Below are positions 1 to 64,000 of a stretch of 64,000 nucleotides of DNA, piece after piece. Position numbers and translations under genes: made by a program. The notes beneath the pieces are model-generated. The model was not told the origin of the DNA. It did no database searches and was given only the letters and a program-made list of their open reading frames with translations. Every line of letters starts with the position of its first letter. Within the stretch, counting starts at the first letter, position 1. Source of the DNA: Leptotrichia hofstadii (GTDB lineage Bacteria > Fusobacteriota > Fusobacteriia > Fusobacteriales > Leptotrichiaceae); NCBI RefSeq assembly GCF_007990525.1, contig NZ_AP019823.1, forward strand, positions 124,001-188,000, written 5' to 3'.

Positions 1-1
1 T

Positions 2-688
2 GTTGGTACGCCAATTGGAAATTTAGAAGACATAACTTTTAGAGCAATAAAAGTTTTGAAGGAAGTTGATTATATTTTTGCAGAAGATACAAGAGTCACT
101 AAAAAACTTCTTTCTCATTATGAAATTGAAAAAACGGTGTACCAGTATCATGAACATAACAAACTTCATCAAATTATAAATATCATTAATCTTTTAAAAG
201 ATGAAAAAAAAATCGCACTTGTAACAGACGCTGGAACGCCGTGTATTTCAGATCCAGGCTTTGAGTTAGTAAATGAAATTTTAAAAGCAGGAATAAAAGT
301 CGTTGGAATACCAGGAGCTTCATCAATTGTAACAGGTGCAAGCATTTCAGGGCTGGATATGCGAAGAATGGCATATGAAGGCTTTTTACCAAAGAAAAAA
401 GGCAGACAGACACTTTTCAATAAATTAAAGGAAGAAGAACGGACAATTGTAATCTTAGAATCCCCCAACAGAATTTTAAAAACTTTAAAAGATATAAAAG
501 AATATCTGGGAGAACGTTACGTTGTAATTACAAGGGAACTTACCAAAATTTATGAAGAAATAATCCGTGGAAATGTTTCTGAAATTATAGAAAAGTTGGA
601 GGAAAAGCCAATTAAGGGAGAAATTGTTTTATTTATAAGGGCAATAAATGATGATGGTATTTATTTAAAAATAACAAAAATAGAGTAA
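2..688 (+). CDS. rsmI: 16S rRNA (cytidine(1402)-2'-O)-methyltransferase RsmI, 5' partial
   Basis: The frame is open to the left edge of the window. Its first residues read VGTPIGNLEDITFRA, the conserved N terminus of RsmI, so only about five residues should be missing. The SAM-binding tetrapyrrole-methylase fold is recognisable from ALVTDAGTPCISDPG and the following GIPGAS segment. The known role of the family is 2'-O-methylation of C1402 in the ribosomal decoding site, in the cytoplasm. A TTG at 56 would give a shorter reading but would discard the conserved motif, so it is not the start. The stop is followed within a few bases by a MITE-like inverted repeat. Confidence 0.93.
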   Translation, partial: VGTPIGNLEDITFRAIKVLKEVDYIFAEDTRVTKKLLSHYEIEKTVYQYHEHNKLHQIINIINLLKDEKKIALVTDAGTPCISDPGFELVNEILKAGIKVVGIPGASSIVTGASISGLDMRRMAYEGFLPKKKGRQTLFNKLKEEERTIVILESPNRILKTLKDIKEYLGERYVVITRELTKIYEEIIRGNVSEIIEKLEEKPIKGEIVLFIRAINDDGIYLKITKIE

Positions 689-693
689 TTTAA

Positions 694-848
694 TAGGGCG
701 TGTCTGAAAATTCTCAAAATGATGAATTTTTAACAAATTTTTTCAAAATCAAAAATAATAAACACTGATTTTATTGTGATTTGTATAATTTATAAAATCA
801 AAAAAACATTAAAAACAACATAGATTTTGAGTTTTCAGACACAGCCTA
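694..848. mobile_element. MITE-like element with terminal inverted repeats
   Basis: Two ends form an imperfect inverted repeat of about 25 bp. The left arm (694-720) carries GTGTCTGAAAA then CTCAAAAT. The right arm (824-848) is its complement apart from a 2-base gap and two differences. Both ends are bounded by TA, which suggests a TA target duplication. The roughly 110-bp AT-rich interior has no open frame. The size, symmetry and lack of coding capacity fit a miniature inverted-repeat transposable element mobilised in trans. No full-length relative lies in this window, so the parent family cannot be named. Confidence 0.6.
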
Positions 849-1028
849 ATGTCAATAGAAGTTATAAAATTTTAATTTTTTACTAATGATAGTATGTAAT
901 TCAAAATTTATTAAATATTCGCTATTTAAACGGGGAATAGTATAAGACATATTAATTAATAATTACTTTTTCTTATTTTAAGTATTTTAATTAAACTATT
1001 TGTTGTAGTTAAATTAAAATTGTCGTGA

Positions 1029-1140
1029 TTTTTTGGAAACAAAAAGTACTGTTTGAGCGAAGCGAGTTTAATTTTTGTTTCCAAAAAATGCTTAGACGAG
1101 CGGGGATTGCAAAGGGGATGGCGACTGTTCCCCTTTGCTT
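1029..1140. repeat. Hairpin-rich dispersed repeat, copy A
   Basis: A perfect 17-bp inverted repeat (1029-1045 with 1072-1088) surrounds a loop containing GAGCGAAGCGAG. A second stem of 10 bp follows directly (1109-1118 with 1129-1138, arm GCAAAGGGGA). The second half, from about 1083, recurs at 20834-20890 in front of another gene. The copies differ by one base in the loop, which would shift any reading frame, so the conserved entity is DNA or RNA structure and not a peptide. It may be a non-coding RNA, a repeat element or part of a terminator. Confidence 0.5.
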
Positions 1141-1330
1141 TATAAAAAAAGTATAAAAAAGATAGAAAAAAACATTATTAATAAAAATATCTAAAGTAGA
1201 AATAAAAAAACAGTTGGATAAATGGTTAGAAAAGTTTAAAAATATTGAGTTTTTATCTTTAATTTTAAAATTAATCTTAATTTTAGGATTAAAAATAAAA
1301 ATTTATAGAGAAAATGGAGAGAATGAAAGA

Positions 1331-2206
1331 ATGAATATAAACTGGTATCCGGGACATATGAAAAAAACAAAGGATTTAATTGTCGAAAATCTCAAAATAA
1401 TTGATATTGTGATTGAGATTTTGGATGCAAGAATTCCGATTTCTAGTAAAAATCCAGATATTTCAAAGCTGGCAAATAATAAGAAAAAGATTATTGTTCT
1501 GAACAAAGTAGATTTGATTGATAGCAAGGAATTAAAAAGTTGGGAAGATTATTTTCTGGAAAATAATTTTTCTGATTATTTTGTAGCTTTGAGTGTAGAG
1601 AAAGGAACTAATTTTAATGAACTGCGAAAAATTACAGACAAGATTTATGCAGAAAAATTAGAAAAAATGAAAAAAAAAGGACTTCGTAAAACTGAAGTAA
1701 GAGCTATGATTGTTGGGATTCCTAATGTTGGGAAGTCTAAATTTATTAATAAATTTGTGAATAAAAATAAAGCAAGAGTTGGAAATACTCCAGGATTTAC
1801 ACGTGGTAAGCAATGGATAAAAATTGATGAAAAATTGGAACTGCTGGATACACCAGGGGTTTTGTGGCCAAAGTTTGAAGATGATGAAGTGGCTTATAAT
1901 TTAGCAATCACTGGTTCAATAAAGGACAATGTATTGCAATTGGAGAATGTTGCAATTAAATTTTTAGATAAATTAAAGGATTTGGGAAAAATAGACAATC
2001 TTGTAAAAGCGTATAATTTGGAAGAATATATAACTAATGAGGAGATTTTAGGATTGGAAAACCATAAGATACTGGAAATTTTGGAAAAACGGCTTGGTGT
2101 TTCTAAAAATGATGAACATAACTATGAAATTATTTCGAGAAGGCTTATGAAAGATTATAGAATGGGGAAAATAGGTAAGTTCTTCTTGGAAATCCCTAAA
2201 AATTAG
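1331..2206 (+). CDS. rbgA: Ribosome biogenesis GTPase RbgA/YlqF
   Basis: This is a circularly permuted GTPase. The G4 motif NKVD (residues 58-61) comes before the P-loop GIPNVGKS (129-136), and G3 is DTPG (173-176). In this family the protein binds the late 50S precursor and drives large-subunit maturation. ATG 1331 was chosen because it is preceded by GGAGAG at 9 bases and gives 291 residues, the usual family length. The N terminus MNINWYPGHM also matches the family. An upstream in-frame TTG (1214) would add 39 low-complexity residues without a ribosome site. It stands as a single gene. Confidence 0.92.
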   Translation: MNINWYPGHMKKTKDLIVENLKIIDIVIEILDARIPISSKNPDISKLANNKKKIIVLNKVDLIDSKELKSWEDYFLENNFSDYFVALSVEKGTNFNELRKITDKIYAEKLEKMKKKGLRKTEVRAMIVGIPNVGKSKFINKFVNKNKARVGNTPGFTRGKQWIKIDEKLELLDTPGVLWPKFEDDEVAYNLAITGSIKDNVLQLENVAIKFLDKLKDLGKIDNLVKAYNLEEYITNEEILGLENHKILEILEKRLGVSKNDEHNYEIISRRLMKDYRMGKIGKFFLEIPKN

Positions 2207-2376
2207 CAGATAAAAATTTTTTTATTTAAATTAAAATAGAACTTATATAAAAAAATAATAAGATATAGAATAAAAGATGATTATTTGTGTGAAAATTTAT
2301 AGTAGCCTAAAAAAAATTTCAAGAGAGTAAAAATAAAATTGAAATAAGGCTTTATTATAGAAGGAGAAATATAAAA

Positions 2377-3633
2377 ATGAGAATTGGAATATTTACAGAT
2401 ACATACAGACCTCAGGTAAATGGGGTTGTGAGTTCGATTATGACGCTTGAGAAGGAGCTTAGAAAGTTGGGGCATAAAGTGTATATTATTACTACGACTG
2501 ATCCTGATGCACCTCAAGTCGAGCCTAATGTTTTACGAATACCAAGTATGGAATTTAAGCCGTTGCCACAGTATCGGCTAGGAATGATATATTCTTCAAA
2601 AATAATAAAAAAAATAAAAAGACTGGAGTTAGATATTATTCATTCCCAGACAGAATGGGGTGTAGGGACATTTTCAAGATTTGCTGCGGTTAATTTGGAA
2701 ATACCGCTTGTTCATACATACCATACACTATATGAATATTACACACATTATATTTTTGGTTCAAGATTTGTTTCGGCTGGTAAAAAGATTGCGGCTGCGA
2801 TTAGTAAGTTTTATTGTGAAAAATGTAATGCTCTAATTGTACCTACACGAAAAGTTGAAGATATTTTGTATTCTTATGGTGTTGATCAGACAATGAACAT
2901 TATTCCAACTGGACTGGAATTGGATAAATTTTATCGTGGAAATTATTCCGATGAAGATTTGGAATTTATGAGAGAAAATTTTGGAATAGAGAAAAGTGAT
3001 TTTCTTTGTGTGTATATTGGGCGGATTGCCGAAGAAAAAAGTATTGATTTGTTAATTGATATGTTTTCTAAAATTAAGGATGAAAACTTTAAATTTATGA
3101 TTGTTGGACGTGGAAGAATTTTGGATGACTTGAAGAAACAAGCTGAAGATCTTGGTATTTCAGATAGAGTTATTTTTACAGGGGAAGTGCCACATGATAA
3201 AGTTGCTGCTTATTATCAGATGGGAGATGTATTTCTGAATGCGAGCATATCGGAAACGCAAGGACTTACATTTGTTGAGGCAATGGCTGCCAAAACACCT
3301 GTCGTGGCAAGATATGACTTAAATCTGGAAGATTTGCTTGTAAAAAATGAGGCAGGACTTGTTTATAAAACTGAAGAAGAATTTATTAATTCTATAATGC
3401 TTTTAAAAGAAGATAAGGAATTTAGAGAAAAAATTATCGAAAATGCTTTTGTCGCTTCACAAGATTACACAGCACAGAAATTTGGAGAACGAGTAGAAGC
3501 AGTTTACAAAAAAACAATAGAGGAGTATGATAGTCGTGAAAGTTTTACTATATTCAGAGGGGAAAAGTTCCTTCAGCAAATCCGGCGTTGGACAAGCCTT
3601 AAATCATCAGGTAGAAGCCCTTGGAGCAAATAA
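2377..3633 (+). CDS. GT4 glycosyltransferase (diacylglycerol glucosyltransferase-like)
   Basis: The N terminus MRIGIFTDTYRPQVNGV and the later EAMAAKTPVVA segment identify a GT-B fold, family GT4 retaining glycosyltransferase. Its closest resemblance is to enzymes that transfer a sugar to diacylglycerol, so a role in membrane glycolipid synthesis at the cytoplasmic face is likely. The acceptor cannot be read from sequence. The ribosome site GGAG lies about 12 bases before ATG. The last ~30 residues (after EEYD) are read from DNA that also encodes the start of the next gene in another frame. They look like read-through past a lost stop and not a family-conserved tail. Confidence 0.85.
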   Translation: MRIGIFTDTYRPQVNGVVSSIMTLEKELRKLGHKVYIITTTDPDAPQVEPNVLRIPSMEFKPLPQYRLGMIYSSKIIKKIKRLELDIIHSQTEWGVGTFSRFAAVNLEIPLVHTYHTLYEYYTHYIFGSRFVSAGKKIAAAISKFYCEKCNALIVPTRKVEDILYSYGVDQTMNIIPTGLELDKFYRGNYSDEDLEFMRENFGIEKSDFLCVYIGRIAEEKSIDLLIDMFSKIKDENFKFMIVGRGRILDDLKKQAEDLGISDRVIFTGEVPHDKVAAYYQMGDVFLNASISETQGLTFVEAMAAKTPVVARYDLNLEDLLVKNEAGLVYKTEEEFINSIMLLKEDKEFREKIIENAFVASQDYTAQKFGERVEAVYKKTIEEYDSRESFTIFRGEKFLQQIRRWTSLKSSGRSPWSK

Positions 3634-4570
3634 TATTGAAGTTACGCAGGATCCTGAAGATGATTATGATTTGGCACATATAAATACCGTTGCACTAAAA
3701 TCTTATGAAGTGTTGAAACAGGCAAAGAAAAAAGGGAAACCTGTAATTTATCACACACATACAACTTATGAAGATTTTCGTGGAAGTATAAAGGGAAGCT
3801 ATGTCCTGTCGCCAATTATAAAATTCTGGACAAAGAAATTATATAATGAAGCGGATTATTTGATTTCTCCGTCAGAATATACAAAAAATCTTATAAAATC
3901 AAAATATTTAGAAAAGGACAAAGAAATTAGGGTAATTTCAAACGGTGTAAACATAAATAAATTTAATAAAAATGAAGTTTTAAAAGAAAAATTTTTAAAT
4001 GAATACAAATCAGTGTATGACATAAATAAACCCTTAATTATAACAGCTGGACTGCCTTTTGAAAGAAAAGGGATAAAAGATTTTGTAAAAGTGGCACAGG
4101 AATGCAGTGACTATCAATTTCTTTGGTTTGGATCGTCAAGCGTAAAATCAATGCTTCCTGACAAAATACAGAAAATCATTGAAAATCCGCCAAAAAATCT
4201 AATTTTTCCAGGCTATGTCGATAAAGATATTCTAATTGGAGCATTTAGCGCTGCAAAAGCCTTTTTGTTTATGACTTATGAAGAAAATGAGGGAATTGTA
4301 GTATTAGAAGCGCTTTCGGCTAAATTACCGCTTGTAGTAAGGGATATTCCTGTGTATGAAGACTGGCTGGAAGATGGAAAAACTTGCTTTAAGGCTAGGA
4401 CTAACGAGGAATTCTGCCAAAAAATAAGAAATATTGTGGAAAACAATGTGGAAAACTTGGATGAAATTACAGAAACAGCATACAGTATTGCTAAAGAAAG
4501 AGATTTGCTAAATATAGGAAAAAAATATAAGGAATACTATGAGCATATATTGAATCAAAAAAATAGGTAA
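3536..4570 (+). CDS. GT4 glycosyltransferase
   Basis: This is a second GT4-type glycosyltransferase, with the donor-site region GIVVLEALSAKLPLVV near residue 240. It probably acts after the preceding enzyme to add a second sugar to the same glycolipid. That is inferred from gene adjacency and from the common pairing of two GT4 genes. GTG 3536 (protein beginning MKVLLYSEGKSS) is preferred because GAGGAG lies 10 bases upstream. ATG 3527 has the same GAGGAG only one base away. The gene overlaps the 3' end of the upstream one by about 98 bases in another frame, which is unusually long. Confidence 0.83.
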   Translation: MKVLLYSEGKSSFSKSGVGQALNHQVEALGANNIEVTQDPEDDYDLAHINTVALKSYEVLKQAKKKGKPVIYHTHTTYEDFRGSIKGSYVLSPIIKFWTKKLYNEADYLISPSEYTKNLIKSKYLEKDKEIRVISNGVNINKFNKNEVLKEKFLNEYKSVYDINKPLIITAGLPFERKGIKDFVKVAQECSDYQFLWFGSSSVKSMLPDKIQKIIENPPKNLIFPGYVDKDILIGAFSAAKAFLFMTYEENEGIVVLEALSAKLPLVVRDIPVYEDWLEDGKTCFKARTNEEFCQKIRNIVENNVENLDEITETAYSIAKERDLLNIGKKYKEYYEHILNQKNR

Positions 4571-4611
4571 CCTTTCAAAAAACCGGAAAAAACAATTTCA
4601 AAAAATAAAAA

Positions 4612-4656
4612 AGAGAAAGCCATCAATAAATAAAAAATGGTTTTCTCTCTATTTTT
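4612..4656 (+). terminator. Intrinsic terminator after the glycosyltransferase pair
   Basis: A 12-bp stem (4612-4623 with 4637-4648, arm AGAGAAAGCCAT, one G-U pair) is followed by a short T-rich run. It lies between convergent genes and could serve both strands. Confidence 0.7.
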
Positions 4657-4758
4657 AAACATTTCAATTTATCATATAATAAAACTGCTTTAATATTAAC
4701 TTAAAAATAACGAATGATTATAGTTTCAGAACTCTAAGCTCATTTAATTTTTATTATT

Positions 4759-6126
4759 TTATTTATTTTTTCTGACATTGCTTAGTATGCTTTCAAGCAC
4801 GGGAGTCATATTGTTTAAGTGTCTAGTTTTTATTATGAAATTCCAGAAAGGCTCAAATTTTTTCCAGCCAGCAGTATAAAAAAAGTGTTTTAACTTATGT
4901 TTGGATATTTCATGATTTCCGCTTGCTTTAAATATATTTGACCATTTGTAGAATTCCTTGTATGCCCAGTTATAGCCTTGTTCAATTTCATCGGCAGTCA
5001 TATTTCTGGTTTTGTAGACAACGTGCCTTGTATCGTATAAATCCCAATTTCTTGTTATTATTCGGCCTTCATCTTCCATACGCTTGAACAGCCTTGTTCC
5101 TGGATAAGGAGTTAGAATGTGGTAAGTGGAAGTTGTTATGGCGTTTTTTACTCCCCATTCAACAGTTCTTTTAAAAACGTCCTTGTCATCGTAATCCAAT
5201 CCAAAAACAAAGCTCCCGTTTATCATAATTCCCAACGAGTGAAGCCTCTTTACTGCGTTTTCATAGTTTCTTTTTAAATTCTGGTTTTTATTGCTGGATT
5301 TCAGATTTTCTGGGGAAAATGTTTCAAATCCTACAAAAAGACTTCTTAATCCAGCTTGAGCGGCCTTTTCTATTAAATCTCCCGTAAGTATTGAGTCAAC
5401 TGTTGCCGCGCCTTGAAACAGCCTGTTCATTCCTTTCATTCCTTCAAAAAGTTCCGCGGCAAATTTAGGATTTCCTAATAAATGGTCATCTAAAAAGTAC
5501 AGGTGTCTTCCCGGCAGCCTGTCAATTTCTTTTAGCGCATCATCGACAAGCTGAGTATAAAATGATTTTCCATTCTGGTAAAAAGCGTCTTTGTAGCAAA
5601 AATCACAATGATGAGGGCAGCCTCTAGTTACAACGATAGAATTTGGTACAAGATATTTATTCCTTTTTATCAAGTCTCTTCGTGCAGGAGGTGCTCCAAT
5701 TAATGTCCTGTGTGTAGAAATATACATTTTTTGCGGATTTTTGTTTTTAAAGTCCTGTAAAAATTTAGGAAAAATGTCTTCTCCCGGTCCAATCATTATA
5801 GTGTCGGCATGTTCCAGCGCCTCTTCAGGCAATGAAGTCACATGAAGTCCTCCTAATACTACGTAACTGCCCTTCTTTCTGTAATAATCGGCTAATTTAT
5901 AAGATCTGTAAGCATTTGTAATATACACTTGAATAATAACCAGGTCAGGATTATCTTCTAAGTTTAACTTTTCTACATGCTGGTCCTGCAAATCAATTTC
6001 ATCATCTTCTGAAAAATACCCTGCAAGTGTTGCCAGTCCCAATGGAGGGAATAAGGAGTATTTGACAGGACGCCAGAATGGGCTTTCAGCTTCTGTAAGA
6101 GCAGGCAGTATCATTTTTACTTTCAT
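4759..6126 (-). CDS. B12-binding-domain radical SAM protein
   Basis: The N-terminal ~150 residues match a cobalamin-binding-like Rossmann domain, without the DxHxxG B12 ligand motif clearly visible. A radical SAM core follows with the cluster motif CPHHCDFC (Cys 170, 174, 177), and then a DUF4070-like C-terminal region. Proteins of this class carry out radical methylations or rearrangements in lipid and natural-product pathways; the substrate here is unknown. The start at 6126 (MKVKMILPA) is chosen because AGGTG lies 7 bases upstream and the family begins at this point. ATG 6141 would itself contain the ribosome site. It is a monocistronic minus-strand gene, divergent from the outer-membrane gene. 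Confidence 0.85.
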   Translation of the reverse strand: MKVKMILPALTEAESPFWRPVKYSLFPPLGLATLAGYFSEDDEIDLQDQHVEKLNLEDNPDLVIIQVYITNAYRSYKLADYYRKKGSYVVLGGLHVTSLPEEALEHADTIMIGPGEDIFPKFLQDFKNKNPQKMYISTHRTLIGAPPARRDLIKRNKYLVPNSIVVTRGCPHHCDFCYKDAFYQNGKSFYTQLVDDALKEIDRLPGRHLYFLDDHLLGNPKFAAELFEGMKGMNRLFQGAATVDSILTGDLIEKAAQAGLRSLFVGFETFSPENLKSSNKNQNLKRNYENAVKRLHSLGIMINGSFVFGLDYDDKDVFKRTVEWGVKNAITTSTYHILTPYPGTRLFKRMEDEGRIITRNWDLYDTRHVVYKTRNMTADEIEQGYNWAYKEFYKWSNIFKASGNHEISKHKLKHFFYTAGWKKFEPFWNFIIKTRHLNNMTPVLESILSNVRKNK

Positions 6127-6337
6127 ATCGTAACACCTCATTTTTATTATTTATATCGTAAACTTCTTCAAAATTAACTTAAATTAGACAAAACTAGGAT
6201 TTGAGCAAATCAGTCATAACTTTTGAGTTTAATCTTAAAATAGTTTTGCTATGATTATAGCAAGAAAAAAAATCAATTTCAACAAGAAAATTAGTTTTGT
6301 GCTTAATTATACGATGCCTTTACATTATTTTTTTTTC

Positions 6338-6366
6338 TTGAAAAAAACTGAGAAATTTAGTAAAAT
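6338..6366 (+). promoter_or_regulatory. Sigma70 promoter for the outer-membrane protein gene
   Basis: TTGAAA (6338-6343) and TAAAAT (6361-6366) are separated by 17 bp. This predicts a 5' leader of about 120 bases before ATG 6492. The rest of 6127-6491 is AT-rich and shows no gene. Confidence 0.65.
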
Positions 6367-6491
6367 GTACTTAGCAAGAAAGGTGTATTTTAGTCAGAAC
6401 ATGATAATTTTTATTTTTTTATAATTTTTTCTAAATATTTGGATATTAAATTATAAAAAATAGATTTGCAAAATTAAGGGAGAACAGAATC

Positions 6492-8234
6492 ATGAAAAAA
6501 TTACATATTTTAAGTACGATGATGATGTCAGCGGCAACTGCAATGGCTCAGGAAATAAAGATAAACGGAGGGTGGGACTTTGACAGGGCATATAAAAATG
6601 ATTTAACTAAACATCAGAAAGGTTTGTCGAATACTATTTATGACTATAAATTTAAAAATGGCCCCGTTGCAGGAATAGAGTGGCTGTTTGACAATCAGGG
6701 AAGACTTGAATTAGGAATTGGTGCAGAACATAAGTTTTCTGTAAAATCTTCAGCTTTAAAAGATAAGAATGAAATGAAAATGTATGAAATAACACCAATA
6801 TACTTAACAAGTAAGTACAATTTAATAACTTCTGAAGAAGGAAATGATTTGCTCTATATTATTGGAAGAGGGGGGTATGCTTATGCTAAAGCCGGAAGGG
6901 ATAATAAAGAAGACTTAAAGGATAAAAATTTTCGTGGTGGACTTTATTATGCTGGTGGACTAGGTACTCAAATTGGTCCCATTTCGATTGAAGCGTTGTA
7001 TGAAAGATCAAATTTACGATATGACAAAGTAAATTTAGGTAATATAAACAGAAATAATATAAGTACTCTAAATAATTTTAAAAAGACGAAAGATAATATA
7101 AATACGGTTGGTGTAAGACTAGGATACAGTATCGGAAATATCAAAAATTTATCGAAGAAAAAAAATGAAACTGTGCCTTTTGATCCTTTTAGAACTGATA
7201 TTTTTGCTAAAACAGGAGATATGCAGTACACTACAGATAAAACTCAGAAAAGAAAATGGAATGGCGGAGAACTTAGATTAAATGCAGGATATAATTTTAA
7301 AAATAGATACAATATCCAGCCAGAGCAATTTTTAGGAACAGGAATGAAAAATAATAAATGGCAGTCTGCAAAATCTGATTTTGATATTAAAAAGATGCCT
7401 GTTGTTGGTCTGGAATATTTATTTGATAATCAGGGAATTGTTGAACTAGGTCTAGGTGTTGAACAAAGATTTCTTGATATTACAGCCTTTTTTAATGATA
7501 AAGAACAGAAACACGTTTTAAGGACTTATCCTGCTTACGGTACAGCGAAGATTAACTTAGTAAATAACAAAGGAAATAATCTTCTTTATGCCGTTGGACG
7601 AATAGGATATGTACACGGTGAAATAAAGGAGGAAAACTTTAACAAGAAAGATCTTCGTGGCGGTCTTTACTATGCTGGAGGATTAGGTACAGAATTAGGG
7701 CCAGTTTCTATAGAAGCTCTTTACGAAAGATCAAATTTTAAATATCAGCCAGAAGATACAGTCAGTCCTATAAAAATTAAAGGTAAAATCGATACATTTG
7801 GTATAAGAGTAGGATACAGAATAGGAAGTATAAAAAATAAACCGAAAATAAAAGAAGTTAAGACGGCAGCATATACCTATAATATACCAGAAGAAGATAG
7901 AATAAGTATAGCTGGCAATTTGAAAAACAAAAGTAATGAAGTTTTAACTTTTAAAAGAAGTTCTGCAAAAAAGTTGAGATCTTTGGAAAATGAAATAAAG
8001 GAAGCTAGAGCGGCAGGTCATAATACTTATAACAATATACCAGAAGAAGACAGGATAGACATATCTGGTAATTTGAAAGGAAAAAGTAATACGAATACGG
8101 TTTCAACTTTAAAAAAAGATACTGTAAAAAGAGAAAAATACTTTGAAGACGAGGTAAAAAAAGAAAATGCTAAAAATATATCTGAAGAAGATTCCATAGA
8201 TATAATCAATAATTTAAGTTTTAACAGATTATAA
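6492..8234 (+). CDS. Outer-membrane protein with two tandem beta-barrel repeats
   Basis: A signal peptide (residues 1-19, ending TAMA before QEIK) is followed by two homologous barrel units, roughly residues 20-217 and 255-455. Each contains G(I/L)E(W/Y)LFDNQG and GGLYYAGGLGT followed by SIEALYERSN. The C-terminal ~115 residues hold about three degenerate repeats starting IPEEDRI (S/D)I, charged and probably unstructured. The alternating hydrophobic strands and exported N terminus fit an opacity-type porin fold in the outer membrane. The function is unknown. GGGAG precedes ATG by 8 bases. The gene lies 77 bases before the secreted glycosidase, with which it may be co-transcribed. Confidence 0.78.
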   Translation: MKKLHILSTMMMSAATAMAQEIKINGGWDFDRAYKNDLTKHQKGLSNTIYDYKFKNGPVAGIEWLFDNQGRLELGIGAEHKFSVKSSALKDKNEMKMYEITPIYLTSKYNLITSEEGNDLLYIIGRGGYAYAKAGRDNKEDLKDKNFRGGLYYAGGLGTQIGPISIEALYERSNLRYDKVNLGNINRNNISTLNNFKKTKDNINTVGVRLGYSIGNIKNLSKKKNETVPFDPFRTDIFAKTGDMQYTTDKTQKRKWNGGELRLNAGYNFKNRYNIQPEQFLGTGMKNNKWQSAKSDFDIKKMPVVGLEYLFDNQGIVELGLGVEQRFLDITAFFNDKEQKHVLRTYPAYGTAKINLVNNKGNNLLYAVGRIGYVHGEIKEENFNKKDLRGGLYYAGGLGTELGPVSIEALYERSNFKYQPEDTVSPIKIKGKIDTFGIRVGYRIGSIKNKPKIKEVKTAAYTYNIPEEDRISIAGNLKNKSNEVLTFKRSSAKKLRSLENEIKEARAAGHNTYNNIPEEDRIDISGNLKGKSNTNTVSTLKKDTVKREKYFEDEVKKENAKNISEEDSIDIINNLSFNRL

Positions 8235-8311
8235 AATTACAGGTTTTCTAAAAAGAAAAAATCTAACTGCAACATGAAGTTGAAACATTAATTTGGGAAA
8301 GGTGATAGAAA

Positions 8312-11300
8312 ATGAAAAAATTTATAATTGCTGTACTGCTCTTAATTTCTATGAGTTTTTCGATAATGGCTGAAAATACAGGTAATGTGTCTTTTTCAGT
8401 AAGTGAAATAAAATCAAATAATGATATATTGTTAAAATGTTCAAATATGGCGGGGGAAAATGCACAAGGAACTGGAATAACTGAAAATAATGGCAATAAT
8501 ATATTTTTAAAATGTATAAATTCTGAAACTGGCAGTGAAAATATTATTGGAACAAATAAAATAAGTTCTCAAAATATATTGCTGAAATGTTTAAATACAA
8601 GTGAAAGCACGGAAGATGAACTGACAAAAGATGTAAATACAGCTGAAAAGCTTTTAAAATGTTCAAATATAGTTAGAATAATTAAAATAGATGAATTATC
8701 TCAAATTGAAAGTGTCAATGTAGTACAGTTGAAATGTTCAAATACAGTAAAAAATGTAAATACAGCTGGAACCCCGCTATCTGGCAGCGGCAGCTCAAAT
8801 AACATAGTTTTAAAGTGTTCAGGTACATCTGAAAATCTTCTGAAAAAGGAAGCAACGATAAATAGTGGAACAGTAAATACAACTGAAATCACATTAAAAT
8901 GTTCAAATATAGTTAAAGTTATTGATGGAAATAAAGTTTTTTCAGATAATTTAGGAAATTATGATGCAGTAATATTAAACTGTACAGATACAACAGAAAA
9001 AAACAGTAATATTATTGGCAATATCGCGCAGTCAAAAGTAAACATAGGATCATTAGGAGGCAACATAGGAGGAAAAGTTCCTGTAGGGCCTATTATTGGC
9101 GGAGTGGCAGGAGCTTCTGCTGTCGGAGCAATAGTTGGTGGAATTGGCCATCATAAAGGTGGCGGAAAAGGTGGAAACCCTGGACATCAAAACGGTAGAA
9201 ATGATGGTGGCAAAGATGATAATCCTAAAAAACAAAAAAAAGATGATACAAAAATTCATAATGTGAAGGGAATTGGAATACAGCCTGTCAATCCATTTTG
9301 GAGAAGTAATCTTAGGGAAGCCGAAGACTCTTATTCCAAAATAGCGGGGGTAGGATTTCAGTGGGTAAGAATTACAGCTTCGTGGCATAGAATCCAGTCT
9401 TCAAAAAATGGAAGATACGACTGGCAGGATATAGATGATGCTGTTGCTCTTGCCAAAAAATATAACTTGAAAGTCTTAATGCAAATAAGCGGTGCTCCTG
9501 AATGGGCAACAGGAGCAGACAAACTTTCAGCTGCTGAAAAAAATGCTTTAAATGCAAGAAAAATCTGGGTAGCATCATTTGCGCCGCTTCAGCAGTATGA
9601 TAACGATTTTTCAAATTTTGTAACTGCATTGGTAAAAAGATACGCTTCACAGGGAGTAATTGACTATGAATTTTGGAATGAACCAGGGAATCCAGAATTT
9701 TGGCACGATACGATTCAAAATCCTAGACCAAATCCTGAACACTATACTCATTTGCTGAAAATAGCATATACGGCAGCACATAATGCTTATAATGATGTAA
9801 ATGTTATGGCTGGTGGAATGACGGTAGGAAACAGTAATAGTTCAACAGGATATATCGGACCTATGGAATTTTTAGAAAGAATGTATAGATCTGGTGCAAA
9901 GGGATATTTTGATGGTGTATCGCATCATCCTTATGGAATTTATGCCAGAGCATTTCGAGATAACGGCTGGGCAAATATGATAGGTGATGTTGTGGCACCT
10001 GGCAGAGGAGAAAAAACATTATATCAGATAATGTCAGAGAATGGTGATGGAAATAAAAAAATATGGCCGTCAGAGGTAGGGCTGGATGCCGCTTATCCTG
10101 GAGTTGATGAAACAAAACAGGCTAATGTAATAGGCCAGATTTTAGGATGGTATCAAAAATCAGACATATTTGGGCCTCTTATTCTGTATCAGGCAAAAGA
10201 CAGAAAGCCTTACATTGCTTCAGGAGTAGTGGATAGAGACAGTAATGGCGATGGGTGGCTTGATGTAAATATTGATACAAATGGAGACGGTATTCCTGAT
10301 GCGAATATTGATGCGAATAATAATGGACGGCCTGATATACTGGATGCTGCAGATCCTGAAAATTATTTTGGGATTTGGAAGTCAGACGGCACAGAAAAAA
10401 AGGCAGTAGATGTAATTCGAAGATTTATAAATAATCAGCCGGCACCTGGGCCAGCTCCATCAACAAATGGATGCGGTAGCGCAACAGATGCTTCAGGACA
10501 ATGGAAGAGTGTGAAATGCTGGGAATTTAAAGATAGAAATATCCCTTCTGATTGGCAAAGCAAAAAGGCGATTAATCATCTAAACAGCCACTTGTCTTAT
10601 TTACACAATAATGTCAGTCTTGTAGATGGTGATTATGTCAGAATTACTACACGTCGTCATTGTGTTGATAGAAGAGGGGATCCGTTAACTGATGCAAATG
10701 CAACTACAGGTGTATGTCCTGCAGGTAAGGTTACACAATATTCAAGCGGCAGATTAGAATCTAATAAGCTTGTGGATGCTTCTAAGCCGTTCCGTGCAGA
10801 AATACGGGCTAGAATGAACTGGAATCATTTGCAAGGAATGCGTACAGCTCTTTGGATGCAGAAACAGCAAAATGATGTGGATACACCTATTTGTAAAAAT
10901 CCAGGTGGAAGTGCTCCTTATGGTTCATTATTAATTTTGGAATGGTTTTCAAGTACTCCTAGTTATGCATGGCCTGCAACTAATATCAGCTGTTATTACA
11001 GCCAAGTAAATCACGAATGGACTCCACGTGGCTTTACACATCGTCTTGAAAATATTGTTGGTGGACAGAGTAAATCATTAACGCATGAATGGCATGTTTG
11101 GGCAATTGAGTTTGATGGAACAAAAGTACGTTATTATATGGACGGAAGATTGATTCCAGTTGTTCATTACCGTATTAAGGATGCTCAACGTATCAGTGTA
11201 GTTGATAATACTAGATATGACCAATATGGCAATTATCTTTCTACTATGCCAGATGAAGACTTTAGCAAGCTGAATATTCCTTCTGCTTTAGTTAAACAAG

Positions 11301-11437
11301 GATTTGAGAACGATAAATGGCATTTCATTTTTAATGATTACGTGGAATGGGAACCAGGTTTGAATCCACCTTCTGAAAATTCTCCGTTCCCAGTTCAAAC
11401 TACAGAGATTGACTATGTACGTTTGTATCAAAAATAA
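8312..11437 (+). CDS. Secreted glycosidase with LKC repeats, GH39/GH5-like and GH16-like domains
   Basis: A signal peptide spans residues 1-20. Residues 40-225 contain eight repeats centred on LKC(S/I/L)N, with Cys at 43, 68, 93, 117, 142, 169, 197 and 224. A Gly-rich hydrophobic segment (251-280) and a charged linker follow. Residues ~317-710 form a clan-A (beta/alpha)8 glycosidase, with acid/base in FWNEPGN (Glu457) and likely nucleophile in WPSEVG (Glu588). Inserted at 641-678 are DxNxDG-type calcium-binding repeats. Residues ~720-1041 resemble a GH16 jelly roll, but the ExDxxE catalytic motif is degenerate (LLILEW). The target is probably an extracellular or surface polysaccharide. The 3' third uses CGT arginine codons more than its surroundings. 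Confidence 0.75.
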   Translation: MKKFIIAVLLLISMSFSIMAENTGNVSFSVSEIKSNNDILLKCSNMAGENAQGTGITENNGNNIFLKCINSETGSENIIGTNKISSQNILLKCLNTSESTEDELTKDVNTAEKLLKCSNIVRIIKIDELSQIESVNVVQLKCSNTVKNVNTAGTPLSGSGSSNNIVLKCSGTSENLLKKEATINSGTVNTTEITLKCSNIVKVIDGNKVFSDNLGNYDAVILNCTDTTEKNSNIIGNIAQSKVNIGSLGGNIGGKVPVGPIIGGVAGASAVGAIVGGIGHHKGGGKGGNPGHQNGRNDGGKDDNPKKQKKDDTKIHNVKGIGIQPVNPFWRSNLREAEDSYSKIAGVGFQWVRITASWHRIQSSKNGRYDWQDIDDAVALAKKYNLKVLMQISGAPEWATGADKLSAAEKNALNARKIWVASFAPLQQYDNDFSNFVTALVKRYASQGVIDYEFWNEPGNPEFWHDTIQNPRPNPEHYTHLLKIAYTAAHNAYNDVNVMAGGMTVGNSNSSTGYIGPMEFLERMYRSGAKGYFDGVSHHPYGIYARAFRDNGWANMIGDVVAPGRGEKTLYQIMSENGDGNKKIWPSEVGLDAAYPGVDETKQANVIGQILGWYQKSDIFGPLILYQAKDRKPYIASGVVDRDSNGDGWLDVNIDTNGDGIPDANIDANNNGRPDILDAADPENYFGIWKSDGTEKKAVDVIRRFINNQPAPGPAPSTNGCGSATDASGQWKSVKCWEFKDRNIPSDWQSKKAINHLNSHLSYLHNNVSLVDGDYVRITTRRHCVDRRGDPLTDANATTGVCPAGKVTQYSSGRLESNKLVDASKPFRAEIRARMNWNHLQGMRTALWMQKQQNDVDTPICKNPGGSAPYGSLLILEWFSSTPSYAWPATNISCYYSQVNHEWTPRGFTHRLENIVGGQSKSLTHEWHVWAIEFDGTKVRYYMDGRLIPVVHYRIKDAQRISVVDNTRYDQYGNYLSTMPDEDFSKLNIPSALVKQGFENDKWHFIFNDYVEWEPGLNPPSENSPFPVQTTEIDYVRLYQK

Positions 11438-11528
11438 CATTATTGATTTCATATAACCTGAAAATTAATTTAAATTGTCAAGAAAATCTTATAGATACAA
11501 ATAAAATGCTAGTACTTGGATAAAATGA

Positions 11529-12092
11529 GATAAAATTCCTGTGCTGACAAGGCTTGCTGCAATTTATGTGTCCTTTATAAGAGGGACACCTCTTTTAGTT
11601 CAGATTTACCTTGCCTATTATGGATTGCCTAAAATATTAGATTATATACATTTAAAGTATGGATTTAATATAGATGTGAATAATATTCCTGCGATTATAT
11701 TTGTTTATGTGGCATTTATTTTAAATGTATCAGGTTATCTGTCGGAAACATTCAGGGCGGCAATTCAGTCTGTGGATAAAGGGCAAGTTGAAGCTGCATT
11801 GTCTATTGGAATGACAAAATGGCAGGCAATGAGAAGAATTGTACTTCCGCAGGCGATTATAATAACTTTTCCTAATTTTGGAAATACTTTTATAAGTTTG
11901 ATAAAGGATTCCTCACTTGCTTTTTCAGTTTCAATTGTGGAAATGATTGGAAAGGCAAAAATAATTTCAGCTTCAGGACTGGATATTTTTGAAGCATATA
12001 TCGTAGTTTCAGGAATTTACTGGGTTGTTTGTATAATTGTGGAAAAAGTAATGGGAATTGTGGAAAAGAAATTGAGAGTAGGTGGACTGTAA
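11529..12092 (+). pseudogene. 5'-truncated amino-acid ABC transporter permease
   Basis: From KIPVLTRLA onward the frame matches a His/Gln/cystine-type ABC permease, including the EAA loop region (EAALSIGMTKWQAMRRIVLPQA). Intact relatives have another 40-50 N-terminal residues with the first membrane helix. Here the homology starts abruptly and there is an in-frame TGA at 11526. The only internal start, GTG 11541, lacks a ribosome site. No binding-protein gene precedes it; the secreted glycosidase lies there instead. It is most likely a remnant left by a deletion or insertion, though a shortened product cannot be excluded. Confidence 0.72.
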
Positions 12093-12093
12093 A

Positions 12094-12852
12094 ATGATAA
12101 AGGTTGAAAATCTAAAATTGTCTTTTGGAAAAAATGAAGTTTTGAAAGGAATAAACTTTAAAATAGAAAAAGGACAGGTAATAAGCATCATAGGACCGAG
12201 TGGATCTGGAAAATCAACATTTTTACGAAGCCTTAATTTTCTTGAAACAGCTTCATCGGGAACAATAACTTTTGGAAACGAAACATTTGACTTGAGTAAA
12301 ATAAATAAAAAAGATATAAACAGGCTTAGAAAAAATACGACAATGGTTTTTCAGAATTATAATTTATTCAAAAACAAAACTGCTTTGGAAAATGTAATTG
12401 AAGGTCTTTTGATTGTAAAAAAAATGAATAAGAACGAAGTAACGGAAATTGGATTGAAAATGCTTGAAAAAGTAGGGTTAAAAGATAAAGCCGAATTTTA
12501 CCCAAATCAGCTTTCTGGAGGGCAGCAGCAAAGAGTGGGAATCGCAAGGGCGGCTGCGATGAGTCCAGAGGTAATTTTGCTTGATGAGCCAACTTCGGCA
12601 CTTGATCCTGAACTTATTGGAGAAGTTCTGAAAGTTATAAAAGATATGGTAAAAGAAAATATGACAATGATAATTGTTACCCATGAAATGCAGTTTGCAA
12701 GAGAAGTATCCGATTATATAGTATTTATGGATGGTGGAACAATTATAGAAGAAGGGAAGCCTGAAGAAATTTTTGTCAATTCTCAAAATAAAAGGTTACA
12801 AAATTTTTTGAAAAGGTATTCTGAAAATGAAGCTGATATTTATTCAATATAG
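12094..12852 (+). CDS. Amino-acid ABC transporter ATP-binding protein
   Basis: This is a complete ABC ATPase: Walker A GPSGSGKS, signature LSGGQQQR, Walker B VILLDEP and switch histidine in IIVTHEM. It would energise a polar amino acid (possibly cystine) importer at the inner membrane. ATG 12094 is one base after the permease stop and has AGGTGG 8 bases upstream; the in-frame GTG at 12082 lies inside that ribosome site. The cognate permease is truncated, so this subunit may be orphaned unless it serves another permease. Confidence 0.85.
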   Translation: MIKVENLKLSFGKNEVLKGINFKIEKGQVISIIGPSGSGKSTFLRSLNFLETASSGTITFGNETFDLSKINKKDINRLRKNTTMVFQNYNLFKNKTALENVIEGLLIVKKMNKNEVTEIGLKMLEKVGLKDKAEFYPNQLSGGQQQRVGIARAAAMSPEVILLDEPTSALDPELIGEVLKVIKDMVKENMTMIIVTHEMQFAREVSDYIVFMDGGTIIEEGKPEEIFVNSQNKRLQNFLKRYSENEADIYSI

Positions 12853-12863
12853 CAAGAAAAAAT

Positions 12864-12894
12864 CCTCTAAATAAAAACATTTGGAGGTTTTTTT
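12864..12894 (+). terminator. Intrinsic terminator
   Basis: A 9-bp stem (12864-12872 with 12879-12887, arm CCTCTAAAT, one wobble) is followed by seven T. It closes the first transporter remnant. Confidence 0.8.
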
Positions 12895-12934
12895 ATTGTT
12901 TTTAAGAAAATATATGTATATACAAAAATAAATC

Positions 12935-12963
12935 TTTACAAATAAAATTTTTTGTAGTATAAT
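12935..12963 (+). promoter_or_regulatory. Sigma70 promoter of the amino-acid uptake operon
   Basis: TTTACA (12935-12940) and TATAAT (12958-12963) are spaced 17 bp apart. This predicts a start near 12970 and a ~65-base leader before the first permease. Confidence 0.75.
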
Positions 12964-13034
12964 ATTTTCATATACAAATATAAGAGATAAAAAAGTAAAA
13001 TATACAACAACATTCTTAGAAAGGAAAGATAAAA

Positions 13035-13694
13035 ATGGACTTTAATTTTATAATAGAAAATATTCCTAAATATTTAGAAGCAATGAAATTGACCGTGTTT
13101 ATAGGAATTTTTGGAATTGTATTTTCAATATTGATTGGGATAGTTTGTGCATTGGTGCTTTATTACAGAGTTCCAGTTGCTAGGCAGATTGTGGGAATTT
13201 ATATTGAGCTTTCGAGAAATACTCCGCTTGTAATACAGCTGTTCTTTCTGTATTTTGGGCTTCCCAAAATTGGAATTACATTTAATTCGCATATCTGTGC
13301 TGTGATTGGATTATCTTTCCTTGGTGGAAGTTACATGTGTGAGGCATTTCGGAGCGGATTGGAGTCAGTTACGAAAGGGCAGCGGGAATCTGGATTAAGT
13401 ATTGGACTTACAGAATCACAGCTTATAACTAACGTAATATTGCCACAGGCATTTACGGTTTCGTTTCCAGCGATAGCGGCAAATATAATATTTCTTTTGA
13501 AAGAAACTTCAGTAATAGGGATTTTGGCTTTAATGGAACTGATGTATCTGACACGGGATTTGATAGGGCTTTATTATAAAACGAATGAAAGTCTGTTTAT
13601 GCTTGTTGCAGCATATTTGATTATTATTTTGCCAGTTTCGTTTATTTTAACAGTAATTGAAAGGAGAATAAGATATGCAACTGTCGGGAATTGA
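13035..13694 (+). CDS. Amino-acid ABC transporter permease
   Basis: A 219-residue polar amino-acid (HisM/GlnP-type) permease. It has an N-terminal helix, the RNTPL segment typical of the family (ELSRNTPLVIQLFFLYFG), the EAA-like loop SGLSIGLTESQLITNVILPQA and several membrane helices. It would form half of the inner-membrane channel, paired with the next gene, whose start it overlaps by 20 bases. AGAAAGGA precedes ATG. It is the first gene of an operon running to the binding protein at 18351. Confidence 0.88.
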   Translation: MDFNFIIENIPKYLEAMKLTVFIGIFGIVFSILIGIVCALVLYYRVPVARQIVGIYIELSRNTPLVIQLFFLYFGLPKIGITFNSHICAVIGLSFLGGSYMCEAFRSGLESVTKGQRESGLSIGLTESQLITNVILPQAFTVSFPAIAANIIFLLKETSVIGILALMELMYLTRDLIGLYYKTNESLFMLVAAYLIIILPVSFILTVIERRIRYATVGN

Positions 13695-14352
13695 TGTTAT
13701 TTTTAAAGGAGTCAATTTGCAAAGGCTTATGGGTGGGCTTATTGTAACGGGACAAATTGCTTTTGTTTCCATAGTATTTTCAATATTGTTCGGATTAATT
13801 CTAGGAATAGTTATGACTTCAAAAAATAAGATTATTTATGGAATATTGAAGCTTTATCTGGAAAGTATGAGAATCATTCCCTTGCTTGTGTGGCTATTCA
13901 TAATTTATTTTGGAGTTGCAAAAGGCTTTGATTTGCATATTGATTCAGAAACTACGACAATAATAGTGTTTGTGATATGGGGAACGGCTGAAATGATGGA
14001 TATTGTGAGGGGAGCTATTATTTCTCTTCCAAAAATTCAAGGAGAAAGTGCAAAGGCTTTGGGGCTTGATACAATTCAGGTTTATAGATATGTGCTGCTT
14101 CCGCAGGCAGTAAGAAGAATTGCACCTGCGGCGGTAAACCTTATAACAAGAATGATTAAGACAACTTCACTTGCGATTTTTATAGAAGTTGCAGAAGTTC
14201 TAAAAATAGGACGGCAAATTATAGAGTTTTCAAGCAGGAAAAATCCGATGGCACCATTTTGGGTGTATCTGTTCATATTTTTTCTATACTTCATAATTTG
14301 TTACCCAATTACGTTATTATCAAAAAAAATGGAGAAAAAATGGGCTGTTTAA
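13675..14352 (+). CDS. Amino-acid ABC transporter permease
   Basis: The second permease of the pair, 225 residues, with the EAA loop AKALGLDTIQVYRYVLLPQA and the usual membrane helices. In this family two permeases commonly heterodimerise. The 20-base overlap with the first permease implies translational coupling. AAGGAG lies upstream inside that gene. The transported amino acid cannot be decided from sequence. Confidence 0.88.
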   Translation: MQLSGIDVIFKGVNLQRLMGGLIVTGQIAFVSIVFSILFGLILGIVMTSKNKIIYGILKLYLESMRIIPLLVWLFIIYFGVAKGFDLHIDSETTTIIVFVIWGTAEMMDIVRGAIISLPKIQGESAKALGLDTIQVYRYVLLPQAVRRIAPAAVNLITRMIKTTSLAIFIEVAEVLKIGRQIIEFSSRKNPMAPFWVYLFIFFLYFIICYPITLLSKKMEKKWAV

Positions 14353-14379
14353 AAAATAAAGGAAACGGAGGTAAGCAAA

Positions 14380-15162
14380 ATGGCAGATTCGGAAGTTTTA
14401 TTGGAACTTTCTGATATAAAAAAAGAATATAAAAAAGGCATACCTGCACTAAAAGGAGTTTCGCTTTCAGTAAATAAAAGCGAAGTTGTAGTAATATTAG
14501 GGCCTTCTGGATGTGGAAAAAGTACACTTTTAAGGTGTGTAAACGGACTTGAAGAAATTCAGTCTGGAGAAATAAAATTACAAGGAAATGTTATCAATAA
14601 AGACAAGACAAAATGGCACTTAATACGCCAGAGAATAGGAATGGTATTTCAAAGTTATGAATTATTTGACCACATGACAGTTATGCAAAATCTTCTGTTA
14701 GGACCGCTTAAAGTACAGAAAAGGGATAAAAAGGAAGTTACGGAACAAGCAGAAAAATTGCTCGAAAGAGTAGGACTTCTGGATAAAAAGAACTCATATC
14801 CAAGAGAACTGTCAGGAGGACAAAAACAAAGAATAGCAATTATAAGATCGCTATGTATGAATCCAGAAATAATGCTGTTTGATGAAGTTACAGCGGCACT
14901 TGATCCTGAAATGGTAAGGGAAGTGCTGGATGTAATGCTGGAACTGGCAAAGGAAGGAATGACAATGATAATCGTTACTCATGAAATGGAATTTGCTAAA
15001 GCAGTTGCGGATAGGATAGTATTTATGGATTCTGGAGAAATCGTTGAAACAAATTATCCGCTGGAATTTTTTAGAAATCCAAAAACTGAAAGGGCTAAGA
15101 AATTCTTAAATATATTTAATTTTGAAAAGAAAGATAAGGTGGAATCAGCTTTGCTGATATAA
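14380..15162 (+). CDS. Amino-acid ABC transporter ATP-binding protein (GlnQ-type)
   Basis: A 260-residue ABC ATPase with Walker A GPSGCGKS, signature LSGGQKQR, Walker B IMLFDEV and switch histidine in IIVTHEM. Walker B reads DEV followed by TAALDPE, a small deviation from the usual DEPTSALDPE. It drives uptake through the two preceding permeases. It lies 27 bases downstream of the second permease with GGAGG before ATG. Confidence 0.88.
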
Positions 15163-15220
15163 ATAAAAAATTTAGTAAAACAATTTAGTGAATGCTAATT
15201 GTTGAAGGGAGAATGAAAGC

Positions 15221-16492
15221 ATGAAAAAATTATTAGGATTTAGAAAATTGAATTTATTGGCATAGATATTGATTGGTGCGTTATTAGGGATTTTGGTCGG
15301 GCAGTTATTTCCGTCGTTTGCGAAAGAGTTAAAAATACTGGGAGTGCTGTTTACCAGTTTAGTTCAGATGGTTATTGTGCCGCTTGTATTCCCGCTGGTT
15401 GTTTTATCAATAGTTACAATGAAAAATACTAAAAAGTTTGGAAATCTTGCGTTTAAGACATTTTTACATTTTTTCTCAATTACAACGTTAGTAATCACGC
15501 TTAGCCTTATTTTAGGGAAAGTAACAGGAATTGGTGCAAATATAAAAGCTGGAAGCATTTCCACAGAAGCTATTAAAGATGTTGCTTCTAACATTAATTT
15601 GAGCGATTTCTTAACATCAATTGTACCTAAAAATGTATTTGCAGCATTTGCAGATGGAAATCTTCTACCGGTTATATTTTTTGCGGTATTTTTGGGAATT
15701 GCCTTAATTGCTGTTGGAGATGACAATAAACCTGTTATAACATTCTTTGAATCTTGGATAAAGGCTATGTATAAGATTGTAGATTATGCCATTGCATTTG
15801 CACCTGTGGGAGTGTTTGGACTGATTGCAAGCAATGTGGCTAAAACTGGGCTTGGAGATTTGTACTTGCTAGGACAGTTTGTACTGCTTCTTTATGTTGG
15901 ATACTTGGCAGCTCTATTAGTCGTATTTCCGATTATTGCATACATATTCAAAGTTCCTTATTTAAAATTATTATCAAATATTAAGGATCTGGTACTGATA
16001 GCCTTTACAACAGGAGGTTCTGCAGTAGTTTTACCGACACTTCTTGAACGTAGTGAAGAAAACGGAATATCTGAATCAGTTTCAGCTTTTGCTACACCGC
16101 TTGGATATTCATTTAATCTTATTGGAGCCTGCATTTATATAAGTTTATCAGTAACATTTATAACAAACTTGTACTCAACTCCGCTTACATGGGGTCAATT
16201 AATACCGTTAATATTGTTTTTGACAATAATTACAAAAGGAATTGCAGCAGTTCCATCTGGAGCATTGGTTGTACTGCTTGCGACTGCAACACAGCTTAAT
16301 TTACCTGCAGAAGGCATTGCCCTGATTGTATCAGTTGACTTTTTGGCAAATGCTGGACGTACAGCGGTAAATGTAGTTGGAAACACGCTTGTTCCTGCGA
16401 TTATTGAAAAAACTGCAGAATACGAAGTTGTGGAAACAGAGGAAGTATATGCTGGACTTCGAGAAAATACGGCTGTAGCTAATAAACTTTAA
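15221..16492 (+). pseudogene. Dicarboxylate/amino acid:cation symporter with in-frame amber stop
   Basis: The sequence matches DAACS-family (GltP/DctA) Na+ or H+ symporters, with the serine-rich-type hairpin TTGGSAVVLPTL and the later VNVVGN segment. A good ribosome site (GAAGGGAGAATG) points to ATG 15221, giving MKKLLGFRKLNLLA. Codon 15 is TAG (15263-15265), exactly where relatives have a residue such as Gln before ILIGALLGILVG. A CAG-to-TAG change is the simplest explanation. The remaining 407 codons are intact, and TTG 15269 could allow re-initiation without the first few residues. So it is either a very recent pseudogene or a weakly expressed shortened transporter. Confidence 0.75.
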
Positions 16493-16517
16493 AAATAAAA
16501 ATAGAAAGGATGAAAAT

Positions 16518-17465
16518 ATGTCAAAAGTATATATAATTCATGAAAATATGGATTGGACAAGGCATCTGACTGCAAGGCTGGATGAATTGTCAGTTCCTTA
16601 TGAAGAACTGGATTTATCAGAAGGAATATTAAATATAGGAAAAGAGCCTGAAAAAGGCGTGTATTATAACAGAATGAGCGCTTCTTCACATACAAGAGGG
16701 CATAGATATGCACCAGAATTAACGGAGCAAGTCTTAACATGGCTGGAAAACAAAGGAACAGAAGCAGTTCGTGTAATTAATGGGACATCTGCTATAAATC
16801 TTGAAGTGAGTAAATTGAAACAATACATCTTACTGCAAAAGGCAGGGATAAATACTCCAAAAACATTGGGAGCTGTGGGAAAAGAGCAAATCTTAAATGC
16901 CGCAAAGGAACTTGACACATATCCTTTTATCATAAAGCACAACAGAGCTGGAAAAGGTCTTGGGGTAAGACTTATAAGAAGTTATGAAGAACTTGGCAAT
17001 TATGTAAATGGAAATGATTTTGAAGATTCTGTTGATGGAATAAGTTTGATTCAGGAATATGTGAAGCCTGTGGATGGACATATCATAAGAGCTGAATTTA
17101 TAGGTGGAAAATATCTCTATGCCGTAAAAGTTGACTCAAGCGATGGATTTGAACTATGTCCAGCAGATTCGTGCCAGATAAATGATAAATTCTGTCCTGT
17201 AGGAGAAGAAGCGGCAGAAAAATCAAAATTTAGAATTATTGAAAGATTGCCAGAAAATCAAATTGAAAAATATGAAAAATTTTTGAAAGAAAACCACATA
17301 GATGTGGCGGCAATAGAGTTTATCATAAATGAAAACAACGAAGTTTTTGTTTATGACATAAATACAAATACCAACTACAATGCCGACGCCGAAAAAATAG
17401 CTGGAAAATATGCTATGTTGGAACTAGCTAAATATTTAAAAAATGAATTGGAAAAATTAGGATAA
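16518..17465 (+). CDS. RimK-type ATP-grasp ligase
   Basis: A 315-residue ATP-grasp protein. The ATP-binding region contains FIIKHNRAGKGLGVRLI (residues ~136-152), and the metal-binding end contains AIEFIINENNEVFVYDINTNTNYN. Relatives form amide bonds between a carboxylate and an amine, as in RimK, LysX and glutathione synthetase. Its position between transporter genes and the binding protein suggests it acts on an imported amino acid or a peptide. The substrates are unknown. AGAAAGGATG precedes ATG. Confidence 0.78.
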   Translation: MSKVYIIHENMDWTRHLTARLDELSVPYEELDLSEGILNIGKEPEKGVYYNRMSASSHTRGHRYAPELTEQVLTWLENKGTEAVRVINGTSAINLEVSKLKQYILLQKAGINTPKTLGAVGKEQILNAAKELDTYPFIIKHNRAGKGLGVRLIRSYEELGNYVNGNDFEDSVDGISLIQEYVKPVDGHIIRAEFIGGKYLYAVKVDSSDGFELCPADSCQINDKFCPVGEEAAEKSKFRIIERLPENQIEKYEKFLKENHIDVAAIEFIINENNEVFVYDINTNTNYNADAEKIAGKYAMLELAKYLKNELEKLG

Positions 17466-17502
17466 GAAATAACAAAAATATTAAATAAACTTGGAGGTAA
17501 TT

Positions 17503-18351
17503 ATGAAAAAGAATTTTGAAAGGTTTGTAAAAATTATTGCAATCTTAGTTTTAGGAGTATTTGCAATAAGCTGTGGAAAAGGTGGAAAAGGAAGCGCTGA
17601 ACCAGGATCAATTGAGGCAATAAAAAAAGCAGGAAAAATAAGAATAGGAGTATTTGGAGATAAGCCGCCATTTGGATTTGTTGATGAAAACGGACAGAAT
17701 CAAGGATATGATATTTATTTGGCAAAAAGACTTGCGAAAGATTTATTAGGAGACGAAAATAAAATAGAATTTATCACATTGGAAGCTGCAAACAGAGTGG
17801 AATATTTATTATCAAATAAAGTTGACATTATTCTAGCAAACTTTACAGTAACAGACGAAAGAAAACAAAAAGTTGATTTTGCAAAACCTTATATGAAAGT
17901 GTCATTAGGAATCGTTTCGCCAGAAGGCGCTCCAATAAAAGATGTGAAGGAGCTGAAAGGTAAAAAATTAATAGTCAACAAAGGAACAACAGCAGAAATT
18001 TACTTTACTAAAAATCATCCAGATATAGAATTATTGAAATACGATCAAAACACAGAGACATTTAACGCATTATTAGATAAAAGGGGAGCTGCACTTGCAC
18101 ACGATAATACTCTAGTATTCGCATGGGCAACAGAAAATCCAGGATTTGTTGTGGATATTAAACAGCTGGGGGAACAGGACTACATTGCTCCAGCTGTAAG
18201 AAAAGGGAACAAGGAACTGTTAGACTGGCTAAATACTGAAATAGATGCTCTTACTAAGGAAGGATTCTTTGAAAAAGCATATAAAGCAACTCTTGAGCCT
18301 GTTTACGGAAATAAAGTTGATCCAAAAACAGTAATTATCGAAAATAAATAG
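17503..18351 (+). CDS. Amino-acid ABC transporter substrate-binding lipoprotein
   Basis: A lipoprotein signal (lipobox FAISC) is followed by a type II periplasmic-binding fold, with IRIGVFGDKPPFGFVDENG near the start of the mature part and NFTVTDERKQKVDFAKPY typical of polar amino-acid binders. It would be tethered to the inner membrane and feed the upstream permeases. ATG 17503 is used because TTG 17491 falls on the ribosome site TTGGAGG. It is the last gene of the operon, followed by a terminator. Confidence 0.9.
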   Translation: MKKNFERFVKIIAILVLGVFAISCGKGGKGSAEPGSIEAIKKAGKIRIGVFGDKPPFGFVDENGQNQGYDIYLAKRLAKDLLGDENKIEFITLEAANRVEYLLSNKVDIILANFTVTDERKQKVDFAKPYMKVSLGIVSPEGAPIKDVKELKGKKLIVNKGTTAEIYFTKNHPDIELLKYDQNTETFNALLDKRGAALAHDNTLVFAWATENPGFVVDIKQLGEQDYIAPAVRKGNKELLDWLNTEIDALTKEGFFEKAYKATLEPVYGNKVDPKTVIIENK

Positions 18352-18387
18352 ACTAATTAAATAATAAATTTATAAAAATAAAAAAGT

Positions 18388-18422
18388 AAACTGCTTCAGA
18401 AAATATTGAGGCAGTTTTATTT
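18388..18422 (+). terminator. Intrinsic terminator
   Basis: An 11-bp stem (18388-18398 with 18407-18417, arm AAACTGCTTCA, one wobble) has A-rich and T-rich flanks. It can act in both directions between convergent genes. Confidence 0.75.
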
Positions 18423-18434
18423 ATGTTAAAATAT

Positions 18435-19145
18435 TTAATCTTGAGGAATAAGTCCCAAAGATTTTTCAATTTTTATTGTTCTGTCAACATCTTTTTTGTA
18501 AGTAATACCTAACTTGTAGTAATGATTTTCTTTCATTTTTAAAAAACTCCATCCGTATTCTTTTTTCTCAATTACTAGATACTGTCCTTTATCATTGGAT
18601 AAAGTTGCCTTTATTTTAGGCTCTTCTATATTAGCTGTCCTCTTGTAATCCCACAAAATCTCAAAATAATTTGTAGAGTCCCAAATCCATTTTTTCACAT
18701 CTTCTGTATTTTCAAGTTTTTTCCCATTTACATAAAGTTCTTTGCTGTTTGAAATAATTTTCCTAATTTCTTTTAAATCCCTAACATAACTTGGCAACTG
18801 AAATATATTTATATTAATTAGAATTATTACAATTAAACAAACTGATACACAGCCCATCTTTAAATAAAAAATTTTCTTTTTTAACTTCTCTTTTCGCAAA
18901 GTTTCTTCAAAATTTGAATCTTTTTCATCTTCTTTTTCATAATCATTTACAAAATCCTTTTTTGTTTCCAAATAAAACTTTAAAATTCCAAAAATAATTA
19001 TTAACCAAATAGATATAATATTTTTATTAATTTTCAAAAATCCTATTATAATCGGAATAATCACATATATTAAGCTATTCATCAAAATAAATAGTCGTCT
19101 TTTTCTCTTTTCTTTTTCAATTTTCTGCTCATCGTAAACATACAT
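18435..19145 (-). CDS. Membrane protein of unknown function
   Basis: A 236-residue protein that I do not recognise. A basic N terminus is followed by two helices (residues ~18-60), a charged cytoplasmic-type stretch and a third helix (~95-115). The C-terminal ~120 residues are soluble. The helix order suggests the C-terminal domain lies outside the cytoplasm. AAGAGG precedes ATG by 8 bases. It is a single gene converging on the amino-acid operon. Confidence 0.6.
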   Translation of the reverse strand: MYVYDEQKIEKEKRKRRLFILMNSLIYVIIPIIIGFLKINKNIISIWLIIIFGILKFYLETKKDFVNDYEKEDEKDSNFEETLRKEKLKKKIFYLKMGCVSVCLIVIILININIFQLPSYVRDLKEIRKIISNSKELYVNGKKLENTEDVKKWIWDSTNYFEILWDYKRTANIEEPKIKATLSNDKGQYLVIEKKEYGWSFLKMKENHYYKLGITYKKDVDRTIKIEKSLGLIPQD

Positions 19146-19218
19146 ATTTTTTAACCTCTTAACATTAAAAATCGCCTTTTAAACATTTTACAATATTAAC
19201 AAAATTTTTTCAAATTAA

Positions 19219-19247
19219 TTGATAAAAATTTTTTTTTATGGTATAAT
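19219..19247 (+). promoter_or_regulatory. Promoter of the candidate antitoxin RNA
   Basis: TTGATA (19219-19224) and TATAAT (19242-19247) are spaced 17 bp apart, so transcription should start near 19254. Confidence 0.65.
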
Positions 19248-19253
19248 TATTTT

Positions 19254-19322
19254 GTAAAAAGCAATCATGTGTATATTAAAAATTTGACGACAGAAGCCAG
19301 TTTGATTTAAGCTGGCTTTTTG
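19254..19322 (+). ncRNA. Candidate antisense-acting small RNA (type I antitoxin)
   Basis: A short transcript is predicted between the promoter ending at 19247 and an intrinsic terminator (AAGCCAG 19294-19300 with CTGGCTT 19312-19318, then Ts). Nucleotides 19262-19290 can pair with 19353-19381 of the downstream transcript. The pairing has about 17 bp with one bulge plus a perfect 8 bp (TTTGACGA with TCGTCAAA). It ends immediately before the ribosome site of the small ORF at 19396. This is the geometry of an RNA that blocks translation of a type I toxin. It is predicted from sequence only. Confidence 0.55.
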
Positions 19323-19331
19323 TATTATAAT
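19302..19331 (+). promoter_or_regulatory. Possible promoter of the small toxin-like mRNA
   Basis: TTGATT (19302-19307) and TATAAT (19326-19331) are spaced 18 bp apart. A second TATAAT at 19336 is an alternative -10. It overlaps the terminator hairpin of the preceding small RNA. Confidence 0.45.
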
Positions 19332-19395
19332 TTGATATAATTATTTGGGTTTTCGTCAAAAACCTTAATATACCATGATTGGGGGTGAAACTGTC

Positions 19396-19464
19396 ATGGA
19401 GCGTGATATAATTTATATCATAATTCAAATTATAGTTGTCTACTATTTTTTAAGTAGAGGATAA
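19396..19464 (+). CDS. 22-residue hydrophobic peptide, candidate type I toxin
   Basis: ATG 19396 opens 22 codons: an acidic start (MERD), about 16 mostly Ile, Val, Tyr and Phe residues, and a short SRG tail. This is the build of small membrane-inserting type I toxins. The ribosome site GGGGGTG (19381-19387) lies 8 bases upstream. It can pair with CACCCC (19465-19470) just after the stop, so the full-length mRNA may hide its own ribosome site. An intrinsic terminator follows at 19493. It is not similar to any named toxin that I recognise. Confidence 0.5.
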   Translation: MERDIIYIIIQIIVVYYFLSRG

Positions 19465-19492
19465 CACCCCAAAAATGAAAAAATACTTTTCC

Positions 19493-19520
19493 CCTGCAGA
19501 TATTATTTGCAGGTTTTTTT
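19493..19520 (+). terminator. Intrinsic terminator of the toxin-like mRNA
   Basis: CCTGCA (19493-19498) pairs with TGCAGG (19508-19513) and is followed by seven T. Confidence 0.75.
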
Positions 19521-19542
19521 GCAAAATTTTTTCATTATGTTG

Positions 19543-19571
19543 TTGTAAAATTTGATTCAAAATGTTATCAT
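19543..19571 (+). promoter_or_regulatory. Promoter for manA
   Basis: TTGTAA (19543-19548) and TATCAT (19566-19571) are spaced 17 bp apart. The predicted leader is about 50 bases. Confidence 0.5.
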
Positions 19572-19628
19572 GAAATAAAGAAATTATTGAAAATTAATTC
19601 TATAAATTAAATAAAGGAGAGAGTTCTT

Positions 19629-20606
19629 ATGTTATATCCAATGAAGTTTAAAAAATTTTTTGTCGAAAAAGTGTGGGGCGGACGTGAATTTGAAACAAAG
19701 CTAGGAATGAAACTGCCTGAAGGCAAGAAAATTGGAGAGTCCTGGGAAGTGTCGGCACATCCTCATGGAATGGATATTGTAGAAAATGGTGCTTTGGCTG
19801 GACAAAGACTGGATGATATTTACAAGGAATATAAAGAAGAACTTGCTGGAAAAAAGGTTTATGAAAAATATCCTAACAAATTTCCACTTCTTATAAAATA
19901 TCTGGATGTAAATGATAGACTTTCTATTCAAGTGCATCCAAGCGATGAAGTTGCCTTAAAAAAACACAATGAATTTGGAAAAAGCGAATCTTGGTATATA
20001 ATGGAGGCAAGTGATGATGCAACTTTAATTATGGGAATGAAGCCTGGTATCACAAAAGAAAAATTCTTGGAAAAAGTAGAAAAAAATGATTTTGATGGAT
20101 TATTTGAAGAAAAAACTGTTAAAAAAGGTGATTTTATTGATATTACACCGGGGACAGTTCACGCCTCATTAAAAGGAAGCGTACTTTTTGCAGAAGTTCA
20201 GCAAAACTCAGATGTAACTTATAGAATTTATGATTTTGACAGAATTGATAAAAATGGGAAAAAAAGAGAACTGCACTTACAGGATTCTGCTGATGTAATT
20301 GATTTTGGAAAAGAAGTGGAAATTAAAAATACTGATTTTGATGATTCTGAAAATGGGAAAGATATTTTGAGAAAACATATTATAAAAAAAGAATATTACT
20401 CAATTGATAAATTAAAATTTTCTGATTCTTTTGAAGATGTGAACAATGAAAGCATGACAATTTATTCAATATTGGAAGGAGAAGGAAAAATTGTATGGGG
20501 AGAAAACGAAGAGCTTTCAATTAAAAAAGGAGAAACAGTTTTAATCCCTGTTGGAATTAATATAAAAACTATTGGAAGCTTTGAAATTTTAAGGACTGTA
20601 ATTTAA
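19629..20606 (+). CDS. manA: Mannose-6-phosphate isomerase, class I
   Basis: A type I phosphomannose isomerase of 325 residues, the short bacterial form. It has VWGGREFE near the start, the zinc-site motif QVHPSDE (about residues 98-104), the substrate-loop segment TPGTVHAS and a cupin C terminus. It interconverts mannose 6-phosphate and fructose 6-phosphate in the cytoplasm, linking mannose use to glycolysis. AAAGGAGAGAG precedes ATG. It is a single gene with its own promoter. Confidence 0.92.
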   Translation: MLYPMKFKKFFVEKVWGGREFETKLGMKLPEGKKIGESWEVSAHPHGMDIVENGALAGQRLDDIYKEYKEELAGKKVYEKYPNKFPLLIKYLDVNDRLSIQVHPSDEVALKKHNEFGKSESWYIMEASDDATLIMGMKPGITKEKFLEKVEKNDFDGLFEEKTVKKGDFIDITPGTVHASLKGSVLFAEVQQNSDVTYRIYDFDRIDKNGKKRELHLQDSADVIDFGKEVEIKNTDFDDSENGKDILRKHIIKKEYYSIDKLKFSDSFEDVNNESMTIYSILEGEGKIVWGENEELSIKKGETVLIPVGINIKTIGSFEILRTVI

Positions 20607-20613
20607 GTAGATG

Positions 20614-20671
20614 AAGGCAAGAATTCTAGTTTACTTTTTAGGTAAAATTGGATGATTTGCCTTGTTTTTTT
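20614..20671 (+). terminator. Possible terminator after manA
   Basis: AAGGCAA (20614-20620) pairs with TTGCCTT (20657-20663) across a long loop, followed by G and seven T. Confidence 0.5.
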
Positions 20672-20833
20672 AGTTGGAATATGATATTCTAATGTTATAC
20701 TAATATTGTTTTATAGTTAAATAATATATAATATCTTGAAATATATATATTGGATTTTGACTTCAGTATATTTTAGTTAATAATTGTTTTTCCATTTATA
20801 TTTTTTTACTAAACAGCTTGTTTATTAAATTAA

Positions 20834-20890
20834 AAATGCTTGGACGAGCCGGGATTGCAAAGAGATGGAGATTGTTTCCCTTTGCTCTAA
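20834..20890. repeat. Dispersed hairpin repeat, copy B
   Basis: This is clearly the same sequence as 1083-1140: AAATGCTT(A/G)GACGAG, then GGGATTGCAAAG, and closing CCCTTTGC. Similarity continues more weakly for about 50 bases downstream. The stem ends (GCAAAG with CTTTGC) are preserved, while the middle differs. The rest of 20672-20989 is AT-rich with no gene. Confidence 0.5.
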
Positions 20891-20989
20891 AAAAAGAAAA
20901 GGCATAAGAGATATAAGAAAAATATTTGTTAATAAGAAATTTATAAAGTTTTTGAAAAATAATAATTGAAAGAATAGGAATTAAGAAAA

Positions 20990-21529
20990 GTGAAAAAAAG
21001 GATTTTATTAATTGGAATAATGCTTGGAATTTCATCTTGCGGAATTGTTGGCGGTGTTGGAAGTGTCGTCGGAGGAACTATAAAAGCTGCAGGTGGAATT
21101 ACTGGAGCGGTTATCGGGACAACTGGTAAATTGATAGGAGGTATTATTGGTGGAAAAGATGGAGAAATAAAGGCCAAAAATACAAAATACAAATTTGCAA
21201 ATGCAGAAGTGGAAATAACTGGAGGAAAAACTATTGTTACAGGAATTTTGACTCATAATGGAGTAACTAAGAGAAATTTGACAATAGAAATTCCATGTTT
21301 TGATGAAAATGGAGCAAAAATTGGAGATGCTGTTGACAACATAAGTTCGCTTGGAAAAAATGAAAAATGGGAATTTCAGGCAGTTCTTAATACAAATGAA
21401 ACGAAAACTTGTAAACTTAAAGATACGTATATTTATGAAGGAAATATAAATACAACTATTGAAAATAAAGATAGTAATACGGAAAATGTTAATAATGAAA
21501 ACACTAATAATATTGAAAATGAAAAATAA
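20990..21529 (+). CDS. Lipoprotein of unknown function
   Basis: GTG 20990 begins MKKRILLIGIMLGISSC, a lipoprotein signal with lipobox GISSC. Residues ~20-60 are a Gly/Val/Ile-rich segment (GGVGSVVGG, GGIIGG) that could insert in a membrane. Residues 62-150 look like a small beta-sandwich of the FxLYD type. The tail is Asn/Glu rich. It is anchored in the envelope; its function is unknown. Its stop is 15 bases before mtnN, so the two are probably co-transcribed. Confidence 0.65.
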   Translation: MKKRILLIGIMLGISSCGIVGGVGSVVGGTIKAAGGITGAVIGTTGKLIGGIIGGKDGEIKAKNTKYKFANAEVEITGGKTIVTGILTHNGVTKRNLTIEIPCFDENGAKIGDAVDNISSLGKNEKWEFQAVLNTNETKTCKLKDTYIYEGNINTTIENKDSNTENVNNENTNNIENEK

Positions 21530-21544
21530 AAATCGGAGGAAATA

Positions 21545-22219
21545 ATGATAGGAATTATTGGAGCAGTAATTGAAGAGGCTGAAGCAATCAAAAAGGAAAT
21601 TAAAGATATTAATGAAAATATAATAAACGGAATATCGTTTTTTACTGGAAAATTTAATGATAAAGAGGTTGTTTTTGTGCAATCTGGAATTGGGAAGGTA
21701 AATGCCGCAATTACAGCAACTTTACTAATTGAAAAATTTGGTGTAAGTGAAGTAATTTTTTCAGGAGTAGCTGGATCGCTGGATGAAAGGCTGAAAGTTG
21801 GAGATGTTGTTATTGGGCGGGACATTGTTCAGCACGATGTTGATGCTACAGCCTTTGGCTATAAAATGGGACAAATCCCTCAAATGAAGGAATGGGCATT
21901 TGAATCAGATAAAAATCTAATTGAAAAAACTGGAAATATAACGAATTTTGAGCATCAGATTTTGCTTGGAAGAATTCTGACTGGAGATCAGTTTGTAAGT
22001 AAAAAAGATGTGAAAATTCAACTTGGAAAAGATTTTGAAGCGCTTTGCGTGGATATGGAAAGTGGAGCTGTGGCTCAAGTCTGTACAAGGTTAGGTGTAA
22101 AATTTTTGATAATCCGTTCGATTTCAGATTCAATTACAGACGAATCTGATATGGAATATGAAACTTTTGTGAAACTGGCGGCGGAAAATTCTAAAAAAAT
22201 ATTAAAACAAGTTATTTAA
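21545..22219 (+). CDS. mtnN: 5'-methylthioadenosine/S-adenosylhomocysteine nucleosidase
   Basis: A 224-residue nucleoside phosphorylase fold. It has MIGIIGAVIEEAEAI at the N terminus, SGIGKVNAA, GVAGSLDERLKVGDVVIG and the active-site VDMESGAVAQVC. It hydrolyses MTA and SAH (and 5'-deoxyadenosine), supporting methyl recycling and AI-2 precursor formation. CGGAGGA precedes ATG by 6 bases. Confidence 0.94.
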   Translation: MIGIIGAVIEEAEAIKKEIKDINENIINGISFFTGKFNDKEVVFVQSGIGKVNAAITATLLIEKFGVSEVIFSGVAGSLDERLKVGDVVIGRDIVQHDVDATAFGYKMGQIPQMKEWAFESDKNLIEKTGNITNFEHQILLGRILTGDQFVSKKDVKIQLGKDFEALCVDMESGAVAQVCTRLGVKFLIIRSISDSITDESDMEYETFVKLAAENSKKILKQVI

Positions 22220-22305
22220 CGAAATAGTTATAATTATTGGACAATTAGCTAATAAACAAAAGATTTTTTCAGCAAAAATAAAATAGGGAAAAGAAGGGAG
22301 AAAAA

Positions 22306-23175
22306 ATGAGTTTTCGATTAAATCCATTTAAAGTAATGAGAGCAGTTGGAATTGTTGCAATTATTGCTTATGGCGTGGTACTTGCAACAGGCTACAAGAA
22401 ATCAAAGGTAATTACGACAGAAAGCATTACAAAGGAAATGAAGATTCGAAATAAGGACTTTTACAATTCCAAGGACTATAAAAATAATCTGACTTTGCCA
22501 AATCAGGTTATTGAAAATAATAATGAAACGGCTGTAAAGGAGCTTGAACAGGCAAAAAGTGCACAGCCGGTCAATTTACAGCAAAATACTGAAACAACTG
22601 GCCAAACTCCTGAAACATCCAATCAGAGTGCCTCACAGCAGCCGAAAATGAATGTGAAGGCTACGGATGATGCCAAGAAGAAACAAAGCCAGGCAAAGCA
22701 GGAAGCTAAAAAATTGGAGCAGAAAAAACAGGAAGAGGCTAGACTTGCTGAGCAAAAACGACAGGAAGAAGCAAGGGCAGAAGCGCGTCAGGCTGAAATA
22801 AGAAAACAGCATCAGGAAGCGGCTAAAAAGGAACAGGCAAAAGCAGAAGCGGCAAAACAGCATGCCAAGGAAGAGGCCGCAAAAAGAGCAAAAGAGGAAG
22901 CGGCAAGAAAAGCCAGGGAAGATGCCAAGAAAAATCAGGCAAAAGGCGGATCTAAAAAGTACATTCAGGTAGCTTCGGTAACTTCGGAATCTTCAGCAAG
23001 AGAAATAGCTAAAAAGCTAGGCGGAAATTTCTACTACAAAAAGACTTCAGTGAATGGAAGAACAGTCTATGTAGTAATGTCAAATATGACAGACAATCCA
23101 AATACTTTGAAAACAATGGAAAATCAGGCTAAAAAAGCTGGCAGCGGCTATATGATACGTTCTGTCGGAAAATAA
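22306..23175 (+). CDS. SPOR-domain membrane protein
   Basis: One N-terminal membrane helix (residues ~9-28) is followed by a Gln-rich linker, then a long Lys/Glu/Ala/Gln helix (~115-215, likely coiled coil), and a SPOR domain (~220-289, beginning KYIQVASVTSESSAREIAKKL). SPOR domains bind denuded glycan at the division septum, so a periplasmic role in cell division or peptidoglycan remodelling is likely. AGAAGGGAG precedes ATG. Confidence 0.82.
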   Translation: MSFRLNPFKVMRAVGIVAIIAYGVVLATGYKKSKVITTESITKEMKIRNKDFYNSKDYKNNLTLPNQVIENNNETAVKELEQAKSAQPVNLQQNTETTGQTPETSNQSASQQPKMNVKATDDAKKKQSQAKQEAKKLEQKKQEEARLAEQKRQEEARAEARQAEIRKQHQEAAKKEQAKAEAAKQHAKEEAAKRAKEEAARKAREDAKKNQAKGGSKKYIQVASVTSESSAREIAKKLGGNFYYKKTSVNGRTVYVVMSNMTDNPNTLKTMENQAKKAGSGYMIRSVGK

Positions 23176-23221
23176 TAGTCAAAATTATAAAATTTTAAGA
23201 ATGGGAACAAAATAAAGAATT

Positions 23222-24238
23222 ATGAATAAAAATTACAGAGGAAATATTCTTCCAAAAGAAATCGTAAATGAAGTAAAATTGTCTAAAAGCATTATTTTAA
23301 CAGCACATATTAATCCAGATGGAGATGCTCTTGGCTCACTTTTGGCATTTTATTTTATGATAGACGAATATTGTAAAAAAAATAATATGGAAAAAATGAT
23401 AAAGATTGTGGTCGATGATAAACTGCCTAAATATATGAGACATTTTGAAGATACAGGACTTATCTGGGATTATGAAAAATTTTGTGAAAAATTTAAAAAA
23501 AATTTTCAGAATAATGAAAAATTTGACTTGTTTATAAGTTTGGACTGTGCAAATCAGGAAAGATATGAAAGAGCTGCAGAAATCAAAAAATTGAGTAAAA
23601 AATCAATAAATATTGATCATCATGTCAGCAATACTGAACATGCGGATTTTAACTATGTAGAAGATATTTGCAGTACAGGAGAGCTTTTATATCAGTTTTT
23701 GAAGATTTTTGACATTGAACTGACAAAGAAAATTGCTGAATATATGTATCTTGGAATAATTAATGATACTGGAAACTTTAGGCATGATAACGTCACGTCG
23801 CATACTTTTCTCGTATGTTCAAAATTAATTGAGGCAGGTATGAATAATCACAAAATTGCTAATATTATTTTTGCAGTGAGTGAAAAACAAGTTGATTTTA
23901 TTGGTGAAGTTTATAAAAATAAAAAAGTTGATGAAAAATATAAATTTGTCAGCTATTATCTGACGCAAGAAAAAATGAAAGAACTAGGCATTGAAAAGGA
24001 TGATACAAACAGTACATCAGAAATGCTTTTAAAAATCGAAGGGATGGAGATTTCGCTTTTTGTACGGGAACAGGAAGACGGTTTGTTAAAAGGAAGTTTT
24101 CGAGCAAATGATAAGTACAATGTAAATAAGATAGCTTCAATTTTTGGCGGCGGTGGACACATAAAAGCTGCTGGATTCAAGACAGATTTATCTTTTGAGG
24201 AAATTTTGGAAAAAACTTATGAGGAATTGGGAAAATAA
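23222..24238 (+). CDS. DHH/DHHA1 phosphoesterase, NrnA-like
   Basis: A 338-residue DHH-superfamily enzyme with HINPDGDALGS (motif I), the NIDHHVSNT signature (about residue 135) and the C-terminal DHHA1 motif GGGGHIKAAG. Relatives degrade nano-RNA and cyclic dinucleotide products and hydrolyse pAp. It acts in the cytoplasm. It lies 46 bases after the SPOR gene and the ribosome site is weak. Confidence 0.88.
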   Translation: MNKNYRGNILPKEIVNEVKLSKSIILTAHINPDGDALGSLLAFYFMIDEYCKKNNMEKMIKIVVDDKLPKYMRHFEDTGLIWDYEKFCEKFKKNFQNNEKFDLFISLDCANQERYERAAEIKKLSKKSINIDHHVSNTEHADFNYVEDICSTGELLYQFLKIFDIELTKKIAEYMYLGIINDTGNFRHDNVTSHTFLVCSKLIEAGMNNHKIANIIFAVSEKQVDFIGEVYKNKKVDEKYKFVSYYLTQEKMKELGIEKDDTNSTSEMLLKIEGMEISLFVREQEDGLLKGSFRANDKYNVNKIASIFGGGGHIKAAGFKTDLSFEEILEKTYEELGK

Positions 24239-24293
24239 TTCTATTAATTCGACATTAAGAAGGATTGGAATCTGATATGGAAAGGGGAATTTT

Positions 24294-24515
24294 ATGTTTG
24301 AAACTTTTAATATGTTCAATTATTTGAAAATGAAGGGACTTTCAAATACTGAACTTGCAAATAATTTTCAAAGCATTGAAAAAGCTAACCAGAATATTAA
24401 TGAAATTTTAGGTAGCAATCCAAACGCTGTTTTACGAAAAATAAAATATACATATTCAGATAAGGAAAAAAAACATTTACAATTTGATATTAAAATAGAG
24501 GTAGTGAATAATTAG
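24294..24515 (+). CDS. Small protein of unknown function (73 aa)
   Basis: I do not recognise this protein. It is soluble, with a helical first half and a C-terminal beta-type segment (KIKYTYSDKEKKHLQFDIKIEV). AAAGGGG lies 8 bases before ATG. The stop overlaps the start of the next gene by one base, which implies coupled translation and supports both as genes. Confidence 0.6.
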   Translation: MFETFNMFNYLKMKGLSNTELANNFQSIEKANQNINEILGSNPNAVLRKIKYTYSDKEKKHLQFDIKIEVVNN

Positions 24516-24817
24516 TGGAAAAGAGAATACAAAAAATAATAATAATTTTATGTTTTGGAATGATAATAAGCTGTTCATCTGTTGGAAAACGGATTGTACC
24601 GGATTCGGAAGTTGTGTCAAGGGACACTGTTGTCAGTAACAGCATTGCAGAAGTAAAGGAAAAATTTAATGAGGCAATAGGAACTCAGCACGTTGGATTG
24701 TATAAAAAAGGCTTCAGGAACTGGAAAGTTATTTTGTATGGGGTACAGGCATATTATCAGGTAATTGTGACAGAGGATGGTAAAATTGTTTCAAGTGAAA
24801 GGCTTGAATACAAATAG
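24515..24817 (+). CDS. Small lipoprotein of unknown function
   Basis: GTG 24515 overlaps the preceding TAG. The N terminus has a basic start, a hydrophobic core and lipobox MIISC. The mature part is ~80 residues and ends in a compact alpha/beta stretch (NWKVILYGVQAYYQVIVTEDGK). It is probably an envelope lipoprotein; the function is unknown. Confidence 0.62.
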   Translation: MEKRIQKIIIILCFGMIISCSSVGKRIVPDSEVVSRDTVVSNSIAEVKEKFNEAIGTQHVGLYKKGFRNWKVILYGVQAYYQVIVTEDGKIVSSERLEYK

Positions 24818-24832
24818 AATAAAAAAATAAAA

Positions 24833-24862
24833 AGGGAGCTTTAACATTCTCCCTGAATTTTT
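24833..24862. terminator. Intrinsic terminator between convergent genes
   Basis: AGGGAG (24833-24838) pairs with CTCCCT (24849-24854), with As before and Ts after, so it could work in both directions. Confidence 0.6.
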
Positions 24863-24876
24863 AATTTAAATTTCTG

Positions 24877-25809
24877 TTAATCATCTTCAGCCTTATTTCT
24901 GGAATTCTCCAAATCGTCAAAAACATTAATAAGGCTGTCAGAATCAATATCATAATACATGCTGTCGTTATAGAAGTCATCAGTCTTGAAATTTTCAGTA
25001 TTTTCAATTTCGTTAACTTCTTCATTCTGAATATTTTCCTCTTCGGCGGCATTATCTGAAATACTTTGGGAAATATCAATATTGTGAGCTTCTTCGAGAG
25101 CGGCGCCGTCTATTTCCCCACCTGCAACTTCATTTTCTATGGAATCAGGAATATTGATTGTTACATTGTCGGAAGTCTTTTTTTCATTTTCTGGAATCGC
25201 TTCTTCAAGTTCTGGATGCTCAACAGTATCGCCGTTAAGCTGAAAAAGGCTGTCAAAAAATACAAAGAAGTCATTGATTGCCGAGCTTTCCTTCTCAGTT
25301 TTCAACATAAGAATAGTTCCTTCCAGCAGAGCTATTAAAAGTCTTGCTGTCGTTTCAGGAACAATATTGTCATATTTTTCAGGAAAGGCATATTTTAAAG
25401 TTGTTATAAAAAAAGAAAACCTCAGTTCTATTTTTTTATAGGACTTTACAAGCTCTTCACGTATATTGTTTTTTAAATCAGCTAGCTCTAAAGCCAAATT
25501 TCCAAGCGGGCTTCCACCGTGAAACTTGTTATTTACAATATTTTCAAAATATTTTTCAAAAAAATAGTGAAATTTGTGGATTGACAAGTCATCTACATTT
25601 CCGTTAAAGAAATTTATAAGATTTTCAGTATGGTATTTTATAACCGCAATAAGCAGTTCCTCCTTGCTGGAAAAAAACTTGTAAAAAATATCGTTAGGCA
25701 TTTCGCAAGCCTTGAAAATATCGGTTAATTCGGTGTTTTTATAACCTTTATAATAAAAAAGCTTTGCACTTTGCTGTATTATAAAATTTTTATTATATTC
25801 TTTAGTCAT
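24877..25809 (-). CDS. TetR-family regulator with a long acidic tail
   Basis: Residues 1-60 form a TetR-type helix-turn-helix (QQSAKLFYYKGYKNTELTDIF, then KFFSSKEELLIAVI). Residues 60-200 are the usual helical ligand domain. About 110 further residues are strongly acidic, rich in Asp, Glu and Asn, and probably unstructured. Typical TetR proteins end near residue 200, so the tail is unusual. It is divergent from patB across a 100-base gap that includes its own strong promoter, so it may regulate itself and patB. Confidence 0.75.
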   Translation of the reverse strand: MTKEYNKNFIIQQSAKLFYYKGYKNTELTDIFKACEMPNDIFYKFFSSKEELLIAVIKYHTENLINFFNGNVDDLSIHKFHYFFEKYFENIVNNKFHGGSPLGNLALELADLKNNIREELVKSYKKIELRFSFFITTLKYAFPEKYDNIVPETTARLLIALLEGTILMLKTEKESSAINDFFVFFDSLFQLNGDTVEHPELEEAIPENEKKTSDNVTINIPDSIENEVAGGEIDGAALEEAHNIDISQSISDNAAEEENIQNEEVNEIENTENFKTDDFYNDSMYYDIDSDSLINVFDDLENSRNKAEDD

Positions 25810-25841
25810 TTAAATTTACCTCTTTATAGTATTTTAAGTAT

Positions 25842-25870
25842 ATTTTATAATTTAATTCGAGGATTGTCAA
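25842..25870 (-). promoter_or_regulatory. Sigma70 promoter of the TetR gene
   Basis: Read on the minus strand, a consensus TTGACA (25865-25870) and TAAAAT (25842-25847) are spaced 17 bp apart. Confidence 0.7.
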
Positions 25871-25910
25871 CTAAATTAATTAAAAAACATAAATAAAAGG
25901 ATGTGATTTT

Positions 25911-27107
25911 ATGAAATACAATTTTGATGAAATTATTGACAGAAAAAACAATCATTCTGTGAAATATAAGGAACTTATGAGAAAATTTGGCGTAGATGAT
26001 GTAATTCCGCTTTGGATTGCAGATATGGATTTCAGGACAGCACAGCCTATAATTGACGCTCTTGAAAAAAAAGTTCAGCATGGGATTTTTGGTTATGTGT
26101 ACCGTCCCGATGAATATTTTGAGTCATTTATAAATTGGCAGAAACGAAGATTTGGGTGGGAGCCAAAAAAGGAACTGCTTAGTTTTAGTATTGGAATTGT
26201 ACCGAGTCTTGGGGCATTAGTGCAGCTTTTTTCTGAAAAAGGTGACAAGATATTGATTCAGACACCTGTTTATTCAGAATTTTATGATATTAACGAAGAT
26301 AATGGAAGAGTTGTCATTGAAAACAGGTTTATTGAAAAAAATGGAGAATACTCGCTTGATTTGGAAGATCTGGAAAATAAATTAAAGGAAAATCCAAAAT
26401 TGTTTATTTTGTGCAATCCCCACAATCCGCTCGGACACGTATGGACTCGTGATGAACTGGAAGCAATTGGAAATTTATGCGTAAAACATAAAGTTCCTGT
26501 GATTTCCGATGAAATTCATGCTGACCTGACATTGTGGGACAATAAGCATATTCCAATGGCAAGCATTTCAGAAGAGATCAGACAAAATACAATAACTTGC
26601 ACTTCTACTGGAAAAGCCTTTAATCTTGCAGGACTTCAAAGCGCAACAATTGTTTTTAACAATCTGGAAGTAAAGGCAAAATTTGACAAATTCTGGAAAA
26701 ATCTGGAAGTTCACAGAAACAATCCTTTTAATTTAGTTGCCACAATTGCCGCGTACTCTGATGGCGGGGAAGACTATGTGAGGCAATTAAAAGAGTATCT
26801 TGAAAACAATATTTTATTTTTAAGCAATTTTTTCAAGGAATATATTCCAGAAATTATGCCAAATATTCCACAGGCAACATATCTGGTATGGCTGGACTGC
26901 CGAAAATTATGTAAAAAATTTGGATTTAATCAGGAACAGCTGGAAAAATTCATGCTCACAAAAGCAAAATTAGGATTGAATGAGGGGCGTGTTTATCAGA
27001 AGGGGCTGGAAGGATTTATGAGATTAAATGCCGCTTGTCCGAGAGCGGTTCTGGAAAAGGCTGTGAATCAGTTAAAAGAGGCTATTTCAGAAGAAAAGGG
27101 AGAATAA
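25911..27107 (+). CDS. patB: MalY/PatB-type PLP-dependent C-S lyase (aminotransferase fold)
   Basis: A fold-type I PLP enzyme of 398 residues. It has IPLWIADMDF near the start, CNPHNPLGHVWT, SDEIHADL and the Schiff-base lysine in TSTGKAFNLAG. This is the cystathionine beta-lyase/PatB subgroup, which cleaves cystathionine or cysteine conjugates and in oral bacteria can release H2S. AAGGATGTG precedes ATG. The divergent TetR gene suggests local control. msrA follows after 277 bases with no gene. Confidence 0.86.
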   Translation: MKYNFDEIIDRKNNHSVKYKELMRKFGVDDVIPLWIADMDFRTAQPIIDALEKKVQHGIFGYVYRPDEYFESFINWQKRRFGWEPKKELLSFSIGIVPSLGALVQLFSEKGDKILIQTPVYSEFYDINEDNGRVVIENRFIEKNGEYSLDLEDLENKLKENPKLFILCNPHNPLGHVWTRDELEAIGNLCVKHKVPVISDEIHADLTLWDNKHIPMASISEEIRQNTITCTSTGKAFNLAGLQSATIVFNNLEVKAKFDKFWKNLEVHRNNPFNLVATIAAYSDGGEDYVRQLKEYLENNILFLSNFFKEYIPEIMPNIPQATYLVWLDCRKLCKKFGFNQEQLEKFMLTKAKLGLNEGRVYQKGLEGFMRLNAACPRAVLEKAVNQLKEAISEEKGE

Positions 27108-27384
27108 AGAATAAAGTTGCAGTTCGATATTGTTTATACGAAAACTTACAAAAAAATAATATAATTAAAAGATATTATTAAATAATTTCTATTTATCAGC
27201 TTGTATAATGAAAATACGTGGTTACAACAGCATAAAAAAAGATTAAATTGCTTGAAATATAACTTGAGCCCCTTCAAAATAGAACTGATAAACCAAATAA
27301 TCTTGGAGTCTGGGTAGAACAATCATAATTTTTGAGTTCGGTTTTAAAGTGATTTTTACTATGAATTAGAGGAGGTGCAACTTT

Positions 27385-27888
27385 ATGGAAAATATTAAGG
27401 AAATTTATTTTGCTGGAGGCTGTTTCTGGGGAGTGGAAAAATTTTTTAAGATGGCTCCGGGCGTTGTTGGAACGACAGTGGGATATGCCAACGGGCAGAC
27501 TCTTGATACAAGCTATGAAATTCTAAAAATGACAGATCATGCAGAAACAGTGCATATAAAATATGACAATGACATAATTTCCTTAAATAAACTTCTGGAC
27601 TATTACTTTTCGATAATCGATCCTACAAGTATTAACAGGCAGGGCCTTGATGAAGGTCGTCAATACCGAACTGGAATTTATTATGTCGACAAGAAGGAAC
27701 TGGAAACAATAAGATCAAAAGTGGACAGCGAACAGAATAAATATTCGAGAGAAATTCAAGTGGAAGTAAGACCATTAAAGCATTATATTCTAGCTGAAGA
27801 CTATCATCAGGACTATCTTGACAAGAATCCTGACGGCTATTGCCACATTGATTTGGAAAGTGCAGTAAAAATTTTTGGAAAAAAATAA
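27385..27888 (+). CDS. msrA: Peptide-methionine (S)-S-oxide reductase
   Basis: A 167-residue MsrA with the catalytic motif GGCFWGVE (Cys about residue 13) and family segments TVGYANG and RTGIYY. It reduces S-methionine sulfoxide in damaged proteins. There is no fused MsrB. GAGGAGGTG precedes ATG and a terminator follows. Confidence 0.94.
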   Translation: MENIKEIYFAGGCFWGVEKFFKMAPGVVGTTVGYANGQTLDTSYEILKMTDHAETVHIKYDNDIISLNKLLDYYFSIIDPTSINRQGLDEGRQYRTGIYYVDKKELETIRSKVDSEQNKYSREIQVEVRPLKHYILAEDYHQDYLDKNPDGYCHIDLESAVKIFGKK

Positions 27889-27900
27889 AATTAACGTGTC

Positions 27901-27925
27901 AAGTCGGGAAAACCCGGCTTTTTTT
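27901..27925 (+). terminator. Intrinsic terminator after msrA
   Basis: An 8-bp GC-rich stem (27901-27908 with 27913-27920, tetraloop AAAA) is followed by a T run. Confidence 0.85.
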
Positions 27926-27952
27926 GTTTGAAAAAATTTTTAAGAATATCTA

Positions 27953-27980
27953 TTGACTTTGAAAAAAAGTAGGGTATACT
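27953..27980 (+). promoter_or_regulatory. Promoter of the ascorbate operon
   Basis: TTGACT (27953-27958) and TATACT (27975-27980) are spaced 16 bp apart, about 60 bases before ulaG. No obvious operator palindrome was found here. Confidence 0.65.
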
Positions 27981-28041
27981 ATTGTTAGCAAATAGAAAAC
28001 ATTATATACAATTTAATAACATTTTTTAGGAGGGACAAATT

Positions 28042-29103
28042 ATGTCAAAAGTAGATGAAATCACAAGAGAATCTTGGATTTTGGGAACATTTCCTGAATG
28101 GGGAACTTGGTTAAATGAGGAAATAGCTGAAACAGTGGTAAAACCAAATACTGTAGCAATGTGGTGGCTTGGAAACATGGGGCTTTGGATTAAAACAGAA
28201 GGAAATGCCAATATTGCAATGGATATCTGGGTAGCAACAGGTAAAAGAAGTCAAAAAAATAAATTAATGAAACCTAAGCATCAGCATCAAAGAGCAGTTG
28301 GATGTGTAGCTTTGCAGCCTAATTTAAGACTTACTCCTTGCGTTATAGATCCTTTTGCGATAGAAGGACTGGATGCATTGCTTGCAACACATTCTCACAG
28401 TGATCATATAGATGTAAATGTTGCGGCGGCAGTTGTAAAAAATTGCCCGGAAGCAAAATTCGTAGGACCAAAAACATGTATCGAAATTTGGAGAAAATGG
28501 GGAGTACCTGAAGACAGACTTGTACAAATGAAACCAGGAGATGAAATTACAATAAAAGATGCAAAAATAAAAGCATTAGAATCATTTGACAGAACTATGC
28601 TTTTAACAGTTGCTGAAGATGTAACATTAAAAGGAAATTTACCGCCCGATATGGATGAAATGGCAGTAAATTATCTGGTTGAGACAACAGGTGGAAATAT
28701 TTACAATGCAGGAGATTCGCACCATTCAAACTATTTTGTAAAACATGGAGACGAAAATAAAGTAGATGTGGCATTTGTAGGATATGGGGATAATCCAAGA
28801 GGGATGACAGATAAATTGACTTCTTCAGATGTGTTAAGAGTGGCAGAAGAATTAAGGACGCAAGTAGTTGTTCCGTTACACCACGATATATGGTCTAATT
28901 TTATGGCTGATCCGAAAGAAATCACTTTATTGTGGAATTACAGAAAAGACAGAATGAAGTATGAATTTAAGCCATATATATGGCAGCCTGGAGGGAAATT
29001 TGTATTCCCTGATAACAAAGATGATATGGAATATATGTACAGAAGAGGATTTGAAGATGCATTTTCAATAGAACCTGATTTGCCATTCAAATCATTCTTA
29101 TAG
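28042..29103 (+). CDS. ulaG: L-ascorbate-6-phosphate lactonase
   Basis: A 353-residue metallo-beta-lactamase-fold hydrolase with the metal motif THSHSDH (about residues 117-123) and the UlaG N terminus. It opens the lactone of ascorbate 6-phosphate to 3-keto-L-gulonate 6-phosphate, the first cytosolic step. AGGAGGGA precedes ATG. It is the first gene of the ula operon, which continues through ulaF. Confidence 0.93.
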
Positions 29104-29185
29104 AAATGTTGAAACTTTATTTAAAAATAAATTTAAAGTATTTAAGCAATAAAACTATTTTAAGAAAGCACAAAGGAGAAAAGTA

Positions 29186-30709
29186 ATGAATTTTTTTATG
29201 GGAATTGGAACATGGTTCGGACAGAATATTTTGACTAAACCAGAATTTTTTGTAGGGTTATTAGTTTTTGCAGGTTACCTGTTCTTAGGAAAAAAAGTAT
29301 ACGAGGCAGTTGGAGGATTTATTAAGGCAACTGTAGGATATATGATATTGAATGTTGGTGCAGGAGGGCTAGTAACAACATTTAGACCAATATTAGCGGC
29401 GTTAAAGACTAAATTTGAATTAAATGCGGCAGTTATAGATCCATATTTTGGATTACAGGCTGTAGATGAGGCGATAAAAAATATTATTGAGCAGGATCCG
29501 TCCAAATCTAATTTGGCAGCATCTGTTATGATGGCGCTTCTTATAGGATTTGTTATAAATATAATATTAGTGCTATTTAGAAAATTTACTAAAGTGAGAA
29601 CATTGTTCATAACAGGACATATTATGCAGCAACAGGCTTCTACGGCCTCTTGGATGATATTCTTCCTGTTTCCTCAGTTCCAAAATATAACAGGAGTAGC
29701 GTTAATAGGAATTTTTGCAGGAATATACTGGGCAGTTGGATCAAACTTGTCAGTAGAACCAACTCAGAGATTAACAGAAAATGCTGGATTTGCAATAGGG
29801 CATCAGCAAATGTTCGCTATATGGGTAGCTGATAAATTAGCGCCAAAAATTGGAAATCCTAAAAAGAAACTGGATGATTTGAAATTGCCTAAATGGTTAT
29901 CAATGCTTCATGACGATATTATTGCAACAGGACTTATAATGATAGTATTCTTTGGGATAATAATGTGGGTATTAGGACCTGAATTTTTTACTGCAAAATT
30001 TGGAAAATGTGTGATTGAAAATGGTGTACAAACTTGTCCAGTTATAAATCCTCATGGAGTTGCGGCAGGGGCATTTGATCCTAAAAAACTTTCGTTTGGT
30101 ACTTACATTGTTTCAACAACATTATTGTTTGCAGTATATTTAACAATTTTGAAAACAGGAGTTAGAATGTTCGTATCAGAATTGACAGTATCATTCCAAG
30201 GTATTTCGAATAAAATATTGCCTGGATCATTACCTGCAGTAGACTGTGCGGCTTCTTATGGATTTGGATCGCCAAGTGCGGTATTATTTGGATTTTTAAT
30301 AGGAACAATCGCTCAATTTATTTCAATAGCAGGACTATTAATATTCAAATCGCCTGTATTTATTATAACAGGATTCGTTCCAGTGTTCTTTGATAATGCA
30401 ACTATTGCCGTGTACGCTGATAAACGTGGAGGAGCTAGAGCCGCATTTATATTGTCAGCTCTGTCAGGAGTATTGCAAGTATTATGCGGAGCTGTAGCTG
30501 TAGCGTTATTCCAGTTAAAAGGTGGATGGCACGGAAATATCGACCAAAGTACGGTGTGGCTTGGACAAGGATTTATAATGAAATATTTAGGAATAATAGG
30601 ATATGTACTGGTAATTGCCGCAATGCTTATAATTCCTCAAATTCAATATGCTAAGTCTAAAAATAAAGAGCAGTATTATGAAGGAACTGTAGATTTGGAA
30701 GAAAATTAG
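29186..30709 (+). CDS. ulaA: Ascorbate-specific PTS permease EIIC
   Basis: A 507-residue polytopic membrane protein of the UlaA/SgaT family, with around eleven hydrophobic segments. It imports L-ascorbate while the UlaB and UlaC domains pass phosphate. The following two genes supply EIIB and EIIA as separate proteins. GGAG lies 8 bases before ATG. Confidence 0.92.
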   Translation: MNFFMGIGTWFGQNILTKPEFFVGLLVFAGYLFLGKKVYEAVGGFIKATVGYMILNVGAGGLVTTFRPILAALKTKFELNAAVIDPYFGLQAVDEAIKNIIEQDPSKSNLAASVMMALLIGFVINIILVLFRKFTKVRTLFITGHIMQQQASTASWMIFFLFPQFQNITGVALIGIFAGIYWAVGSNLSVEPTQRLTENAGFAIGHQQMFAIWVADKLAPKIGNPKKKLDDLKLPKWLSMLHDDIIATGLIMIVFFGIIMWVLGPEFFTAKFGKCVIENGVQTCPVINPHGVAAGAFDPKKLSFGTYIVSTTLLFAVYLTILKTGVRMFVSELTVSFQGISNKILPGSLPAVDCAASYGFGSPSAVLFGFLIGTIAQFISIAGLLIFKSPVFIITGFVPVFFDNATIAVYADKRGGARAAFILSALSGVLQVLCGAVAVALFQLKGGWHGNIDQSTVWLGQGFIMKYLGIIGYVLVIAAMLIIPQIQYAKSKNKEQYYEGTVDLEEN

Positions 30710-30748
30710 AAATTTTGATAAAAAAATAAAAAGAAAGAAGTGATAATA

Positions 30749-31030
30749 ATGATTAAAGTACTAGCAGTCTGCGGAAGCGGAATGGGAACAAGCATGATTA
30801 TGAAGTTAAAAGTTGGAAAAGTATTACAAAAATTAGGAGTACAGGCTGATGTGAATTCATGCAGTCTAGGAGAAGCTAAATCAGGACTTTCAAATTATGA
30901 TTTAGTTCTTGCTTCAACTCATATCGCATCTGAATTAAAAGGTGGACCAAACACAAAAATAATAGGGCTTTTAAACTTACTTGATGAAAAAGAGCTTGAA
31001 AGTAAATTGACAGAAGCTGGAATAGCTTAA
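30749..31030 (+). CDS. ulaB: Ascorbate PTS EIIB
   Basis: A 93-residue EIIB domain with the phosphocysteine loop VCGSGMGTS (Cys8). It accepts phosphate from UlaC and phosphorylates ascorbate during transport through UlaA. ATG 30749 is preferred over GTG 30740 because GAAGTGAT upstream spaces correctly and the family starts at IKVLAVCGSG. Confidence 0.92.
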   Translation: MIKVLAVCGSGMGTSMIMKLKVGKVLQKLGVQADVNSCSLGEAKSGLSNYDLVLASTHIASELKGGPNTKIIGLLNLLDEKELESKLTEAGIA

Positions 31031-31056
31031 AAAATAGAAGTTGAGAGGAGATTTTT

Positions 31057-31506
31057 ATGAATTTGCTGGATTCTTTGAAAGAAAATAATTCTGTTGTGTT
31101 ACAGCAGGAGGCAAATAATTGGGAAGAAGCAATAAAAGTATGTATGAAACCTCTTTTGGAACGCAATTCAATAGAGGAAAAATACATAGAAAATATAATA
31201 AAAAGAACAAAGGAGTTAGGTCCTTTCTACATTTTGGCTCCAGGATTGGCAATGCCACATGAACGTCCTGAAATGGGAGTTAATAAAAATTCTTTCAGTC
31301 TTGTTACTTTGAAAAATCCTGTATTATTTCCAGATGGACAAGAAGTGGATATACTAATCGGACTGGCAGCTGAAAATGATGAAGTCCATGCAGGAGAAGC
31401 TATACCTCAGATAGTAATGCTTTTCGATGATGAAGATATTTTTTCAAAAATAAGGGAAGCTAGAGAGCCTCAAGATATTTATAAACTGATAGAAGAAAAA
31501 GCATAG
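31057..31506 (+). CDS. ulaC: Ascorbate PTS EIIA
   Basis: A 149-residue EIIA of the mannitol/fructose type with the phosphohistidine in AMPHERPE (His68). It receives phosphate from HPr and passes it to UlaB. GAGAGGAG precedes ATG. A strong intercistronic hairpin follows before ulaD. Confidence 0.91.
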   Translation: MNLLDSLKENNSVVLQQEANNWEEAIKVCMKPLLERNSIEEKYIENIIKRTKELGPFYILAPGLAMPHERPEMGVNKNSFSLVTLKNPVLFPDGQEVDILIGLAAENDEVHAGEAIPQIVMLFDDEDIFSKIREAREPQDIYKLIEEKA

Positions 31507-31527
31507 TACTAAAAAAACTTTAAATTG

Positions 31528-31565
31528 CTCAAGCTCCTTTTTAAATAATTTTCTAGGAGTTTGAG
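31528..31565 (+). promoter_or_regulatory. Intercistronic hairpin ulaC-ulaD
   Basis: An 11-bp stem (31528-31538 with 31555-31565, arm CTCAAGCTCCT, one wobble) lies between transport and catabolic genes. No long T run follows, so it is more likely an mRNA-stability or partial-termination element than a full terminator. Confidence 0.5.
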
Positions 31566-31606
31566 TGTATTTAAAAAATGTATGAATATGAAATGGAGGA
31601 AAAACT

Positions 31607-32266
31607 ATGGCAAAACCATTATTACAAGTAGCACTTGACCATTCTGACCTAAAAGGCGCGATAAAAGCGGCAGTGTCAGTTGGGGAAGAAGTTGATGTTA
31701 TAGAAGCTGGAACAGTTTGTCTGTTGCAAGTTGGAAGTGAATTGGTTGAAGTTCTAAGAAATTTATTTCCTGATAAAATAATAGTGGCAGATACAAAATG
31801 TGCGGATGCAGGAGGAACGGTTGCTAAAAATAATGCAGTTCGTGGAGCAGACTGGATGACATGTATCTGTTCTGCGACAATCCCTACAATGAAAGCGGCT
31901 TTAAAAGCTATAAAGGAAGAGCGTGGGGAACGTGGAGAAATCCAAGTGGAACTGTATGGCGACTGGACTTATGAACAAGCTCAGCTTTGGCTAGATGCAG
32001 GAATTAATCAGGCTATTTACCACCAAAGCAGGGATGCCTTGCTGGCTGGAGAAACTTGGGGAGAAAAGGACTTGAATAAAGTTAAAAAATTAATTGAAAT
32101 GGGATTCAAGGTCTCTGTAACAGGTGGACTTAATACTGATACATTAAAACTGTTTGAAGGTGTAGATGTGTTTACGTTTATTGCAGGGCGTGGAATTACT
32201 GAAGCAGATAATCCTGCGGCTGCTGTAAAGGCTTTTAAAGCAAAAATTGATAAATATTGGAAATAG
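31607..32266 (+). CDS. ulaD: 3-keto-L-gulonate-6-phosphate decarboxylase
   Basis: A 219-residue OMPDC-superfamily barrel with the catalytic DTKCADAGG motif (about residues 63-71) and a C-terminal phosphate site FIAGRGITEADNP. It converts 3-keto-L-gulonate 6-phosphate to L-xylulose 5-phosphate plus CO2. GGAGGA precedes ATG. Its order within the ula cluster matches characterised operons. Confidence 0.93.
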   Translation: MAKPLLQVALDHSDLKGAIKAAVSVGEEVDVIEAGTVCLLQVGSELVEVLRNLFPDKIIVADTKCADAGGTVAKNNAVRGADWMTCICSATIPTMKAALKAIKEERGERGEIQVELYGDWTYEQAQLWLDAGINQAIYHQSRDALLAGETWGEKDLNKVKKLIEMGFKVSVTGGLNTDTLKLFEGVDVFTFIAGRGITEADNPAAAVKAFKAKIDKYWK

Positions 32267-32275
32267 AGGAAAAGT

Positions 32276-33151
32276 ATGAAAAATTTAAACAAATTAAATT
32301 TGGGAATATATGAAAAGGCTCTTCCTAAGGATATTGACTGGGTGGAAAGAATAAAGCTGGTTAAGGAATGCGGATATGATTTTGTTGAAATTTCGATAGA
32401 TGAAACTGATGAAAGATTGGCAAGATTGGACTGGACTGATGACGAAATAAACAGAATTCATAAGGCATTAATAGATACAGAAGTTAGAATTCCGTCAATG
32501 TGCTTTAGCGGACATAGAAGATTTCCTATGGGAAGCATGGATGAAAAGACCAGAGAAAAGGCTATGGAGCTTATGCAAAAGGCAATAATTTTTGCAGATA
32601 AAATGGGAATTAGAACGATTCAGATGGCTGGATACGATGTTTATTACGAAGAAGGCAGCGAGCAGACTAAAAAATATTTTACTGAAAATTTGAAAAAGGC
32701 AGTAGAATGGGCATCTTCGTACAACGTAACACTATCAATAGAAATTATGGATCACCCATTTATCAATTCTATTACAAAATATATGGAATATGCGGATATA
32801 ATTAAATCTCCATGGCTAAAGGTTTATCCCGATGTGGGAAATTTGACGGCATGGCCTGAAAATGACACGTTAAAGGAATTGGAACTTGGAATAAAAAATG
32901 GAGAAATAACAGGAATCCATTTGAAAGATACTTTAGCAGTAACTGACACTTTTGAAGGGAAATTTAAGGAAGTTCCTTTTGGAGAAGGGTGTGTAGATTT
33001 TCCAAAAGTATTTAAAAAATTAAAAGAATTAAATTATAAAGGACCTTTTTTAATAGAAATGTGGACTGAAAAATCAGATAATCCAATTGAGGAAGTAAAA
33101 AAGGCAAAGCAATGGATGCTGGATAAAATGAAGGAAGGTGGATTTATCTAA
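32276..33151 (+). CDS. ulaE: L-xylulose-5-phosphate 3-epimerase
   Basis: A 291-residue xylose-isomerase-like TIM barrel of the UlaE/SgaU family, with conserved metal/base segments [19 protein letters not shown] and LIEMWTE. It converts L-xylulose 5-phosphate to L-ribulose 5-phosphate. It starts 10 bases after ulaD and its last base overlaps the start of ulaF. Confidence 0.93.
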
Positions 33152-33852
33152 TGCTGGAAAAATTAAAGGAGCAAGTATTTAAGGCAAATTTAGAATTGCC
33201 AAAAAAAGGGTTGGTATTATTTACTTGGGGAAATGTGAGTGGAATTGACAGAGAAAAAAATCTGATTGTCATAAAACCTAGTGGTGTGGATTATGAAACA
33301 ATGAAAGTAGAAGATATGGTAGTAGTCGATTTAGACGGAAATGTTGTAGAAGGTGATTTAAATCCTTCGTCAGATACTCCTACACATATTGAGCTTTATA
33401 AAAAGTTTTCTTCAATAGGAGGAATAGTTCATACTCATTCAACAAATGCTACAATCTGGGCTCAAAGCGGAAGGGATATTCCAGCATACGGGACAACAAA
33501 TGCTGATTATTTCTATGGCTCAATACCTTGTACAAGAAAAATGACAAAAGAGGAAATCACAGGAGAATATGAAAAAGAAACAGGAACGGTAATTATAGAA
33601 ACTTTTGAAAAAAGAAATCTAAATCCACAATATATTCCAGGAGTTCTTGTAAATAGTCACGGACCTTTTACATGGGGAAAAAATCCTGATGAAGCTGTTT
33701 ATAATTCTGTTGTATTGGAAGAAGTGGCAAAAATGGCAATGTTTACTGAAATGGTAAACAAAGACATCAAACCAATGCAACAGGAATTGCTGGACAAACA
33801 TTTTTTGAGAAAACACGGGGCTAATGCCTATTACGGACAAAAGAAAAAATAA
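33151..33852 (+). CDS. ulaF: L-ribulose-5-phosphate 4-epimerase
   Basis: A 233-residue class II aldolase-fold epimerase (UlaF/AraD). It has the phosphate loop TWGNVSG, the zinc histidines in VHTHSTN and a later histidine in [10 protein letters not shown]. It makes D-xylulose 5-phosphate, which enters the pentose phosphate pathway. The overlap with ulaE implies coupled translation. Confidence 0.93.
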
Positions 33853-33892
33853 ACCATAAAACTGCATTTATTATACAGTAAGGTTTCAGCAG

Positions 33893-33921
33893 TTCACAAA
33901 ATCATAAATTTATGATATTAT
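33893..33921 (+). promoter_or_regulatory. Promoter with operator-like palindrome for the XRE gene
   Basis: TTCACA (33893-33898) and TATTAT (33916-33921) are spaced 17 bp apart. The spacer is filled by the perfect palindrome ATCATAAATTTATGAT (33901-33916), a probable repressor site, perhaps for self-control. Confidence 0.6.
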
Positions 33922-33952
33922 ATTGTGTACAATAAATTAATAAGGTGAAAAA

Positions 33953-34357
33953 ATGGCTGAAAATGACAGTATAAAAACTAACTCCAATCTTGTGGAAGCA
34001 TTAGGATATTATATAAAAAATAAAAGACTGCAAAAAAAAATAGGACTAAGAGAAATGGCAGAAATGCTAAAAATCAGTCCGGCTTATTTATCTAATCTGG
34101 AATCAGGCAAACATAATATGACAAATCCTCTTTTACTCAAAAAAATTGCCAAAATTTTGAAAATAGACCATCTTAAACTATTTAAAATAATAGGCTATAC
34201 AGATAAAGATATGTCAGATTTGAAGAAAGAGCTGACTAATGAGATAATAGAGGAGTTTTCTGATATAAATATCGGAGAGATAATTAAAAATTTAATGGAG
34301 ATGAGTTCAGAGAAAATAGAGTTAGTTAAGCAGTATATAGAATTGTTAAACAGGTAG
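33953..34357 (+). CDS. XRE-family helix-turn-helix regulator
   Basis: Residues ~12-70 form a lambda-repressor-type HTH (LREMAEMLKISPAYLSNLESGKHNM). The remaining ~60 residues are helical and charged, suited to dimerisation. It may control itself through the palindrome in its promoter. It could also act on the upstream ula operon or on the following genes; no shared operator was found at the ula promoter. Confidence 0.8.
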   Translation: MAENDSIKTNSNLVEALGYYIKNKRLQKKIGLREMAEMLKISPAYLSNLESGKHNMTNPLLLKKIAKILKIDHLKLFKIIGYTDKDMSDLKKELTNEIIEEFSDINIGEIIKNLMEMSSEKIELVKQYIELLNR

Positions 34358-34376
34358 ATACTGCTTTTGTAAGAAT

Positions 34377-34412
34377 AAAGAGAGTTTCCAGTTTTATGGA
34401 CGCTCTCTTTTT
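34377..34412 (+). terminator. Intrinsic terminator after the XRE gene
   Basis: AAAGAGAG (34377-34384) pairs with CTCTCTTT (34403-34410), with an inner TCCA/TGGA pairing and Ts at the end. Confidence 0.75.
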
Positions 34413-34435
34413 AATATTAATCTTAGGAGGTTTTT

Positions 34436-35254
34436 ATGAAAATTGAAGATTTGCAAAAAAAGGCAAAAATATTGAGAAAATACATTATTGAAATGATTTA
34501 TAGGGCGAAATCAGGGCATCCGGGAGGTTCACTTTCGATTGCTGATATTCTGGCTGTGCTTTACTGGAAAGAAATGAACATTGACCCAAAAAATCCAAAA
34601 ATGGAAAACAGAGACAGATTAGTTCTTAGTAAGGGGCATGCTGCTCCTGCACTGTATGCGGCTTTGATTGAAAAAGGATTTTTAGGCGATGAAGGGAAGA
34701 ACCTTATTCCAACACTTAGAAAATGGCACTCTCCGCTTCAAGGGCATCCTGACATGAAAAAACTGGCTGGAGTTGAAATGTCAACAGGCTCGCTTGGGCA
34801 AGGACTGTCCGCGGCAAGCGGAATGGCTTTGAGCGCAAAAATTTACAATAACGATTTCAGAGTCTATACAATCTTAGGAGATGGAGAATTGCAGGAAGGT
34901 CAAGTTTGGGAAGCGGTTATGACTGCTGCACATTACAAGCTTGACAATTTAGTTGCGATAGTTGACTATAACAACTTGCAGATTGACGGAAAAGTTTCGG
35001 ATGTAATGGATGTCGCTCCGATTGGAGAAAAATTCAAGGCATTCAAATGGAATGTAATAGAGATTGACGGACACAATTATGAAGAAATCATAAATGCTCT
35101 TGATACAGCAAGAACAGTTAAAGGACAGCCGACAGTTATTGTTGCGAACACTGTAAAAGGAAAAGGAGTTTCGTTTATGGAAAATAACGCTGGATTCCAC
35201 GGGGCTGCTCCAAATGATGAAGAATACAGCAAGGCAATGGAAGAGTTGAGCTAA
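34436..35254 (+). CDS. Transketolase, N-terminal subunit
   Basis: A 272-residue split-transketolase N-half, with AKSGHPGGSLSIADI, LSKGHAAPALYA and the thiamine-diphosphate motif GDGELQEGQVWEA ending in DYNNLQ. Alone it is inactive and needs a C-terminal subunit, normally encoded directly downstream. Here that partner is broken (see 35442), so this protein may lack its partner unless another copy exists in the genome. TTAGGAGG precedes ATG. Confidence 0.88.
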   Translation: MKIEDLQKKAKILRKYIIEMIYRAKSGHPGGSLSIADILAVLYWKEMNIDPKNPKMENRDRLVLSKGHAAPALYAALIEKGFLGDEGKNLIPTLRKWHSPLQGHPDMKKLAGVEMSTGSLGQGLSAASGMALSAKIYNNDFRVYTILGDGELQEGQVWEAVMTAAHYKLDNLVAIVDYNNLQIDGKVSDVMDVAPIGEKFKAFKWNVIEIDGHNYEEIINALDTARTVKGQPTVIVANTVKGKGVSFMENNAGFHGAAPNDEEYSKAMEELS

Positions 35255-35441
35255 GATTGAAATTACTAGGCTTGCTCGGAAACTATACGTATTTAAGATT
35301 TGATAAAATAAAGGTTCTGAAGCAAGGGGTCTTGACCCCTTGTGTAAATAAAAGAACTCATGTTATCGAACAGGTCTACTGTGTAAACAGGAATTATAAA
35401 CTTTTAGAAAAGACCAAATATCAATATAAAAATAGGAGAAT
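35255..35441. other. Scar between transketolase halves, possible mobile-element remnant
   Basis: Split transketolase genes usually abut, but 187 bases intervene here. They contain a strong hairpin (arm CAAGGGGTC at 35323-35331 facing its complement before 35343) and a 62-codon frame from 35257 without a ribosome site or recognisable homology. GC-rich hairpins of this kind occur at ends of IS200/IS605-type elements, but no transposase sequence is present. Confidence 0.35.
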
Positions 35442-36128
35442 ATGAGAATGGAAAAAAAATCAACTAGAGTGGCTTATGGAGAAGCGTTAGTTAAATTGGG
35501 AAAAGTAAATAAAGATGTGGTGGTACTGGAAGCAGACTTGTCAAAATCAACAATGACTGCGTATTTTAAAAAAGAGTTTATAGAAAATCGTGGCGGGATT
35601 CATCACAGATTCCAGCGAGGATATAAGAACGTAATAAATGAATCTATAAGACTGAATAACGAAGGGAAGTATTCTCCTCTTGCGATAGAAACGTCTGGAC
35701 ATGCGGCATTTAAAGAAAACTATTTTCTTGATGACGGTGCATACATGGCTGCAAGGCTTCTGATTCAGCTTGTAGAGAGCAGGGAAAAAGGCATTGAATT
35801 TACAGATGTTCTAAATGAGCTGTCTGAGCCTACTGAGGAAATAGAAATAAGAATTCCTATAAAAGATAAAGATTTTCGAGCTCGTGGAGAAAAAATCCTG
35901 GAAAACTTTAGGGAATATGCTGGAAAAAAAGAAGGTTGAAGCCTAGAAATGCCTAACTACGAAGGTGTAAGAGTAAATGCCGGTCAAAAAAGCTGGTTTT
36001 TAATCAGATTGTCACTGCATGAATCACTTTTGTGCGTTAATATAGAAACGGAAAAAGAAGGAATGGGGAATGAGATTTTAGAAGAATTGAAGGATTATTT
36101 TAAAAAATATGAAAAAATGGAAATTTAA
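35442..36128 (+). pseudogene. Chimera of transketolase C-subunit start and phosphohexomutase end
   Basis: After a good ribosome site, the first ~40 codons match the start of a transketolase C-terminal subunit (VAYGEALVKLGKV, VVVLEADLSKST). The frame then continues without a break into the C-terminal third of a phosphoglucomutase/phosphomannomutase (HHRFQRGYKNVINE, then IETSGHAAFKENY). A TGA at 35937-35939 interrupts that domain. The same frame reads on (EMPNYEGVRVN, ILEELKDYF) to TAA at 36126. This is a deletion-type fusion of two genes plus a nonsense codon, and is almost certainly non-functional. Confidence 0.8.
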
Positions 36129-36162
36129 GAAAAAATAAAAAATAAAAATTTAAAAAAAGGTA

Positions 36163-36190
36163 TTGATAAAATTTATAAATGTGGTAAAAT
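36163..36190 (+). promoter_or_regulatory. Promoter of candidate small RNA
   Basis: TTGATA (36163-36168) and TAAAAT (36185-36190) are spaced 16 bp apart. Confidence 0.55.
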
Positions 36191-36195
36191 ATAGA

Positions 36196-36272
36196 AGGGT
36201 TTATTACCCACTCTAACTTAAATTAGCTAAAATTCTTTAGCAGAAAAAACTGATTAAATTCAGTTTTTTTTT
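36196..36272 (+). ncRNA. Candidate small RNA with three hairpins
   Basis: Downstream of a good promoter lie GGGT/ACCC (36197-36209), GCTAAA/TTTAGC (36226-36241) and a terminator stem AAACTGA/TCAGTTT near 36247-36266, followed by about nine T. No reading frame is present, and a separate adk promoter follows at 36311, so this ~75-base transcript appears to be independent. The family is unknown. Confidence 0.45.
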
Positions 36273-36310
36273 CTTTATTTCTTATTTTTTAGAAAATTTA
36301 AAAAAGAAAA

Positions 36311-36339
36311 TTGAAAAATGGCTTTTAAAATGTTAAAAT
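36311..36339 (+). promoter_or_regulatory. Promoter for adk
   Basis: TTGAAA (36311-36316) and TAAAAT (36334-36339) are spaced 17 bp apart. The predicted leader is about 55 bases. Confidence 0.6.
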
Positions 36340-36402
36340 TAGATGTGAAAAAATAAATTTGGAAAGGAGCGGTATTTAATTTTAAATATCGGATAAATAA
36401 TT

Positions 36403-37032
36403 ATGAATATAGTGTTATTTGGAGCGCCAGGAGCAGGAAAAGGAACTCAGGCAAAGGAATTAATTCAAAAATATGAAATTCCTCAAATTTCAACAGGAGA
36501 TATTTTGAGAGCGGCAATTGCAAACAAGACTCCGTTAGGACTGGAAGCAAAAAAATTGATGGATGAAGGGAAATTGGTTTCTGATGAAATCGTAAACGGA
36601 CTTGTGGAAGCAAGACTTCAGGAAGAAGACTGTAAAAAAGGATTTATTTTGGATGGTTTTCCAAGAACGGTAGCTCAAGCTGAAGAACTTGACAAAATTT
36701 TGGCAAAATCAAGCAGAGAAATTGAAAAAGTAATCGCACTTGAAGTTAGTGATGAAGAAATTATCGAAAGAATCACAGGAAGAAGAGTATCGAAAAAAAC
36801 TGGTAAAATTTATCACATAAAATACAATCCGCCAGTTGACGAAAATCCAGAAGATTTGGAACAGAGGGCAGACGATAATGAAGAAACGGTAAAAAAACGT
36901 TTGGCAGTTTATAACGAGCAGACAGCACCAGTATTGGACTTTTACAAAAAGCAGAATAAAGTTTACAGCGTAGATGGTGCAAAAAAACTGGAAGAAATTA
37001 CAAAAGATATAATTGATATTTTGGAAAAATAG
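36403..37032 (+). CDS. adk: Adenylate kinase
   Basis: A 209-residue adenylate kinase with P-loop GAPGAGKGTQ (7-16), the lid-flanking DGFPRT and a short lid lacking the zinc cysteines (GRRVSKKTGKIYH then NPPV). It equilibrates ATP, AMP and ADP. adk followed by map is a conserved pair at the end of ribosomal-protein operons, here detached from them. Confidence 0.95.
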   Translation: MNIVLFGAPGAGKGTQAKELIQKYEIPQISTGDILRAAIANKTPLGLEAKKLMDEGKLVSDEIVNGLVEARLQEEDCKKGFILDGFPRTVAQAEELDKILAKSSREIEKVIALEVSDEEIIERITGRRVSKKTGKIYHIKYNPPVDENPEDLEQRADDNEETVKKRLAVYNEQTAPVLDFYKKQNKVYSVDGAKKLEEITKDIIDILEK

Positions 37033-37243
37033 TAAATATTTTCAAAATTATCTAAGGTTAAATTGGTAAAAATTAAGAAAATTTAGAACTTGAATTTAAT
37101 TTTAAAGTAATATTGCTAAATTTATTTGATGATTAATAAAATTTTATTTTTAAAAGGATAAGACTTTTTGTAAAAAAGTATTGAACTGTTAAATATATCT
37201 ACTAAAAAATAAAAAAAGAATTTAGAAAGAAGAAGTACAAAAA

Positions 37244-38017
37244 ATGATAATTTATAAAACATTGGATGAAATAAAAAAAATAAAAAAAGCTAATGAAATA
37301 ATCGCAAGACTTTTTGAAGATGTATTGCCAAAACACGTAAAAGCTGGAATCAGCACATACGAACTGGACCAGATCGCTGAAGACTACATTAGAAGCCAAG
37401 GAGCAATTCCAGGAACTAAGGGTTATGATGTAGGTCGTCCATACCCTCCTTATCCAGCCGCAACTTGTATTTCTGTAAACGAAGTTGTCGTACACGGTAT
37501 TCCAAGCAAAAAGCAGATACTGAAGGAAGGGGATATTCTGACAGTTGATACAGTTACAGTGCTTGACGGCTATTTTGGTGACGCTGCGATTACTTATGCT
37601 GTGGGAGAAATTGACGAAACTTCTAAAAAACTTATGGAAGTTACTGAAAAGGCAAGAGATATTGGGGTTGAAGCAGCACGTGCCGGAAATAGAATTGGAG
37701 ATATTGGGCATGCTATTCAGGAATATGTGGAAAGTTTTGGATTCTCGCTTGTAAGAGATTTTGCAGGGCATGGAGTAGGAAAGGAAATGCACGAAGATCC
37801 AATTATTCCAAATTATGGAAAGGCTGGAACAGGGGCTAAAATTGAAGATGGAATGGTAATCACAGTTGAACCGATGGTAAATGTCGGTACTTATAAAGTA
37901 AAAGTTCTATCGGATATGTGGACTGCAGTTACCAAAGATGGAAAACGTTCAGCCCAATACGAACACAGCCTCGCCATTATTGACGGAAAGCCTGTAATTT
38001 TAAGTGTAAGAGATTAA
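37244..38017 (+). CDS. map: Methionine aminopeptidase, type I
   Basis: A 257-residue type Ia enzyme. Metal ligands are visible in DTVTVLDGYFGDAA (two Asp), GHGVG (His), EPM (Glu) and QYEHS (Glu). It removes the initiator methionine from new proteins. AGAAGAAG precedes ATG. It follows adk after 211 bases. Confidence 0.95.
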   Translation: MIIYKTLDEIKKIKKANEIIARLFEDVLPKHVKAGISTYELDQIAEDYIRSQGAIPGTKGYDVGRPYPPYPAATCISVNEVVVHGIPSKKQILKEGDILTVDTVTVLDGYFGDAAITYAVGEIDETSKKLMEVTEKARDIGVEAARAGNRIGDIGHAIQEYVESFGFSLVRDFAGHGVGKEMHEDPIIPNYGKAGTGAKIEDGMVITVEPMVNVGTYKVKVLSDMWTAVTKDGKRSAQYEHSLAIIDGKPVILSVRD

Positions 38018-38063
38018 GTTAAAAATAAAGAATATAAAAATATAAAGAAGGGAGAGAATTATT

Positions 38064-38441
38064 TTGAGCATACTGGCACTCATATTAATATTATTTGTGG
38101 CAATTGAGCATTACTGTATATTAATTCTTGAAATGTATTTTAATGAAAGTGAAACTATACAACGAAATTTTGGACTTGATTCAAAATTCTTAAAAGATGA
38201 GCGCGTAAAAAAAATGATGGCAAATCAAGGATTATACAACAGTTTTCTTGCCTCAGGATTAATATGGAGTTTAACTGAAACTGGAGAATTTCAAATTCAA
38301 ATTGCAGTTTTCTTCCTGATTTGTATTATATGTGCAGCTGTTTATGGTTCTGTCACAGTTTCCAAAAAAATATTTTTATTGCAGGGACTACCTGCCCTAA
38401 TGGCTATTATTGCGGTATTATTGCCATTAATAGTTTCATAA
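38064..38441 (+). CDS. DUF1304-type small membrane protein
   Basis: A 125-residue protein with about four membrane helices. It contains an early EHYCILILEMYF, then NQGLYNSFLASGLIW, matching the DUF1304 pattern (NQGLYNGFLA). The function is unknown. TTG 38064 is used as start because AAGGGAGAG lies ~10 bases upstream and no ATG fits. A terminator follows. Confidence 0.75.
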   Translation: MSILALILILFVAIEHYCILILEMYFNESETIQRNFGLDSKFLKDERVKKMMANQGLYNSFLASGLIWSLTETGEFQIQIAVFFLICIICAAVYGSVTVSKKIFLLQGLPALMAIIAVLLPLIVS

Positions 38442-38463
38442 GCTTGATTAGATTTTTAAAGAG

Positions 38464-38510
38464 ACACCTGAACTGGAAAATTTTGCTTTGGAGAGTTTGG
38501 GTGTTTTTTT
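38464..38510 (+). terminator. Intrinsic terminator after the DUF1304 gene
   Basis: An 11-bp stem with two wobbles (38464-38474 with 38494-38504) runs into a T run. Confidence 0.7.
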
Positions 38511-39219
38511 ATAGTGAAAATCGAAAAATCCATGAAATTAAAGTCATTTTTTACAAGATTATTTTGACAGGTCTAGAAATGCAGGAGCATGATTTTAAAA
38601 GAGAGTTTAGGCTCTGAATGGCAAGAATTATAGAATTCTGTAAATAAAAAACAGCCCACCTGGTATTGTATGGACTGGATTTTATGACCAATTAATTCTT
38701 CGGTTGTGATATATGAAAAGATTAATAATATTAATATTAACAGAATTATTATAGCAAAAATTTCTTAGAAAATCAATACCTTTGAAAAAAAATTTTAATT
38801 TATAGTAAATTATGAATGCAAATGTTACGTTTTATTACAAAAAACTTATTTATTCTTTAGACAGGAAGTGTGTTGCGTGAATTGAAATTTAGGGGGATTG
38901 AGAGTATTTAAAGTTGGGACATCTTTGAATACGGAGAGATTTTAGTGATAAAAATTAAGATTTTTAAAAAAATTAGATAGAAAAATTTGAAAAAAAGTGC
39001 TTTTTTTGTTATACTTTAGTTGAGAAATAAATTTAATAAGAAATTGCTTTAAATAGAACATAACTAATAGTTATGCTTTTATAAGTTCATTTTTTAGAAA
39101 AGTTTTGCTATATTATGAATATTTGATTTTAAAGTTGGATTACTATGTGTGAAATTATAGGGATTTTTTGATTTTCAGAAAATTTGGGAAATAAAATAAA
39201 AATATTGAAGGAGAAAAAA
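38511..39219. other. Non-coding stretch before pgi, with a promoter
   Basis: No supported gene is present in about 700 bases. A promoter is visible: TTGAAA (39087 is not used; the pair lies at 38987-38992 and TATACT at 39010-39015, 17 bp apart). It implies a leader of about 200 bases before pgi. The leader is AT-rich with only weak hairpins. The part from 38511 to 38950 shows no clear signal and may be decayed sequence. Confidence 0.5.
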
Positions 39220-40575
39220 ATGAAACTAAATTTTAATTATCAATTTGCAAAAAATTTTTTTAACGAAAATGAATTGAAACAGATTAAACCGTATGTAGAA
39301 TTGGCAAATGAAGTGCTGACTTCAAAAAGTGGAGCAGGAAGTGACTTTTTAGGATGGGTTGACTTGCCTGAAAATTACGACAAGGATGAGTTTGCCAGAA
39401 TAAAAAAGGCTGCTGAAAAGATTAAAAATGATTCAGAAGTTTTAATAGTAATCGGAATTGGAGGATCTTATTTAGGGGCAAAAGCTGCGATAGAGTTTTT
39501 ATCACACAGCTTTTACAATAACTTGCCAAAAGATAAAAGAAAGACTCCTGAAATTTACTTTGCGGGAACAAATATGAGCGGTGTTTATCTGCAGCATTTA
39601 ATAGAAGTAGTTGGAGACAGGGATTTTTCAGTAAATGTAATTTCAAAATCTGGAACTACGACTGAACCTGCGATTGCATTTAGAGTGTTCAAAAAAATGC
39701 TGGAAGAAAAATATGGAAAAGAAGAAGCCGCAAAAAGAATATACGCTACAACAGATAAGGAAAAAGGTGCATTAAAAACACTTGCTGCAGCTGAAGGATA
39801 TGAAACTTTTGTTGTACCTGACAATGTTGGAGGAAGATTTTCTGTATTGACTGCAGTAGGGCTTTTACCAATTGCAGCGGCTGGAATTAATATTGATGAC
39901 TTGATGGCTGGGGCAAAAGATGCGATGAATGACTTTGCAAACAAAAATATGGATGAAAATCAGGCTTTACAATATGCGGCTGTGAGAAATATCTTGCACA
40001 GAAAAGGAAAAGACTTGGAATTAATGGTAAATTATGAGCCAAGAGTTCATTATTTGGCAGAATGGTGGAAACAGTTGTTTGGAGAATCTGAAGGGAAAGA
40101 TGGAAAAGGATTGTATCCGACTTCGGCAGATTTTTCAGCAGACTTGCATTCATTGGGTCAATATATTCAGGAAGGACAAAGATTATTCTTTGAAACAGTA
40201 GTTTCTATTGGAAAACCGGAAGTGGAATTTGTCATTGAAAGTGACAAGGATAACCTTGATGGACTAAACTTTATTGCCGGGAAAACATTGGATTATGTAA
40301 ATAAAAAAGCAACTGACGGGGTAATTTTGGCACATATTGACGGAAATGTACCTAATTTAGGCGTAAACATTCCTGAAGCTACTCCTTATCATTTAGGGTA
40401 TACATTCTATTTCTTTGAAAAAGCATGTGGAGTAAGCGGATACCTTTTAGGTGTAAATCCATTTGATCAGCCAGGAGTGGAAGCATACAAGAAAAATATG
40501 TTCGCATTGTTAGGAAAACCTGGATACGAAGAAGCTGGAAAAGAATTGGAAAAAAAATTAAACGAAGTTAAATAG
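39220..40575 (+). CDS. pgi: Glucose-6-phosphate isomerase
   Basis: A 451-residue Pgi of the short bacterial type, with [26 protein letters not shown] and [17 protein letters not shown]. It interconverts glucose 6-phosphate and fructose 6-phosphate. ATG 39220 follows GAAGGAG by 7 bases; the in-frame TTG at 39184 would add 12 residues without a ribosome site. Confidence 0.95.
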
Positions 40576-40695
40576 TATTTTAAGTGGGATATTTCTAAAA
40601 TATACTGCATTATGTTTTATCTAGTTTAATTTTGAAAAATTCTAGTAAAATTTAATAAATTTGTATAAATTGAAAAGTTAATTTAGTTTGGAAAG

Positions 40696-40739
40696 AAGGT
40701 GGCTGATTTGGGACATTTTTTCAAGTAGCCATCTTTTAT
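40696..40739 (+). terminator. Intrinsic terminator after pgi
   Basis: AAGGTGGCT (40696-40704) pairs with AGCCATCTT (40727-40735) with one wobble, followed by Ts. Confidence 0.65.
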
Positions 40740-40774
40740 TGTGTATTTTGTGAACTTTGGAAAGGATGTAGAAA

Positions 40775-42148
40775 ATGACAAAGGAAAATTTGTGGAAAAA
40801 TTATACAGATGAACAAAAAAAAGTGATTTTTGACTTTGCTGAAGATTATAAAAAATATTTGGATTCTGCCAAAACTGAGAGAGAATTTGTGGATTTGACG
40901 GAAAAGGAACTTGAAAAAAATGGCTTTGTCAATATTAATGAAAAAAGTGAATTGAAAAAAGGGGATAAAATTTATTTTAACAACAGAAATAAAAATATCA
41001 TTGCAGTAATTATCGGAAATGATATAAAAAGCGGGATTAATATGATTGTTTCCCACGTAGATTCTCCAAGACTGGATTTAAAGCCAAATCCGGTAATGGA
41101 AGAAGAAGAATTCGCACTTTTAAATACACATTATTATGGTGGAATTAAAAAATATCAATGGGCCGCGACTCCACTTGCATTGCATGGTGTTGTTTTCTTA
41201 AAAAACGGAGAAAAAGTGACACTTTCTATTGGAGAAAAAGATGACGAGCCTGTATTCAGTATGCCTGATATATTGCCACATTTGTCTTACAATGTGCAGG
41301 ATGAAAGAAAGGCAAGAGATGTTATTAAAGGTGAAGAACTGAAATTATTATTTGGAAATATGCCTTTAAATGATGAAAATGTAAATAAAAAAATAAAGCA
41401 GTTTGTGCTTGATAAATTGAAAAAAGATTATGGAATAGAAGAAGATGATTTCTTTACAGCGGAGCTGGAAGTTGTGCCAGCTGGGAAATTGCGGGATGTG
41501 GGGCTTGATAAGAGCATGATTGGAGGATATGGTCAAGATGACAGAATTTGTGCATATACTTCGCTTAGAGCCTTGCTTGATGTTAAGGAAATTGAGAAAA
41601 CTGTTATGATTTATTTGACAGATAAAGAAGAAATTGGAAGTGAAGGTTCTACCAGCTTGAAGTCAACATTGCCTGAATATGTTGTTGGGAAAATGCTTTC
41701 ACTTACAGAAAAAAATTACAATGATCAGATATTGAGGGAAACTTTGTGGAACTCAAAAGCCTTGTCCTCGGATGTTACGGCTGCGTTAAATCCTGTATTT
41801 AAGTCAGTTCATGATGTGGAAAACGTAGCAAGATTATCTTATGGACTGGCATTTGCAAAATATACAGGAAGCCGTGGAAAAGTTATGGCAAACGATGCCG
41901 ATGCAGAATTTATTCAAGAAATAAGACAAATATTTGACAAAAATGAGATTAAATATCAGTCGGGTGGCTTTGGAAAAGTAGATGAAGGTGGCGGAGGAAC
42001 AGTTGCTAAGTTCTTGGCTTACTACGGAATCAGAACGGTAGACGCAGGGCCTGCGCTTTTATCAATGCACTCTTTATTTGAAATCTCATCAAAAGCAGAT
42101 TTGTACGAAACATACAAAGCATATAAAGTGTTTTTTGAATTAGATTAA
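40775..42148 (+). CDS. M18-family aminopeptidase
   Basis: A 457-residue zinc aminopeptidase of the M18 family. It has SHVDSPRLDLKP (first metal His/Asp), GQDDRICAYTSLRAL, TDKEEIGSEG (catalytic and metal Glu) and a late histidine in LLSMHSLFEI. It probably trims peptides with acidic or neutral N termini in the cytoplasm. GAAAGGATG precedes ATG. Confidence 0.9.
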   Translation: MTKENLWKNYTDEQKKVIFDFAEDYKKYLDSAKTEREFVDLTEKELEKNGFVNINEKSELKKGDKIYFNNRNKNIIAVIIGNDIKSGINMIVSHVDSPRLDLKPNPVMEEEEFALLNTHYYGGIKKYQWAATPLALHGVVFLKNGEKVTLSIGEKDDEPVFSMPDILPHLSYNVQDERKARDVIKGEELKLLFGNMPLNDENVNKKIKQFVLDKLKKDYGIEEDDFFTAELEVVPAGKLRDVGLDKSMIGGYGQDDRICAYTSLRALLDVKEIEKTVMIYLTDKEEIGSEGSTSLKSTLPEYVVGKMLSLTEKNYNDQILRETLWNSKALSSDVTAALNPVFKSVHDVENVARLSYGLAFAKYTGSRGKVMANDADAEFIQEIRQIFDKNEIKYQSGGFGKVDEGGGGTVAKFLAYYGIRTVDAGPALLSMHSLFEISSKADLYETYKAYKVFFELD

Positions 42149-42177
42149 GGAAAGAGCAGATAAATTAGGAGATAAAA

Positions 42178-45100
42178 ATGGGTTATAAAATTATAATTTA
42201 TAAGGATAATAAATTTTATAAAGAAGAGAACTTGAAACAAAATTGGGAAAATTTTATATATAAATGGGGAAATATCGAACCAGGAAGCTATTTTTTTGAA
42301 ATAAAAAATGAGGAAACAGATGCTATAAGTGGTGTAACTTATAGTCACACAGCTCCATTTGCAAAAAGATTTGAGGCTGTGGTGGATGAAGACTTGCCAC
42401 CAAAGTCAATAACTGGATTTCAAAAGGGAATAGATATTTATGTAGAGTATTATCCTTCTAAAAAGACGATTTCATTCACAAAAATGAAATTTTACAGAAT
42501 GAACTTGGATATTGCTGATTTTGGATTGGAAAAGGCTGATAAAGTTGAAATTGCAGGGAACTTTAATAACTGGAAGCCTGATACTGAGCCTATTTATCAT
42601 TTTGAAGGAACAAATTATGAAGTAATATTGGCTTCACCTGAGGGAGTTTATGAATATAAATATTTGATTGACGGGAAATGGTATCCTGAAAATGAAAATA
42701 AAAAATTGATAGTTGGAGAAAATGGAGCGTTGTTTCCACAAGGAGATTTGGGAACTGGAAAATTTGTATATGAAGCCATTGACAAAAATACAAATTTGAA
42801 GGCTATCGTACATAATTATGACAGCTTGCAATATTTTAACAAACTTTCAGATAATGAATACGAGTTTAAAATAAGAACTCAGATGAATGATGTAGAACGT
42901 GCCTATATTAGTGTTGTTTTACATGAAGAAGATAATTATGAAATGATTTATGAGCTTGAAAGGTATCAGGATAAGACAAACGGATTTGATTATTTTGAAA
43001 GAATAATTAATTTTGGTAAAGAGGCAAAAAAACTTTTGTATTATTTTATTCTTGAAGATAACGGCTCAAGAGCCTATTTTAACGGAAAAACATTGAGTTA
43101 CAGCAAGCCCAAAAGATTAGTTGTAAATACAACTTCTAAGGATATACAGCTATTTGACGTTCCAAACTGGGCAAAAGAGGCAATCTGGTATAATATTTTC
43201 CCAGACAGATTTTACAATGGAAATCACTATAATGACCCTATTTTTAATGAATTTGGACCTGAAGCTTTTAAGCCTAACAGACTTCATGAGCAGAACTTTA
43301 TCGAAGATTATAAATGGGAAAAAAGCAATAATGTGATTAGCCAATTTGACAGAAATCGTTGGACTTCTGATTTTAGGGAACAGGTAATTTGGGAAAAACT
43401 GGGAGAGCGTGAAATTGACTACAGCTTAAAATATGCCAGAATGTATGGTGGAGATTTACAAGGAATAAAAGAAAAAATACCGTACATGAAGGAATTGGGA
43501 ATTAATGCAGTGTGGCTAAATCCAGTATTTTTCTCATACCAAAATCATAAATACGGAGCAAACGACTTTAGACATATTTCGCCAGACTTTGGGACAATAA
43601 AGACAAGTGGAAAAACTCATGGCGTGGAAATTAATAAAAATAATAAATATGGAAATAAATCCTATGTGGATGTGCTTGGAAACAAGGCTTCAACAAGCAG
43701 TGAGCTAAAACTTCTGGAAGTAAATCTGAATGGTAAAAACCGTGGGAAAAATGGCTATGGAGAAACAGAAGATCCATCAACATGGATCTGGACAGAATCA
43801 GACTTGATAATGGTTGATTTGATAAAGGAATTTCATAAAAATGGTATTCGTGTGATATTTGACGGAGTTTTCAATCATAGCAGCAGTGAGCATTGGACAT
43901 TTAATATGGTGCTTGCTGATGGGGAAAATTCTAAATATAAGGACTGGTATAAATTTACGGATTTTGGACAGCACGTTCCAATAACGGATGAAATGAGTGA
44001 TGAACAGGCATACGAAACTCTTATTGCAAATAGAAAAAGAACTATCTACAATGCTTGGGGAGGATTTGACTCGCTTCCTGAATTTAACTCGTTTAATCAG
44101 GAATATAAGGAATATATTTTTAATATTACAAGAAAATGGATGTATGGGCCTGATGGAAAAGAAAGTGAAAACTGGATGGAAGATGATGGAATTGATGGAT
44201 GGCGTCTTGATGTTCCAAACTGTCTTGAAAATCAGAATTTCTGGAATGAATGGCGTGAGGTCGTAAAGGGCAGCAAGAAAGATTCATACATAACTGCTGA
44301 ACTTTGGGGAAATGCGGCAGGCGATATTAACGGTGGAAATAAATTTGACACTGTGATGAACTACGAATGGTTAAAAACAGTTATTGGATTTTTTATTAAT
44401 CAAAGCCGTGAAGGTGGCGTAAGATATAAATTGAAGGCACAGGACTTTTTCAACGAGCTTCGGGAAAAAAGAACTTGGTATCCATATCAGGCATTGCAGG
44501 CAAGCCAGAACTTAAACGGCTCGCATGATACAGACAGGCTTTATTCTAGAATTGTAAATGATGTGCTTGGAAGAAATCTGGAGGAAGGAAAACAGCTGGA
44601 AAAAGGTTATAACGGAATTCGTCCGGATTTAGCTTCAAATTATCATCCAAACACAACAATAGACTGGCGAAACAGCCAAATTAAACCAAAAGACATATTA
44701 AAATTAATCTCAGTATTCCAAATGACATACATTGGAGCACCAATGCTATTTTACGGTGATGAAGTAGGAATGTGGGGAGCAACGGATCCATATTGCCGAA
44801 AACCGATGTTATGGAAGGAATATTTGTATGATGATGAAAAAAATCCATCACACATTAACCAAAATGAAGTTTACCAGCAAAAAGTTGACAGTGATTTGTT
44901 TGAATGGTATAAAAAATTAATCAGAATAAGACTAGAAAATAAAACGCTTGTCTATGGTAAATTTAGAGAAATTATGGCAGATAATGAAAAAGATTTAATT
45001 GTTTATGAAAGAGTGATTGAAGATAATTCCATAATAGTTGTTATAAATAATTCTTTTAATGATTGGGAAAATGTGGAATTTGAAACGCATTATCAAGATG

Positions 45101-45231
45101 AAAGGTTTATAGATCTGGTAACAGAAGGAAGAACATTCAGAACAAGTTCTAACGGAAAAATCAAACTAAATATAAAAGCAAAAGAAGGAATGATTTTGCG
45201 AAAAGTTAGAATAGATGGAGATTATGAGTAA
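42178..45231 (+). CDS. GH13 alpha-amylase-family glycosidase with glycogen-binding module
   Basis: This 1017-residue protein carries an N-terminal beta-rich region, then a CBM48-like module (KVEIAGNFNNWKP then YEYKYLIDGKWY), another beta domain and a GH13 barrel. Catalytic regions are visible: DGVFNHSS, GWRLDVPN (nucleophile Asp), ITAELWG (acid/base Glu) and LNGSHDTDRL. There is no signal peptide, so it acts in the cytoplasm on glycogen or maltodextrins, probably as a neopullulanase or alpha-glucosidase. Exact specificity is unclear. GGAG precedes ATG. Confidence 0.88.
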   Translation: MGYKIIIYKDNKFYKEENLKQNWENFIYKWGNIEPGSYFFEIKNEETDAISGVTYSHTAPFAKRFEAVVDEDLPPKSITGFQKGIDIYVEYYPSKKTISFTKMKFYRMNLDIADFGLEKADKVEIAGNFNNWKPDTEPIYHFEGTNYEVILASPEGVYEYKYLIDGKWYPENENKKLIVGENGALFPQGDLGTGKFVYEAIDKNTNLKAIVHNYDSLQYFNKLSDNEYEFKIRTQMNDVERAYISVVLHEEDNYEMIYELERYQDKTNGFDYFERIINFGKEAKKLLYYFILEDNGSRAYFNGKTLSYSKPKRLVVNTTSKDIQLFDVPNWAKEAIWYNIFPDRFYNGNHYNDPIFNEFGPEAFKPNRLHEQNFIEDYKWEKSNNVISQFDRNRWTSDFREQVIWEKLGEREIDYSLKYARMYGGDLQGIKEKIPYMKELGINAVWLNPVFFSYQNHKYGANDFRHISPDFGTIKTSGKTHGVEINKNNKYGNKSYVDVLGNKASTSSELKLLEVNLNGKNRGKNGYGETEDPSTWIWTESDLIMVDLIKEFHKNGIRVIFDGVFNHSSSEHWTFNMVLADGENSKYKDWYKFTDFGQHVPITDEMSDEQAYETLIANRKRTIYNAWGGFDSLPEFNSFNQEYKEYIFNITRKWMYGPDGKESENWMEDDGIDGWRLDVPNCLENQNFWNEWREVVKGSKKDSYITAELWGNAAGDINGGNKFDTVMNYEWLKTVIGFFINQSREGGVRYKLKAQDFFNELREKRTWYPYQALQASQNLNGSHDTDRLYSRIVNDVLGRNLEEGKQLEKGYNGIRPDLASNYHPNTTIDWRNSQIKPKDILKLISVFQMTYIGAPMLFYGDEVGMWGATDPYCRKPMLWKEYLYDDEKNPSHINQNEVYQQKVDSDLFEWYKKLIRIRLENKTLVYGKFREIMADNEKDLIVYERVIEDNSIIVVINNSFNDWENVEFETHYQDERFIDLVTEGRTFRTSSNGKIKLNIKAKEGMILRKVRIDGDYE

Positions 45232-45274
45232 AGATAATTGATTGAAAAATTAAATATAATTTTTGTTGAGATAA

Positions 45275-45306
45275 AAGGGACTATGATTTTGGGTAGTTCC
45301 TTTTTT
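45275..45306 (+). terminator. Intrinsic terminator after the GH13 gene
   Basis: AAGGGACTA (45275-45283) pairs with TAGTTCCTT (45294-45302), followed by a T run. Confidence 0.7.
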
Positions 45307-45625
45307 GTTTATTTATAAGGAAATTAAATTCATATTTTTTAAGGTATTTACTGATATATTTGATAATTTTAAAAGAGGCATTAGCCCCTTTTTCTCTTTT
45401 ATGTGTAATACTAAATCCAGTTTGAAAAATTTATTTATTTTATGGCAAGGGATAAAGACCTCTTGTTAAATAGGATTTATAATAAATCTATTAGTCTAAT
45501 GGAAATAGTATAAAAGTAAATTTGTTATGATTTTATATTAATTTTTGATTTTTAAATGGAAATTTAGTATAAAAATTGCTTATCATTAAAAAAAGATTTT
45601 GAAATAAAAAAGTTATTAATTTTAC
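45307..45625. other. Non-coding stretch before the BREX island
   Basis: No gene is seen. A second hairpin AAAAGAG/CTCTTTT lies near 45372-45401, and the short palindrome GATTTAT-A-ATAAATC lies at 45474-45488. The latter could be a regulator site, but it is about 150 bases upstream of the promoter. No integrase, tRNA or direct repeat marks an island edge. Confidence 0.4.
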
Positions 45626-45655
45626 TTGTAAAACATAAAAATGTAATGATATAAT
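45626..45655 (+). promoter_or_regulatory. Promoter of the BREX operon
   Basis: TTGTAA (45626-45631) and TATAAT (45650-45655) are spaced 18 bp apart, with a ~40-base leader to brxA. Confidence 0.6.
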
Positions 45656-45701
45656 ATTTAATAAGAAATAAACAAAAATTAATGTAATTAAGGGGTAGAA
45701 A

Positions 45702-46304
45702 ATGGGAAAAAGAGAATACAGTGCTGGAATTGTAAGTAAAGGATTCTGGTTTTTAGAATTTAAAAAATTTTTAGAGTTTTTGAAAGATGGGAAAAATGAG
45801 AATGAGATAAGAAAAATGCAGGAAGAAGAAAATATTTTTTCTGTACCTTCTAAAGATTATGGTAAAAGAATTTTTAGTGAAATTAATAAAAGAATAAAAG
45901 TACTTTCTGGGGAAATAAAGGAACTATTTTTTGAAAGTGATACAGGAACCCAAAAAATAATAAATCTTTTATCTATAATGGTAACTGATAAATTATTTTT
46001 TGAATATGTATACAATTCGTACAGAAATGAGCTGTTGCTTGGGACAAAAGAATATAATCCAGGTGTTGTTATGAAGTTTCTGAAGGAAAAAGCAGAGCAA
46101 AATGAAGAGGTAGCAAAGTTTAGTGAAAAAACACTGAAAAGAATGCAAGGAACATATGGAAATTATTTAAAAGAAGCAGGTTTACTTGAGGAAAAAAACA
46201 AAGAGATATTATATGGTAAAGTTTATTTAGATTATGAACTGGAAAAATTATTAAGGGAAAATAATATGGAAATATATATAAAAGCATTAAAAGGAGAAGT
46301 GTAA
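45702..46304 (+). CDS. brxA: BREX protein BrxA (DUF1819)
   Basis: A 200-residue helical protein that fits the BrxA/DUF1819 family: it opens with YSAGIVSKGFWFLEFKKFLEF and has the usual length. BrxA is a NusB-like DNA-binding protein and the first gene of type 1 BREX operons. GGGG lies before ATG. Its last base overlaps the first base of brxB. Confidence 0.87.
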   Translation: MGKREYSAGIVSKGFWFLEFKKFLEFLKDGKNENEIRKMQEEENIFSVPSKDYGKRIFSEINKRIKVLSGEIKELFFESDTGTQKIINLLSIMVTDKLFFEYVYNSYRNELLLGTKEYNPGVVMKFLKEKAEQNEEVAKFSEKTLKRMQGTYGNYLKEAGLLEEKNKEILYGKVYLDYELEKLLRENNMEIYIKALKGEV

Positions 46305-46882
46305 TGACAAAAACAGAAAAAAATTTAGGAAAAATAGAAAGTGAAATAGGAAAGACTTCTTTTTTAAATGGCAAAGGACTTGGGAATGAAGTTTCATATT
46401 ATGTTTTTGATTATGATCCTAAAGATGAAATTCTTGTAAGGGAATATATTGATAAGTTGGTAAAAAAGGATAAGGAATTTGGTGATGGATATAAACTGAA
46501 AGTTTATGATGTGTATGACTTGATGATTGACTTGCTTGAATCTGAAGGATATCTGGAAGATTGCTTTGAGATGGAAAAAAATGATGGAATGAATTATCTT
46601 GTAGAGTCTGTAAATGATTTACTTAGAATGAGCGATAACAATGACTACTTTACAGAATATATAGAAGAAAATACACCTGAAAAAGCTATTGTTTTTTTAA
46701 CGGGAGTTGGAAAAATATTTCCGTTTGTGCGTTCACATAAAATATTGAATAATCTGCATCAAAGCTTTAATAAAGCTCCAGTAGTAATGTTTTATCCAGG
46801 AAAATATGATGGACAGTCATTGGAATTATTTGGAGAATTTAAAGATGATAATTATTACAGGGCTTTTCCGCTCATAAAGTAA
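46304..46882 (+). CDS. brxB: BREX protein BrxB (DUF1788)
   Basis: A 192-residue DUF1788 protein. It contains VFLTGVGKIFPFVRSHKILNNL and the C-terminal PVVMFYPGKYDGQSLELFG typical of BrxB. Its biochemical role is not established. It couples translationally to brxA and lies 129 bases before brxC. Confidence 0.9.
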   Translation: MTKTEKNLGKIESEIGKTSFLNGKGLGNEVSYYVFDYDPKDEILVREYIDKLVKKDKEFGDGYKLKVYDVYDLMIDLLESEGYLEDCFEMEKNDGMNYLVESVNDLLRMSDNNDYFTEYIEENTPEKAIVFLTGVGKIFPFVRSHKILNNLHQSFNKAPVVMFYPGKYDGQSLELFGEFKDDNYYRAFPLIK

Positions 46883-46976
46883 TTTGGGAAAATAATTTAA
46901 GATAAGAAAATAGGTTGGGGGTTAAACAAATTTTATAAAAATCATAAAACAATAATATATAAATAGAGAGGAGTGT

Positions 46977-46997
46977 ATGGAGCTTTTTAAAATATAG
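46977..46997 (+). CDS. Six-codon leader ORF before brxC
   Basis: ATG GAG CTT TTT AAA ATA TAG follows a strong AGAGGAG site 3-4 bases upstream and ends 14 bases before brxC, in a different frame. It may be a translated leader that delivers ribosomes to brxC, or simply chance. Confidence 0.3.
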   Translation: MELFKI

Positions 46998-47011
46998 CTT
47001 CAGAAGAGTTT

Positions 47012-50000
47012 ATGAAAATAAGAGAGATGTTTAAGAAACCTATTGATAGAAATATAGAAGGGGTAATAAAAACAGGACAGGAAGGGAAAGAAAATAAAAA
47101 GCAGGAACTGGAAGAATATGTAGTAACAAATGAATTACAGAAACATTTTAGGGATTTTTTTTCAGCATATAGTAAAGGGATTGATGGAAGTACGGAAGAT
47201 ATAGGTGTCTGGATAAGTGGTTTCTTTGGAAGTGGGAAATCACATTTGCTGAAAATACTATCTTATTTATTTTCAAATGAAGAGATTGATGGGAAAAGAG
47301 CGATAGATTATTTTGTAGAAGATAATAAAATAAAGGATGAAATGGTTATTGCAGATATGAAAAGAGCTTGTCAAATCTCGACTGATTCTATTTTATTTAA
47401 TATTGATTCTAAAAGTGAAAGTACTGGAAATAAAGGAAAAGATGATATTCTGAAAGTATTTTTGAAAGCATTTAATGAAATGCAGGGATTCTCACCAAAT
47501 CCATATGTGGCAGATTTAGAGAGGGAATTGGTTTCAGCTGGAAAATATGAGGAGTTTAAAGAAAAATTTGAAGAAATTTCCAGAAAAAACTGGGAAGAAA
47601 GAAGAAATAATTTTAACTTTGAAACTTCCAAAGTTAAAAAAGCCTTGGCAGAAATAGAATTTATGACAGAAGAGGAAGCAAATAACTGGATTGAATCTTC
47701 TAAAAAGGACTATTCCATTTCGATAGAAGATTTTGCAAAAATGATTGATAAATATATTAAGAAAAAAGGAAATAATCATCATGTAATATTTTTTGTAGAT
47801 GAAGTTGGACAGTATATAGGAGAAAATACTGATTTAATGCTGAATCTGCAAACTGTAACAGAAGATTTAGGAGTATATTGTAAAGGAAAAGCATGGGTAG
47901 TTGTAACTTCTCAACAAGCGATAGATTCTATTACAAAAGTAAAAGGAAATGATTTTTCTAAAATACAGGGTAGATTTAAAACTAGAATCAGCCTAACTTC
48001 TACAGATGTATCAGAAGTTATAAAAAAGAGAATTTTAGAAAAAAATGAATACGCAGAAAAAGAACTGTCTTTAGTTTATGCGGAAAAGGAATCGGTAATA
48101 AAAAATCTTGTTATATTTGATGATGGAATTGAAAAGAAGATTTATTCAGATGTAAAAGATTTTCAGGAAGTGTATCCTTTTATTCCGTATCAGTTTCAGA
48201 TACTTTCGTATGTTTTAACTTCTATTCGTGAACATAGTTCAAGTGGAAAACATTTATCTGAAGGAGAGCGTTCGATGCTTGCAATGTTTAAAGAAGGAGC
48301 AGAAAAATATAAAGAAAATGAAACAGGAATACTTGTTTCCTTTGATAAATTTTATGATGGACTCCAAAGTTTTCTGGATCACTCACATTCAGTGATTATA
48401 ACAGGAGCTATGAAAAATAGCTATATTAATCCTGAAAATGAAGAAAATTGCTTTAATGTGAATGTACTTAAAGTTCTTTTTATGATTAAGTATGTTAAGG
48501 AAATAAAGGGAACACTGGAAAATATTACTACATTAATGGTTGAAGATATAAATGAAGATAGAATAGTGTTAAAGGAAAAGATTAAGGAAGCACTAGATGT
48601 ACTTATAAAACAGACACTTGTACAAAAATCTGGAGATGTATATATATTCCTGACAAATGAAGAGCAGGAAGTAGAGAAAATGATTGATAAAATTGATGTG
48701 GATATGAATGAAATATTGAGAAAAATTTCCGAAAAAATATTTGATAAATTCTATTCAGAGAAAAAATATCAGTCACCTAAATTTAAAGATTATACTTTCT
48801 CCTTTAATCAGAAAGTTGATGACAATGCAAGAGGTAAAGATACATATGATATAGGTATAAATATAGTTACTCCAAATTCTGATTACAGTGGAAATGAAAG
48901 TTCCCTATTAATGAAAAGTACACAGGAAAATTCAGTATTTATTGATTTAGGAGAAAATAGTTTTTATATAAATGAAATAGAGATGGATATAAAAATAGAG
49001 AAATTCTTAAAATCAGGAGAGGCTGATGATTTACCACAAGGAAGTATTATAAAGGAAAAAAAGAGTACAGAGCGTAAGGAACATATAGAACGTTCAGAAC
49101 GGATGCTGGAAGAGGCTCTTAGAGATGCAAAATATTATGTGGGAGGAAATAACCTTTCTCTTAATGCAAAGGACTATAAAACTAAGATAACTGAAGCATT
49201 AGGAAAATTAGTGAACAAAGTATATAACAAACTGGACTATATTACAAAATCTATGGGAGAAAGTGATATAAGGGAAATTTTTGAAGATAGGGAAGATACC
49301 TTGATTACTGCTGAAAGAAAAAAAGATAACGTAAATGCAATACAGGAAGTTGTAAATCATATAAAACTTAAAAAGGAAAAAGGACTGAAGATAAACATAA
49401 AGGAAGTAAAGGATTATTTTTCAAAAGCTCCATTTGGATGGAATGATAAAGATATTGAATGGATAGTTGTAAGAGCATTTAAAGATGGAGAAATAGAGCT
49501 TAAAAGAAATGGAAACAGTTTAAACCTATTAAATGAAACTTCTGAAAATATTATAGAAAGTATTGTAAAAAAAGACAGTGGAGAAAGAGTTTATCTTGAA
49601 ATAAAGGAAAAGATAGATAACAAAAGTATAAGAGCAATGAAAAATGTTGCAGATGAGCTGTTTGGAAAAAATATTGATTCAGAAGATACAGATAAAATGG
49701 TGAAGGATTTTAAAGAGCTGACAAGGGAAAAACTTGTTGAAATAGAAGAGTTGGAAAGAAACTATAAGAATAAAAATTATCCAGGCAAGGATGTATTGGA
49801 AAATAGAGAAAGACTTTTAAAAAGAATACTCGCATTGAAAGATACAAGAGAAATATTTGATGAAGTTTTAGGACATGAAGATGACTACTGTGATTATGTT
49901 GAAGCTATGGAGCCTATAGATAAGTTTTTTGCTGGAGAACAGAAAAATATATGGGATGAGTCTGTTAAACTATATGAAAAATATGCTGATTCTAAAAATT

Positions 50001-50593
50001 ATTTTTCAGATGTAGAAATTGAGCAAACTGTAAGAGATATAAATAAAATATTGAATGATAAAAAACCATATAATGAAATTAAGGATTTGAATGAGCTAAA
50101 TAAAAAATTTACTGAAAATTATAATCAGATTTTATCTGAAAGAAGAAATCCCATTTTAGATAAAATAAAAGAAATAAAAGAAATAACGTTGGAAAGACTG
50201 TATACGGAAAATGAAGAATTAAAAGAAAAGTTTACTAAAAAAGTTGAAGAAAGCTTTTCTGAAATTTTGAGAAATGCTGAAAAGTCAGAAAATATAAGGG
50301 AAATAGAAACTTTTGACAAAGAAGCTTCAAATTTGAAAAGTAAACTTCTTGATGAATTTGAAAAACAGGAAGAGGAAATAAGAGCAAACTTAAAAATAGA
50401 TGATGCAGTAGAAAAGAGTCCAGCAATTCCAATAAGAATAAAGAAGCCAAAAATAATAGGAATCGCTAAAATAAATAAAGATAGAGTATGGAAAATACAA
50501 AGCAAAGAAGATATAGAAAGTTATCTTGAAAAATTGAGAAAAAAACTGGAAAAAGAACTGGAAGACAGTGAAATTGTGGAAGTGGAATTTTAA
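47012..50593 (+). CDS. brxC: BREX protein BrxC, large AAA+ ATPase
   Basis: A 1193-residue ATPase with Walker A GFFGSGKSH (residues 70-78) and Walker B HVIFFVDEVGQ (about 254-264), followed by a long charged helical region. In type 1 BREX it is essential for both methylation and phage restriction. The N terminus MKIREMFKKPIDRNIEGVIK matches the family. The ribosome site directly upstream is weak (AGAAGAG). A stronger site 35 bases earlier serves a six-codon leader frame at 46977. Confidence 0.93.
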   Translation: MKIREMFKKPIDRNIEGVIKTGQEGKENKKQELEEYVVTNELQKHFRDFFSAYSKGIDGSTEDIGVWISGFFGSGKSHLLKILSYLFSNEEIDGKRAIDYFVEDNKIKDEMVIADMKRACQISTDSILFNIDSKSESTGNKGKDDILKVFLKAFNEMQGFSPNPYVADLERELVSAGKYEEFKEKFEEISRKNWEERRNNFNFETSKVKKALAEIEFMTEEEANNWIESSKKDYSISIEDFAKMIDKYIKKKGNNHHVIFFVDEVGQYIGENTDLMLNLQTVTEDLGVYCKGKAWVVVTSQQAIDSITKVKGNDFSKIQGRFKTRISLTSTDVSEVIKKRILEKNEYAEKELSLVYAEKESVIKNLVIFDDGIEKKIYSDVKDFQEVYPFIPYQFQILSYVLTSIREHSSSGKHLSEGERSMLAMFKEGAEKYKENETGILVSFDKFYDGLQSFLDHSHSVIITGAMKNSYINPENEENCFNVNVLKVLFMIKYVKEIKGTLENITTLMVEDINEDRIVLKEKIKEALDVLIKQTLVQKSGDVYIFLTNEEQEVEKMIDKIDVDMNEILRKISEKIFDKFYSEKKYQSPKFKDYTFSFNQKVDDNARGKDTYDIGINIVTPNSDYSGNESSLLMKSTQENSVFIDLGENSFYINEIEMDIKIEKFLKSGEADDLPQGSIIKEKKSTERKEHIERSERMLEEALRDAKYYVGGNNLSLNAKDYKTKITEALGKLVNKVYNKLDYITKSMGESDIREIFEDREDTLITAERKKDNVNAIQEVVNHIKLKKEKGLKINIKEVKDYFSKAPFGWNDKDIEWIVVRAFKDGEIELKRNGNSLNLLNETSENIIESIVKKDSGERVYLEIKEKIDNKSIRAMKNVADELFGKNIDSEDTDKMVKDFKELTREKLVEIEELERNYKNKNYPGKDVLENRERLLKRILALKDTREIFDEVLGHEDDYCDYVEAMEPIDKFFAGEQKNIWDESVKLYEKYADSKNYFSDVEIEQTVRDINKILNDKKPYNEIKDLNELNKKFTENYNQILSERRNPILDKIKEIKEITLERLYTENEELKEKFTKKVEESFSEILRNAEKSENIREIETFDKEASNLKSKLLDEFEKQEEEIRANLKIDDAVEKSPAIPIRIKKPKIIGIAKINKDRVWKIQSKEDIESYLEKLRKKLEKELEDSEIVEVEF

Positions 50594-50645
50594 GATAAGA
50601 AGAAAAAAGAAAATAACTCATTATTAAATGAAGAAAGGTAAAATT

Positions 50646-51275
50646 ATGACTTGGGATATAGAGGAAGTAGAAAGAAATTTAAAAAAAGCTTTTGATGAAA
50701 ATTCAGAACAAAAACTATTAGATTTATTAAAAAAGAATACATTTTTATTTTATGAATTAGTTGAAAGAAAATATACAATGCAACCAATATTTCATGAAGT
50801 AGAATTTGGTAATAAATATAGATGTGATTTTTTATGGCTTTCTGATAGAAGTGACTATCCACAATGGGTATTAGTTGAGATAGAAAAACCTCAAGGAACC
50901 TTATTTAATCAAAATAAAAGTGTTTCTAATTATTTAAAAAAAGGAATAGAACAAGTAGATAACTGGAGAAGATATTTTGCTGAGTATCCTAGTGAAAAAG
51001 AGAGAATATTTAAAGCAAAAAATTTAAAATTTAGATATATATTAATAATAGGAAATAAAGAAGAATGGGAAAAAACCGAATTTTCAAAAAATTGGCGTGC
51101 ATATAATGACAAAAAGATAGAAATAAGAACGATGGATGTATTTAAAAGAGCAATTGAAAATTTCAAAAAAAATCCAAAAGAATTTTTTTGTTTTGAAGAA
51201 AATCCTATTACAAAAAATTCAAAAGAATTAGAGGAGTATATAGAAAAGAATAGTTTTACTAGATTTTTAGGATAA
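50646..51275 (+). CDS. Shedu-type nuclease (DUF4263)
   Basis: A 209-residue protein matching the DUF4263/Shedu domain in order: a leader helix ending in KNTFLF, EVEFGNKYRCDFLW (catalytic-type Asp), WVLVEIEKPQGTLF (catalytic-type Glu-x-Glu/Lys), IEQVDNWRRYF and FRYILIIGNKEEW. Shedu proteins are anti-phage nucleases with a PD-(D/E)XK-like core. ATG 50646 has AGAAAGG 7 bases upstream; the ATG at 50628 overlaps that site. It lies 52 bases after brxC and 46 before pglX, in the same direction, so it is an insertion within the BREX operon. Confidence 0.8.
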   Translation: MTWDIEEVERNLKKAFDENSEQKLLDLLKKNTFLFYELVERKYTMQPIFHEVEFGNKYRCDFLWLSDRSDYPQWVLVEIEKPQGTLFNQNKSVSNYLKKGIEQVDNWRRYFAEYPSEKERIFKAKNLKFRYILIIGNKEEWEKTEFSKNWRAYNDKKIEIRTMDVFKRAIENFKKNPKEFFCFEENPITKNSKELEEYIEKNSFTRFLG

Positions 51276-51321
51276 CTAAAATTATAGAAATAAAAAAATA
51301 GAAATAGGTGAATTTAGACTA

Positions 51322-54300
51322 ATGGACAAAGTAGCATTGAGAAATTTTGCAGTAAATGCAAAAGAAAAAATGGAAGATGATATAAAAAGAAAATTGGAAT
51401 TGATGGGAATTACAGAAAAAGGGATAGGAGAAGAAACTGTAAAAGAAGATGATTATCTGAAGATTAATGGACAGGAATTTAATGAAAAGGAAGTTAAACA
51501 GAGAGAAAAAGTAATTGAGGTATTAAAAGCAAGAGAGAAAAATGAAGATTTTAAGAAATGTTTTGATGAATTTGTTGAGGAAATAGCGTATACCTGGTTT
51601 AATAGGATTATTGCTATTAGATTTATGGAAGTAAATGACTATCTTCCAGATGGAATAAGAATTTTATCTTCTGACAGGGAAAATGACAGGGAACCTCAAA
51701 TAATAAGGGAAGTATTTGATACAGACCTGGAATTTTCAAATGATGAAAAAAATAATGTTTATAAGTTAAAAGAAGAGAACAAAATAGAAGAGCTCTTCAA
51801 ATTTTTATTTATAAAAAAATGTAATAAATTTAATGAAATACTGCCTGAATTATTTGAAGAAGCTGAAGATTATTCAGAGTTGCTTTTACCAATTTCAATA
51901 AATGATGAAGAAGGAATATTGAGAAAGTTAGTGGATGAAGTGCCTGAAGAAAGCTTTAATGTGGAAAAAGAGGGACAGATTGAAGTGATTGGGTGGCTTT
52001 ATCAGTATTATAATGAGAAGAAGAAGAAGGAAGTAGACCAGAAAACAAAAAAAGGAAAAAAAGTGGAACAGGATGATATACCTGCGAAAACACAGTTATT
52101 TACACCAAAATGGATAGTAAAATATATGGTGGAAAATAGTTTAGGGAATTTATGGCTGGAAGGACATCCAAATGAAGATTTAGAGGAAAAATGGAAATTT
52201 CTTGTAAAGGGAGAAAAACAGGAAGAAGAAATTGAAAAGAAACTGGAAAAACTGAATGAAAATTATAAGGAAATGAAACTAGAAGAAATTAAAATAATAG
52301 ATCCGTGTATGGGAAGTGGACATATACTTGTCTACGCTTTTGATGTATTAATGGATATTTATTCAAATTTGGGTTATTCCAACAGGGATGCTGTTCAGTC
52401 AATACTGGAAAATAATATTTATGGTCTTGATATAGATAAAAGAGCTTATCAGTTGGCATATTTTGCTTTAATGATGAAGGCAAGAGAATATTATAAAAGA
52501 ATATTTTCTAAAAAATTGGAACTAAATATCTGTTATACAAGAGAAAGTAATGATATTAATAAAAAAATAATAGATTTTATTTCAAATGGAAATAATAAAA
52601 TAAAAGAAGAACTTGATTTAATTTATAATTCATTTTTAGATGCAAGAGAATATGGGAGCTTAATAGAAGCACCAAAAATAGATTATGATGAAATAAAAAA
52701 TAGATTATTAGAAATAGAAAATACAGATTTCTATAATCTGTTTGACGAATTAAAAAAAGAAGAAATAAAAAATAAATTTTATTATGTAATAAAAACATCA
52801 GAAATATTATCAAAAAAATATGAAGTAGTTGCAACCAATCCACCATATATGGGGAGTTCAATAATGGATTCCAAGTTATCAAAATATACAAAAAAGAATT
52901 ATCCAAACAGTAAGATGGATATGTTTGCTGTATTTATTGAGAGATGTAATAATCTTACAAAGAAAAATTGTTATACTTCTATGATAACTATGCAGTCATG
53001 GATGTTTTTATCATCATTTGAAACTTTAAGAAAGAATATTCTAGAAAAAACTACAATTAAAAGTTTATTGCAATTAGGATATGGAGTTATTGGAATTGCT
53101 TTTGGAACTTCAGCTTTCAGTTTGAAAAAATCTTTTCCTGATGAAAAAAAAGGTTATTATTTTAGAATGTTCGATAAAATAGCACAAAATATACAAACAG
53201 ATGACTGTGCAACTTTGTTTAGAATTTCAAAAAACACTACTAATTTTAAATATAAATTTGATGAATATTCAAGTGAAAATACAATATTTGAAGATATAAA
53301 ATCTAATAAAAAAGGGAATTTAATAAAGTTTCAAGTTAATCAAAAAAACTTTGAAAAAATACCAAGAATGCCAATAGTATATTGGGCTAGTGAAAATTTG
53401 TTGGAAGATTTTGAAAAAGGAATCAAAATTTCTGAACTAATAGAGCCAAAACAAGGATTAGCGACAGCAGATAATAATAGATTTTTAAGACAGTGGTATG
53501 AAGTGGAAGAAGAGAAAATAAACTACAATATAAAATCAATAGAGGGAATAGAAAGTAATGAATATAAATGGTATCCGTATAATAAAGGTGGAGGAAGACG
53601 ACAATGGTACGGAAACTACGATTATGTAGTAAATTGGGAAAATAATGGTAATGAAATAAGAAATTTTAAGGATAGTAATGGTAAATTAAGATCGGTAGTT
53701 AGAAATCCTAATTATTATTTTAAAGAAGCGATAACTTGGCCATTGATAACAAGTGGGGGTTTCAGCATCAGATACAGAGAATCAGGTAGTATACATGATG
53801 TTTCAGGAATGTCAGCATTTTCTGAAAATGAATTAAGATTAAAATACATTTTAGGTATAATGGGAACTAAAATATCTAATTTTATCTTTAATATGTTAAA
53901 TCCGACTGTGAATTTACAAGTAGGAGATTTTAATAATTTCCCAGTTATAGAAAATAAACAAATAAACCCAAAAGTAATTTCAATAGTTGATGACTGTATC
54001 AAAATCTCAAAATATGACTGGAATACATTTGAGACAGCATGGGATTTTAAAGTAAGTCCATTGGTTAATTTTGAAAGATATGTGGAAGGATTTGATAATG
54101 TAAAAATAGGGGAAAATGGGAATGTTGAAAATAAGAAAATTGATAAAACACAAATAATATTAATAGAAGAAGTATATAGTCAATATAAAGAATTTACAAA
54201 TAATCAGTTTTTAAAATTGAAAGAAAATGAAGAGGAATTAAATAGAATTTTTATTGATATTTATGGACTGCAGGATGAACTGACTTCAGATATAAGTGAT

Positions 54301-55113
54301 AAAGATATAACAATAGCTAAAATATTTGATACAGATGATGAAATAAATGATGAAATTAAAGGGAATAACTATGTTCTGACAAAAGCAGATGTTGTAAAAC
54401 AATTTATTTCCTATGCTGTTGGATGTATGTTCGGGCGTTATTCGCTTGATGAGGAAGGTCTTGTATTTGCAGGAGGAGAATTTGATAAAAATAAATATAG
54501 CAAATTTATTCCTGATGAAGATAACTGTATTCCAATTACTGATAGTGAATATTTTAGTGATGATATTGTTACAAGATTTGTAGAATTTGTAAAAACAGTA
54601 TATGGAGAAGAAACTCTTGAAGAAAATCTTAAATTTATTGCACAAGCCTTATCTAATAAAAATGATGCTCCAAAAGATATTATAAGAGAATATTTCTTGA
54701 AAAGTTTTTATGACGATCATTTAAAAAGATACGAAGAAAGACCAATTTACTGGCTTTATGATGCAGGAGAGAAAAATGGATTTAAGGCATTGATTTATAT
54801 GCACCGTTATAATGAACAGACTACAGCAAAGGTTAGAATTGGATATTTACACGAGCTACAGAAACATTATGAAAGAAGGGCAAATTTTCTGAAGGATGAA
54901 ATTGAAAGTAATAACAACAGAAAAAAAGCCGAGCAGGAGCTGAAAAAGATAAAATCACAGCTTGATGAATGTAAACAATTTGATGAAAAGATGAATCACT
55001 TGTCTTCAGAATATATTTCGATTGATTTGGATGACGGAGTGAAAGTCAATTATGAGAAAGTTCAGACTGGACGTGATGGGAAAAAGTATGAGATATTGGG
55101 GAAGGTGAAGTAG
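51322..55113 (+). CDS. pglX: BREX-1 adenine-specific DNA methyltransferase PglX
   Basis: A 1263-residue N6-adenine methyltransferase with the SAM motif IIDPCMGSGHILVYAFD (about residue 328) and the catalytic ATNPPYMGSS (about 503). N- and C-terminal regions are typical of PglX and recognise the host site. It marks self DNA, and BREX blocks replication of unmarked phage. The frame is intact. No long homopolymer or short-repeat tract suggestive of phase variation was seen. Confidence 0.94.
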   Translation: MDKVALRNFAVNAKEKMEDDIKRKLELMGITEKGIGEETVKEDDYLKINGQEFNEKEVKQREKVIEVLKAREKNEDFKKCFDEFVEEIAYTWFNRIIAIRFMEVNDYLPDGIRILSSDRENDREPQIIREVFDTDLEFSNDEKNNVYKLKEENKIEELFKFLFIKKCNKFNEILPELFEEAEDYSELLLPISINDEEGILRKLVDEVPEESFNVEKEGQIEVIGWLYQYYNEKKKKEVDQKTKKGKKVEQDDIPAKTQLFTPKWIVKYMVENSLGNLWLEGHPNEDLEEKWKFLVKGEKQEEEIEKKLEKLNENYKEMKLEEIKIIDPCMGSGHILVYAFDVLMDIYSNLGYSNRDAVQSILENNIYGLDIDKRAYQLAYFALMMKAREYYKRIFSKKLELNICYTRESNDINKKIIDFISNGNNKIKEELDLIYNSFLDAREYGSLIEAPKIDYDEIKNRLLEIENTDFYNLFDELKKEEIKNKFYYVIKTSEILSKKYEVVATNPPYMGSSIMDSKLSKYTKKNYPNSKMDMFAVFIERCNNLTKKNCYTSMITMQSWMFLSSFETLRKNILEKTTIKSLLQLGYGVIGIAFGTSAFSLKKSFPDEKKGYYFRMFDKIAQNIQTDDCATLFRISKNTTNFKYKFDEYSSENTIFEDIKSNKKGNLIKFQVNQKNFEKIPRMPIVYWASENLLEDFEKGIKISELIEPKQGLATADNNRFLRQWYEVEEEKINYNIKSIEGIESNEYKWYPYNKGGGRRQWYGNYDYVVNWENNGNEIRNFKDSNGKLRSVVRNPNYYFKEAITWPLITSGGFSIRYRESGSIHDVSGMSAFSENELRLKYILGIMGTKISNFIFNMLNPTVNLQVGDFNNFPVIENKQINPKVISIVDDCIKISKYDWNTFETAWDFKVSPLVNFERYVEGFDNVKIGENGNVENKKIDKTQIILIEEVYSQYKEFTNNQFLKLKENEEELNRIFIDIYGLQDELTSDISDKDITIAKIFDTDDEINDEIKGNNYVLTKADVVKQFISYAVGCMFGRYSLDEEGLVFAGGEFDKNKYSKFIPDEDNCIPITDSEYFSDDIVTRFVEFVKTVYGEETLEENLKFIAQALSNKNDAPKDIIREYFLKSFYDDHLKRYEERPIYWLYDAGEKNGFKALIYMHRYNEQTTAKVRIGYLHELQKHYERRANFLKDEIESNNNRKKAEQELKKIKSQLDECKQFDEKMNHLSSEYISIDLDDGVKVNYEKVQTGRDGKKYEILGKVK

Positions 55114-55116
55114 GTT

Positions 55117-55872
55117 ATGGAAAATAAAATTTTCTCTATTCCTTTTTTAGAATATGCTAGTAAAATATTAGGAGAAACTAATAAAGGATTTTCTACAGCA
55201 GAAATAATACGTTATTGTAATAGTTATTCAGTACAATTTAATGTTGAAATCCCAATAACAAGTTTAGAAGATAAATATCCGAATAAAAGAACGATTTTAT
55301 TAGAAAACCTAAAAAAATTTTCCTCTACAACACAGTTTTTTATTTTATCAGAATTATGTGAAATAAGTGATATTGAAAAAAATCCTGAAGTAATGGAGTT
55401 AAAAAAAAGATTGTACGAAAAATATGGGGAATTATCCCCTAATAAATCTAGTAATGAATTACTGATTATAAAAACAAAGAATAATTTGAAAATTTATCAA
55501 AAATCTTATGAAAAATATGAAGAAGGAATAAAAAATTTTGATAAAAAAGGTAATAATAGACATATTTTAGATGATATGAGATTCTCTTTGGAGTCATTGT
55601 TAAAAGAAATTTTAAACAATAAAAAAAGCTTAGAAAATCAAATTTCAATTTTAGGAGAGAGTTTAGAAGAAAAAAATATTTCTGTTGAAATTAGAAATTT
55701 ATTTACGCAAGTTATAAGATGTTATTGCAAATATCAAAATGAAAATGTAAAACATAATGACAAAATAAGTGAATTTGAAGTAAAATTTATAATAGAACAA
55801 ACTTCTGTATTTATAAATTTCATTATAGATACTTTAGGAAATAAAAAATCTTATATAAATGGAGGAAATTAA
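55117..55872 (+). CDS. Uncharacterised helical protein coupled to AbiH, HEPN/Abi_C-like C terminus
   Basis: A 251-residue, mostly helical protein. It starts 3 bases after pglX and its stop overlaps the AbiH start by one base. The C-terminal half (from NRHILDDMRFSLESLLKEIL through YQNENVKHND to EQTSVFINFIIDTL) resembles abortive-infection C-terminal or HEPN-like helical domains. No standard RX4-6H motif is present; the nearest is R followed 12 residues later by H. It is likely a partner of AbiH; the function is inferred from context only. Confidence 0.55.
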   Translation: MENKIFSIPFLEYASKILGETNKGFSTAEIIRYCNSYSVQFNVEIPITSLEDKYPNKRTILLENLKKFSSTTQFFILSELCEISDIEKNPEVMELKKRLYEKYGELSPNKSSNELLIIKTKNNLKIYQKSYEKYEEGIKNFDKKGNNRHILDDMRFSLESLLKEILNNKKSLENQISILGESLEEKNISVEIRNLFTQVIRCYCKYQNENVKHNDKISEFEVKFIIEQTSVFINFIIDTLGNKKSYINGGN

Positions 55873-56987
55873 TGACACAGGAACTTTATATTCTAGGAAA
55901 TGGCTTTGATTTATGGCAAGGATTACTTACGAGATATGAAGATTATTTTGAAATAAAAAAAGAAAAAATAGAAAAATTTTGGACAAAATTTAATGAAATT
56001 TTTTTTAAAATAACCAGTTACAATGATTTACACGATAGACCTTATTTTCAAGAAGAGAATTTAAAAGAATTAATAGAAAAACTTCATAATGAACTAAATG
56101 AAAATTTATTTTTTTATTATCTTTTATTCTGTAAAAAAGAACAAGAATGGTATGAGGTTGAAACTAATATAGTTAGTTATGTCAATAATATCAGGGAGAT
56201 ATTTGAATATAAAGCAGATATAAAAGATATTGTAAAATATGCTAAAAATCATGAAAAATATAAATATTTCATTATAGTTCAAATGTTAATAGAAAGTGTA
56301 TTAGATGTAAAAATAGCAATAAAAGTAGCATTGGAACATTTAAATTTATTTGAAAAAGATTTTGGAAATTATATTAAGGATGTTCAAAATAAATTGGCTC
56401 ATAGTTTAGATAATATATTATATAATGACAAACCTAAAAAAATAATAAATTTTAATTATACAACTATTATAAAAAATGAGATTGATAAATTTAAAAATAT
56501 ACAAAAATATACAATAGCTGAAAATATAAGAAGTATAGAGGAAGTAATTAATATTCATGGAGATTATGAAAATCCAATTTTTGGAATAGATAACCAAAAT
56601 GTTGATGAAAGTATGAATATTTTTACTAAAACATATAGAATTTTAAGTAATGATACAATTGAAAGTTTTACGTTACCATCTAATAAGCTTTTAGAAACAA
56701 TTTACTTTTTTGGACATTCGTTATCAGAAGCAGATTACTCTTATTTTCAGAGTATGTTTGATTATTATAGTATTTATGACTCAAAAATAAGATTGATTTT
56801 TCTGTATTCAGATTATGATGGGAAAGAAAAAAGTAGACAAGAAAATAGAGTTGTAAAATTAATAAATGACTATGGAAAAACTCTTGAAAATAAAGATAAA
56901 GGAAAAAATTTATTACATAAACTTTTATTAGAAAATAGAATTAAAATCTATGAAATTGAAAAAGCAAAAGAATTATTAGAGAAATAA
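55872..56987 (+). CDS. AbiH-family abortive infection protein
   Basis: A 371-residue protein with the AbiH N-terminal signature ILGNGFDLWQGLLTRYEDY, the IINFNYTT motif (about 190-198), VINIHGDYENPIFGID and a late FFGHSLSEADYSYF. AbiH proteins limit phage by abortive infection through an unknown mechanism. ATG shares a base with the preceding stop. It is the last gene before an intergenic gap and the HicAB promoter. Confidence 0.85.
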   Translation: MTQELYILGNGFDLWQGLLTRYEDYFEIKKEKIEKFWTKFNEIFFKITSYNDLHDRPYFQEENLKELIEKLHNELNENLFFYYLLFCKKEQEWYEVETNIVSYVNNIREIFEYKADIKDIVKYAKNHEKYKYFIIVQMLIESVLDVKIAIKVALEHLNLFEKDFGNYIKDVQNKLAHSLDNILYNDKPKKIINFNYTTIIKNEIDKFKNIQKYTIAENIRSIEEVINIHGDYENPIFGIDNQNVDESMNIFTKTYRILSNDTIESFTLPSNKLLETIYFFGHSLSEADYSYFQSMFDYYSIYDSKIRLIFLYSDYDGKEKSRQENRVVKLINDYGKTLENKDKGKNLLHKLLLENRIKIYEIEKAKELLEK

Positions 56988-57036
56988 TATAATATTTGAG
57001 CTAAAATATACAATAGGACAATTAAAATAAATCATA

Positions 57037-57065
57037 TTGAACAAATATTGAATATGTGTTATAAT
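57037..57065 (+). promoter_or_regulatory. Promoter of hicAB
   Basis: TTGAAC (57037-57042) and TATAAT (57060-57065) are spaced 17 bp apart, about 40 bases before hicA. It is an internal promoter inside the BREX island. Confidence 0.7.
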
Positions 57066-57104
57066 GTTTTTGCCGTAAACTTTTAACATTCCTAGGGAGG
57101 CAAG

Positions 57105-57290
57105 ATGACGGTAAAAGAAGTAGAAGCTATTATTCTTAAAGATGGATGGGTTCGAGTACCAAGTAACTCAAGTCATAGACAATATAAACATCCTGTAAAA
57201 ACAGGAAGAGTGACAATTGCGTGGCATAAAGCTAAAGACGAGGTACCTCCTAAAACATTAAAAAGAATAATGGCTCAGGCAGGACTTTAA
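57105..57290 (+). CDS. hicA: HicA toxin
   Basis: A 61-residue double-stranded-RNA-binding-fold mRNA interferase with the catalytic histidine in SSHRQYKHP and the C-terminal ending PPKTLKRIMAQAGL. It cleaves mRNA when free of HicB. GGGAGG lies 5 bases before ATG. It is followed after 46 bases by hicB in the usual order. Confidence 0.92.
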   Translation: MTVKEVEAIILKDGWVRVPSNSSHRQYKHPVKTGRVTIAWHKAKDEVPPKTLKRIMAQAGL

Positions 57291-57336
57291 TAAAGTTCTG
57301 CTCTACTTACTTCAAGAATATCAGGAGGCGTTTTTA

Positions 57337-57735
57337 ATGTTTTATCCACTTATAATTACTTACACATCAGATGAATATTATGAAGTTAATATTCCCGATT
57401 TTAAGTTGGAACTGGGGGCATATGGGGAAACAGAAGAAGAAGCAATTGATATGGCAAAAAATGTTATTGTCAGTGAACTGGAATTACTGGAAAAGGAATG
57501 TAAAAAATATCCTGAACCAAGTAGTGCAAAGGAATTGTCAAAAAAAATAGCAGATAATCAATATTTAGTGAGACTTGATTTTAATCTGGAATATGAAAGA
57601 TCATTGATAAAACAGGTTTTTAAAAGTAGAACAGTAACATTGCCTACATGGCTTGATATGCTGGCAAAGAATAAAAATCTGAATTTTTCTCAAATATTGC
57701 AGAAAGGATTGAAACAGGAACTAAATATAAAATAA
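57337..57735 (+). CDS. hicB: HicB antitoxin
   Basis: A 132-residue protein. The N-terminal half is the degenerate RNase H fold of HicB (YYEVNIPDFKLELGAYGETEEEAIDMA). The C terminus is a ribbon-helix-helix-type or HTH DNA-binding segment (SRTVTLPTWLDMLAKNKNLNFSQILQKGL). It neutralises HicA and probably represses the hicAB promoter. AGGAGG precedes ATG. Confidence 0.92.
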   Translation: MFYPLIITYTSDEYYEVNIPDFKLELGAYGETEEEAIDMAKNVIVSELELLEKECKKYPEPSSAKELSKKIADNQYLVRLDFNLEYERSLIKQVFKSRTVTLPTWLDMLAKNKNLNFSQILQKGLKQELNIK

Positions 57736-58073
57736 AGAATAGAACTGTTTTAGAAAGTAAAAAATATTTTATAAGTTCGACATAATATGATTTATTATAA
57801 AAGGATTTAATAATATTTTTGTTTTATAAAACAGTTTTTTATTTAGAAAGCAAGTTAAGGTTGATTAAAGTTTTTAAAATAGTAAAAATATAAAAGAAAT
57901 ATTATCTGTAAACTATCCCAAAAATTATACAAAATTTGGGATAAAAGAACAATGGCAATTGAATAAAAGAGACTAATAAATATAATATTTTCAAAGAAAT
58001 CTAATTAACACTCTAAAATAGATATGGTATTATAAAAATAAAAATAAAGTTAAAAAAGGGGAGAGTGGTAAAA
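57736..58073. other. Non-coding gap with an inverted repeat, hicB to the 68-residue gene
   Basis: No gene is seen. TATCCCAAA (57914-57922) and TTTGGGATA (57935-57943) form a 9-bp inverted repeat with no T run after it, so it is more like an operator or RNA hairpin than a terminator. A TATTAT near 58028 is a possible -10. Confidence 0.4.
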
Positions 58074-58280
58074 ATGTTTAGAAACAGAGTTGAAGCTGAA
58101 AAAATTTTTGAAAAAATGGATTTTGAAAGTATAAAGGATTTTGATGATATTGGTTTCTATGTATTACCTAGAGAAACAGAGGTTTATTACGATATTCGTA
58201 AAGCTAACGAATATATTAAAGAAAATCATATTGAGAATGGTTTGAGTAAAAAAGAACTGGAAATGTTTAAAGTGAAATAA
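58074..58280 (+). CDS. Small protein of unknown function in the BREX island
   Basis: A 68-residue charged protein (FRNRVEAEKIFEKMDFE, then LPRETEVYYDIRKANEYI) that I do not recognise. GGGAGAG lies 8 bases before ATG 58074; GTG 58065 falls close to that site and is not preferred. It precedes pglZ by ~45 bases in the same direction. The ribosome site and codon usage support a real gene. The context suggests a defence-related or regulatory role, but nothing in the sequence proves it. Confidence 0.6.
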   Translation: MFRNRVEAEKIFEKMDFESIKDFDDIGFYVLPRETEVYYDIRKANEYIKENHIENGLSKKELEMFKVK

Positions 58281-58327
58281 AAATGGGTGGGTTAAATTGA
58301 GGTATAAAAAATCATGGAGTGAGAAAA

Positions 58328-60856
58328 TTGAATTTAGAACAAATTACAGATACACTTAACAGTGAATTTAAGAAAGAAGGAAGAAGACTTGTTTTCTGGT
58401 ATGATGAAAAACAGGAATTTCTGTCAGAAATTGAAGAATTACAGCTGGAAAATGCAAAATTACTTGTATTGCATCAGGATGAGCTTTTTAAAACAAAAAT
58501 ACTTCTTGAAAGAGAGGAAAAGGAAACAAATTATTTAATATATGCTCCATTTAAACGAAGTGAAAACAGGGAAAATCACCTTGCTGATACAATAATGTAT
58601 TCAAAGGTGTTTTTAACAGACTGGATTTCCATAATGGTTCAGAATTTGAAAATAGACGATGAACTCAAGGAAGTAATGGAAGAGCATAGAAAGTTTTTTG
58701 AGGCAAAAGATAGAAGGGAAAAGTTTGAAAAGCTGGTAAATGACAGTAAACCTTCAAAAAAAGAAGATATGGAAATCATTTTAATGAGGGCAATTACAGG
58801 TTCAAAAGCTGAAATATTTGATGGTTTTGAAGATGTTACAAGAATTTTAATTACAGATGTCAACAGAAAAGAAAGTAGATATCTTGTAGAGTTTAATAAA
58901 TATAATCTTGAAGAGAAGTTTTGGGAATTATGTAGATTAAAATTTGGATATGTTGATGATGATCCGAGTTTAACTAAGTTACTTATTGGAATATTTTTAA
59001 CTTATGCTTCTGAAAAAATAACAAAAGAAATTCCTGTTAGATTTAAGGAACTAAGTATAAGAAGTACCGTTATGGTATTTTTAAATAGATTGCGACAGAT
59101 TTCTGAATATAGAGAAACTTTTAAAAATCTTGTTTCAGAAGTTTATTCTATTATAGATGGAAATAAATATTTTAAAAATATTTTACCTGAATATATTTTG
59201 GAACTTGATATATTTGATTTTCCTGATGAAAAAATAACGAAATGGATAGTTGAAAGAATTGTTGATGAGAATTTTTCAGCAAAGTTGCAAGATAAATCTA
59301 TAGCAGAGATAATAGAATTACGAAGAGAGAAAAATATTGATAATTTAAAATTAAAGATAGAGTATAAAATATTGGAATATGCTTACAAAGGAATAAAAAA
59401 TACAAATTTTGAAACTTGTAGTGATTTATTAGAAATAATAGAAAAATATGCTCAAAAAGATTATATGATTGATACATATTATAGGAAATTTTGTTATTAC
59501 TATGATCAATTAACAGAAAATAGTGAAAAGTATAGTAGGTTGTTAGAATTATTAGAAACCAAATATACTGATAAATTTTTAAATCCTGCAAATATAAAAT
59601 TTAATGACCTACTTAATTATAGAGAGTTTCCTAAGAAAATAAATTTACAAAAGGATTTTTACAAAAATTATGTTGAAATTAATAAAAATAGAATTGTAGT
59701 AATAATTTCTGATGCTTTGAGGTATGAGACTGGGAGAGAATTATTTTATAAGATGAGTAGAGATGAAACTATAGATGCTGAAATAGAATATCAGTTAGGA
59801 ATTATACCTTCTATTACAAAATTAGGTATGGCAGCATTGCTTCCACATGACAAAATAGAAATAGAAGTCGAAAATGGTGATTTTTCAGTACTTATTGATG
59901 GAAAAGCTTGCAATGACAGAGTAAAAAGAGAAAAAATTTTAAAAAGTTATGATGAAAATTCAGTAGCTTTAGATTTTGATGAAGTATTTAGATGTTCAAA
60001 AAATGAATTAAGAGAGGTATTTAGAAATAAGAAAAAACTTTATATTTATCATAATCAAATTGATTCGATAGGAGATAAGGCAAATACTGAAGATGAAGTG
60101 TTTGAGGCGTGTCAAAAAGCGATAGAAGAAATTATGAATTTAATAAAAAAACTTAGAGTGGAATCTATTAATAATATAATAGTAACAGCAGATCACGGAT
60201 TTATTTACAAAAGAAGAAAAATAGATGAAAGTGATAAAATAGAAAACTTTTCTAGTAAAAATGATGTTGTGAATAGGAGATACATAGTAACGGAAAATGA
60301 ATATGGCGAAATTGGTACAAATGAAATAAACATGTCAGATGTTTTAAATAATAAAAATGAAAATTTAAAAGTAATTTCACCGAATACTTCTAGTGTATTT
60401 AAGGTTAGTGGTGGTGGACAAAATTATTATCATGGTGGAATTTCGTTACAAGAATTAATTGTTCCAGTTATAAAAGTAAAAACTGCAAAAGGATCAGTAG
60501 ACACGGAATTGGTAAAAGTTGGTTTAATATCAGAAATTAACAAAATAACTAATTTGAAAATCTCGCTTGATTTTCTTCAAAAAAGTGCTGTAACAGATAT
60601 TATAAAACCTACAGAATTTGAAATATATTTTATTGATAGTAATGAGAGTATAATTTCAAATATAGAAAATTATAAAGCAAATAGTGAAGAAACTGAAACT
60701 GTAAAAAGAATAAAAAAACTAAGATTTACTTTAATAAATAAAAAATATAAAAAAGATGAAGATTATTATTTAGTTGTAAAAAATATAGAAACTAAAATTG
60801 AAGAAAGGAAAAAAATAATAATAGATATATTATTTTCAGATGATTTTGGATTTTGA
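58328..60856 (+). CDS. pglZ: BREX-1 phosphatase-like protein PglZ
   Basis: An ~842-residue PglZ type A protein. The alkaline-phosphatase-superfamily core starts at VVIISDALRYETGREL (about residue 457), has ADHGFIYKRR (about 620) for further metal ligands and YHGGISLQELIVPV near the end. It is required for BREX methylation and defence. TTG 58328 is preferred (GGAG 8 bases upstream). GTG 58319 overlaps that GGAG and would only add three residues. Confidence 0.92.
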   Translation: MNLEQITDTLNSEFKKEGRRLVFWYDEKQEFLSEIEELQLENAKLLVLHQDELFKTKILLEREEKETNYLIYAPFKRSENRENHLADTIMYSKVFLTDWISIMVQNLKIDDELKEVMEEHRKFFEAKDRREKFEKLVNDSKPSKKEDMEIILMRAITGSKAEIFDGFEDVTRILITDVNRKESRYLVEFNKYNLEEKFWELCRLKFGYVDDDPSLTKLLIGIFLTYASEKITKEIPVRFKELSIRSTVMVFLNRLRQISEYRETFKNLVSEVYSIIDGNKYFKNILPEYILELDIFDFPDEKITKWIVERIVDENFSAKLQDKSIAEIIELRREKNIDNLKLKIEYKILEYAYKGIKNTNFETCSDLLEIIEKYAQKDYMIDTYYRKFCYYYDQLTENSEKYSRLLELLETKYTDKFLNPANIKFNDLLNYREFPKKINLQKDFYKNYVEINKNRIVVIISDALRYETGRELFYKMSRDETIDAEIEYQLGIIPSITKLGMAALLPHDKIEIEVENGDFSVLIDGKACNDRVKREKILKSYDENSVALDFDEVFRCSKNELREVFRNKKKLYIYHNQIDSIGDKANTEDEVFEACQKAIEEIMNLIKKLRVESINNIIVTADHGFIYKRRKIDESDKIENFSSKNDVVNRRYIVTENEYGEIGTNEINMSDVLNNKNENLKVISPNTSSVFKVSGGGQNYYHGGISLQELIVPVIKVKTAKGSVDTELVKVGLISEINKITNLKISLDFLQKSAVTDIIKPTEFEIYFIDSNESIISNIENYKANSEETETVKRIKKLRFTLINKKYKKDEDYYLVVKNIETKIEERKKIIIDILFSDDFGF

Positions 60857-60902
60857 TAAATAATTTTTTTGTTTGAAACAAGAGATATTAAAGGAGGAAA
60901 AA

Positions 60903-63002
60903 GTGAATAAGGATTATTGTCAAACTTTTGAGGATAATGATTGTTTAAAAGAGGCTAATAATGACAAAGATAGAGAAACATTAAGTGAAAAGTTAAATAA
61001 ATATTTTTCTGGAAAAATCGTTAGAAAAGATTTGACAAAAAAAATAAGGGAAGGGGCAAATGTTCCTATATATGTGCTTGAATATTTATTGGGAATGTAT
61101 TGTTCTTCAGAAAATGAAGAAGATATAGAAGAAGGAATGGGAACAGTAAAAAGAATTTTGGCACAAAATTATGTAAGACCTGATGAAGCCGAAAGAATAA
61201 AATCAAAATTAAGAGAAAATGGATCTTATACAATAATTGACAAGGTTACTGTAAAGTTAAATTTTAAGGAGAATAGACATGAAGCTGAATTTTCCAATTT
61301 ATCGTTAAAAGGTGTTCCAGTATCAGATGTTTATCCTTCTAAATACGAGAGATTGTTAGGAGGAGGTATTTGGTGTATTATTCAGTTGGAATATTATTAT
61401 GATGAAGACGATAAAAAAGGAAATCCTGTAATTATAAAAAAATTAACACCTGTACAAATGCCAGAAATTGATTTTGAAGAGTTTAAAGATTTAAGAGAAA
61501 AATTTACAGATGAAGAGTGGATAGATATTGTTTTAAGAAGTACAGGAATGGAATCTAGTAAATTTGATGAAAGAGTTAAATGGCTTCATTTGTCAAGATT
61601 AATACCATTGTTAGAAAATAATTATAATTTTTGTGAGCTAGGGCCTCGTGGAACTGGGAAATCACATATTTATAAAGAAATAAGCCCGAACAGTATACTT
61701 GTATCAGGAGGTCAAACAAGTGTAGCAAATCTTTTTTATAATATGGGAAGAGGAACAATGGGACTCGTAGGACTTTGGGACTGTGTAGCCTTTGATGAGG
61801 TGGCAGGAATGAAGTTTAAGGATCAAGATGGAGTCCAAATTATGAAAGATTATATGGCATCAGGCTCGTTTGCACGTGGGAAAGAACAAAAAAATGCAAG
61901 TGCTGGAATGGTTTTTATAGGAAATATTAATCAGAGTGTAGATGTTGTTTTAAAAACTTCTAATTTATTTGAACCATTTCCTCATGTAATGGGAAGAGAT
62001 ACGGCATTCTTAGATAGAATGCACTGTTATTTACCTGGTTGGGAAATTCCTAAATATAGACCAGAGTTTTTTACTGATGACTATGGTTTTATAACAGATT
62101 ATTATGCGGAAATTATGAGAGAATTACGTAAAATTTCTTATGCAGATGCATATGATAAGTATTTTAAATTAGGAAATCAATTAAATCAAAGAGATGTGAT
62201 TGCAGTCAAAAAAACTGTTTCTGGAATGGTAAAAATAATTTATCCACATGGAAAATTTACAAAAGAAAAAATTGAAAAGATATTAAGATTCTCACTAGAA
62301 ATGAGAAGAAGAGTTAAAGAGCAACTAAAAAAAATAGGTGGGATGGAATTTTATGACGTAAATTTTTCGTATATCGATAATGAAAAATTTAATGAAGAAT
62401 ATGTTCCTGTTCCAGAGCAAAGTAGTGGAAGTTTGATTCCAGAAGGTATTGGAAAACCAGGTCATTTGTATACGGTTTCAAGTATAAAAAGTGGAATGAT
62501 TGGATTGTTTAAAATTGAAACTCAGATGACAAAAGGAACAGGAAAATTTGAAAAAGCAGGATTAGGAAATAATCGTGAAGCAAAGGAATCAGCTGAAATG
62601 GCATTTAAATACTTAAGAGCTAATGGGAAATTAATAAGTGGAGAAATTAGCACAAAAAATAATGATTATGTTGTAAATTATCAAGACTTAAAAGGTATTG
62701 GAATGACTTCAAATGTAACTTTGTCTACATACATCGCTATTTGTTCAGCTGCATTAAATAAACCTATTATTTCAAGTGCGGTAATTTTAGGAGATTTGAG
62801 TATCGGTGGAACAATACTAAAAGTAAGTGAACTTGCAAATGTGTTACAAGTGTGTTTAGATTCAGGGGCAAAAAAAGTATTGTTGCCAATGACTTCGGCT
62901 TCTGATTTGGCGACGGTGCCACCAGATTTAATAGGTGCATTTAACTTAATTTTTTATTCTACAGCTGAAGATGCTGTATTTAAAGCTTTAGGGGTGGAAT
63001 AG
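60903..63002 (+). CDS. brxL: BREX protein BrxL, Lon-like AAA+ protein
   Basis: A 699-residue protein with an N-terminal BrxL domain, AAA+ Walker A GPRGTGKSH (about residue 246), Walker B WDCVAFDEVAGM and a C-terminal Lon-protease-like domain with Ser in MTSASDLATVP (about 662). BrxL defines type 1 BREX and binds DNA as a ring-forming ATPase. GTG 60903 is used because AAGGAGG lies 7 bases upstream; TTG 60873 precedes this site. It is the last gene of the island. Confidence 0.93.
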   Translation: MNKDYCQTFEDNDCLKEANNDKDRETLSEKLNKYFSGKIVRKDLTKKIREGANVPIYVLEYLLGMYCSSENEEDIEEGMGTVKRILAQNYVRPDEAERIKSKLRENGSYTIIDKVTVKLNFKENRHEAEFSNLSLKGVPVSDVYPSKYERLLGGGIWCIIQLEYYYDEDDKKGNPVIIKKLTPVQMPEIDFEEFKDLREKFTDEEWIDIVLRSTGMESSKFDERVKWLHLSRLIPLLENNYNFCELGPRGTGKSHIYKEISPNSILVSGGQTSVANLFYNMGRGTMGLVGLWDCVAFDEVAGMKFKDQDGVQIMKDYMASGSFARGKEQKNASAGMVFIGNINQSVDVVLKTSNLFEPFPHVMGRDTAFLDRMHCYLPGWEIPKYRPEFFTDDYGFITDYYAEIMRELRKISYADAYDKYFKLGNQLNQRDVIAVKKTVSGMVKIIYPHGKFTKEKIEKILRFSLEMRRRVKEQLKKIGGMEFYDVNFSYIDNEKFNEEYVPVPEQSSGSLIPEGIGKPGHLYTVSSIKSGMIGLFKIETQMTKGTGKFEKAGLGNNREAKESAEMAFKYLRANGKLISGEISTKNNDYVVNYQDLKGIGMTSNVTLSTYIAICSAALNKPIISSAVILGDLSIGGTILKVSELANVLQVCLDSGAKKVLLPMTSASDLATVPPDLIGAFNLIFYSTAEDAVFKALGVE

Positions 63003-63159
63003 AATACTAATTATTGAAAGAGGAAGGTAACTTCATTATTAGTAATAAAGACAATTTTATATTTGATTTTTTTATATTAAACCTCATTATACATTTTTTG
63101 TTGCATTTGATTATACAGTACATATTTAAATGTTATTTAATTTTTTATGTATTTTTAGG

Positions 63160-63188
63160 TTGAAAAAAAATAAGAATTATACTATAAT
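63160..63188 (+). promoter_or_regulatory. Promoter of thrS
   Basis: TTGAAA (63160-63165) and TATAAT (63183-63188) are spaced 17 bp apart. Confidence 0.7.
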
Positions 63189-63201
63189 AAATAATTATGC
63201 G

Positions 63202-63230
63202 ATTAGGCTAACTAGAGCCTAATTTTATTT
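63202..63230 (+). promoter_or_regulatory. Leader hairpin upstream of thrS, possible attenuator
   Basis: ATTAGGCT (63202-63209) pairs with AGCCTAAT (63216-63223), followed by TTTATTT. It lies within the first ~35 bases of the predicted leader and resembles a terminator. The leader is too short for a T-box and has no T-box consensus. Confidence 0.5.
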
Positions 63231-63257
63231 GACAAAAGAGAGAAAGAAGGAATCGAA

Positions 63258-64000
63258 ATGATAGAAATGATTTTGCCTGATGGTAGTAAAAGACAGTTGG
63301 AAAATCCGATGACTGTTGTGGAGTTTGCAAAAAGTATTGGGAGCAGTCTTGGGAAGGCAACCGTTGGGGCGATAATTGACGGTGTGCAAGTTGATCCATC
63401 TCATATTATTGACAAATCTGGAACAATTGAAATAATTACTAATACAAGTGAAAAAGGGATAGAAATTATAAGACACAGCGCGGCACATATTATGGCTCAG
63501 GCTGTGCAAAGACTTTTCCCAAATACAAAGGTTACGATAGGGCCTGTTATTGAAAATGGATTTTTTTATGATTTTGACCCTGAAAAACCCTTTACTGAAG
63601 AAGATTTAGCAAAAATAGAAGAGGAAATGACAAAAATTGTAAAAGAGAATTATGAATTTAAAAGAAGTGAAATGACTGCCGAAGAAGCAAAAAAATTCTT
63701 TGCTGAAAAAGGTGAAACTTATAAAGTTGAGATAATTGAAGACCTGGGTGCAGATAAAGTTAGCATTTATCAGCAAGGTGAATTTATAGACTTATGCCGT
63801 GGAACACACATTCCATCGACTGGCTACCTAAAAGCATTTAAGCTAATGTCAACAGCAGGAGCTTATTGGCGTGGAGATTCAAACAATAAAATGCTTCAAA
63901 GAATTTACGGAGTTGCTTTTGCAACAAAAAAAGAGCTGGATGACTATTTGACAATGATGGAAGAAGCTGAAAAGAGAGACCACAGAAAATTAGGAAAACA
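63258..64000 (+). CDS. thrS: Threonyl-tRNA synthetase, 3' partial
   Basis: The frame runs from ATG 63258 to the window edge (~247 codons). A TGS domain (MIEMILPDGS through ~60) is followed by the editing domain with HSAAHIMAQAVQRLFP, GPVIENGFFYDFD and DLCRGTHIPSTG. The catalytic and anticodon-binding domains lie outside the window. It charges tRNA-Thr. AGAAAGAAGGAA precedes ATG. It has its own promoter and leader, so it is independent of BREX. Confidence 0.95.
   Translation, partial: MIEMILPDGSKRQLENPMTVVEFAKSIGSSLGKATVGAIIDGVQVDPSHIIDKSGTIEIITNTSEKGIEIIRHSAAHIMAQAVQRLFPNTKVTIGPVIENGFFYDFDPEKPFTEEDLAKIEEEMTKIVKENYEFKRSEMTAEEAKKFFAEKGETYKVEIIEDLGADKVSIYQQGEFIDLCRGTHIPSTGYLKAFKLMSTAGAYWRGDSNNKMLQRIYGVAFATKKELDDYLTMMEEAEKRDHRKLGK

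Follow-up and report, generated by a model that had tools for sequence, protein, structure and literature searches.

A short Shedu-type gene in the brxC-pglX interval of a type I BREX operon of Leptotrichia hofstadii

The nuclease of type I Shedu is controlled by an N-terminal sensor/clamp domain and, to our knowledge, every known Shedu control mechanism relies on an N-terminal domain. The PADLOC collection also holds PDLC00395, an SduA family of short DUF4263 proteins for which we know of no function test. BamHI is a PD-(D/E)XK restriction enzyme that is sequence-specific and is accompanied by a methylase of its own. It carries Glu in place of the Lys of the ExK motif (PMC4081073), as does the protein described below, although no sequence relation between the two has been shown.

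Extra nuclease genes within BREX have been described before. On pEFER the GmrSD-type (DUF262/DUF1524) nuclease BrxU sits between brxC and pglX of a type I BREX operon and is sufficient alone for defence without BREX (PMC8565348). Moreover, the main text of the survey of Rakesh and Krishnan 2026 (PMC12839542) places auxiliary nucleases, standalone PD-(D/E)XK enzymes among them, inside BREX loci or beside them and names Shedu as earlier linked to BREX, and therefore the idea of a Shedu-type nuclease in BREX has a precedent. That main text gives, however, no account of the short ExE branch described here or of its place. Nor did we find a description of this branch in the papers examined. Here we describe an sduA-like gene (hereafter sduA) in a 64,000-nt stretch of the Leptotrichia hofstadii genome (the window), where it occupies the same slot as BrxU. 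The two differ in that they belong to unrelated families with unrelated targets, and BrxU has been tested experimentally whilst sduA is known from sequence alone.

The sduA gene and the surrounding operon

The sduA reading frame is intact and encodes 209 aa from an ATG with AGAAAGG a short way 5′ of it. Starting from another in-frame ATG, at 50628, would lengthen the protein by 6 aa, but the homologues share the start given in Table 1. PF14082 (SduA_C/DUF4263) scored 71.6 bits on residues 19-165 (curated cut-off 27 bits), spanning profile positions 2-157 of 159, and the PADLOC SduA model PDLC00395 matched residues 1-204 (model 1-203 of 212). No second domain was found in domain searches, and there was no NCBIfam model for the protein. 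By its nuclease domain the product belongs to Shedu, and by its full-length match to the PDLC00395 sequence family, with which it shares size and motifs and from which we found no difference. An AlphaFold model built from a two-sequence input reached a pLDDT of only 37, a quality too low to draw on.

The operon reads brxA-brxB-brxC-(sduA)-pglX-(PDC-S32, AbiH, HicB-like)-pglZ-brxL. All six genes of a type I BREX operon (brxA, brxB, brxC, pglX, pglZ and brxL) are thus found in order around sduA, with brxL assigned by position (Table 1). A preliminary description of the locus had placed a DUF4263 protein with no other large domain between brxC and pglX with gaps of ~50 bases. The significant HMM matches bear out the former and the measured spacing the latter, there being 52 nt from the brxC stop to sduA and 46 nt from sduA to the pglX start, within a complete type I operon. 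The absence of any terminator-like site between brxC, sduA and pglX is compatible with a single transcript without showing one, and the three genes are probably co-transcribed. The GC content of sduA, PDC-S32 and abiH is 21-24% (GC3 11-12%), against 25-31% (GC3 15-21%) for most BREX core genes, which is the expectation for later arrivals.

Table 1. Features of the BREX operon and its extra genes, in window coordinates.
Feature	Position	Strand	Evidence or remark
brxA	45702..46304	+	PF08849 E=5.7e-46
brxB	46304..46882	+	PF08747 E=4.3e-43
brxC	47012..50593	+	PF25796, PF25792, PF25791
Inserted cassette (brxC stop to pglX start)	50594..51321	+	Missing in congeners; blastn homology broken at both ends
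sduA-like gene	50646..51275	+	PF14082 E=1.1e-19; PDLC00395 E=5e-100; motif alignments; SduA_C/DUF4263 domain only; ExE branch (D61, E78-x-E80, Q103xxxW107)
pglX, BREX-1 adenine methyltransferase	51322..55113	+	NF033452 1354.6 bits, cut-off 500
PDC-S32 defence-candidate gene, second cargo slot (pglX-pglZ)	55117..55872	+	PDLC04998 E=3.7e-59
AbiH family gene, second cargo slot (pglX-pglZ)	55872..56987	+	PF14253 E=8.8e-22
pglZ	58319..60856	+	PF08665 E=2.6e-53; PDLC02564
brxL	60873..63002	+	Named by position after pglZ and place in operon, no HMM; 56-98% identical genes follow pglZ in other loci

The short ExE branch and its active site

The sduA product lacks the N-terminal sensor/clamp domain seen in type I Shedu, because only 18 residues lie before the SduA_C match. 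Likewise, 60 residues lie before D61, compared with 261 in the EcSduA-like protein L052. Since the clamp is missing, DNA-end sensing of the EcSduA type should not be assumed for this protein.

To place the protein within Shedu, short-branch relatives were gathered from plasmids, one genome of the Fusobacteriota set and Cloacimonadota, and Cloacimonadota also supplied the canonical members, which have long N-termini. When solved structures were searched by sequence with the sduA product or its branch, chance matches alone were obtained, and therefore the tie to solved Shedu was made via the canonical members. One of these matched EcSduA (8ps4) at 1.2e-88; the canonical set matched 8ps4 at 2e-57 and SduA 8ti8 at 1e-13, and a four-member canonical profile also recovered 8ti8/8ti9. 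Profile-profile comparison linked the short branch to canonical Shedu with 96% probability (E=4e-9), pairing D61 with Asp, E78 with Glu, E80 with the Lys of ExK, Q103 with Gln and W107 with the Tyr of QxxxY. The sduA product therefore has the SduA_C domain in common with EcSduA (8ps4) and SduA 8ti8/8ti9, and the D, E and Q of the active-site region align, but it differs from them in having no N-terminal domain, ExE rather than ExK and QxxxW rather than QxxxY. The motif differences run through both sets: ExE and QxxxW occur in 10/10 short-branch sequences, whereas the canonical sequences have ExK in 7/7 and QxxxY in 6/7. A maximum-likelihood tree splits the short ExE branch from canonical Shedu with support of 99/97, a split that wider sampling could soften, as the two sets came from different searches and mostly different hosts. 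On these comparisons we regard the sduA product as a noncanonical Shedu belonging to a short ExE side branch without a sensor domain.

The motifs YRCDF, VEIEKP and EQVDNW, which the preliminary description had given as the DUF4263 core, are all present and lie at active-site positions. That description had named loss of the catalytic triad as a ground against it but had overlooked that one residue differs: D61 and E78 of the canonical D...ExK residues are kept, and the Lys is replaced by E80 within VEIEKP, yet this replacement is branch-wide. In VcSduA the canonical Lys is needed, as K557A abolishes defence (PMC12137116). Across a diverse ten-member alignment of the short branch, in which identity drops to ~20%, the only invariant columns are D61, E78, E80, Q103 and W107. 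That the best-kept columns are the active-site positions makes a decayed site unlikely, and a Lys to Glu change common to the whole branch, together with an invariant E80, argues for a variant site rather than a dead one. By this pattern of conservation an active, BamHI-like variant site in the ExE branch appears more likely than decay.

Distribution of sduA and the brxC-pglX slot

Three genomes of the same genus carry a closely related BREX operon (PglZ 94, 75 and 75% identical), and in 3/3 of these operons (L022-L024) brxC and pglX are adjacent, without sduA. When window positions 50401-51500 were compared with L022-L024 by blastn, homology stopped with brxC (~50592) and restarted at the pglX start (~51321-51322). 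The slot measures 42 nt in L023 and ~300 nt in L022 and L024, where it contains an inverted-repeat element. We considered whether the ~300-nt gaps are remnants of sduA and rejected this, as no credible match was found. The element itself is ~230 bp long, lies between brxC and pglX (reverse complement, 8438-8737 in L022 and 6932-7230 in L024), has 17-nt inverted repeats (in L024 GAACTTAGGCTAGCAGA ... TCTGCTAACCTAAGTTC) and is spanned by a short reading frame of membrane type. Probing with 18 nt from the end of the element recovered the slot copy in both genomes and, in one of the two, a further weaker match outside the slot; no match to this probe was found in other genomes.

An SduA_C gene is present in 1/13 genomes of the genus, this one, and in 2/100 relatives overall. 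The other one (L030:1381-2127; G027 contig C2) encodes an ExE-branch protein of 248 aa and lies on a contig of 54 kb, probably a plasmid, that also carries ParA and resolvase genes.

We then examined the slot in ten BREX-1 operons, a small sample hand-picked for diversity among 302 BrxC-matching plasmids. The genes brxC and pglX adjoin or overlap in eight of the ten, and the slot is filled in two, by a DUF262 gene (BrxU) in Escherichia fergusonii and by a Schlafen-AlbA_2 gene in Azotobacter. DUF262 genes were found between pglX and pglZ too, whilst a Shedu gene was found in 0/10. Absent from these ten and from the three congeneric operons, sduA is not a core component of type I BREX; it has instead the position of slot cargo, an extra gene exactly between brxC and pglX that is missing in relatives. 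Judged by gene order, the brxC-pglX junction is a replaceable slot, as is pglX-pglZ. The latter is hypervariable in the genus, holding the PDC-S32, AbiH and HicB-like genes in the window (55117-57735), a TIR/SEFIR-NTPase gene in L023 and a CD-NTase with a 4TM effector, a CBASS-type pair, in L024 (L023/L024, reverse complement, about 9500-14200).

Relatives of sduA were also found in other settings. A relative on an Acinetobacter pittii plasmid, 54% identical to the sduA product, adjoins toxin-antitoxin genes with a LlaJI-type restriction system ~6-10 kb off, and there is no PglZ anywhere on that plasmid. Two Cloacimonadota relatives (~50% identical) each close an operon that also encodes a DUF1156 methylase and a DUF499 ATPase, which PADLOC names HmaC, and each begins one base after the stop of the preceding gene. 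No other short ExE-branch plasmid relative was seen beside BREX. The occurrence of sduA-type genes in different defence loci points to exchange. Among these findings it is the Hma setting alone that allows for a functional tie to BREX-like ATPases. Directly 5′ of the small SduA gene in both Hma operons (L008:8321-9997 and L029:8036-9802) is a gene for a 558/588-aa protein without a family name. It weakly resembles SduA_C over a region that contains an EIK motif (E=0.0014) and is perhaps the second nuclease of a pair with the small SduA. Single-protein scans of genome contigs and viral contigs gave no relatives of the sduA product, and an alignment scan of the genome contigs gave one. None was found in the viral contigs by alignment scans, protein scans or a DNA pattern scan, nor in the phage collection.

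Possible roles of the sduA product

The reading we favour, with a probability of about 0.6, is that sduA encodes an autonomous anti-phage nuclease from a side branch of Shedu and that BREX carries the gene as exchangeable cargo. The gene would have been gained horizontally and would have come to rest in the brxC-pglX slot of this type I BREX operon. Its product, a compact PD-(D/E)XK-type protein with an ExE rather than an ExK site and no N-terminal sensor domain, would cut or nick incoming phage DNA as a self-contained nuclease and so add a second layer of defence beside BREX, in the manner of BrxU. Nuclease activity, phage DNA as the target, a role in defence and independence of BREX are what we infer from sequence; sduA is most likely an extra, self-sufficient defence and no working part of BREX. 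It speaks against an autonomous nuclease that the Lys essential in VcSduA is Glu here, that the N-terminal control domain is missing, and that the Cloacimonadota relatives lie in a BREX-like Hma/DUF499 operon.

The last two of these points would favour the proposal of the preliminary description, that sduA is a dedicated effector or helper of BREX which may rely on it for sensing or for protection by methylation. Having lost its own sensor, the nuclease would be licensed to cleave by a BREX protein (BrxC or other), or PglX methylation would shield host DNA. The short distance to the operon neighbours would suit such a partner, as would the Cloacimonadota relatives that end a DUF499/HmaC operon and abut the preceding gene, DUF499 systems being treated as BREX-related in the main text of the NAR 2026 survey (PMC12839542). 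However, sduA is missing from the three congeneric BREX operons, with clean junctions, the slot accepts unrelated cargo, and BREX is missing from the replicon of the closest plasmid relative, nor are the other short ExE-branch plasmid relatives seen next to BREX; we consider a dedicated partner unlikely. Reliance on BREX for sensing or methylation also sits poorly with the 54%-identical Acinetobacter relative, found without PglZ, and with the BrxU parallel, which acts alone. Dependence on BREX through methylation was rejected as the leading idea because BREX-free relatives exist. It is highly doubtful, too, that the short ExE branch dropped its own sensor because infection is detected by the ATPase of the surrounding system, BrxC in BREX and the DUF499 protein HmaC in Hma, with the nuclease licensed by that ATPase in trans, which would make it one plug-in nuclease for two related machines.

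Two further readings concern what the protein would do to DNA. Without the catalytic Lys, the branch might serve as a regulator or decoy that binds DNA or a partner but does not cut. Glu replaces the Lys of ExK in all ten branch members examined, and defence systems often contain degenerate REase folds according to the main text of PMC12839542, but D61, E78 and E80 are invariant though the rest diverges to ~20% identity, and BamHI cleaves with Glu at that position (PMC4081073), so that an inactive fold seems quite unlikely. Alternatively, the protein might cut host DNA as a back-up suicide effector once BREX is defeated, a role which the main text of the NAR 2026 survey proposes for standalone endoDNases in BREX loci (PMC12839542). 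Shedu is also reported to be toxic on expression in foreign hosts (PMC12904381). Yet there is no toxin-type partner or antidote gene next to sduA, and VcSduA protects at all multiplicities while the host stays alive (PMC12137116), which leaves abortive infection very unlikely.

If the ExE branch is active, as the autonomous reading supposes, the Shedu family would have a second active-site type and would work without an N-terminal sensor domain, which would bear on how Shedu nucleases distinguish phage from host DNA. Moreover, the brxC-pglX junction is documented here as an exchangeable slot and is thus a place to seek unknown defence genes.
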